Positions 1-35,567 of a stretch of 35,567 nt of DNA are shown in pieces. The stretch's first letter is position 1. Each line of letters starts with the position of its first letter. Source of the DNA: Ignavibacteriota bacterium (GTDB lineage: Bacteria; Bacteroidota; Ignavibacteria; Tepidaquicellales; Tepidaquicellaceae); contig JAPLFJ010000036.1 of the NCBI GenBank assembly GCA_026390735.1, forward strand, positions 1 through 35,567, in the 5' to 3' direction. Both the position numbers and the translations under genes were made by a program. The notes under the pieces are model-generated. The model saw only the letters and a list, made by a program, of their open reading frames with translations, did not search any database and had not been told where the DNA came from.

Positions 1-10
1 ACCAAAGACC

Positions 11-143
11 AAAAAGAATATCGTAGATATTCCATATCTGTAGAATTATAGATAACCCCAAAAAGAATATCGTAGATATTCCATATCTGTTGAATTATAG
101 ATAACCCCTAAAAGAATATCGTAGATATTCCATATCTGTAGAT
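11..143. repeat. 49-bp tandem repeat, about 2.7 copies
   Basis: Two full 49-bp units (11-59 and 60-108) are followed by a partial third (109-143); the units differ at only one or two positions. Each unit holds a perfect inverted repeat, GAATATC-GTA-GATATTC, and a second weaker one, TATCT...AGATA, so transcripts would fold into a row of short hairpins. There is no spacer between units, so this is not a CRISPR array. The array may continue to the left of the window. It lies downstream of the protease gene, beyond its terminator. Function unknown. Confidence 0.85.
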
Positions 144-201
144 TTAAAGGATATCTAATCTTACAATGCCGTCAGGTATTGCATATTAATACTATATAAA
201 C

Positions 202-227
202 AAAAAAACCGTGACTCCTCACGGTTT
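202..227 (-). terminator. Rho-independent terminator of the secreted protease gene
   Basis: A perfect 9-bp stem, AAACCGTGA (206-214) with TCACGGTTT (219-227), closes a CTCC loop. Read on the minus strand it is followed directly by a run of seven T (complement of 202-208). It lies about 40 bases past the stop codon of the minus-strand gene ending at 265. Confidence 0.85.
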
Positions 228-264
228 CTCTGCTCTTTTATTAACTAAATTATTAGGGGGAAGG

Positions 265-2904
265 CTATTTCTTAATGTTTTTCTTAACGCTATTCTTAAT
301 GTTATTCTTGCCGAAAGACTGTATGTGTGTTATTATGTTTAATTTCTTGTTTGGTGCTAACAGTACGAAATCGTACGATGTTACGTATCCGTCAAGATTG
401 AAATCACATATTTTGTACCCGTGCTCGGCTAAGATGGTCGAGCTATTGTATAAATTATAATCGTCAGAGTCTATTTGTCCGTCGTAATCAGCATCGCCTG
501 CAAACAATCCGTAAAGTCCTGATTTAAGCAACTTTGCTTCGTTTCCCCAGTACATATCCGCGCTTGTTGTGAAATCGTACAAATCAGAGAATTTATATAT
601 GTATGATTCGTAGTTTGACATTACCGCTATATGATTCCTGTGCCTGATTACATAATAATAGTATCCTGGTTCCAGTCCGGATCTTAATGGAATTTTAGTT
701 TCACCCGTTATACTCAATAACTGACCATCGTACCTTACGACTGCCGCTACTGTATCAACAGGAGTGAAATCCTTTGAACTGAGTATTTCTATCACAACCC
801 AGTCAACTACCCTCTGTTCCTTGCCTGTGTATGCATAACTCTTGCTGTTGTTGAGAATGAAAGGAGTTAAATTACTGCTCAGTGTTTCTGGCGGTGTTAC
901 AGGAAAATAATTTCTCTGTTTTAAAGCACAACTCATCGTGTCTGTACCTGTATCGTAAGCCCCGCTCAGGAATAACTTTATGTTTGCGTATACGGTTGAT
1001 AACTGTTGATAATCCTGATAGTCCATCGTGACGTTTAAATTTGTGTATACCCTGTTTGAAGGACTGAATATTATATTATCCTTTAAAGGATATACTGTGC
1101 CCGTCCAACCTGAATCAAGAAATGTACTGTAGTATCCGCTTGCATTCGACATGACAGTGGCTCCTGAAAATCCCTGCATTTGTACATTTGATATTGCAAC
1201 TCCGTTGTCGTCGTATATGTATCCGCTGATTCTGAATCCTGCCGTTACAGACGAACTCGAATTTGCAGTAATATTATTGTAATTTACACTGTACGGTTGA
1301 AGCATCCAGCCGTCTTTTGCCAGATATGCTGAGCCCGACCATCCGTGATAAACCGTTGCTGTTATTGTCCCGCTGTTGTTTGAATATGGTTCGCTTAAAA
1401 GTTCTGTTGCCTGAACTCCCGATACTCCATTCTGCTGAACAGGGGATTTTACTGAAATCGTTAGTGTGTATGTTCTCTTTGCCGTTGTGATGTTCTGCTG
1501 AATAGGTGCCGCTATGTTATTTACTGTATAAGATGCAGGTGTAAAATTGTATCCTTCTTTTGCGGGAATTATGTTTCCGCTGAATCCTGCAGGAACGTAT
1601 GCTGTGTAGTTGCCGTTGAAATCTGTGTATGTATTCGTTAGTCCCTGAAGTGTAACTCCGCTGATTCCTGAACTGGACTGAGTTGAAGTAACCCTGCCCG
1701 ATATTTTCATGTAATCGGTGTTTACAACAGTTATTTTATACGCATCTCTGTAGCCTGTAACATTGTTTGTCAGGTTATTGTCGCCTGTAAGTTTTAACCC
1801 AATCCAGTAGTTTCCTGCACTTACACCCGGAACTGCGATATTGCTAAGAAGTACTTTAATAGCGTTCAGTGAATTAATACTGCCTGTTACGTTGTAGGTT
1901 TGTAATAATACGTCAGTATCTGTTATTATTGAATCCTGCGAAAGATAAATCCCTGCACTGACCTGCTGACTTGTATAATTTTCTGTTGAGTAATTTGTTA
2001 AATAAAATGATAAAGAATCAAGGTTGCTTCCTGCTTTTAAAGTCGATGGATATGCCGAAACAGTTAAAGGAACGATATCAAATGCCGAAGGAATATCTTT
2101 GTTTATCGCGAATTTTATTGCATCAAACTTATTTATGTTTATCTTGTTGAATTTTATGCCTGTGCTTGTTAATACACCATATGTGACAAGGTTATTGTTA
2201 ACAGATGTGTACAAAGGGCTTCCGCTCATTCCTGCAATACCCGTACGGAAAGAATAAACATATTCTCCCGTAACATATTCCATTTTACCCTTCCAGTTGT
2301 ATAGCAGTTCGCCGTTGTAACTGCCTGCTGAGGGGTAAGAAGGATTAAAGAATGTTTTATTGTTTAAATAATAGTTGTTGTCGTTGTTGTAGCCGTAACC
2401 AACCCAGCCTGTTAATGAACCGAGAGGTCTGTCGAGTTTAATGATTGCATAATCTGTTGCGGAACTTACTGCAAAATTGTTCGGGAGGTAAATGCATTCA
2501 GGATAAGCAAAACCGTATGGGGAATCTGCAAGTCCGTATGCAGGATAGACCTTTGTTGTCCCGAAACTCTGATTTAATGCAACTGTATGTCCTGCCGTTA
2601 ATACGTGATAAGGGTCTATCAAAACACCTGTGACACCTCCAAACCTGACTGTCATTCTCCATGGAAAAGCGTTCGGGTCGTTAACAAGGTCTATATTATC
2701 GAAATTTCTTAAAGTGTCACCCGATAAGTTTAAACCCAGAATTCCTGTGTTTCCGTTCGTATTATTCGATGTAACTGTGGAAGTCACAGTATAGTTTAAT
2801 AATGTCGTTGTATTGGTAGGGATGTAGTATTGCTTCCAGGTCTGACCTGAAAGATTTGACACCCATAATGTAATCAAAATTAATATTGTGTATAGTCTTT
2901 TCAT
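265..2904 (-). CDS. Secreted trypsin-like serine protease with CARDB-like, carboxypeptidase-regulatory-like and dockerin-like modules
   Basis: This 879-residue protein starts with a signal peptide (about 1-20, ending NLSGQ). A chymotrypsin/V8-fold protease domain follows, with the triad visible as His106 in VLTAGH, Asp151 in DYAIIKL and Ser227 in GMSGSP. A CARDB-like beta-sandwich covers about 280-390, then three carboxypeptidase-regulatory-like repeats (ISGRV..., about 400-630). Near the C-terminus two DxDxDG-type calcium loops (about 804-815 and 834-845) form a dockerin-like pair. The tail is short and lysine-rich (KKNIKK) and lacks the QNYPNPFNP sorting domain seen in the other large secreted proteins here, so its export or anchoring may differ. 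Expression is probably driven by the sigma-54 promoter at 2938-2954. The protease assignment rests on the three motifs; substrate unknown. Confidence 0.85.
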   Translation of the reverse strand: MKRLYTILILITLWVSNLSGQTWKQYYIPTNTTTLLNYTVTSTVTSNNTNGNTGILGLNLSGDTLRNFDNIDLVNDPNAFPWRMTVRFGGVTGVLIDPYHVLTAGHTVALNQSFGTTKVYPAYGLADSPYGFAYPECIYLPNNFAVSSATDYAIIKLDRPLGSLTGWVGYGYNNDNNYYLNNKTFFNPSYPSAGSYNGELLYNWKGKMEYVTGEYVYSFRTGIAGMSGSPLYTSVNNNLVTYGVLTSTGIKFNKININKFDAIKFAINKDIPSAFDIVPLTVSAYPSTLKAGSNLDSLSFYLTNYSTENYTSQQVSAGIYLSQDSIITDTDVLLQTYNVTGSINSLNAIKVLLSNIAVPGVSAGNYWIGLKLTGDNNLTNNVTGYRDAYKITVVNTDYMKISGRVTSTQSSSGISGVTLQGLTNTYTDFNGNYTAYVPAGFSGNIIPAKEGYNFTPASYTVNNIAAPIQQNITTAKRTYTLTISVKSPVQQNGVSGVQATELLSEPYSNNSGTITATVYHGWSGSAYLAKDGWMLQPYSVNYNNITANSSSSVTAGFRISGYIYDDNGVAISNVQMQGFSGATVMSNASGYYSTFLDSGWTGTVYPLKDNIIFSPSNRVYTNLNVTMDYQDYQQLSTVYANIKLFLSGAYDTGTDTMSCALKQRNYFPVTPPETLSSNLTPFILNNSKSYAYTGKEQRVVDWVVIEILSSKDFTPVDTVAAVVRYDGQLLSITGETKIPLRSGLEPGYYYYVIRHRNHIAVMSNYESYIYKFSDLYDFTTSADMYWGNEAKLLKSGLYGLFAGDADYDGQIDSDDYNLYNSSTILAEHGYKICDFNLDGYVTSYDFVLLAPNKKLNIITHIQSFGKNNIKNSVKKNIKK

Positions 2905-2937
2905 TATTCTGCAATTTTATAAATATACTATTTAACA

Positions 2938-2954
2938 TTCAAATACCGTGCCAA
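2938..2954 (-). promoter_or_regulatory. Sigma-54 (-24/-12) promoter for the secreted protease
   Basis: Read on the minus strand the sequence is TTGGCACGGTATTTGAA. It matches the RpoN consensus TGGCAC-N5-TTGCA, with the -24 element perfect, the spacing exact and one mismatch in the -12 element (TTGAA). The expected transcription start is near 2927, about 20 bases before the ATG at 2904. The paired palindromes at 3014-3050 lie where enhancer-binding sites are expected. Confidence 0.75.
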
Positions 2955-3013
2955 TGTTAAAAGCCCGAAATCAGCGTTAAAAAGCAATATTTGTATTTTT
3001 TATCTTTTAAAGT

Positions 3014-3050
3014 TGTCTCAAAATGAGACAGATTTTCTTATTTTGAGACA
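3014..3050 (-). promoter_or_regulatory. Two tandem activator (sigma-54 enhancer-binding protein) sites
   Basis: Site 1 (3014-3030), TGTCTCAAAATGAGACA, is a perfect 7-bp inverted repeat around AAA. Site 2 (3034-3050), TTTCTTATTTTGAGACA, matches the reverse complement of site 1 at 15 of 17 positions. The centres are 20 bp apart, about two helical turns, and lie roughly 95 and 115 bases upstream of the predicted start. That is the usual arrangement for an NtrC-family activator dimer pair. The regulator itself is not in the window. Confidence 0.65.
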
Positions 3051-3289
3051 GATTTCTATAGATTGAAAATATAATCTTCCTGTTTTTAACATAAAATCTC
3101 CTGTATTTTCATCGAATATTAAGGTGGTATTGTCAGTTGATTCGTTTTTTTCTCGACCGATACGGTTAAATTACTTTATCATATAATGCTTTGCCATCTT
3201 GTACCTAAATACAAATGTAAAAACATTTAAAGCATAAAAGTTTTGTGTTTTATTCCGCAAGCTGGGATGCTTGCTTTACATTCTTAATA

Positions 3290-5137
3290 CTACGAACGTG
3301 AGAATCTTTTGTCGAGTTCTTCGGTAGTAAGTCTTATTACTGTTGGTCTGCCGTGCGGACATACATAAGGCATCTGGGATGCAAAAAGCGAATCGATTAA
3401 GTTAAACATTTCCTGATGCTGAAGTCTCTCGCCTGCTTTAATGGCACTTCTGCACGAGAATGATTTTGCAAGGTTATCCCTCTTTTCAAGGTTTAATGAT
3501 ATCTCGTATTCTTTGTACTGGTCAATCAGTTCCTGAAGTATCTTTTCTTCCTTGCCTGGTTTTACGTCAGCTGGGATTCCTGTTATCTCAACTACTTCTT
3601 CGTTTATAAACTTTAATGCGAACCCGAGGTTATGAATTTCTTCCTGCAAACCTTTTGCAAGCTGGTAATCTATTTTTGTGAGTTTTACTTTTATCGGTAA
3701 TAATAACTGCTGTGAGAATGCCGATTGCGAATTCAAACGCAGTAATGCTTTCTCATAAAGCACTCTTTCGTGTGCTGCGTGCTGGTCTATAATCATAAGT
3801 CCTGTTGCGGTCTCGCACATAATGTACTTGTTCTGGTACTGCCACAGATTAAATTTCTCGTCTTCGTCTTTCTTGTGCTCGAATATATTCTTCTGAATGC
3901 CTTCCTCTGAATTAAGAGGTATTCCTGATGCATTATCATTTCCTGAATCCAGGTCATCTCTTCTCGATGCTTCAAATATTGAATGAATAGAAGATGTCCC
4001 GGGTGTAGATGGGGAGTTTGAAAATCCTGAATTGAATCCTGAGTTAAATCCCTTTGGTGTAAAGTTAACATCTGGCTTTTTGTGCTCAAGGTTATCGGGA
4101 GTATTCTCGAATGACATGGTATTACTGAAACCTATGTCGAATGTGATGTTGCTCGCACGCAGAGTTTCTTTGATTGCTTTTCGCACAAATCCGAACATTG
4201 CACTTTCATCCTCGAACTTTACTTCAAGTTTTGAAGGATGTACGTTCACGTCCACTTTCTTCGGGTCTATTTCGATGAATAAAAAGAAAGAAGGGTAGTC
4301 TCCCTTTTCTATTAAGTCATCGTATCCCGAATATACAGCAAAGTTTAAACTTTTATTCGTGAAGAATCTTTTGTTCAGGTAGAAGAACTGGTCCTGTTTC
4401 GATTTTTTCGTAAACCCGGGTTTTGATACAAGTCCGTTAAGTTTGACTACAGAATGTTCAACGGTGATAGGAATTAATGTGTTTGCAAACTCTTCTCCGA
4501 ACAGTTCTTTAAGTCTTTCGGATAAAACAGTTTTCCTTAGATTAAATATTAATTCTTCGTTATTAAAAAACTTAAATGCTATATTCGGGTTTGATACTGC
4601 CTGTCTGATGAAAGTATCGTATATATGTCTGAACTCTGTCTGGTTTGACTTCAGGAAATTTCTTCTTCCGGGCGTGTTGTAGAATATATTCTTTACTGCG
4701 ATTGATGTCCCTGTTTCAAGACTGTCCTTTGATACTTCTATCACTTCATTGCCTTCAATCTTCACTACAGTACCTACATCATCGCTTACAGTCTTTGTTT
4801 TTAACTCAACCTGTGCAATAGCAGCAATAGATGCAAGCGCTTCTCCGCGGAACCCGAGGGTCTGTATGTTTTCAAGGTCTTCGTAAGTTGAAATCTTGCT
4901 CGTGGAATGTCTCTGGAATGCAACGATGGCATCTTCTTCAGACATACCGCTTCCATTATCAATTACCTGAATTAAAACCTTACCTGCATCTTTAATAAGC
5001 ACAGTAATCTCATTGGCACCTGCGTCTATGGAATTCTCTATAAGTTCTTTAACGACTGCCTCTGGTCTGCCGACTACTTCTCCTGCGGCAATCTTATTGT
5101 AAAGATTCTGCGGTAATATTTTAATCTTATTGTCCAA
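3290..5137 (-). CDS. mutL: DNA mismatch repair protein MutL (endonuclease type)
   Basis: This 615-residue protein is of usual MutL length. The N-terminal GHKL ATPase has all its motifs: Glu31 and Asn35 in KELIENSIDAG, DNGSGM at 60-65, the ATP-lid motif LGFRGEAL around 94-101, and RHSTSKI. The C-terminal domain has the nicking-endonuclease signature DQHAAHERVLYE (451-462), CRSAIKAG (from Cys562) and CPHGRP (593-598), so this MutL should nick DNA itself, as in bacteria lacking MutH. A low-complexity linker rich in Ser, Asn and Gly (about 340-400) joins the two. It is the last gene of a minus-strand operon, starting 5 bases after the ftsY stop codon. No MutS is in the window. Confidence 0.97.
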   Translation of the reverse strand: MDNKIKILPQNLYNKIAAGEVVGRPEAVVKELIENSIDAGANEITVLIKDAGKVLIQVIDNGSGMSEEDAIVAFQRHSTSKISTYEDLENIQTLGFRGEALASIAAIAQVELKTKTVSDDVGTVVKIEGNEVIEVSKDSLETGTSIAVKNIFYNTPGRRNFLKSNQTEFRHIYDTFIRQAVSNPNIAFKFFNNEELIFNLRKTVLSERLKELFGEEFANTLIPITVEHSVVKLNGLVSKPGFTKKSKQDQFFYLNKRFFTNKSLNFAVYSGYDDLIEKGDYPSFFLFIEIDPKKVDVNVHPSKLEVKFEDESAMFGFVRKAIKETLRASNITFDIGFSNTMSFENTPDNLEHKKPDVNFTPKGFNSGFNSGFSNSPSTPGTSSIHSIFEASRRDDLDSGNDNASGIPLNSEEGIQKNIFEHKKDEDEKFNLWQYQNKYIMCETATGLMIIDQHAAHERVLYEKALLRLNSQSAFSQQLLLPIKVKLTKIDYQLAKGLQEEIHNLGFALKFINEEVVEITGIPADVKPGKEEKILQELIDQYKEYEISLNLEKRDNLAKSFSCRSAIKAGERLQHQEMFNLIDSLFASQMPYVCPHGRPTVIRLTTEELDKRFSRS

Positions 5138-5142
5138 GGTTG

Positions 5143-6087
5143 TTACTTGTCAAATATTGCTTTTATGAAATCCTCACTGTCGAATACCTGTAAGTCGTCA
5201 ATCTGTTCACCGACTCCTATAAACCTAACGGGAATCTTCATCTCATTGTTTATCTTTACAACAATGCCGCCCTTTGCTGTTCCGTCAAGTTTAGTGAGTA
5301 TTATACCTGTCACTTCTCCGAGTGCATTTGCAAATTCCTTAACCTGATTTAAACCGTTCTGTCCTGTCGTGGCATCAATAACAATAAAGGTTTCGTTTGG
5401 AGTATCAGGAATAACTTTCTGCATCACACGTTTAACTTTTTTGAGTTCCTCCATTAAATGTGATTTATTGTGAAGTCTTCCTGCTGTATCTATTATTAGT
5501 ACATCTGCATTCCTTGAAACGGCTGCTGAAACTGAATCGTATGCAACAGAAGCAGGGTCCTTGGTCAGAGGATTCTGTATTATATCAACACCAGCACGGT
5601 TAGCCCATATCTCGAGTTGTTCATTTGCAGCTGCACGGAAAGTATCCGCTGAACCTATTAAAACTGATTTACCTGCTTTCTTAAAGTTGTGTGCGAGTTT
5701 ACCTATGGATGTTGTTTTCCCAACACCGTTAACGCCCACAACCATTATAACGAATGGTTTCTTTGCTATGTCAAAATCAAATGTTTTGAATGATGAAGTT
5801 GAGATAGTGAATATCTTCTTTACTTCATCGTATATTAAGTCATTAAGTTCATCATCGGTTTCGTACTTATCAGTCTTTGCTCTTTCTTTAATGTTACCGA
5901 TTATCGTTTCAACAGTATCGTAGCCAAAATCTGATGACAGGAATATTTCTTCAAGTTCGTTTAAAAATTCATCGTCAATCTTCTTCTTAGCTGTTACAAG
6001 TCTGGATATCTTTCCAAACAGGTCGTCTTTTGTTTTAGTTAATCCTTCTTTAAGTTTACCGAATCCAATCTTATCAAGAAAAGACAT
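5143..6087 (-). CDS. ftsY: Signal recognition particle receptor FtsY
   Basis: This 314-residue SRP-receptor GTPase docks ribosome-SRP complexes at the inner membrane. The N-terminal helical domain (about 1-95) precedes the G domain with GVNGVGKTT (118-126, P loop), DTFRAAANEQL (from 148), DTAGRL (200-205), TKLDGTAKGG (from 265) and GVGEQIDDLQVF near the end. The long acidic A domain of E. coli FtsY is absent, as in many bacteria. It lies 15 bases after the acyl-CoA dehydrogenase stop and 5 bases before mutL, so the three genes are probably cotranscribed. All catalytic motifs are intact. Confidence 0.97.
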   Translation of the reverse strand: MSFLDKIGFGKLKEGLTKTKDDLFGKISRLVTAKKKIDDEFLNELEEIFLSSDFGYDTVETIIGNIKERAKTDKYETDDELNDLIYDEVKKIFTISTSSFKTFDFDIAKKPFVIMVVGVNGVGKTTSIGKLAHNFKKAGKSVLIGSADTFRAAANEQLEIWANRAGVDIIQNPLTKDPASVAYDSVSAAVSRNADVLIIDTAGRLHNKSHLMEELKKVKRVMQKVIPDTPNETFIVIDATTGQNGLNQVKEFANALGEVTGIILTKLDGTAKGGIVVKINNEMKIPVRFIGVGEQIDDLQVFDSEDFIKAIFDK

Positions 6088-6102
6088 TATTCCTCCGCAT
6101 AT

Positions 6103-7248
6103 TTATAAAAGTTTTGTTAAGTTTTTTGCTATTATCATTCTCTGGACTTCTGATGTACCTTCGCCGATTGTTACGAGTTTTACGTCACGGTAAAGTTTCT
6201 CGACAGGGAAGTCTTTTGTAAATCCGTATCCGCCGTGAATCTGTACTGCTTCGTTTGTTGCTCTCACTGCAACTTCACTGGCATAAAGTTTTGCCATTGA
6301 TGCAATCATATTTATGTTCTCGCCTGCATCCTTCATAGTTGCAGCCTTGAATATAAGAAGTCTTGCTGCTTCAATTTCTGTTGCCATATCAGCAAGTTTG
6401 AACTGTGTTGCCTGGAAATCGCTAAGATGTTTACCGAATTGTTTTCTTTGTTTTGAATATTTAATCGAGGCATCGAGTGCACCCTGTGCAATACCTAAAG
6501 ATAATGCAGCAATTGCAATACGTCCGCCGTCGAGTATCTTCATAACCTGTTTGAATCCTTCGTGTTCAACTCCGATTAAGTTCTCTGCAGGGATTTCTAC
6601 ATCTTCAAATATCAGTTCTGCAGTATCGGAAGAGCGCATACCGAGTTTGTTTTCTTTCTTTCCGACTCTGAATCCTTTCATTCCGGGTTCGAGTATGAAT
6701 GCTGAGATTTTATTCTTGCCGCCTGTTTTATCTGTAACTGCTGTGACGACATAAGTCCCTGCCACAGTTCCCTGAGTGATGAACATCTTGCTTCCGTTAA
6801 GAATGTATTTGTCGCCTTTCTTTTCAGCAAAACTTGCCATGGCAATAGCATCAGAACCTGAAACGTTTTCCGTCAGACCCCACGCACCGTATTTCTTTCC
6901 TGAAACCAGATCCGGTAAATATTTTTTCTTCTGCGCTTCGTTTGCAAAAGAATTTATGTGGTTTGTGCAGAGTCCGTTATGTGATGCAACTATTAAACCC
7001 ACGGAAGGATCAATCCTTGAGACTTCTTCAATTATAATTGCGTATTCCACAGTACTGAAATTAGCTCCTCCGTATTCTTCAGGAAAAATAATTCCCAGAA
7101 AACCCATCTCGCCGAGTTTTTCTGCCACTTCGTGTGGAAATTCCTGCGGTTCATCGTACTTCATGATAACAGGTGCAATAACTTTTTCTGAGAAATCTCT
7201 TGCGAGTTTCTGAATCTCTAATTGATGTTCCGATAGTTTAAAGTCCAT
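6103..7248 (-). CDS. Short-chain-type acyl-CoA dehydrogenase
   Basis: This 381-residue FAD-dependent acyl-CoA dehydrogenase catalyses alpha,beta-dehydrogenation of an acyl-CoA in fatty-acid or amino-acid breakdown. Family signatures are GAWGLTENVSGSDA, the FAD-contacting MFITQG segment, the RKQFGKHLSDFQ helix, IHGGYGFTKDFPVE and the C-terminal IGEGTSEVQR. Glu363 in that last motif is the catalytic base position used by short-chain (butyryl-CoA type) enzymes. Length is normal for the family. It heads the minus-strand operon with ftsY and mutL, a mixed metabolic/housekeeping grouping. Chain-length preference cannot be fixed from sequence; isovaleryl- or glutaryl-type enzymes are close relatives. 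Confidence 0.93.
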   Translation of the reverse strand: MDFKLSEHQLEIQKLARDFSEKVIAPVIMKYDEPQEFPHEVAEKLGEMGFLGIIFPEEYGGANFSTVEYAIIIEEVSRIDPSVGLIVASHNGLCTNHINSFANEAQKKKYLPDLVSGKKYGAWGLTENVSGSDAIAMASFAEKKGDKYILNGSKMFITQGTVAGTYVVTAVTDKTGGKNKISAFILEPGMKGFRVGKKENKLGMRSSDTAELIFEDVEIPAENLIGVEHEGFKQVMKILDGGRIAIAALSLGIAQGALDASIKYSKQRKQFGKHLSDFQATQFKLADMATEIEAARLLIFKAATMKDAGENINMIASMAKLYASEVAVRATNEAVQIHGGYGFTKDFPVEKLYRDVKLVTIGEGTSEVQRMIIAKNLTKLL

Positions 7249-7405
7249 ATAATGTTAAATTTAAATTAGCGTTTAAGTTATAAAATCTCATCAATTTAAA
7301 CAATTGATTCCGAATAAAATTCTATTGTTTAAAATAGTATTCAGTTTTTTCCCTTAAATCCGTCTGAAAACGTAATTAACTTATATTTATACAGGTTAAA
7401 ATCTT

Positions 7406-7493
7406 TTGCCGTATGTTTCATATTACTTTGCCGTACGTTTCATAGTTCGTTGCCGTACGTTTCATAGTTCGTTGCCGTATATTTCATATCAAA
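7406..7493. repeat. Four tandem 22-bp direct repeats, possible operator array
   Basis: Units start at 7406, 7428, 7450 and 7472, each exactly 22 bp. Units 2 and 3 are identical (TTGCCGTACGTTTCATAG plus TTCG); units 1 and 4 differ at a few bases. A degenerate extra copy (TTGCCGTCTGTTTACC) begins at 7527, 2.5 units further on. The 22-bp period, about two helical turns, with a core TACGTTTCA partly resembles the spacing and core of LytTR-type regulator sites. That assignment is inference. The array lies between divergent genes, 257 bases before the histidine kinase start. Confidence 0.8.
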
Positions 7494-7576
7494 CTATGGG
7501 TTAACTTGTATCAATCTTATAAGCATTTGCCGTCTGTTTACCGTTTTAAGCAAAAAAATTGGAATGTTTGATAAAC

Positions 7577-7608
7577 ATTGAATATTATGAGTTAAATCTA
7601 TAGTTTTG
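7577..7608 (+). promoter_or_regulatory. Candidate Bacteroidota-type promoter for the sensor kinase
   Basis: ATTG at 7577-7580 and TAGTTTTG at 7601-7608, with a 20-bp spacer, fit the TTTG / TAnnTTTG consensus of the Bacteroidota primary sigma factor. The match is short and the region AT-rich, so chance is a real possibility. Confidence 0.25.
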
Positions 7609-7749
7609 TGTTAAGTAAATTAATACATATAGCTTTTAAACGATTTAATTACCGTTTATTAATTTCATCATATACCCCGTCTGTGATGTCTTTTTCTGTG
7701 TTGATTAATAAACAGAGAGTTGAATTAAACTTAAACGAAAGTATTGAGT

Positions 7750-10700
7750 ATGGGGTTTGGTTTTAAGAAAATTGTAGTTCTTATCATTATTGCATTCCTT
7801 TCACAGAATGTCTATTCTCAGCGGTATTTCACAAAAACTTACGATATCGAGAACGGCTTGCCTACAAGGATGGTCTATGACATATGCCAGGATACAACAG
7901 GACTTATCTGGCTTGCAACATACGAAGGAATAAGCTGTTACGACGGATTTAAGTTTATGAATTATAACGGCAAAGATGGTCTGCCGATTCAGAAATATAA
8001 AGGCATTAAATTAGACGAAAAAGGTATTATCTGGAGTATGCCTTCTTATGTGTACGACACAATGGTTTATTACAAAGACAATGCTTTTGTCAGGATTCCG
8101 CCGGCTGAAAAGAATGACCAGCTTTATGAGGCAAACAGTTTTGATATAATGTACGTGAATAATAAACCTGTTATCTGTATGGGCTGCAATAACGGTTTTT
8201 ATCTTTATGCAGATGATACGTGGAAGAAAATTCTTATATCTGAAATACCTGAGAAAAATGTTGTATCAAAGGTAATAGCAAACAAGGGTAAGTTTTATCT
8301 TTCAACAAGATTAGGCCTTTGTGTTCTTGAAAATGGAAATCCTGACTGGAACTTAAACGATAAATTAAAAGATTTATCAGGGAAGATGCTTACTATAGAA
8401 TTTGAGAATAAAGGAACTCCCAATGAAAAACTATGGGCTATGTCAACGGATTGTATTGGTTATTTTGAAAATGATAAGTTTATTGTATATAAAATTAATT
8501 TAACTATACCTGAATTCTCAAACGGCAATGCCGCTTTTATGTGTTTTCATAAAAGTAATAAAATATACTTTGGCAACAACTGGAAAAAGTATTATCTGGA
8601 CAGGAATATCTTAAAGGTCTTTCCGCTGATGGGTAACAACGGTTTCTCTTCCAACGGAGCTCTTTCGGTTTTTGTTGATAAGGAAGATGATGTATGGTTT
8701 ACAGATACAAGGGGACTCGATAAAATCGGTAAGACTTCTATAGTTAATTATTTCGAAATTAACGGGATGCTTGAGAATGAGGTCTCCGCTTTTATGGAAT
8801 TTAAAGACGGCACGTACCTGCTCGGACATAATAACGGACTGACAATTCTCAACAACGACAATAAATGCATGAGAATTCCGTTTAACTCAGGAAATCTCCA
8901 TTCCACCAGAGTTCTTGATATGTTAAGAGACAGGGACGGGGAGGTGTGGTTTACTGCTAATGAAATGGGTGTAGGAAAGATTAATCCTGACGGTAATATA
9001 AAATGGTATAACTATCAGGATAAGGCTACTTTTTCGTGCATTCAGCAGGATATAGAAGGAAGAATCTGGGTAGGAAGCAATTCTCTATATGGAAGTCATA
9101 ATACAATTTCCATATTAAAAGATAATAAGTTTGTTAAATATATACATTCGGATAAAGTTAACAATACTATAAGAAAAATATTTCCTTCGGATAAGGGAGG
9201 TGTATTCGTTGCGGGTATTAACGGTCTCTGGTATCTGGATGATAAAGACGCAAAAAAAATCCCTTCGCCTGAAGGGGGCAAATCTGAAAATGTTTATGCT
9301 TATTATAAGAACAAAGCAGGTACTGAATTCGTAGGTACATCGAACGGATTGTTTGTTATTGAAAATGGTAAGATTGTGAAGTACAATAAAAACGGCGTTA
9401 ACATCACAAGCCCGGTATATTTTATACTGCAGGACAGAGACGGAATTTACTGGCTGGGTTCAAATGACGGTGCTTTTAAATGGGACGGAGAAGGGAAACT
9501 GGAAGTCCTGAATACTCACAACGGACTTGCAGGACACGAGACTAACCGTGCTGCAGGTTTACTCGATTCCAGGGGAAGAGTATGGATTGGCACTGACCTT
9601 GGGCTGACTTGTTATATGCCGGAAAACAATCACATTAATATTCCTGTTCCTAAAATAATGCTTCTCGACCTCGAAGACAGTAAAGGTGTACAGTATTATC
9701 TTGACGAGAATAACTCTGTCCCATATGCCGATAATACACTTATTTTTAATTTCAGGGGAATCTCTTACGTCAATGAGGATCTGATAGTGTACCGGTATAA
9801 ACTCGAAGGCTACGATAAAGACTGGCAGGAAATAAAACAATCAATGCTCGATAAAGTAAAGTACATAGACGTTCGCCCGGGTGATTACAGATTCTCTGTA
9901 ATGGCAAAAAACTTTTCTGGTAAATGGAGTGAAGTCAGAACATCGGGTACTATTACAATTGATTTACCTTTCTATAAATCCTGGTGGTTTGTTATACTTG
10001 TATTTTTTCTGTTTGGAGGAACGGTTGCATTGTTCGTTAAGATAAAAGACCAGAAATATCAGAATACAAAACTTGAAAGTGAGATTGATAACAGGAAGAA
10101 AGTTGAACAGGAATTAACTGACAGTAAAAAGAAGTACCAGGACATAGTGGAACTTTTACCTGAATCTGTTTATGAAACTGACATCGAAGGCAACTTCACT
10201 TATGTTAACAGTTACGGTCTTAAACTTCTGGGTTTTACTCAGGAAGATCTTGAAAGAGGTGTGAAAATAGGAGAGGTAATCATAAACGGTGATTTAGACA
10301 GATTGCTTGAGAACAGGAAAAAAGTTTTTGAAACAAAGACTATAAACAGGTCTGAATATACGAGTATTTCAAAGAAAGGGAAAAAAGTATCGCTTAGCAT
10401 TAATGCCATTCCGATAATAAGCGGAGGCAAAGTTGTGGGTATAAGAGGTGTCGCAACTGATATGACTGAACAAAAGGCAGTTCAGGAAACACTGATTAAA
10501 TACGCAGATGAATTAAAAGCTCTGAATGCCAGTAAGGACAGATTCTTTTCTATAGTAGCGCACGACCTGAAGAATCCTTTCCAGGGTCTGCTTGGTTTCT
10601 CGGATTTCCTTCATACCGATTATGACAGTCTCACTGATGCCGAGAAAAAAGAATATATCGGTTACATAAGGACAACTTCAAGGAATGCTTACAACCTTCT

Positions 10701-11208
10701 CGATAATCTCCTGCAGTTGTCAAGACTTCAGACAGGAAGGATTGAAGTCGCACCTGTTCAACTGAACCTGTTTTCTGAAATAAATTCTGTTATAGGACTT
10801 TTTGCCTCGAATGCCATCAGAAAGAAAATATCACTGGTGAATAATGCTGATACAGGTGTCCTGATAGTAGCAGACAGCAATATGCTGAGTTCTGTTCTTC
10901 AGAATCTGATTTCCAATGCGATTAAGTTCAGCAAACTGAATGGTGAAATAATCATAGACAGTGAAACACGGGACGGGTTCGTTATCGTAAAAGTTACCGA
11001 CAACGGTGTTGGAATGAATAAAGATGCTGTAGACAAGTTGTTTAAAATAGATCAGCAGGTTTCAGCCATAGGAACTATGAACGAAACAGGTACAGGTCTG
11101 GGATTATTGTTATGCAGGGAAATGATTGAACTTAACGGAGGAAATATCAGCGTTGAAAGTGAAAAGGGGAAGGGAAGTACATTCATGTTCTCAATACCTG
11201 TGAAGTAA
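7750..11208 (+). CDS. Beta-propeller sensor histidine kinase (Reg_prop repeats, Y_Y_Y, PAS, HisKA, HATPase)
   Basis: This is a 1152-residue membrane sensor kinase. After a signal peptide (ending NVYSQ), two seven-bladed Reg_prop-type propellers fill about 25-640, with repeated 'D..G.iWlaT..Gi' motifs. A Y_Y_Y domain follows (about 650-735), then one transmembrane helix (about 743-765), a coiled linker, a PAS domain (about 794-905), HisKA with phospho-acceptor His938 in IVAHDLKNPF, and HATPase_c with NLISNAIKF (from 1052), DNGVGM (from 1084) and GTGLGLLLC. It resembles Bacteroides hybrid two-component sensors of glycan utilisation but has no receiver or AraC-type output domain, so it needs a separate response regulator, not present here. 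The ATG at 7750 is preferred over an in-frame TTG at 7744 because of spacing to GAAAG. Confidence 0.92.
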   Translation: MGFGFKKIVVLIIIAFLSQNVYSQRYFTKTYDIENGLPTRMVYDICQDTTGLIWLATYEGISCYDGFKFMNYNGKDGLPIQKYKGIKLDEKGIIWSMPSYVYDTMVYYKDNAFVRIPPAEKNDQLYEANSFDIMYVNNKPVICMGCNNGFYLYADDTWKKILISEIPEKNVVSKVIANKGKFYLSTRLGLCVLENGNPDWNLNDKLKDLSGKMLTIEFENKGTPNEKLWAMSTDCIGYFENDKFIVYKINLTIPEFSNGNAAFMCFHKSNKIYFGNNWKKYYLDRNILKVFPLMGNNGFSSNGALSVFVDKEDDVWFTDTRGLDKIGKTSIVNYFEINGMLENEVSAFMEFKDGTYLLGHNNGLTILNNDNKCMRIPFNSGNLHSTRVLDMLRDRDGEVWFTANEMGVGKINPDGNIKWYNYQDKATFSCIQQDIEGRIWVGSNSLYGSHNTISILKDNKFVKYIHSDKVNNTIRKIFPSDKGGVFVAGINGLWYLDDKDAKKIPSPEGGKSENVYAYYKNKAGTEFVGTSNGLFVIENGKIVKYNKNGVNITSPVYFILQDRDGIYWLGSNDGAFKWDGEGKLEVLNTHNGLAGHETNRAAGLLDSRGRVWIGTDLGLTCYMPENNHINIPVPKIMLLDLEDSKGVQYYLDENNSVPYADNTLIFNFRGISYVNEDLIVYRYKLEGYDKDWQEIKQSMLDKVKYIDVRPGDYRFSVMAKNFSGKWSEVRTSGTITIDLPFYKSWWFVILVFFLFGGTVALFVKIKDQKYQNTKLESEIDNRKKVEQELTDSKKKYQDIVELLPESVYETDIEGNFTYVNSYGLKLLGFTQEDLERGVKIGEVIINGDLDRLLENRKKVFETKTINRSEYTSISKKGKKVSLSINAIPIISGGKVVGIRGVATDMTEQKAVQETLIKYADELKALNASKDRFFSIVAHDLKNPFQGLLGFSDFLHTDYDSLTDAEKKEYIGYIRTTSRNAYNLLDNLLQLSRLQTGRIEVAPVQLNLFSEINSVIGLFASNAIRKKISLVNNADTGVLIVADSNMLSSVLQNLISNAIKFSKLNGEIIIDSETRDGFVIVKVTDNGVGMNKDAVDKLFKIDQQVSAIGTMNETGTGLGLLLCREMIELNGGNISVESEKGKGSTFMFSIPVK

Positions 11209-11471
11209 AGCGTTTATTCTGAATAAAGCGGTTTATCTTATAAATTCCGGGTATTAAAAATGGGTAAAAAAATTGAGCTACCTGCGGAATAGGGTATGTT
11301 GATACAGGTAGCCCTCGAGTATGGTCAATCCAAAAATTTCTAAATCTAAAAAAAAGCCCTACTTAACCAAACATAAACTGTTTGCCCCTTGGTCTTTCGG
11401 GCGAGGAAGTCCTGAATAGCTTTGGGGTTATTCAGAACCAATCACTATGAAAAAAACAATTTTATTTAATA

Positions 11472-11504
11472 CATAACTCGCTTCTGTATGTGAAGCGAGT
11501 TATG
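11472..11504. other. Perfect 13-bp inverted repeat next to a strong ribosome site
   Basis: CATAACTCGCTTC (11472-11484) is the exact reverse complement of GAAGCGAGTTATG (11492-11504), with a 7-base loop. The AGGAG at 11507-11511 starts two bases after the stem, so the hairpin could influence initiation of the small ORF at 11518, or act as an operator or RNA stabiliser. Confidence 0.75.
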
Positions 11505-11517
11505 AGAGGAGAACATT

Positions 11518-11571
11518 ATGAAAAACAATCTATTTCTTTTTGCAGTGATAACAACATTATTCCTGAAATAA
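11518..11571 (+). CDS. Tiny 17-residue ORF, leader peptide or gene remnant
   Basis: ATG at 11518 lies 6 bases after AGGAG, one of the best Shine-Dalgarno matches in the window. It encodes MKNNLFLFAVITTLFLK and stops. The composition is that of the first half of a signal peptide (lysine/asparagine start, hydrophobic core), which suggests either a broken secreted-protein gene or a short leader peptide. A second ORF of the same kind (MKKTILFNT, ATG at 11447) lies just upstream but has no ribosome site. Nothing downstream to 11859 continues it in any frame on the plus strand. Confidence 0.3.
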   Translation: MKNNLFLFAVITTLFLK

Positions 11572-11800
11572 GAAACACAATTTATTCTGCTCTTAATTGT
11601 TATATTTAAAAGAACTAATGCATCTTGTAAATTCTTAACAAAATTATACAGATTGGTATCCAATAACAATAAATAATATGCCAGTTAAGACTGAACGGGA
11701 TAAACGATAACAATCGTTCGATAAGCGATATGCTGTTTTGTGCAGTGAAAAATATGTGGAAACTATTTTCAGGTTCCAATTATTAAAACATAAGTAAAAT

Positions 11801-11835
11801 AAAAAAAGGAGCCAGATTTCTCCGGCTCCTTTTTT
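11801..11835 (-). terminator. Bidirectional Rho-independent terminator
   Basis: GGAGCC (11808-11813) and GGCTCC (11824-11829) form a stem, flanked by seven A on one side and six T on the other, so it works on either strand. Its nearest gene is the minus-strand Asp-box protein ending at 11860. Confidence 0.85.
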
Positions 11836-11859
11836 GTGATTAAATACTATTCATAATAC

Positions 11860-13635
11860 TTATTTGATAAGCATCATTTTCTTTGTTTCCTTGAACCCTT
11901 CGGAATTTGAGAGTGTGTAGAAATAAATTCCACTTGGCAAAGATGAACCGTTAAAAGTAATTTCTTTCGTTCCTGCTGTTACTGTTTCACCGTTTACTAA
12001 AGTTTCAACTTCCTGTCCTGCAATGTTAAAAACTCTTAAAGTAATCTTAGATGTTTTTGCAACATCAAAGCGGATTTTTGTAACAGGGTTAAACGGATTC
12101 GGGTAATTCTGGTTAAGCCCGAATTTTGACGGAACGCTTGAACCGATGTTTTCTATCCCAACTATATTGAATGCTTTGTAAATATTGTAAACTCTGTAAA
12201 CAGGTGCATTATCTGTGAATGAAGAAGAGCCCGGTCCGCGGGTTGCCTGGAATTTAACCTTGAATGATGTAACTGTATTTCCTGTCTCAGAAAGTTCAGG
12301 ATACATTTCATCCCATGTAGGAGTGTTGGTTAAGTTCACAGGTGTTGCCCATGTTGAACCACCGTTATCCGAATATGTATAATAAATATCCTGGAATGTA
12401 AATCCATCAAGACTGTCTCCCGGCTGGAAAGCTGAGAATGTAACGAGTATTCTTGCGCCATTACCTGAGTATGCTATAGACGGATGTGAAAGAGGCGTTG
12501 AACCAACCTGCAAAGCCAGTCTGTTTGCAAATAATGTCGGATTAGAGATAATAGTCATATTTGATTTACCTGCAACTTCAACCGGAAGTCCGCCGTTAAT
12601 GCCTGGAGATGAAAATAGAATCTTACAACCCTGTGCATCACCCGAAGTTTGTCCTGTTGCCGTTGGATACAATGTACTCCATACTGCACCCCAGCTTGTC
12701 GTGTTTGGTTTAAATGCAACATCAATACCAAACCATGGACTGCATGTGTCGCCATTAACTACACCGCCAAAACCAAATGCTGTTTGTAACGTTCCTGCAG
12801 TTCCCCATGTTGTACCGCCGTTTGTTGAAGTTTTGTATCTCATCGAATATGCTGCTGGTGCATTGTCATACCACATTGTAATAAGGTTTGTACCTGCAGA
12901 GTTTGCAGCAAAACGATAACGTACATTTGAATTAATACTGCTGAAAGGCTCGGTTACAGTAGTCTTACCGGAAAATGAGTTTGACGATGCGTTAAACTTT
13001 ATAAAAATCAAACTATCACTCGTTGCCGCTGTGTTGGGTGAACTGTAGACACCACCGTATACATTGTTTCCGAGATAATATCCGAAATAATCTCTTCCCG
13101 GATCAGGAACGTTCATTCCTGAAATTGAACCTAAACCAAAACTTGCATCTGTCCATACACCACCACGTGAACCTGATGCATTGTATTTCCTTCCGGAAAT
13201 AATAACACTTGCAAGACCGCTGTTCTCGAAAAGATAGATCTCCGGATAACCGCTTCTCAAAGGTAAACCCTGCACCTGAAGAGGCTCGCTCCATGTTAAT
13301 CCGGCGTCAGCACTGTAAATATAATATGCGACTCTCGAAGTTGTTCCTAAAGCATCAGTAGAGTCGACAGTCGGATATGCAACTATTACTGTATCGTTTC
13401 TTACGTACAAACCATTTAAACTTGCTCCGTTTGTCTGGTAATCCCAGAAACTTGACGTTCCTGGTATTGAACCTGGATAATTTTCAAGTATGGTTATTCC
13501 ATATTTCAGTATATGTCCGAAAGGAACTTTTCCGTCATCGAATGCACTGGATATGGTTCTGTTTTTATTCACCTGAGCAAATAATACTCCGAATGAAATG
13601 ATAAAAAGTAATAATGTAAATGATAATTTTCTCAT
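11860..13635 (-). CDS. Secreted Asp-box (BNR/sialidase-fold) protein with type IX sorting domain
   Basis: This 591-residue protein has a signal peptide (about 1-20, ending GVLFAQ). Three Asp-box motifs of the S-x-D/N-x-G-x-T-W type are spread as in sialidase-fold propellers: SADAGLTW (108-115), STNGGTTW (270-277) and SDNGGSTW (422-429). The last ~90 residues are a type-A sorting domain starting LNQNYPNPFNP (from about 507) and ending KKMMLIK, so it is expected to cross the outer membrane by type IX secretion and stay at the cell surface. I see no sialidase arginine triad with confidence, so an enzymatic role is not claimed. It stands alone on the minus strand with its own terminator. Confidence 0.85.
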   Translation of the reverse strand: MRKLSFTLLLFIISFGVLFAQVNKNRTISSAFDDGKVPFGHILKYGITILENYPGSIPGTSSFWDYQTNGASLNGLYVRNDTVIVAYPTVDSTDALGTTSRVAYYIYSADAGLTWSEPLQVQGLPLRSGYPEIYLFENSGLASVIISGRKYNASGSRGGVWTDASFGLGSISGMNVPDPGRDYFGYYLGNNVYGGVYSSPNTAATSDSLIFIKFNASSNSFSGKTTVTEPFSSINSNVRYRFAANSAGTNLITMWYDNAPAAYSMRYKTSTNGGTTWGTAGTLQTAFGFGGVVNGDTCSPWFGIDVAFKPNTTSWGAVWSTLYPTATGQTSGDAQGCKILFSSPGINGGLPVEVAGKSNMTIISNPTLFANRLALQVGSTPLSHPSIAYSGNGARILVTFSAFQPGDSLDGFTFQDIYYTYSDNGGSTWATPVNLTNTPTWDEMYPELSETGNTVTSFKVKFQATRGPGSSSFTDNAPVYRVYNIYKAFNIVGIENIGSSVPSKFGLNQNYPNPFNPVTKIRFDVAKTSKITLRVFNIAGQEVETLVNGETVTAGTKEITFNGSSLPSGIYFYTLSNSEGFKETKKMMLIK

Positions 13636-13750
13636 TTAGACTTCTCCGTTAAATTATGAAAAATGTTATTTAATATAAAATACGTGAAATTGAAATAAAA
13701 GATACATTGAAATCAGATAAATATTCAGGGAAAGTATTTAATCGGAGTAT

Positions 13751-13775
13751 TGGTACCGGAATAAATCCGGTACCA
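13751..13775 (-). terminator. Hairpin after the RsbRD-N-like gene, possible weak terminator
   Basis: TGGTACCGGA (13751-13760) pairs perfectly with TCCGGTACCA (13766-13775) around ATAAA. It lies 16 bases past the stop of the minus-strand gene ending at 13792. No T run follows on that strand, so termination is only a possibility. Confidence 0.45.
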
Positions 13776-13791
13776 TACGGGTTAAATAATC

Positions 13792-14262
13792 TTATCCGTT
13801 GTCTGCAATGCTTTCGCTGCCGCTCAGCAGACTCTGGAGGTTTATAGTTGAAACTTTTGTTTTTGTTGCGAGAGCAACATAGTTGCGTGCAAGGTTGTCT
13901 TTGCCTGCTCCGAGAATCGAACTAACGAGACCAAGAGATTCAGCAAGTTTAACGGGTTTAATATTTTTGAAAATCAACTGCCAGATATTTTCTTCGAGTG
14001 AATTTATTGCAGTCTGAACTTCGTGAAGGTCGTAACCGCTGGCATATCTTTCCTTTGCTATCTTCTCGGTGTAGTGAAGCATCGGGATAAGCTCCTTGTT
14101 CTTCGCGCATTCAATAACTTTCTTGTAAAGGCTTGTCAGTTTCTGTTTTGTCATTGTTGCGCCTGATTTGGCATAGCCCTTAAGTTTTACTTCACAGATT
14201 TGTCTGCATGAATTATCTACAACAGCGTCGAGATTTCTTTCAAGAAGTGTTATAATGTCCAT
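13792..14262 (-). CDS. Small helical protein resembling an RsbRD N-terminal sensor domain
   Basis: This 156-residue, apparently all-helical soluble protein has no signal peptide or membrane segment. The pattern of an N-terminal helix (LLERNLDAVVD), a conserved central stretch 'Y..KIAKERYASGYDLHEVQTAINSLEENIWQLI' in spaced form, and a helical C-terminus resembles the RsbRD N-terminal domain found in stress-signalling proteins and as stand-alone sensors. No STAS domain follows, so it would be a free-standing sensor or partner protein. The call is by pattern recognition. Neighbours give no functional clue: an Asp-box surface protein downstream and a divergent small membrane protein upstream. Confidence 0.55.
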   Translation of the reverse strand: MDIITLLERNLDAVVDNSCRQICEVKLKGYAKSGATMTKQKLTSLYKKVIECAKNKELIPMLHYTEKIAKERYASGYDLHEVQTAINSLEENIWQLIFKNIKPVKLAESLGLVSSILGAGKDNLARNYVALATKTKVSTINLQSLLSGSESIADNG

Positions 14263-14380
14263 AACTTTATTTTAAGTTTTCCGTTTAATATGATATACAA
14301 CGAATATTATTCTGTATTGAATTACTGTTCAAAATTAGTTAAGATATACAGAGGTTTCAAGGTTAATTTAAATTCATATT

Positions 14381-14653
14381 ATGGATACAATATTTCTGGT
14401 AGTGAGTCTGTTCCTCCCGAGAACAGTATTGATTGTTTATTACTTCCTGCATCAGGTTCCGGCTAACAATATGCCGTTCATCGGCGATGCACTGTTAACC
14501 GTGTTCCTGCCCCGTGTACTGGTATTGATTTATGTTGCTGACAATCTTGGTACTGCGAATCCGTGGTTCTGGATTCACCTGGTTGTTGCAGTTTTCGTTT
14601 ACCTGGGGTTCGGAAAATACGGTAAAAGGAAAATGCGCAGAAAAGGGGATTAG
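14381..14653 (+). CDS. Small membrane protein of unknown function
   Basis: This 90-residue protein has three hydrophobic stretches: about 3-24 (IFLVVSLFLPRTVLIVYYFL), about 38-52 (LLTVFLPRVLVLIYV) and about 62-78 (WFWIHLVVAVFVYLGF). It ends in a basic tail (KYGKRKMRRKGD), which suggests the C-terminus is cytoplasmic. It converges with tsaD, and the two stop codons overlap (TAG at 14651-14653; the tsaD TAA reads from 14652 to 14650). I do not recognise the family. The hydrophobic pattern and clean start support a real gene. Confidence 0.65.
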   Translation: MDTIFLVVSLFLPRTVLIVYYFLHQVPANNMPFIGDALLTVFLPRVLVLIYVADNLGTANPWFWIHLVVAVFVYLGFGKYGKRKMRRKGD

Positions 14654-15690
14654 AAATTTGTAAAGTCCAGACGGGGTCTTGCCTTAACAGACAGCGACTC
14701 TTTAGAAAAATAATCCTTGTCTTTAGACGCTAAGTATTTGTAGTATGCCGTGATGCCTATCATTGCAGCATTATCCGTTGTGTATATCAGTTCAGGAATG
14801 TGTATTCTGTATCTATCTTTCTCAAGTGTTTTAAACATCTGATTTAAATATGAGTTTGCCGAAACACCTCCTGATATTGCTATGTCTTTCACTTTAAATT
14901 CTTTTGCTGCTTTCCTTACTTTTGAGTATAGAGTTTTTATTGCAGCGTGCTGGAATGAAGCAGAAATATCGGAAATCAGTTTGTCATTCCTGTTTGCCTG
15001 AAAATTGGAGTCCCTTAAATAATACAATACGGAAGTCTTAATTCCTGAAAAGGAAAAATTATATTTTGAGTTCTTAATCACAGAGATAGGGAATTCGTGA
15101 AAATTAATATCACCGTCTTTTGCATACTTATCAATCAACGGTCCGCCTGGATAACCAAGCCCCATCATCTTAGCAACTTTATCGAATGCTTCTCCGACTG
15201 CATCATCTATCGTCGTCCCGAGTATTTTATGCTTAAAGAAATCTTCTACGAGAATTAATAAAGTATGGCCGCCCGAAACAATCAGAGCTATAAAAGGAAA
15301 TTCAGGCTGAGTATCGTTTATAAACGCTGAATACAGATGAGCTTGAATATGATTAACGGGAATAAAAGGTTTATTCAGTGTGGCAGCAAGTGATTTTGCA
15401 AAACTCAGTCCTATAAGTATTGCACCTATTAATCCCGGTTCGGAAGTTGCCGCAACTAAATCTATATCCTTCATCTCAATGTTTGCTTTCTTAAGCGATG
15501 CATCAGTCATTTCAACTATCTTGCGTAAATGCTCACGCGAGGCTATCTCGGGAACCACTCCTCCGAACGCAGTGTGGTATTCCTGAGAAAGAATAACGTT
15601 AGAAATGACTTTGTCATCCTGCAGAACAGCTACCGATGTTTCATCGCAGGACGATTCAAACGCGAGAATGTATAATTTATCTTTTTCCAA
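14650..15690 (-). CDS. tsaD: tRNA N6-threonylcarbamoyladenosine transferase TsaD
   Basis: TsaD transfers the threonylcarbamoyl group from TC-AMP to A37 of ANN-decoding tRNAs, working with TsaB and TsaE. At 346 residues it has normal length and all landmarks: FESSCDETSVAVL near the N-terminus, VVPEIASREH, metal-binding His114 and His118 in VNHIQAHLY, SGGHT (139-143), DDAVGEAFDKVAKMMGLGYPGGP from 162, SGGVSANSYL and a late TDNAAMIG. The start is TTG at 15690; no ATG or GTG lies between it and the conserved core, and TTG places the core eight residues in, as expected. It is divergent from the gene at 15744, with only 53 bases between them. Confidence 0.97.
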   Translation of the reverse strand: MEKDKLYILAFESSCDETSVAVLQDDKVISNVILSQEYHTAFGGVVPEIASREHLRKIVEMTDASLKKANIEMKDIDLVAATSEPGLIGAILIGLSFAKSLAATLNKPFIPVNHIQAHLYSAFINDTQPEFPFIALIVSGGHTLLILVEDFFKHKILGTTIDDAVGEAFDKVAKMMGLGYPGGPLIDKYAKDGDINFHEFPISVIKNSKYNFSFSGIKTSVLYYLRDSNFQANRNDKLISDISASFQHAAIKTLYSKVRKAAKEFKVKDIAISGGVSANSYLNQMFKTLEKDRYRIHIPELIYTTDNAAMIGITAYYKYLASKDKDYFSKESLSVKARPRLDFTNF

Positions 15691-15743
15691 ATATCGTACG
15701 TATTAACATTGAAGATTTACTTATTGTAAATTAATTTGATTAT

Positions 15744-17015
15744 ATGAATTTTAAAACATTAAAAATAGTACTGATATTTTTCTGTATAAATGGCTTTGCT
15801 TTTTCTCAGACAAAATTACTGATACCAATGGAGTCTTCCGGACAGAGCAATCACCTGAAAGCATACGGTATTGCTTACAGGCATCTGCTTGAAGGCAGAG
15901 AACTTGACTGGCTTCTGAATTACCGCGGAGGTTCCTTTATGTTTGACTATTCTTCTAAACTTGAAGAAGAATGCAAGGCTAAGGATGTTACTTATGACCT
16001 GCTGGACGGGACTGAGACTGCAAAGGTTTATGCGGACGTCAAAGATGATAACAATAATATGGATCTTGTAAGGCTTGAGAAAGTTGCGAAGATTGCAGTG
16101 TACGTTCCGCCGAATGCATTGCCATGGGATGACGCAGTGCAGCTTGTACTTGATTATGCGGAAATACCATACCAGAAAATGTGGGATGAGGAAGTACTGA
16201 CGGGAAAGTTAAAAGGAGTTGACTGGATACATCTGCACCACGAAGATTTTACCGGCCAGTACGGAAAGTTCTTTGCTAACTACGGTGCATCTGCCTGGTA
16301 CATTACTCAGAAAGCCACGAATGAAGAGATGGCGAGGAAGATGGGATTCGGAAAAGTCTCAAAACTGAAACTTGCAGTCGTACAGAAACTTAAAGAATAT
16401 GTGTCTAACGGCGGTTTTCTTTTCACTATGTGCAGTGCGACTGATACTTATGACATTGCACTCGCCTGTCAGAATACTGATATCTGTGATGTTATGTATG
16501 ACGGCGACCCGTTCGACCCTGATGCAAACAGCAAACTTGATTATTCGGAATGCCTTGCCCTCGAAAACTTTAAGATAGAACTTAACCCTTATGTGTACAG
16601 GTATTCGACTATTGATATTACTCAGGATTTATTATCGATAGGGCAGTACAGCGATTATTTTAAACTGATAGAATTTTCTGCGAAACTTGACCCTGTGCCG
16701 AGTATGCTTACGCAGTGCCACACTGCACTCGTATCTGGATTTATGGGACAGACTAGCGGATTCAGAAAAGAATTTCTAAAGAGCAGTGTGATTGTAATGG
16801 GAATGAATGAAGGACTGCCGCTTGTGAAATACATTCACGGAAATTACGGAAAGGGAACTTTTACATTCTTCGGAGGACACGACCCTGAAGATTATGCGCA
16901 CCTTGTTGGTGCTCCCGCAACAGACCTGAACAGACATCCTGATTCTCCCGGATACAGACTTATTCTTAATAATATTCTGTTTCCTGCAGCAAAGAAGAAG
17001 AAACTGAAGACATGA
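15744..17015 (+). CDS. Secreted protein of unknown function (family often labelled 'asparagine synthetase B')
   Basis: This 423-residue protein has a signal peptide (MNFKTLKIVLIFFCINGFAFSQ). The start of the mature chain, LLIPMESSGQSNHLKAYGIAYRHLLEGRELDWLLNYRGGSF, in spaced recall, is typical of a Bacteroidota family that I remember being annotated as asparagine synthetase B. I see neither the N-terminal Cys glutaminase nor the SGGxDS synthetase motif, so that name looks wrong. Segments such as GVDWIHLHHEDFTGQYG, GGFLFTMCSATDTYDIAL and GKGTFTFFGGHDPEDYAH suggest a class-I glutamine-amidotransferase-like (ThuA/DJ-1-type) fold in the periplasm. Its stop overlaps the next gene's ATG (ATGA), so it is coupled to the BtuF-like lipoprotein. 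Confidence 0.7.
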   Translation: MNFKTLKIVLIFFCINGFAFSQTKLLIPMESSGQSNHLKAYGIAYRHLLEGRELDWLLNYRGGSFMFDYSSKLEEECKAKDVTYDLLDGTETAKVYADVKDDNNNMDLVRLEKVAKIAVYVPPNALPWDDAVQLVLDYAEIPYQKMWDEEVLTGKLKGVDWIHLHHEDFTGQYGKFFANYGASAWYITQKATNEEMARKMGFGKVSKLKLAVVQKLKEYVSNGGFLFTMCSATDTYDIALACQNTDICDVMYDGDPFDPDANSKLDYSECLALENFKIELNPYVYRYSTIDITQDLLSIGQYSDYFKLIEFSAKLDPVPSMLTQCHTALVSGFMGQTSGFRKEFLKSSVIVMGMNEGLPLVKYIHGNYGKGTFTFFGGHDPEDYAHLVGAPATDLNRHPDSPGYRLILNNILFPAAKKKKLKT

Positions 17016-17872
17016 GAAAACTTTTTATATTTGTTCTTTTGCTCGGATTATATTCCTGTACAAATAAAACGGTTAAAGATGAAATAAACTTAAAGGATGA
17101 CTTAGGCAAAAGTTTTGTGTTTAAAGAAGTTCCGAAACGTGTTATATCGTTAGCGCCGAGTATTACAGAATCGATTTATTTTATTCAGGCAGATACTAAC
17201 CTTGTCGGTGTTACAAAATACTGCGATTATCCCGTGCAGGCAAAGAACAAGACTGTTGTAGGCGGAATGCTCGACCCTAATCTTGAAATAATAACAAAAT
17301 TAAACCCTGACCTGATATTCCTTACCATAGAAGGAAATTCACAGGTTACGTATAAATCTCTTATAGACCTCGGATACAGGGTGTTTGTGCTGAACCCGAG
17401 AAGTATTGACGGAGTTGTTTCTGCCCTGGAAACACTTAACAGGATTTTTAAGACACAAAAGGGGGATGGTATTATTATCGATTTCAGTAATGAGATAAAT
17501 AAATACGTTAAATCGAAACCTGTTAAATCTTATGCAGGGTTTCTTTCCCTGAAGCCCTTGATATCATACAACGGAACAACATTCCTGAGTGATGTATTCA
17601 GTAAATCAGGTTATGAAAATATATACAAAGATGAGAAACTTGACTATCCATCAATAATGGAAGAAGATATATTCGTTAAAGACCCTGAATATCTTTTTGT
17701 GTTCGCAGATTCTACAGCAGACAGCAGGAAATTAGTGAAGGATGAGGTTGAAAGTAAATTCGGGAAATTGAAATCAGTTCTGGGAAGAAAGTATTTCATA
17801 CTTGATGAGAGCATATTCACGAGACCGGGTCCGAGGATTTTAAACTCGCTTAAAATACTGTCTTCTATCTGA
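17012..17872 (+). CDS. BtuF-like ABC transporter substrate-binding lipoprotein
   Basis: This 286-residue lipoprotein has a signal sequence with lipobox LYSC (Cys16). It belongs to the helical-backbone metal/cobalamin/siderophore receptor fold: VPKRVISLAPSITESIYFI at about 40-58, then VGVTKYCDYPVQAK, LDPNLEIITKLNPDLIFL and a long backbone helix around 125-150, ending with ARPGP-like FTRPGPRIL. This order matches BtuF and FecB-type binding proteins. No permease or ATPase is nearby, so cobalamin versus iron chelate cannot be decided. Its ATG overlaps the stop of the preceding secreted protein, implying translational coupling. Confidence 0.8.
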   Translation: MRKLFIFVLLLGLYSCTNKTVKDEINLKDDLGKSFVFKEVPKRVISLAPSITESIYFIQADTNLVGVTKYCDYPVQAKNKTVVGGMLDPNLEIITKLNPDLIFLTIEGNSQVTYKSLIDLGYRVFVLNPRSIDGVVSALETLNRIFKTQKGDGIIIDFSNEINKYVKSKPVKSYAGFLSLKPLISYNGTTFLSDVFSKSGYENIYKDEKLDYPSIMEEDIFVKDPEYLFVFADSTADSRKLVKDEVESKFGKLKSVLGRKYFILDESIFTRPGPRILNSLKILSSI

Positions 17873-17893
17873 GCACGCCATTCATAAAGAATT

Positions 17894-18217
17894 TTAAGTA
17901 GTAACTTTATTCATTGGTTGCTCATTATATTTGAGAAATTTCAGGTAGTTCCTTTTGAAAGAATTGAAACTGGAATAATTTGAATTATTGCAGGTATAAT
18001 CGGAGCCTGTGTTCCTGGATAGATAATCAGACAGTGAAACATAAAACCTCTGAATCATTTCCTCAAGATCATTTCCCTTTGAAAAACTTTCTGCCTCAGG
18101 AATAATACCCATTTCTTTTAAAGTATCATAATTCCTGTTAATCTGAATATCAATATCAGACTGACTTAAATTATAAAACTCCGTAAGCATTAGTTTTGTT
18201 AAATTTGCCTTGTTCAC
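17894..18217 (-). CDS. Hypothetical 107-residue protein
   Basis: I do not recognise this protein. It is polar and predicted helical at the N-terminus (LTKLMLTEFYNLSQSDIDIQINRNYDTLKEMG), with a Ser/Asn-rich stretch at about 70-85 (SDYTCNNSNYSSFNSF). It has no signal peptide or membrane segment. The start is GTG at 18217, preceded on the minus strand by GGGGTAAGG, which resembles the AAAGGGTAA ribosome sites of the neighbouring operon. It converges with the BtuF-like gene, 21 bases between the stops. It could be a small regulatory protein, but nothing in sequence says so. Confidence 0.5.
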   Translation of the reverse strand: MNKANLTKLMLTEFYNLSQSDIDIQINRNYDTLKEMGIIPEAESFSKGNDLEEMIQRFYVSLSDYLSRNTGSDYTCNNSNYSSFNSFKRNYLKFLKYNEQPMNKVTT

Positions 18218-18638
18218 CCTTACCCCATTAATTTAATTACTTATTTAATATCAAATAGCATGCCATAAATAATACTTTAAAAATTGATTAAAACAGCATC
18301 CATCACTTTAAACTGCATAGTATAAAAACTTCTTAAATAATGACTATGTTTACTTTCCGGAAGGAACGGGAATTAAAAGATTATTATAGTATACAAATTT
18401 GAAATATGTACTTAAAATATCTACTGCACAAAAGACCAACTGCGACCGACTTCTGTTATTAGTATATAAGCGATAAATAGACAAGACGACGAATCATAGT
18501 ATAAGCGTTAAAAACATAGTTAATACACTATTTAAAACCTGGAATATTAGTGAATGAAATATTTAATCTCTTCATTAACCGTCATGTAATTAATTGAAAT
18601 ATCAGTATATTATATTTTATGAACAAAATGAACTACTT
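18218..18638. other. Long upstream region of the Nfr-like operon
   Basis: About 420 AT-rich bases without a convincing ORF lie between a hypothetical gene and the sigma-54 promoter. Visible elements are an 8-bp palindrome TTCCGGAA (18355-18362) and a repeated TATAAGCG followed by TAA, near 18464 and 18502, about 38 bp apart. Either could be an activator site. I do not find the TGTCTCA/TGAGACA palindrome seen upstream of the protease gene. Confidence 0.4.
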
Positions 18639-18654
18639 TGGCACAATAATTGTA
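18639..18654 (+). promoter_or_regulatory. Sigma-54 (-24/-12) promoter of the Nfr-like operon
   Basis: TGGCACAATAATTGTA matches TGGCAC-N5-TTGCA with a perfect -24 box, exact spacing and a single mismatch in the -12 box (TTGTA). The predicted start near 18665 leaves a 25-base leader carrying AAAGGG (18679-18684) before the TTG start codon at 18691. Confidence 0.75.
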
Positions 18655-18690
18655 ATAGTATTAGTAAGTTTAAAATAGAAAGGGTAAAAG

Positions 18691-19857
18691 TTGATAAAGT
18701 ATGTTCTACATACAGCTGTATTAGTTATTGTATTTATATCATTGACATCAGTCCTGAATGCACAGGAAAATCTATCACTAAAAAATATTGATAACGAAAG
18801 CAAATCTTCAATAAGTCTCTCAAAGGGTTACACCAATGAAGTAATTATTCGAGACACTATCCCTCAGAGTAACTCTTATGATTTACTAAATAAAGGTTAT
18901 AATTACATTAACAGCAAGCAGTACAACGAAGCCATTTCAGTTTTTAACACTTATCTTAAAACAAACCCTAAAGATACAAAGATTCATATGCAGCTGGGTT
19001 ATTTATACGATGGAGTTAAAAAATATGCAAACTCTTACAGGAGTTTTGAGTACGTTGCAGACTATTCAACAAACCCCGACGAGATTGACAAGGCAAGAAC
19101 ATCGATGCATTACATGAAGGATTTAATGATAAAGAACTCTGTAACTTCATTCGACCTTTACTTCTACAATTTCTATGATTCATATTACGAAAACTACGTC
19201 GCAAATTTACTGACTCACATTAACGTAAGAGTCGCAAAAGGCATTTATATGGGGCCTTATATGGAGACGTACCTTGATTCAAAATCGAAACCTGATTATA
19301 TACTTAATGACAGATTCTTTGATATCGGCGGTTTTACAAAGTTTAATATAACTGACTGGATGAATTTTGAATTAAGAGTCGGTTACGTAAGGGAAATAGA
19401 TTTTAAGAGAAACAGTTTGAGCTTTAAACCTATTCTTTCAATGGGAACTAGGCTCGGAGAAGCATCCTTTTATAAAGACAGAAAAACAAATAAAACAGAA
19501 AATTTCTATTTCGATATTTATTCTTCAGGACTTTATGACTATAAATTCAGGAACGTATTCGGCGACCTGCTGACAAAAGAAGTTTTAAGATACCTTACAG
19601 GAGGATATTCTTACATAGAGTTTTACATTAAGCAGGAATTTGCTCTCGATACAAAGAAACTTGATTATAATAACTATGTCGACCTTGGTGCAGGTATTGC
19701 ATTTAAACCAAACCTGACTAACTTTCCGGTATTCTTTCTCGAAGGTTTAAACAGGAATTTTGTAATCGGTTCGACCGGTGAATATTTCTCAGGAGATATG
19801 AAGACTATATTCACTGTAAGGGCGGGATTCTTAATTTATTACAACGCAAAATTATGA
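18691..19857 (+). CDS. NfrA-like TPR and outer-membrane barrel protein of the glycan export operon
   Basis: This 388-residue protein has a signal peptide ending VLNAQ (about 1-24). Two TPR units (about 62-127, YDLLNKGYNYINSKQYNEAISVFNTYLKTNP and the next repeat, in spaced form) are followed by a C-terminal half of alternating aromatic strands (about 155-388) typical of an outer-membrane barrel. TPR plus barrel immediately before an NfrB-type synthase matches the role of NfrA, PgaA and BcsC: periplasmic scaffold and glycan exit pore. It is far shorter than E. coli NfrA. The start is TTG at 18691 with AAAGGG six bases upstream; no in-frame ATG competes. Its TGA overlaps the ATG of the next gene. 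The export role is inferred from architecture and neighbours. Confidence 0.7.
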   Translation: MIKYVLHTAVLVIVFISLTSVLNAQENLSLKNIDNESKSSISLSKGYTNEVIIRDTIPQSNSYDLLNKGYNYINSKQYNEAISVFNTYLKTNPKDTKIHMQLGYLYDGVKKYANSYRSFEYVADYSTNPDEIDKARTSMHYMKDLMIKNSVTSFDLYFYNFYDSYYENYVANLLTHINVRVAKGIYMGPYMETYLDSKSKPDYILNDRFFDIGGFTKFNITDWMNFELRVGYVREIDFKRNSLSFKPILSMGTRLGEASFYKDRKTNKTENFYFDIYSSGLYDYKFRNVFGDLLTKEVLRYLTGGYSYIEFYIKQEFALDTKKLDYNNYVDLGAGIAFKPNLTNFPVFFLEGLNRNFVIGSTGEYFSGDMKTIFTVRAGFLIYYNAKL

Positions 19858-21317
19858 TTTACGACATTTTCCAAATATTACTCTGGATTACCGCAATAAT
19901 GCTGTTCATCAGCGGAATAGATGATTTGTACCTCGATTTGTTATACTGGCTGCAGAGAAGAAAATACAAGAAGAAACTGCCTGATTTTTCGGAAATGTTC
20001 GATAAACCCGAGAAACCAATTGCTATTTTTCTTGGAGCGTGGAATGAATCTTCAGTAATCGGAAGAACACTCAGTTATGCGGTGAGAAATTTAAACTATG
20101 CTAACTACAGGTTTTTTATAGGATGCTATCCTAATGACCCTGAAACAATCAGAGTCGTTCAGGAACTCTCAAAGAAAGAACCGAGAATTATACCTTGTAT
20201 CAACAACCTTGACGGTCCTACAACAAAGGCAGATAATTTAAACACACTGTATGCAGGGTTAATTGAGTACGAAAAGCATTACGGAGTTTTTGACATTATA
20301 CTTGTTCATGATGCGGAAGATTTTATCCATCCGAACTCACTGAAGTTGTACAATTTCTTACTCGGTTATAAAGGATATCATGCAGTTCAGATACCTGTTA
20401 TACCTATTAAGAGCAAACTTGGCAAATTATTCCACAGAACTTATTGTGATGCGTTCGCAGAAGTGCATACAAAAGATATGATCGTACGCCAGGCGATGGG
20501 TACTTTTATTCCTTTCGCAGGTACAGGAATGGGATTCCACAGGAAAACATTCAATTATCTTGAGAAGTATAACTATGATGTTGAAATGGCAAAAGTAAAT
20601 AAATTTAGTGTTGATGATCCGTTCCACACAGAAGATACAGAAAAAGCAAATATCGAAAAAACTGAAGTTAAATTCAGCGAGGAAGATTTATCTTTCTACA
20701 ACGATGAAAGAATAAAAGGAAGCATCAACGTAAACGAGACAAGTTATCACGACGATCCGTTCTCAAGTCTGAACGACTATCAGCTTCAGGGCGGTAAGAG
20801 GGTACCGGATTCGGTAAAAGGCTATACTTTCATGTTCCTTGCTATGGTACTCGGATGGATTTCTTTCCTTGTGTACGCAGGTCAGACTGATGCACAGCAG
20901 AATGCAATAACAACAACCGATATAATTGAAAAGATAAGTTTTGCACCAAGTGATGCTAATGCCAAGAATAACGATAAAAACGGAATTATTAATAAGAACG
21001 AATTAGCAAATTCGAAAGAGATTAAAGACGGTATAATAAGTTTAAGCAATGGTTTCTCCGACAAGAAGTATAATGTCTTCTATTCAAAGAACAAGGAAAA
21101 GGAATTTACAATACAGGAGTCCACCTGGATTTCCGAATTGTCAGCAAAGAACAGAGTTGAAGTTTTAAAAAGTACAGGGATATTCAGAAACAAAGAAATC
21201 CGTGTACAGCCGGTCATTATAAATAACGAGACTGTTTACCGCGTAAACATTTCGAATTATGATAATATAGATGAAGCAAGGGATGACGTTGCCAAGTTTA
21301 AGAAACCGGTTCAATAA
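19854..21317 (+). CDS. nfrB: N-terminal half of an NfrB-type GT2 glycosyltransferase fused to a TM segment and SPOR domain
   Basis: This 487-residue protein begins with a membrane anchor (about 5-20) and an IDDLYLDLLYWLQRR segment characteristic of NfrB. The donor-binding half of a family-2 glycosyltransferase follows: GAWNE (61-65), YPNDPET, GPTTKADNLN (121-130), the metal-binding VHDAEDF (151-157) and GTGMGFHRK (223-231). At about residue 248, where intact NfrB enzymes proceed to the TED motif, the sequence turns into an acidic linker with two DDPF motifs (254-303), a transmembrane helix (324-343) and a SPOR-type domain (about 417-485; peptidoglycan-binding in other proteins). TED and QxxRW are missing here and found in the next gene. 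The topology puts the GT half in the cytoplasm and SPOR in the periplasm. Start overlaps the NfrA-like stop. Confidence 0.85.
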   Translation: MIYDIFQILLWITAIMLFISGIDDLYLDLLYWLQRRKYKKKLPDFSEMFDKPEKPIAIFLGAWNESSVIGRTLSYAVRNLNYANYRFFIGCYPNDPETIRVVQELSKKEPRIIPCINNLDGPTTKADNLNTLYAGLIEYEKHYGVFDIILVHDAEDFIHPNSLKLYNFLLGYKGYHAVQIPVIPIKSKLGKLFHRTYCDAFAEVHTKDMIVRQAMGTFIPFAGTGMGFHRKTFNYLEKYNYDVEMAKVNKFSVDDPFHTEDTEKANIEKTEVKFSEEDLSFYNDERIKGSINVNETSYHDDPFSSLNDYQLQGGKRVPDSVKGYTFMFLAMVLGWISFLVYAGQTDAQQNAITTTDIIEKISFAPSDANAKNNDKNGIINKNELANSKEIKDGIISLSNGFSDKKYNVFYSKNKEKEFTIQESTWISELSAKNRVEVLKSTGIFRNKEIRVQPVIINNETVYRVNISNYDNIDEARDDVAKFKKPVQ

Positions 21318-21348
21318 AAGTTTAAATCAGAAAGGGTAAATTAATTAT

Positions 21349-22740
21349 ATGAGTTCAGCAGAAAACCAGGATGTCTTTCACGATAAAGATGATTATTCAA
21401 AGGGTAACCTGAATAATTCACAGTCTATCGATGATAAGATAAAGGAAATAGAAAACAGGATTCGTAATCTTTACGAGAATAAAATTCCTGAGTTCCTTAA
21501 TGTTAATACTGAAACTAAGGAAGGTGCTTTCAATCTGAGAGAAAAACTCGAAGGTGTTAATGAAAACATTAAACAGTTTTCAACTGATTTAAAGACAACT
21601 TCTCCTGAATTAAAGGTAAAGGCAGAAGTTAAAAAGGAAGCACTTGTCGGAAGTATCAGCCAGGCAGCAGAAGATCATGCTCATCAGGAAAGTCTTTCAA
21701 AAACACTCGACGAACTTGAGGAAAAGATAAGTAATTTAAACAGTTTGTCCACCTCTGATGACCTTACAGCTACAGATAAGAAATTTGATGATAAAGTAAA
21801 TGATGCAGTAAAGAAACTTGAAGATAAGATTGAATCCAGGGATAATGATTTACACAAGAAACTTTTTGACAGTTTCTACGAAGAGACAGCAAAGCCCGAA
21901 GTAAAAGAAAATGTTGTTAAGGATAAATTAGAAAGAATTGATGAACAGATAAAGGATATAAAGAGCAGTATTTCTTCTTTATACACAGACCAGAAGGTTG
22001 TGAGTTCATCCGCCGTTGAAGGCAGATTAAAGAATATTGAAGAAAAGTTAGACGATGAAAAGCCGCAGTTAAAAGCAGTGCCGCACGGAGCCATAACTCT
22101 CCGTCCGAAAGAGAAAAAAGAAGGTTTGTTCAACGATGCCAACCTTACTGAGGATTATGAACTTGGTTTCAGATTCTATCAGCTTGGTTTTAAAACAGGA
22201 TTCTTCAACGTTAAACTTGATAAAGATGATGAAGCATCGAGAATCGCAACAGCAGAATTCTTCCCTAATACTTTCTGGTCATCGGTTAAACAAAGGTCAA
22301 GATGGGTAGCAGGTATCGTATTCCAGAACTGGAAAGCCCACAAATGGGCAGGGAACACTTCAACGAAGTACTTCCTATTCAGGGACAGAAAATCTATTTT
22401 CAGTTTTGTAAGTGCATTCCTTTCAAACGTTGTGATAATGTATTTCCTTTATTCGATTGCTGCCAAAGTATTAAACTGGCCTCACGTAACATCGCTCGTA
22501 GGACACAGTTCTGTATTATGGTGGTTAATGATTGCAAATCTGTTCTTTATGATTTCAAGATTATCGCACAGGTTTGTTTTTACATACAACTGGTACGGCT
22601 TTAAGTATGCGTTCTTCAGTATCTTCAGGCTTCCGCTCGATACTATTATCAACTTCTTTGCTATCGCAAGGTCGGTAAACGTTTACAAGAATACCAAATC
22701 AAAAACAAAAGCGGTCTGGGATTCTACGGCTCATTATTAA
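21349..22740 (+). CDS. nfrB: Coiled-coil protein fused to the C-terminal half of an NfrB-type GT2 glycosyltransferase
   Basis: This 463-residue protein starts with about 255 residues of charged, heptad-like coiled coil (IKEIENRIRNLYEN, LSKTLDELEEKISNL, KLERIDEQIKDIKSS and more). From about 259 it is the missing half of the preceding glycosyltransferase: NLTEDYELGFRFYQLG (TED at 267-269), FFPNTFWSSVKQRSRW with the QxxRW motif at 315-319, then VFQNWKAHKW and three to four membrane helices (about 349-375, 389-406, 418-440). The C-terminal MshEN-type c-di-GMP-binding domain of E. coli NfrB is absent; the protein ends after VWDSTAHY. It has its own ATG with AGAAAGGGTAA upstream, 31 bases after the first half's stop, so it is translated independently. 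Confidence 0.85.
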   Translation: MSSAENQDVFHDKDDYSKGNLNNSQSIDDKIKEIENRIRNLYENKIPEFLNVNTETKEGAFNLREKLEGVNENIKQFSTDLKTTSPELKVKAEVKKEALVGSISQAAEDHAHQESLSKTLDELEEKISNLNSLSTSDDLTATDKKFDDKVNDAVKKLEDKIESRDNDLHKKLFDSFYEETAKPEVKENVVKDKLERIDEQIKDIKSSISSLYTDQKVVSSSAVEGRLKNIEEKLDDEKPQLKAVPHGAITLRPKEKKEGLFNDANLTEDYELGFRFYQLGFKTGFFNVKLDKDDEASRIATAEFFPNTFWSSVKQRSRWVAGIVFQNWKAHKWAGNTSTKYFLFRDRKSIFSFVSAFLSNVVIMYFLYSIAAKVLNWPHVTSLVGHSSVLWWLMIANLFFMISRLSHRFVFTYNWYGFKYAFFSIFRLPLDTIINFFAIARSVNVYKNTKSKTKAVWDSTAHY

Positions 22741-22800
22741 CATGTAAGAATAAAACAAAGTTTTTAAAATTTTATAAATAAAGGTAACAATAACATATAA

Positions 22801-23931
22801 ATGGCGAATAAGAAGAACATATTAATCGTGTTAGGAACAAGACCGGAGATAATAAAACTGTTCGTTTTATACCGTGAATTGAAAAAGTCAGATGAGTTTA
22901 ATCCGATATTGTTCAATTCAGCACAGCAGACAATTTCAGGTGATATACTCTCATACCTCGATTTAAAGTTTGATATGACGGCAGAAGAAATTCCGAACAG
23001 AGGCGCAGACCTTGAACTATTCGTAGCCCATTTATTGCAGGATTTAAACAGACAGTTCGTTAAAGCAGAATCAGGACTGAAGGCATCTGATATTTCAGGT
23101 GTTGTAGTCCAGGGGGATACAGCTTCTGCATACACAGGTGCAGTATGGGGTTTCCTGAACCAGATTCCTGTGTTTCACGTGGAAGCAGGGTTAAGGACTT
23201 TCGATCAGTTGAATCCGTTCCCGGAAGAATTCTTCAGGGAATCTATCGGCAGAGTATCGAGTTTGAACTTTTGTCCGACAGAAATCAGTCACGGCAATCT
23301 GCTCAGAGAGGGAATCAGCAAAGACAAGTGTTTTATCGTTGGTAATACAATCAACGATGCAATAGTAACATTACTGAACGAAAACAAGATTACAGAATAT
23401 CCTGAAAAGGATTATATATTAAGTACTTTACACAGAAGGGAAAACTGGGATAAAGTAGAAGAGTATTCTTCAATATTGAACAGGTTATTGAAAGAAAACA
23501 AAACAGGAAGGAAGATTGTACATCTTCTTCATCCTAATCCCGCAATCAGAAAAAGTTTTGCCGCGGGTCTTGAGGGCGGAACACACGAGAACCTGGTTAT
23601 CAGCGATCCCGTGAATGATTATTTCCAGATGCTTGGAATGGTCAGGAATGCACACACAGTGATTTCTGATTCAGGTGGCCTGCAGGAAGAAACACTTTTC
23701 TTTAACATTCCTTGCGGAATAATGAGAAAAGTAACCGAAAGACCGGAATGTCTGGATAAGAACGCAAAGTTATTAAACTTTGATTATAATGAGGTGTCAG
23801 GTTTTATAGATTACGCTGAATATTACAGGAACAACGTTGAAAAGGAATTTGATTATACATTCGGGTATGGTGACACGAGTGTAAAAATCTATGAATTATT
23901 AAAAAAATACTTTAAAAACAAAACATATTAA
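22801..23931 (+). CDS. wecB: UDP-N-acetylglucosamine 2-epimerase, non-hydrolysing (WecB type)
   Basis: This enzyme interconverts UDP-GlcNAc and UDP-ManNAc in the cytoplasm. At 376 residues it is full length, with GTRPEIIK (12-19), VQGDT (Asp106), HVEAGLRT (Glu128), NPFPEEFFR (Glu142), VGNTINDA, STLHRRENW (His211), HPNP, SDSGGLQEE and TERPEC, covering the positions of the E. coli catalytic residues Asp95, Glu117, Glu131 and His213. The usual AQH motif near the N-terminus reads AQQ (41-43), close to the region that binds allosteric UDP-GlcNAc in Bacillus homologues. Placed 60 bases after the split NfrB, it likely supplies UDP-ManNAc as the substrate, as WecB does for the E. coli NfrA/NfrB glycan. 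Confidence 0.93.
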   Translation: MANKKNILIVLGTRPEIIKLFVLYRELKKSDEFNPILFNSAQQTISGDILSYLDLKFDMTAEEIPNRGADLELFVAHLLQDLNRQFVKAESGLKASDISGVVVQGDTASAYTGAVWGFLNQIPVFHVEAGLRTFDQLNPFPEEFFRESIGRVSSLNFCPTEISHGNLLREGISKDKCFIVGNTINDAIVTLLNENKITEYPEKDYILSTLHRRENWDKVEEYSSILNRLLKENKTGRKIVHLLHPNPAIRKSFAAGLEGGTHENLVISDPVNDYFQMLGMVRNAHTVISDSGGLQEETLFFNIPCGIMRKVTERPECLDKNAKLLNFDYNEVSGFIDYAEYYRNNVEKEFDYTFGYGDTSVKIYELLKKYFKNKTY

Positions 23932-23934
23932 TTG

Positions 23935-25983
23935 ATGAAAAGCAAAATTAAAATCTACACTTTCATTATTGCTGCTTTGCTGGTTGCGTCCTTTGTTGGT
24001 TCAACCTTTGCACAGGATTTTGTGAAGCACAGCAGAACCGAAAGTTACAGAATGCCGCAGTTGCCGAATCTGATACAGATTCTCGATGCGAAACATAATG
24101 TGGTCAGGGACAATCCTTTGAGCACAATCAAGCAGGACTTCTTCCTTAAATTAAGGGATAGCGTCCAACTTGATGCTTCAAAGTTTTATCCTAACGTAGC
24201 AAACCCGTACTTACCAAACGGATATCCGGTCGTGATTATGGTACACGGCTACGGTGACAGAAAAGAAACTCTTGAAAACTTTGCGCAGGCGCAGGCAAAT
24301 TATGGTTATGTAGTCTATACCTTCAGTGTCCGCGGTCAGGGAAATTCAGGCGGTCTTTCAAACCTTATCAGCAGAACTGAAGCACAGGATTTAATTGAAT
24401 TTGTAAATTATGTAAAGAAAGATAAACCTGTTACAGGCGGTGACACAGCAAACGTATTGATAATGGGCGGTTCACAGGGAGGAATGCTTCCTTATATGGC
24501 AGCAAGCATGGGAATGAATGTTCGTGCAATCATTTCAGCAGTCGCTTCTCCTGAATTCGCTTCAAGCTGGATTGAAAACGGTTCGATTAAGATGTCTTTA
24601 TTATGGACAATTGAATATACACCTGACACTGCAAGGTACAATGCACAGGTCGACAGAATGTCAACATGGGTTTATTCTAATTCAAGAGATAAATGGGATT
24701 CTCTTGCAAAGTATCTTCCTTTAAACAGAGATTTTAATACAATTGTAGCAAATAACAAAGTTCCTATCGTTCTTGAAAATTCATGGCAGGATATGTTCTT
24801 CAATTGCCTTGGAAACATTAACGGCATTCCTTTAATGACAGCTCCTTCACGTTATTATTTCGGAGCAGTTACGGGTCACGGCGGCGATACATCACCTACG
24901 GAAGATACCTGGCATATGAATTTCTTTAATGAATGGTTCTTATACTGGCTGTTCCCAAGTACATATTATCCGGACCTTGGTAATCTGCTTACACGTCCGA
25001 AGTTTCACTATGCGTCCACGACTTTCCCTGTAAACGGAAATATGTGGTCTTTTAAACACGACAGTTCAGCCGTATTTCCACCGGCAGGGTCAACTACGAT
25101 GAGACTTTATTTCAACACAAACAAGAAACTGCTTAAGACAGTCAACTCAAATCAGTCCCAGACGAATACTTTAACGAATACTATTAAAGGTTCGTACACG
25201 ATGACTCAGATAGTTGCGGATGAATTCAAGGGCTCAAGATTTACAACAAACTTTAAGAAAGACTCAACAATATTTGAATCGAATGTTCTTCCGACAAGTA
25301 TGAAAATGTTCGGAACACCGAACCTGAAACTTGATTATATGTCGAATGCAATAGTTTCGCAGATGAACTACCAGATATATGAAGTCAGCAGCACAGGTGT
25401 TGCAAAACTTGTATCAACAATCAACTATACTGACAGAAAAGCAACAGTAAATTCACGCAAACAGGTTACAATAAAAGGAAATTCACACGCACATATTTTC
25501 TCAGCAGGAAGCAAGATAAGAGTTATTATGACTAACCTTGACCAGCGCTGGAATTATGCTTTCCTTAACACAAATCCGTTTGTTCTGCCTGTAATGACAA
25601 ACTTTACAAACACTATGTACTTAAGTTCAAACTCATACATAGACTTCCCGATTATCGGAGCAGCACCATTCAGTCCGCTTGCATCGATGGAAGATGGCGG
25701 AGCAGTTACAGCAATAAAGTTTGAATTAACACAGAACTATCCGAATCCGTTCAACCCGACAACTAACATTAAGTTCTCACTGCCTGAGAGTTTTGCAGGA
25801 AACGTGATGCTTAAAGTGTTCGACATAACGGGTAAAGAAGTTGCAACTTTAGTGAATCAAAAGATGAACGCAGGTTTCCATTCGGTTGCTTTCGACGGTT
25901 CAAAACTTTCCAGTGGAATATACTTCTACAAAATATCAGCAGGAAGTTATTCAGACGTAAAGAAAATGACATTAATAAAATAA
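23935..25983 (+). CDS. Secreted alpha/beta hydrolase (CocE/X-Pro dipeptidase-like) with type IX sorting domain
   Basis: This 682-residue protein has a signal peptide ending GSTFAQ (about 1-27). The alpha/beta-hydrolase fold is clear: VVIMVHGYGDRKET (oxyanion region, about 99-112), VYTFSVRGQGNSGG, nucleophile Ser180 in MGGSQGGM and a likely catalytic His in TGHGGD. A jelly-roll-like C-terminal domain follows (about 370-590; the KIRVIMTNLD segment resembles X-Pro dipeptidyl-peptidase/CocE C-domains), then a sorting domain from LTQNYPNPFNP ending KKMTLIK. ATG at 23935 is preferred to the adjacent TTG at 23932. It starts 3 bases after the epimerase stop, so it belongs to the same operon; an extracellular role on the exported glycan (for example de-esterification) is inference. 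Peptidase or esterase activity cannot be decided. Confidence 0.8.
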   Translation: MKSKIKIYTFIIAALLVASFVGSTFAQDFVKHSRTESYRMPQLPNLIQILDAKHNVVRDNPLSTIKQDFFLKLRDSVQLDASKFYPNVANPYLPNGYPVVIMVHGYGDRKETLENFAQAQANYGYVVYTFSVRGQGNSGGLSNLISRTEAQDLIEFVNYVKKDKPVTGGDTANVLIMGGSQGGMLPYMAASMGMNVRAIISAVASPEFASSWIENGSIKMSLLWTIEYTPDTARYNAQVDRMSTWVYSNSRDKWDSLAKYLPLNRDFNTIVANNKVPIVLENSWQDMFFNCLGNINGIPLMTAPSRYYFGAVTGHGGDTSPTEDTWHMNFFNEWFLYWLFPSTYYPDLGNLLTRPKFHYASTTFPVNGNMWSFKHDSSAVFPPAGSTTMRLYFNTNKKLLKTVNSNQSQTNTLTNTIKGSYTMTQIVADEFKGSRFTTNFKKDSTIFESNVLPTSMKMFGTPNLKLDYMSNAIVSQMNYQIYEVSSTGVAKLVSTINYTDRKATVNSRKQVTIKGNSHAHIFSAGSKIRVIMTNLDQRWNYAFLNTNPFVLPVMTNFTNTMYLSSNSYIDFPIIGAAPFSPLASMEDGGAVTAIKFELTQNYPNPFNPTTNIKFSLPESFAGNVMLKVFDITGKEVATLVNQKMNAGFHSVAFDGSKLSSGIYFYKISAGSYSDVKKMTLIK

Positions 25984-25993
25984 GATTTAAACC

Positions 25994-26022
25994 GGAAAGC
26001 CGGTTAGGGTAGCCGGCTTTCC
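25994..26022 (+). terminator. Hairpin at the end of the Nfr-like operon, possible terminator
   Basis: GGAAAGCCGG (25994-26003) pairs perfectly with CCGGCTTTCC (26013-26022), 11 bases after the hydrolase stop codon. The bases after it (AGTTATACATAATTATT) are AT-rich but lack a T run, so termination may be partial. Confidence 0.55.
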
Positions 26023-26040
26023 AGTTATACATAATTATTG

Positions 26041-26225
26041 CTTTTAATAAGTAAAGGGCAATTAGGGAAAGAAGAACTAAGGGGAAAAGTTCTTCTGAAT
26101 ATATGATTAAGTAAAGGGTAACCCGGGAAGATGCAGAGCCGAATGTGGGGAATGGTTCCGGAGATTATAAGCATTAACTCCCTTGGTTGGAAGCGGCTGT
26201 TCAGAAATGTTCAGCCGCTTTTTTT
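26041..26225 (+). ncRNA. Candidate structured RNA with two tandem modules and a terminator
   Basis: Two similar modules sit 60 bases apart. Each opens with TAAGTAAAGGG (near 26048 and 26108) followed by a short purine stretch. Module 1 then has a perfect 9-bp stem AGAAGAACT/AGTTCTTCT with a loop containing GGGGAA. Module 2 has a weaker stem GAGCC/GGTTC whose loop also contains GGGGAA. A strong terminator at 26191-26225 ends the unit. No ORF is present. It could be a small RNA or the leader of the lipoprotein gene at 26354. It matches no riboswitch I know. Confidence 0.4.
26191..26225 (+). terminator. Rho-independent terminator
   Basis: AAGCGGCTG (26191-26199) pairs with CAGCCGCTT (26212-26220) and runs into seven T (26219-26225). 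It ends either the hydrolase operon by readthrough or the RNA candidate just upstream. Confidence 0.85.
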
Positions 26226-26353
26226 ATGGCGTTGATACCTTCCATTTTCATCTTGTATCTTTAATGCAGAATACCGAAATTTAATAAAATAAATAAAAAC
26301 ATTATAGAGGCATACAAAGACTAAGCCCCAAAAACGCATAAAATATATTGTAA

Positions 26354-27376
26354 ATGAAAACAATTAAAATCGTTTTAGTCTTAATAGGTATTGTGACACT
26401 TTCCATCACATTTTCTTCTTGTGAGAACGCGGTTATTAATAATACTCAGAATACACATGATAACTTCCAGCTTCTTGCCTGGGATTATTCCGAAAGCCAT
26501 TATTTCCTTGATACTCTTTACAGACGCTCCTTCACTGAGGTTTACAATGACTCTGTCACAAGTTATGTCTCAGAAAATACAATTTCCACGGGCAATAAAG
26601 ATGTTGAAGTATGGGTACAGTGCAATGTTACTGAATCCTATAAAAGGCTTTGTGTTGGATGGTTAATGCTTGGAGAACGTCCAGTTTCGGGGTATGATAC
26701 TTCATTCATTAATACTGAACCAGTCTTCGGGGAAAAATTTTCAGGTTATTTTAAAATACTGGATACTTCTCAGTATTACATTAATCCGCAGGCGGGTTTT
26801 ATAGGTCTGAAAATAAATGTTCCTGAAAATTATTACGCAGGTGTGGTTTATAAAACTCTTTCGAATAAAATATACGGGCAAGGAAGGAATCTGTCAGGCA
26901 GTAACGATACATTAATACTTAAACTGTTTAAGATTGACACTCCAGACCCTCTGACAACACCTGTTGCCTGGAATCTGAAAATGAAAAATGTTTACAGGCT
27001 ACCATACGGAAATATATTAAGGGCATCTTCAATAAATCTGATGTTTTACAGCATTGATTATTACGGGAACAATTTTTATGAAATGATACCCGGATATTCT
27101 GTTCCACTGATAACGATGTTAAAACTTGACAGGTTTAATAATAGTTCTTTAAGGCCACCGCCTGACGGGAAATTCGACTGGATTGAAAGCAAAATAATAT
27201 ACACTGAATCAGGGGATATTGTATTCCCTGTGCTGGAACCTTTTGGAAAAGGATTAAAAGAAGCGGGTGTGGATTCCACATACTGGTTCGGGGAAATTTA
27301 TACTAAAAAGAAAATTCTGGCGCAAATGGAACCGAATGGAATCAGGTATTGGCTCAAAGGCAACGCAGTATATTAA
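26354..27376 (+). CDS. Lipoprotein of unknown function
   Basis: This 340-residue protein has a lipoprotein signal with lipobox FSSC (Cys23). The mature part is beta-rich (DVEVWVQCNV, GFIGLKINVPENYYAGVVYKTL, GNILRASSINLMFYSIDYYG) without a motif I can assign. It has no type IX sorting domain, so it is expected to sit as a membrane-anchored lipoprotein. It follows the structured RNA candidate and its terminator by about 130 bases, and 79 bases separate it from the next secreted gene. It may be expressed together with the secreted proteins downstream. Function unknown. Confidence 0.75.
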   Translation: MKTIKIVLVLIGIVTLSITFSSCENAVINNTQNTHDNFQLLAWDYSESHYFLDTLYRRSFTEVYNDSVTSYVSENTISTGNKDVEVWVQCNVTESYKRLCVGWLMLGERPVSGYDTSFINTEPVFGEKFSGYFKILDTSQYYINPQAGFIGLKINVPENYYAGVVYKTLSNKIYGQGRNLSGSNDTLILKLFKIDTPDPLTTPVAWNLKMKNVYRLPYGNILRASSINLMFYSIDYYGNNFYEMIPGYSVPLITMLKLDRFNNSSLRPPPDGKFDWIESKIIYTESGDIVFPVLEPFGKGLKEAGVDSTYWFGEIYTKKKILAQMEPNGIRYWLKGNAVY

Positions 27377-27455
27377 TATGAGTGTTTTGTGACTTTCAGG
27401 GTTGTACAGTCCGATATATGATGATTAATAATTTTAAAAAACGAAATTAGTAATT

Positions 27456-28676
27456 ATGAAAAAACTGATTGTAATTTTATTGATGCTCACAGCAATGAGC
27501 GTAAATGCACAGTGGTTGAATATGAATTCACCTGTGAGCAGGATTAATGGAATAACCAGCATTAATAATAATATTTTTATTACCTCTATGGGATATGGTG
27601 TTTTGACTTCAGGCAATGGAGGTGTTAACTGGACATCGGTAAACAACGGACTTCCAACTTTATACACATATTGCATTACTGCCTCCGCAAATAATTTGTT
27701 CGTATCGTCTACAGGAAATACTCCGGAAGTATATTTATCAACAAACCTTGGTGCAAACTGGACTTTGGCAAACAGCGGATTATCTTCAGGATTAAATTCA
27801 TTGTTTGCTTCTGCCTCATATGTCTACGCGGGTAATTCATCAGGTGCTTATTACTCCACTAATAACGGAGCTAACTGGATTCTGTCAAACCTCACGGGGG
27901 TTACACCAATGTCGTTTGTCAAATCCGGAAGCGTACTTTTTGCAGGGACATTTGGGAACGGTGTGTATAAATCGACAGATAACGGATTTAACTGGATTAA
28001 CTGCAGCAGCGGGCTTACAACTCTGAACATTAATACACTCGGAGTGCTTGGGACTGATATTTTTGCAGGGACAAATTACGGTGGAGCTATGTACAAGACC
28101 ACTAATAACGGAGCAAGCTGGACAGAAGCTAACAGCGGTATAATGCATTTAGTAATCAGAAGTATTGCTTCACAAGGAGGTCACATTTTTGCTACTGCAA
28201 ACGATTCTTACGGATGTATTTACCATTCCACAAATGCCGGGCAGAACTGGATTACAAAGAATCAGGGTTTTGGTTACACTGTACCGAATTTTACGTATCT
28301 GTATATTACGAATGACTATGTTTATGCAGGGACTTATTCAAGTAATATCTGGAAACGTTCTTATCAGGATTTAATAGGTATTCAGAAAATATCAGAAGTT
28401 GTTCCGTCATCATATTCACTCAGTCAGAACTATCCTAATCCGTTTAATCCTTCAACCGTTATCCGTTGTCAGTTGCCAGTTGTCAGTAATGTATCTTTAA
28501 AAGTATACGACGTAATGGGTCGGGAAGTGCAAACACTGGTAAGCGAAAAATTGCAGGCAGGGAGTTATGAGGTGAAGTTTGATGCAGGTATGAGTGGTTT
28601 GACAAGCGGGGTGTATTTTTATAAGATGGGGACGGAGGGTTATAGTGAAACGAAAAGGATGTTGTTAATAAAATAA
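27456..28676 (+). CDS. Secreted YCF48/BNR-type beta-propeller with type IX sorting domain
   Basis: This 406-residue protein has a signal peptide (MKKLIVILLMLTAMSVNAQ). At least six propeller blades carry the motif S/T-T-N-x-G-x-N/S-W, for example STNLGANW, STNNGANW, STDNGFNW, TTNNGASW and STNAGQNW, between about 40 and 300. A sorting domain runs from about 322 (SLSQNYPNPFNP) to the end (KRMLLIK). Such propellers usually bind or scaffold rather than catalyse. The 3' end runs straight into a palindromic repeat element. The sorting domain is closely similar to those of the next two genes, suggesting recent shuffling or gene conversion among them. Confidence 0.85.
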   Translation: MKKLIVILLMLTAMSVNAQWLNMNSPVSRINGITSINNNIFITSMGYGVLTSGNGGVNWTSVNNGLPTLYTYCITASANNLFVSSTGNTPEVYLSTNLGANWTLANSGLSSGLNSLFASASYVYAGNSSGAYYSTNNGANWILSNLTGVTPMSFVKSGSVLFAGTFGNGVYKSTDNGFNWINCSSGLTTLNINTLGVLGTDIFAGTNYGGAMYKTTNNGASWTEANSGIMHLVIRSIASQGGHIFATANDSYGCIYHSTNAGQNWITKNQGFGYTVPNFTYLYITNDYVYAGTYSSNIWKRSYQDLIGIQKISEVVPSSYSLSQNYPNPFNPSTVIRCQLPVVSNVSLKVYDVMGREVQTLVSEKLQAGSYEVKFDAGMSGLTSGVYFYKMGTEGYSETKRMLLIK

Positions 28677-28685
28677 AAGGTACCC

Positions 28686-28731
28686 ACCCCGTCTGTCTGC
28701 TGAAGCAGACAGACACCCCTCCAAGGAGGGG
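28686..28731. repeat. REP-like double palindrome
   Basis: Two adjacent perfect hairpins: GTCTGTCTGC (28691-28700) with GCAGACAGAC (28705-28714), and CCCCTCC (28716-28722) with GGAGGGG (28725-28731). The GC content is far above the surroundings. The CACCCCTCCAAGGAGGGG-type core is like repetitive extragenic palindromes I recall in Bacteroidota and Ignavibacteria genomes. It starts 10 bases past a stop codon and may also slow or stop transcription, although the T run is weak. Confidence 0.7.
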
Positions 28732-28878
28732 ATTCTTTGATGGTGAGGGAATTGATACAGTGTGATGAAGAGGATAAAGTTGATAAAATAGTATGAATGT
28801 TGAGAAAAATAATATAAATTATTATTCAATAATCACATATAATTTTGTGATTAGTATAAAAATATAAATTATTGCATT

Positions 28879-31398
28879 ATGAAAAAGTTAATCGTTCTTA
28901 TCGCGGTTTTCATCTTTCTTACGGCAGAAGTGAAATCACAGTTAGTTTATTATCAATGGAATCCTGTCAGCAGCCCCGTGACAGCAAACCTGAATTCGAT
29001 ATATTTTTCAAATTCACTTATTGTATCGGGAAATTCCGGTACGGTATTGTATTCAGGTAATTCAGGTGCTAACTGGTCTGCTTCAATACAGGCTGCAGGT
29101 GTAAACCTGTACTCGGTTTTCGGTTCCACGCCTTTTATTACAGGAGCCTCTGGGACTATATTAAAGTCTGCAGACAACGGGCTGAACTGGAGTACAGTAA
29201 CTTCACCGACGTCTAATAACATAAATTCTGTTAATGCTTATGTCTCTCCGAACTACAGGATTATAGTTTGTGACGGAGGAAAGATTTACACGTCTACCAA
29301 TCTTGGAACGAACTGGAGTGAAGTGGCATCAGGAACTACGAACTCACTTAGATGCGTGAATTTTAGTACTTCTACATCGATTTACCGTGGTTATGTATGC
29401 GGTGATAACGGTACGTTTATAAAGCTGGTTTATGCATTGCCTGTACCACCATCGGTAACGGTTCTGCCATACAGTACTGGAGTTACGAATAATTTTTACG
29501 GAGTTGCCTCACTGGGCGATACTACTAACCTGATACTTGTCGGTTCGGGCGGAAAGATAATGAAGTCAACGAACGGCGGAGTAAGCTGGACATCACTGGT
29601 CAGCGGAACCACTAACACATTAAGGTTTGTAAATGCAGTATCTGCAAATGATGTATGGGCTGGTGGTGACAATGGTACAATGCTTCACACAACTAACGGT
29701 GGAACAAACTGGCTTCCGCAGGTTGTCGGGTCTGCGGCGAACATAAATGCAATGACTTTTATTTCGGGTTCAAAAGCAATTGCTGTGGGAAGCAGCGGAA
29801 CGATTCTGGAATGTTATTTACCTGGTACGACGAGCGATTCAACAGTAAACAGAGTAACGCTTAATGGCAACAACATTAGTTCAATATTTCAGAACACAGG
29901 TATATTCAATCAGAATACTACATCGGGAAATACTGCTGGTTTTGAATGGCCAAAAGGCTCAGGAAGAACAGCAATGTTTACGTCAGGGCTGAGCATTTCT
30001 GCTATGGTAAACGGAAACCTTCGTCAGGCAATGTGTACATATAAAGGTGAGTACAGAAAAGGACAGTTCGTTAACGGTACGCCTCAGATTCCTATTGCTT
30101 TAAATAAAATCTGGAAAGTTTCTGCGGGTGACAATTGCTACAACAGCATAGACTGGGCTAACTGGGGGATGATTGTTCCTTATGGTGCACCATACCGCGA
30201 TATGAATAATAACGGCCAGTATGATCCTTGCATAGACATACCCGGAATGCGGAATGCAACACAGACAATATTTATGGCACTTACAGATGGTTTTCCTTCG
30301 AGTCACTCTCCCGGAGAGGGTTTCGGAGGTGGTACATTACCACTTAATGCTGACTTGAAAATCACTGCTTATACATACCCGGATTCAGCGCTTGCAGATG
30401 TACAATTTATAAAGTATGATTTAATAAACAGAGGCTCAGTTGCCTGGAACAATGTGTATATGGCATTAACAGGTGACTTTGATTTAGGAGATGCAAATGA
30501 TGATTATTATGCAAGTGATTCAGTGCGAAATATGTGGATAGGGTATAACGGTGATAATATGGATGGAAACGGAAATCCGCCAACGTACGGAGCAAATCCT
30601 CCAGCAACCGGGATGAGAATACTGAAGTTTCCTGTGAATAAAACACTAACACCTTTTGATACAATACGTACACATGCAGGAATTTACTTTACAGGAAATG
30701 GAAATTATACTCCGCCTTGTGAAACAGACCCTAACGGAGAGCCCCTGGGTGCATACAATTTTATGAAAGGATTTAAGAAAGACGGTTCTAAATGGATGAA
30801 TCCGATGTTTACTCCACCGAGACCTGTGAAATTTATTTACACAGGGGAACCTGAACCTAATACAGGATGGACTGAGTTGAAAGGTTCTATCTGGAACTGC
30901 GGCGGTGATACAGGGACGTATCATCCGGTTAACGCACCAACTGACAGAAGATACCTTCTGGGTTTTGGAAAAGATAACTTTACTATGAATCCCGGTGATT
31001 CTCAAACAATAGTTGTTGCTCAGATGATTGCTCGCGGAACGAGCAACGTTAACTCAGTAACAAAACTTAAACAACTCTCTGATATAGTTGCTAACTATAC
31101 AGTAGGCATTAAACAAATAAATTCTTTCGTACCGGGTTTTTATTCTCTTTCTCAGAACTATCCAAATCCGTTCAACCCGACAACAGTTATCCGCTATCAA
31201 TTGTCAGTTTCAGGAAATACTTCATTAAAAGTCTATGACGTAATGGGAAGGGAAGTGCAGACACTCGTGAACGAAAGATTACAGCCCGGCACTTATGAAG
31301 TTACGTTTGACGGAAGTAATTTAACCAGCGGCGTTTATTTCTATCAGCTGGCATCGGGTGATTACAAAGAAACAAAGAAATTATTGCTTTTGAAATAA
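28879..31398 (+). CDS. Secreted YCF48-type propeller plus paralogous C-terminal domain, type IX sorting (paralogue 1)
   Basis: This 839-residue protein has a signal peptide ending AEVKSQ. A YCF48-like propeller fills about 25-310 (SGNSGANW, SADNGLNW, STNLGTNW, STNGGVSW, TTNGGTNW). A conserved domain follows (about 325-740), beginning NRVTLNGNNISSIFQNTGIFNQ and including TSGNTAGFEWPKGSGRTAMF, YGAPYRDMNNNGQYDP (a calcium-loop-like DxNxNG at 441), TDGFPSSHSPGEGFGGG and LTGDFDLGDANDDYY. A sorting domain (about 752-839) ends TKKLLLLK. The middle domain is shared with the two following genes; I do not know its function. A TAATTTTG at 28840-28847 may be a promoter -7 element. Confidence 0.85.
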   Translation: MKKLIVLIAVFIFLTAEVKSQLVYYQWNPVSSPVTANLNSIYFSNSLIVSGNSGTVLYSGNSGANWSASIQAAGVNLYSVFGSTPFITGASGTILKSADNGLNWSTVTSPTSNNINSVNAYVSPNYRIIVCDGGKIYTSTNLGTNWSEVASGTTNSLRCVNFSTSTSIYRGYVCGDNGTFIKLVYALPVPPSVTVLPYSTGVTNNFYGVASLGDTTNLILVGSGGKIMKSTNGGVSWTSLVSGTTNTLRFVNAVSANDVWAGGDNGTMLHTTNGGTNWLPQVVGSAANINAMTFISGSKAIAVGSSGTILECYLPGTTSDSTVNRVTLNGNNISSIFQNTGIFNQNTTSGNTAGFEWPKGSGRTAMFTSGLSISAMVNGNLRQAMCTYKGEYRKGQFVNGTPQIPIALNKIWKVSAGDNCYNSIDWANWGMIVPYGAPYRDMNNNGQYDPCIDIPGMRNATQTIFMALTDGFPSSHSPGEGFGGGTLPLNADLKITAYTYPDSALADVQFIKYDLINRGSVAWNNVYMALTGDFDLGDANDDYYASDSVRNMWIGYNGDNMDGNGNPPTYGANPPATGMRILKFPVNKTLTPFDTIRTHAGIYFTGNGNYTPPCETDPNGEPLGAYNFMKGFKKDGSKWMNPMFTPPRPVKFIYTGEPEPNTGWTELKGSIWNCGGDTGTYHPVNAPTDRRYLLGFGKDNFTMNPGDSQTIVVAQMIARGTSNVNSVTKLKQLSDIVANYTVGIKQINSFVPGFYSLSQNYPNPFNPTTVIRYQLSVSGNTSLKVYDVMGREVQTLVNERLQPGTYEVTFDGSNLTSGVYFYQLASGDYKETKKLLLLK

Positions 31399-31410
31399 TC
31401 TTTTATCCGT

Positions 31411-31434
31411 ATTCCCGGGGGTAACCCCGGGAAT
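31411..31434. repeat. Perfect 10-bp palindrome with GTAA loop
   Basis: ATTCCCGGGG (31411-31420) pairs with CCCCGGGAAT (31425-31434). It is a GC-rich island in AT-rich sequence 12 bases past a stop codon, with no T run on either side. It may be a REP-type element or a 3'-end stabiliser. Confidence 0.65.
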
Positions 31435-31485
31435 GGGATGAATAATCATAAGTGTTTTTTGCAATGATATTAAGTAATTTATAGT

Positions 31486-34002
31486 ATGAAAACAAAATTA
31501 CTGTTTCTGGTTTTATTGCTGATGTCTTATACTGTTTCCAATTCTCAGCAGTATGGATATAAATGGGTTATTAAACCCAGCGGAACAAACAATGACCTTA
31601 ACAATGCTTACTTCTCAAACACTACTCCAACAGGTTTCGGTTTAATCTGCGGTTCAAACGGAACGATGCTCTATTCGTCCGATGGTTTGACTACCTGGGC
31701 GCAAAAGAATACAGGTACAAACGCAAACCTTAACAGCATCATAAAAGTATTTACGGGCAACAACAATTTCCTGTGCTGCGGTGATAACGGTACTCTCTTG
31801 TTCTCCACAAATCAGGGTGCTAACTGGACACAATTAAACACAGGCACATCCGCAAACCTGAACTCTTTAGCAGCCTATCCATACAGCACTACTTACAGAT
31901 TGTTTCTTGTGGGAGACGGGGGTCTGATTCTTTATTCAACGTGGTCAGGAACAGCATGGTCTGCTTTTACACAACTTCCGAGCGGTACTACGCAGAACCT
32001 TAATTCCATAACAGTAAACGGAAGCATAGACGCTACAATCTGTGGAAATTCCGGAACCGTGCTGAAGTCATTTAACGGAGGCCTAAACTGGTTTCAGACA
32101 ACAAGTCCGACATCGCAGAATCTGAATTTTATTAACGGATACAGCAGCAGTTTCTCAGTTTGCGGCAATAACGGAGTTTTAAGCTACACTAATGACACAG
32201 GCCGTACCTGGAATCAGTATACGACGGGGGTTACGAATAATTTATTTTATAGCTATAGTAATTATGTATCAGGTTCGGAAGGAACCGTTCTTACTTATGG
32301 AGACTGGACAAGGATTCCAACACCTGTAACAGCAAATTTATATTATATAAACTATCCGTATTTCCTCGGCGGCAGCGGAACGATTTTAAAGTATGAAATA
32401 GATTCCATAAAATGGCAAAGGAAAATTGACGGAAATAATTTAAGCACGTATCAGTCTTTCAGTGGAATATTCGACCAGAACAAACTTACGGGCAATATGG
32501 CTGGCTTTGAATGGCCTATCGGTTCAAACAAGTTTATGGCTTTTACAACAGGGCTTACTGCATCGTGTATGATAAACGGTCAGCTTGCACAGACTTCCTG
32601 CTCGTATCAGGGTGAATATTTGCCGGGCGCAATACAGAACGGACAGTATTATTTTGACAGCAGCAAATTCAGGATTTATAAAATAGAAAGAGCATTAGGC
32701 CCTTCTCAATATGACTGGCAGACCTGGGGAAACATGGTGCCTTACGGTGCGCCGTATGTGGACGTTAATCACAACGGAATTTACGAACCGCAGATTGATA
32801 CACCCGGAGTGAAGAATGCATCACAGACAATATTCGTTTGTCTTACTGACATAAATCCATCTTCGCACAATGCTGGCGAAGGCTACGGCGGAGGAATTAC
32901 AAATCCTACAATGGGAATAGAACTTCATCTTACAAAATGGGTTTATTCATACCCGAGTTATAACGATGTGGTATTCACAAAGTTTGAAGTATTGAATAAA
33001 GGAAATCTGGCATGGAACAGAACACACTTTGCAATTGTGTCTGACCCCGATGTAGGAAATCCAAGCGACGACTGGGTCGGATGTGATACTGTAAGGAATA
33101 TGGGATACGCATACAACACTACAAATAATGATTTAACTTACGGTGATAATCCTCCTGCAATAGGATACAAAATACTCAAAGGTCCTGTAAATAAAAGTGT
33201 GTCGCCGAGTGTAACATACAATATGACTTCGTTCACAAGGTATGTTAATTGTAATGCAGACCCGCCAAACGAATGTGAACCAAACGGAATGCCGCACGAA
33301 GCATACATTATGATGCAGGGATTAAAGTCTGACTCTGCAAGCTGGCTTGATATTACACAGCCTACACCCTGGGGAAGTTATAAAAAGACTAAAAAGATAT
33401 TTTACGGAGATCCGGAGACTAATCAGGGATGGACAGCATCAAAAGGTTATATTGTTAATTTTGGAAGGGATTCAGTAGGTTATATAAGCAGCAATGAAAT
33501 ATTCAGAGATAAAAGATTTACACTTGGTATGGGTGCAGAAAATTACACTGTGGCAAGCGGAGATACTGCTGTTATATGGATGGCACAACTTGTAGCCCGC
33601 GGAACAAGCAACCTTAATTCTGTTACAAAACTTAAACAGCTTGCTGATGTCGTGCAGTTGTATTACGAAAGCAATTTCACGATCGGAATAAAACAAGTTT
33701 CATCAGGAGTTCCTTTGCTCTATTCTCTATCACAAAACTACCCAAACCCATTTAACCCGACAACAAAAATAAAGTTTGATGTTGCAAATCTCCCCCGCTG
33801 GCGGGGGGTAGGGGGGTGGACTACTATATTACGAGTCTACGATATCACAGGTCGCGAAATCCAGACACTCGTGAACGAACCATTACAACCCGGCACTTAC
33901 GAAATTACTTTCGACGGCTCGGCTTTTTCAAGCGGAGTTTATTTCTATCAGTTGACATCTGGCAATTACAAAGAAACAAAGAAACTTTTATTGGTAAAAT
34001 AA
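31486..34002 (+). CDS. Secreted YCF48-type propeller plus paralogous domain, type IX sorting domain carrying a repeat insertion (paralogue 2)
   Basis: This 838-residue protein is built like paralogue 1: signal peptide ending SNSQQ, a propeller (about 25-300, SGTNNDLNNAYF, STNQGANW, SFNGGLNW), and the shared domain (about 310-730) with NMAGFEWPIGSNKFMAF, YGAPYVDVNHNGIYEP (426 onward) and TDINPSSHNAGEGYGGG. The sorting domain starts near 744 with SLSQNYPNPFNP. It is interrupted by an in-frame insertion reading NLPRWRGVGGWTT between TKIKFDVA and LRVYDITG, encoded by the palindromic element at 33790-33820. The rest of the domain is intact to KKLLLVK. It ends 3 bases before the next gene, suggesting coupled expression. 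Confidence 0.85.
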   Translation: MKTKLLFLVLLLMSYTVSNSQQYGYKWVIKPSGTNNDLNNAYFSNTTPTGFGLICGSNGTMLYSSDGLTTWAQKNTGTNANLNSIIKVFTGNNNFLCCGDNGTLLFSTNQGANWTQLNTGTSANLNSLAAYPYSTTYRLFLVGDGGLILYSTWSGTAWSAFTQLPSGTTQNLNSITVNGSIDATICGNSGTVLKSFNGGLNWFQTTSPTSQNLNFINGYSSSFSVCGNNGVLSYTNDTGRTWNQYTTGVTNNLFYSYSNYVSGSEGTVLTYGDWTRIPTPVTANLYYINYPYFLGGSGTILKYEIDSIKWQRKIDGNNLSTYQSFSGIFDQNKLTGNMAGFEWPIGSNKFMAFTTGLTASCMINGQLAQTSCSYQGEYLPGAIQNGQYYFDSSKFRIYKIERALGPSQYDWQTWGNMVPYGAPYVDVNHNGIYEPQIDTPGVKNASQTIFVCLTDINPSSHNAGEGYGGGITNPTMGIELHLTKWVYSYPSYNDVVFTKFEVLNKGNLAWNRTHFAIVSDPDVGNPSDDWVGCDTVRNMGYAYNTTNNDLTYGDNPPAIGYKILKGPVNKSVSPSVTYNMTSFTRYVNCNADPPNECEPNGMPHEAYIMMQGLKSDSASWLDITQPTPWGSYKKTKKIFYGDPETNQGWTASKGYIVNFGRDSVGYISSNEIFRDKRFTLGMGAENYTVASGDTAVIWMAQLVARGTSNLNSVTKLKQLADVVQLYYESNFTIGIKQVSSGVPLLYSLSQNYPNPFNPTTKIKFDVANLPRWRGVGGWTTILRVYDITGREIQTLVNEPLQPGTYEITFDGSAFSSGVYFYQLTSGNYKETKKLLLVK
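33790..33820. repeat. REP-like GC palindrome inside a coding sequence
   Basis: CCCCCGC (33792-33798) pairs with GCGGGGG (33801-33807), followed by a G-rich tail TAGGGGGGTGGA. It resembles the repeat type CCCCCGCTGGCGGGGG...AGGGGGTGG that I recall scattered between genes in Bacteroidota genomes. It adds about 13 codons in frame to the sorting domain of paralogue 2. It is absent from the corresponding positions of the other sorting domains here. Confidence 0.7.
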
Positions 34003-34005
34003 ATT

Positions 34006-35481
34006 ATGAAAACTAAAATCACTGTTCTTGTTAGCTTATTGAGTTTCGCTTTATGCGGAAATGTTCTATCGCAAATTATACTGCAAAGAGTTCATCTCGA
34101 CGGAAATAATATAGATGCAGTTTATCAGAATACAGGAATTTTCAATCAGAATACAACAAGCGGTAACACCGCAGGCTTTATCTGGCCTAAAGGTTCCGGA
34201 AGAACAGCGGTCTTCACAACAGGTTTATGCATCGGTGCCCGTGTAAACGGACAGTTAGCACAAACAACTGCTTCTTATAAAGGCGAATATGCCCCCGGAC
34301 GTATGATAGACAGTACTGCTTTTACAAACGGGTACTTTAAATTTTATAAAATCAGCAGAGGGGATAATGAGAACACTAATCCCGATTATGCTTTATGGTT
34401 TCTGATGGTTCCGTTCGGAGCACCATACATTGACGTAAATAACAATCATCAGTTTGATAATGGAATAGACAGCATAGGAATTAGAAATGCATCACAGGTT
34501 ATTTTCATCTGTATGACAGATGGTTTTGCAAATTCGCATAATCCGGGTGAAGGTTTTGGAGGCGGAGTTTATAATCCATTGCTTAAGTCGCAGGTTGCCT
34601 GGACTTCCTGGTGCTACGACAAAGGCAACTTAAAAGATATACAGTTTATGAAATGGTCTATAATTAATAAAAGTACTTCTGCCTGGAACTCAACTTATCT
34701 GAGCATCGCAAGTGATGTAGATTTAGGTGATGCAGGTGATGATTACATTGGCTGCGACACAACATTGAAACTTGGATATTGCTACAATGCCGATAACAAC
34801 GACGGCACTGGACAACCGCCAACTTATGGAGTAGCACCTCCGGCATACGGAATGATATTTCATAAATCACCAAAAGGTTTTACTTCTTTTAATCGCTTTA
34901 TAGGTACAGGTGCCGCACCTCCGCCTTGTGAAGCAGACCCAAACGGTGAACCTCATGGCGCATATTTAATGATGAAAGGATATAAGAAAGACAGTTCAAG
35001 AATAATGAACCCGACTTTCTCACCCCCAATACCGACAAAGTTTTCATATTCGGGAGACCCTGAGACGAACACGGGATGGACAATGTATAAAGGATATATC
35101 AGCAACTGCGGCGGAGATACTGGTACCATTTATCCTGTATGTGTCCCTTTTGACTATAGGTCAATTATGAGTTCCGGTGCGGAAAACTATACTGTAAATC
35201 CGAATGATACTGTTACATTAATTGCATCACAATTAATGGCAAGAGGAACATCAAACGTTAATTCAGTAACTAAATTGAAAGAATATGCACTAACTGCCTG
35301 GGAAGTTTATAACGGTGGATTTAGTGTTGGGATTCAAAACATCAGTACAGAAATCCCAACAGAATATTCTCTGTCACAAAACTATCCGAACCCGTTTAAT
35401 CCCATGACGAAGATAAAGTTCTCCATAGTGTCGGTATATTGGAAAAAGGTCTCACTTCCATTAGCGGTGCATAAATACTAA
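34006..35481 (+). pseudogene. Paralogue 3: shared domain without propeller, sorting domain truncated at the window end
   Basis: This 491-residue ORF has a signal peptide (ending NVLSQ) and goes directly into the domain shared with the two preceding genes: LDGNNIDAVYQNTGIFNQNT in spaced form, SGRTAVFTTGLCIGA, YIDVNNNHQFDN (143 onward), TDGFANSHNPGEGFGGG and ASDVDLGDAGDDY. There is no propeller. The sorting domain begins normally (SLSQNYPNPFNPMTKIKFSI, about 457-476) but then turns into an unrelated VSVYWKKVSLPLAVHKY and stops, so about 60 residues including the KVYDVxGRE and KKLLL segments are lost. The break is at about 35424, where an insertion-sequence-like segment begins. The truncated protein may still be made but should not be sorted normally. 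Confidence 0.75.
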
Positions 35482-35567
35482 TTTCAAGTATTTAAAAATT
35501 GGCATCTCAAAAATGAAAGGAGACCTAAAATGTGTACGGAAAAGATAAGTACAAAAAGTGTTAAAAT
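35427..35567 (+). mobile_element. Probable left end of an insertion sequence (continues past the window)
   Basis: Homology of the sorting domain stops abruptly near 35424. The following sequence (TGTCGGTATATTGGAAAAAGG...) has no similarity to the paralogues. It contains an 8-bp hairpin TAAATACT/AGTATTTA (35472-35494) and then an ORF start with a consensus ribosome site. This layout fits an IS end followed by its transposase gene. The right end, inverted repeat and family are outside the window, so the exact boundary is approximate. Confidence 0.5.
35530..35567 (+). CDS. Start of a partial ORF, probably a transposase
   Basis: ATG at 35530 follows AAAGGAG (35516-35522) by 7 bases, a much stronger ribosome site than most genes here have, as is usual for incoming DNA. 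Only 12 codons are visible (MCTEKISTKSVK), too few to identify a family. Its position inside sequence that breaks a sorting domain makes a transposase the best guess. Confidence 0.4.
   Translation, partial: MCTEKISTKSVK

Follow-up and report, generated by a model that had tools for sequence, protein, structure and literature searches.

A putative two-chain NfrB-type polysaccharide synthase in Ignavibacteria, with an IS5-family transposase domain heading its second gene in many relatives

An NfrB core encoded by two genes

Can the catalytic domain of a GT2 glycosyltransferase be divided between two genes and still form a working enzyme? This question is raised by a locus on a 35,567-nucleotide contig of an Ignavibacteriota bacterium (the whole stretch is referred to here as the window), in which four consecutive genes lie on the forward strand. 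The first (18691..19857) encodes an NfrA-like protein with weak Pfam TPR matches and a presumed outer-membrane part; it was named for its position and its TPR matches only. Its final four bases are shared with the start of gene 1 (19854..21317, 487 amino acids), which is followed after 31 nucleotides, in a different frame, by gene 2 (21349..22740, 463 amino acids). The fourth gene (22801..23931) encodes a WecB/NfrC-like UDP-GlcNAc 2-epimerase (PF02350, E 2e-62).

Gene 1 begins with the first half of an NfrB core, the N-terminal half of a GT-A domain (residues 1–245, 19854..20588), which includes an N-terminal hydrophobic helix (residues 1–19), the GAWNE motif and the metal-binding HDAED motif (residues 152–156, 20307..20321); a linker, a transmembrane (TM) helix and a SPOR-like tail follow. 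Gene 2 begins with a helical extension and continues with the second half of the core (residues 259–463, 22123..22737), which holds TED (residues 267–269, 22147..22155), QRSRW (residues 315–319, 22291..22305) and the C-terminal membrane region. The halves were delimited with the NCBIfam model NF008411 (NfrB) and by alignment, the motifs were placed by alignment to E. coli NfrB, and the helix at the front of gene 1 was placed by hydropathy. Both genes match GT2 Pfam families. Gene 1 covers NF008411 positions 9–246 (190.6 bits) and gene 2 positions 249–470 (135.6 bits), the whole-protein cut-off being 1170 bits, so that the core is present with no missing or doubled stretch, and no single polypeptide of the pair gives a full-length match. 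The original prediction, that the GT2 motifs are divided between two genes and that the halves placed end to end rebuild an NfrB core, is thus borne out by the alignments and the consecutive model ranges. It had also given each gene its own start and ribosome site; the ribosome-site-like AAGGGTAA (21332..21339) lies in front of gene 2.

By alignment, D153 of gene 1 corresponds to D169 of E. coli NfrB, and D269 and W319 of gene 2 to its D267 and W330. Mutation of these three E. coli residues is described as abolishing plating of phage N4 (PMC8669469). The motifs are kept across the split loci that we collected, HD[AS]E in 22/22 first halves, Q[RK]SRW in 21/21 second halves and TED in 20 of 21, the remaining one being a fragment that lacks that column.

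Distribution and phylogeny of the split form

In a sample of 294 genomes from the window's class, NfrB was found in 43. Fourteen carry the split form only; they belong to one family, span eight genera and include the window's genome. The other 29 carry the one-piece form only, and two of these come from the same family. No genome of this sample has both forms, with up to five candidates scored in each. Within this Ignavibacteria family, most genomes that have NfrB carry it split. A phylum sample of 395 genomes contained NfrB in five, all from the window's class, and no split form outside that class.

The window's genome (97% complete) contains two split loci, and a search for an intact nfrB elsewhere, which could have left this copy free to decay, found none in it or in the other 13 split genomes; one of these searches scored every candidate, and another scored at most five per genome. 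The named public records contribute 20 split-type loci. In 15 of these, both halves are separate reading frames on one stretch; four of the others are clipped by a contig end, and L096 has no first half. One gene 2 of genome G009 likewise has no adjoining glycosyltransferase first half. All the named split-type records are metagenome-assembled, and no split genome is closed (4–680 contigs, 77–99% complete). Outside the Ignavibacteria-labelled group, 16 loci have both halves in one reading frame, although one of these (L143) has a partial first half.

The split loci form one clade (support 92/91), which requires one change on the tree; at this moderate support the split most likely arose once. 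Second copies nest within the split clade, which places the duplication after the split on this tree. At 15 split loci the neighbour of gene 1 is an NfrA-like homologue; in the one-piece relatives nfrB has one beside it. No wecB was found within the 6–9 kb examined at the loci of G006, G011 and G014, and the second-copy loci have none beside them either.

A transposase domain at the front of gene 2 in many relatives

What stands at the break differs among the relatives. Of the 21 gene 2 proteins whose start is complete, 10 open with the N-terminal domain (DUF772) of an IS5-family transposase, and such proteins occur in each main line of the split clade; in these ten relatives the domain precedes a region equivalent to the charged extension of the window's gene 2. 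The other 11 proteins, the window's among them, lack it. When the first 167 residues of L078 gene 2 were searched against 29 genomes of the family, ten split-locus gene 2 proteins were recovered, the query included, together with one reading frame of 174 amino acids.

IS5 was the best NCBIfam family for all six N-termini tested (22–34 bits), these scores lying far under the whole-transposase cut-off, as expected of a fragment. Pfam DUF772 was matched in four of eight such proteins scanned, above the cut-off in L078, L081 and L073 and below it in L074, and was not reported in L080, L084, L085 and L076; a genome scan also placed it above the cut-off at gene 2 of G006, G007, G008, G017 and G021. 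Two features set these proteins apart from an IS5 transposase: a DDE catalytic domain was found in none of the eight, and the transposase domain is joined to half of a glycosyltransferase. Outside the family, a profile of the ten N-termini matched reading frames of 334–376 amino acids in 12 of 18 cases, and the four that were tested carry DUF772 and DDE_Tnp_1. From residue 5 onwards, L073 gene 2 aligns with the transposase L165 from its residue 6 (E 3e-21), and in this one pair the homology starts almost at the transposase's own start. An IS5-type transposase supplies the start of the second gene in many relatives, which is newly found here. The window's genus retains the helical region that lies behind the transposase domain in relatives, and it has probably lost the domain itself later.

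Sequences on both sides of the break

The tail of gene 1 had been predicted to consist of a linker, a TM helix and a SPOR domain. Hydropathy supports the helix (residues 325–343, 20826..20882), which only G006 lacks among the family's 21 gene 1 proteins. The SPOR-like domain (residues 430–483, 21141..21302) scores 17.6 bits in the window, under the Pfam cut-off of 21; it was matched at E ≤ 0.01 in 12 of the 21 proteins (best 2e-8) and unmatched in nine. A search for the source of the TM-SPOR segment found none, returning weak SPOR-only matches in other reading frames.

On the gene 2 side, the extension (21349..22122) comprises about 255 residues rich in charged amino acids and includes the motifs IENRIRNLYE (21448–21477) and LFDSFY (21862–21879). 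The term coiled coil, used in the prediction, is a fair but unproven label for it. Comparisons of loci show fast change in the tails. The tails probably help the halves to dock and place the enzyme, although this is a guess.

Structure prediction, which had been proposed for the complex of the window's two proteins, was carried out with AlphaFold2 on the gene pairs of two relatives, each pair translated past its stop and modelled from an alignment of split-type sequences alone. The models are of low confidence (pLDDT 49.5 and 57.1, pTM 0.36 and 0.34). In the otherwise low-confidence model of L097, the SPOR-equivalent region reaches a pLDDT of about 76–90. This model matches hyaluronan synthase 8snc over 327 residues (model 5–1081, Z 11.7, rmsd 6.0) and PcManGT 6yv7 over 301 residues (model 4–1077, Z 13.6, rmsd 7.5), and both matches span the two halves. 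Given the quality of the model we set these matches aside as proof of assembly and take them as a hint only. No SPOR or transposase structure was among the matches listed for the models, which glycosyltransferase domains filled, and this is uninformative either way. With the one-piece profile, no solved structure was found by sequence at E ≤ 0.001.

A proposed two-chain enzyme and its alternatives

We propose, with a probability of about 0.8, that the two genes encode a single NfrB-type GT2 polysaccharide synthase as two polypeptides, and that this state most likely arose once, probably through an IS5-type insertion. From gene 1 would come the membrane helix at the N-terminus and the part of the GT-A fold that binds nucleotide sugar and metal; TED, QRSRW and the membrane helices at the C-terminus would come from gene 2. 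For an active site to form, the two chains would have to come together in the membrane. The clustering of NfrA-like, gene 1, gene 2 and WecB-like genes suggests polymerisation and export of UDP-ManNAc, the role proposed for NfrA/NfrB/WecB of E. coli; the enzyme probably builds a surface sugar polymer.

The transposase fragment that heads gene 2 in about half of the relatives suggests how the split arose. The most likely cause would be an IS5-type element inserted in the loop before TED; in the one-piece relatives the split site spans 19 or 58 residues. The start and N-terminal domain of its transposase would have come to head the second half, the first half would have acquired a TM tail (with SPOR in those 12 of 21 cases), and the two-chain enzyme would have been retained. 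The transposase domain can be read directly in the relatives, and from it we infer that an insertion caused the split. Somewhat short of even odds, in our view, is the further idea that the insertion was tamed rather than purged, so that the second half now starts with the transposase domain, the first half has a membrane-spanning tail that often binds the cell wall, and the meeting of the two chains controls where and when the polymer is made.

A two-chain enzyme could also have been produced by tandem duplication with complementary loss, or by recombination with a transposase gene. Consistent with such an origin, TM-SPOR is to our knowledge not part of an IS5 element, and among possible IS element ends the window holds only two inverted pairs, neither of which flanks the insert; no tandem repeats were found in the window. 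We consider this origin less likely, as the transposase domain starts gene 2 in each main line of the split clade and the L073 match begins at the transposase's own start.

Very improbable is the alternative that an insertion broke nfrB and left pieces that are remnants or serve another role. The fast change of the tails and the frameshifts in both copies of G008 would fit decay, but the catalytic motifs are intact in every locus that has the column, the NfrA-like gene has been retained beside gene 1 at 15 loci, and the split has been kept over eight genera and through duplication. In five locus pairs dN is 0.018–0.047 in the first half and 0.016–0.053 in the second, far under dS, which is at least 1.2 where it could be computed and otherwise lies beyond the computable range; because dS is saturated, the dN/dS ratios are rough. 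Distances of first and second halves correlate (r 0.94 over 20 loci). A working two-chain enzyme is favoured by the low dN of both halves and by the fact that both copies stayed split after the duplication.

That a single chain is restored by frameshifting, readthrough or a split intein is likewise very improbable. An arrangement of first half plus insert and insert plus second half is also the layout of a split intein, and the two genes share a frame in 6 of the 15 named one-stretch pairs. The frames differ, however, in the window and in the other nine pairs; in all 17 intergenic gaps read (6–60 nucleotides) a stop closes gene 1 before gene 2 starts, and AAGGGTAA precedes gene 2 in eight of them. 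No intein (Hint) family was among the Pfam matches reported, which a very divergent intein could escape. The chance of an assembly or binning artefact is negligible even though all the assemblies are draft or metagenomic, since 14 genomes of eight genera, one of them (G017) with the locus on a 1.17 Mb contig, show the identical cut at the identical place, as do 15 named stretches that come from several projects, and this is not chance. The related genomes that the prediction had proposed to search therefore speak against misassembly, and the split is a conserved trait, neither decay nor misassembly.

Comparison with known systems

E. coli NfrB is described as a c-di-GMP-activated GT2 synthase of the N4 glycan receptor system, which has NfrA and WecB as partners (PMC8669469, PMC8669472). 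The window pair shares with it membrane helices and a glycosyltransferase core that carries DxD, TED and QxxRW (PMC8669469, PMC8669472), and has NfrA-like and WecB-like neighbours. The E. coli enzyme, however, is one polypeptide and has a C-terminal MshEN domain; the window pair is two polypeptides without this domain, which is absent from the Pfam matches of either gene at E ≤ 1. The closest one-piece homologues are Ignavibacteria NfrB-like enzymes of 444–485 amino acids (53–60% identity to the window's first half), which have an nfrA-like gene upstream, as at split loci, but are uninterrupted.

In BcsA, TED starts the moving finger helix. As the window's cut falls just before TED, the gene 2 extension could influence catalysis. 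Plant cellulose synthases carry a class-specific region between DCD and TED; they tolerate a large insertion in the same GT2 interval, but as one chain.

No report of a split GT2 was found in the literature searched, which mostly excluded subscription journals, and the publications listed contained no matching case of IS-driven gene fission or of a transposase captured in this way. If our reading is correct, GT2 synthases can work as two-chain enzymes with the metal motif apart from TED and QxxRW, and the locus would provide a naturally split enzyme with which polymer synthesis could be controlled through assembly. It would also be an example from bacteria of a transposon insertion that seems to have yielded a stable enzyme of two subunits and has left a fossil that relatives still show.

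The split glycosyltransferases Alg13/Alg14 and those of the bacterial EpsF/EpsE type have a GT-B fold that is cut between its two domains. An Alg13/Alg14-like identity, a GT-B enzyme with one domain per chain, was ruled out for the window pair by its GT2 matches. Alg13/Alg14 form one glycosyltransferase active site from two polypeptides (PMC8993221), as is proposed here. The cut in the window, by contrast, lies inside the GT2 catalytic domain and parts the metal motif from TED.

Two adjacent genes carry one NfrB core

The original prediction placed an NfrB core over two adjacent genes, and the NCBIfam NfrB model bears this out: gene 1 covers model positions 9-246 and gene 2 positions 249-470, so that the two sum to one core. 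Gene 1 (19854-21317, 487 aa) encodes an N-terminal hydrophobic helix, the N-terminal half of the glycosyltransferase domain with GAWNE and HDAED, a linker, a second hydrophobic helix (residues 325-343) and a SPOR-like tail. Gene 2 (21349-22740, 463 aa) follows after 31 nt in a different frame and encodes a charged stretch some 255 residues long, followed by the C-terminal half of the domain with TED and QRSRW, and a C-terminal membrane region. D169 of E. coli NfrB (NC_000913.3) aligns with gene 1, and D267 and W330 with gene 2; E. coli NfrB mutated at these residues did not restore phage N4 plating (PMC8669469). The gene upstream of gene 1 has weak TPR matches and occupies the position of nfrA-like genes in relatives, and the gene downstream of gene 2 encodes a UDP-GlcNAc 2-epimerase.

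Elsewhere, the window encodes a 1154-aa sensor-kinase-like protein (7744-11208; Reg_prop propeller, Y_Y_Y, PAS, HisKA, HATPase). The regions 3' of the cluster (23932-25983 and 27456-34002) encode an alpha/beta hydrolase-like protein and three proteins of BNR/PSII_BNR type, each bearing a type IX secretion C-terminal sorting domain.

The split is conserved within the family

The two-gene layout is not an artefact. A profile built from five one-piece enzymes, run over 294 genomes of the window's class, found NfrB in 43, and the search of relatives for the same split was positive: 14 genomes from eight genera, all in the window's family, match the profile in two open frames (about 1-245 and 235-444), with pieces missing in contig-broken or frameshifted cases. 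In the other 29 (two from the window's family, 15 from a second family of the order and 12 from elsewhere in the class) a single open frame spans the profile; in one of these genomes a contig end truncates the frame. None of the 43 held both forms among the up to five candidates scored per genome. Scoring every candidate in the family likewise found no intact nfrB in the split genomes, and the alternative of an intact copy elsewhere fails as far as sequence allows; the window's genome holds two split loci. Among 52 named loci, mostly labelled Ignavibacteria or Ignavibacteriae, a script assigned 32 to the one-piece type and 20 to the split type; the halves lie in separate frames of the same stretch in 15 of the latter, four are cut by contig ends and one (L096) has no first half.

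At the 17 junctions read, a stop closes gene 1 and gene 2 starts separately after 6-60 nt. The original prediction gave each gene its own start and ribosome site; AAGGGTAA precedes gene 2 at eight of the 17 junctions.

At L096 (4059-6618; genome G009, contig C129, also L077) the second-half gene is preceded by a 368-aa ORF that combines a helical motif like that of gene 2 with a TM helix and SPOR and has no glycosyltransferase first half; a first half was found in G009 on a different contig. An orphan second half and module shuffling are candidate readings. In the draft genome G008, extra frames break both split loci, L075 in the nfrA-like gene and gene 2, and L076 in gene 1 and gene 2, by either assembly error or decay.

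An nfrA-like gene adjoins gene 1 at 15 split loci; none was found at L067 or at the second-copy loci (L062, L063, L069, L071 and L079). Ten loci, contig-broken ones included, have a wecB-like gene after gene 2 (blastp E ≤ 1e-4). At the same threshold the fetched 6-9 kb yielded none in genomes G006, G014 and, for the window-type copy, G011; the second-copy loci, including the fetched 17 kb at L062, likewise showed none. The nfrA-gene 1-gene 2-wecB cluster is thus common, not universal. Upstream of the second split locus, L062 carries a 501-aa ORF (5247-6752) at the position of the NfrA-like gene in the window, with no Pfam match at E ≤ 0.0001.

The halves look like a working enzyme

Judged by its sequence, the split NfrB appears to be a working enzyme. 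All 22 split first halves retain HD[AS]E, and all 21 second halves retain Q[RK]SRW; TED is kept in 20 of the 21, the exception being a frameshifted fragment without that column. Across five locus pairs dN was 0.018-0.047 for the first half and 0.016-0.053 for the second, with dS at least 1.2 or too high to compute, so that dN/dS ratios are rough. The tails evolve faster, at 0.14 and 0.18 in G000a-G004a, which is the closest pair, and at as much as 0.58 in G001b-G003b. First-half and second-half distances correlate over 20 split loci (r 0.94), as expected for genes inherited together.

SPOR was matched in 12 of 21 gene 1 proteins, the second hydrophobic helix is present in 20 of 21 intact ones and the linker motif Y-x-[DE]-[DN]-P-F aligns in 16 of 21; a source of the helix-SPOR tail was looked for and not found. 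The exception lacking the helix, in G006, is partnered with a 924-aa gene 2 product (L073, 10117-12891) whose very long extension is acidic (31% Asp/Glu).

We infer a division of labour in which the gene 1 product would bind sugar nucleotide and metal, the gene 2 product would contribute TED and QxxRW, and both chains would pack together in the inner membrane. The gene 2 helical extension and the gene 1 linker motif are candidate docking elements, and SPOR could, if it lies in the periplasm, bind peptidoglycan and position the enzyme. Structure prediction on the gene pairs of two relatives gave poor results (pLDDT 49.5 and 57.1); hyaluronan synthase and PcManGT match across both halves, but the model they match is weak.

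A probable single origin and a transposase remnant

In a tree of 31 rows built on both halves (G008b was omitted for its broken second half), the 21 split rows fall on one side of a branch (support 92/91), which amounts to a single change of state; how the two one-piece Ignavibacteria groups are ordered is uncertain (82/62). The second copies (C1 of the window's genome, L062 and relatives) nest within the split clade, which indicates duplication after the split, both copies remaining split.

In several relatives gene 2 has at its front a match to DUF772, which is a transposase N-terminal domain. Among eight gene 2 proteins scanned, L078, L081 and L073 were above the cut-off, L074 was below it and four had no reported match; a genome scan placed gene 2 of G006, G007, G008, G017 and G021 above it. 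All six gene 2 N-termini tested had IS5 transposase as their best NCBIfam family, scoring 22-34 bits where the whole-protein cut-off is 140; L081 matched model positions 2-125 of 285. Searching 29 family genomes with the first 167 residues of L078 returned gene 2 of ten split loci (query included) and one 174-aa ORF. A profile of those ten fronts matched 25 of the 294 class genomes, nine within the family; outside it, 12 of 18 matches lay in ORFs of 334-376 aa, and all four checked carry DUF772 and a DDE domain. L073 gene 2 aligns from residue 5 with residue 6 onward of one transposase, L165 (31% identity, with E 3e-21 in this one pairwise comparison), so that its start is in effect the transposase start. 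Profile-profile comparison of the ten fronts with L165 gave a probability of 99.3 over 127 columns.

The domain occurs in each main line of the split clade (G006; G014/G017/G007/G021; and, within the large line, G008, G011 and G023). It is absent from 11 of the 21 gene 2 proteins whose start is complete, the window's genus among them. The likeliest history is therefore that an IS5-type element entered the nfrB loop ahead of TED and supplied a start to the orphaned second half; the DDE part would then have been lost, and the N-domain later in some lineages. The split site spans 19 residues in one-piece Ignavibacteria, or 58 in genus g16 (21 pattern-matched rows, duplicates among them), which indicates that this loop tolerates growth. 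The g16 enzymes (L087, 8982-10439; L088, 9211-10668) have their 58-residue loop at the place where their family is split.

Comparison with known systems

The enzyme's reaction and family are already known; the apparent novelty lies in the division of the GT2 catalytic domain, in the conservation of that division and in the accompanying transposase fossil. The original prediction knew of no GT2 of this form, and our search of the open-access literature likewise found no report of one. The nearest two-chain analogue is Alg13/Alg14, whose active site lies between N- and C-terminal domains carried on two chains (PMC8993221).
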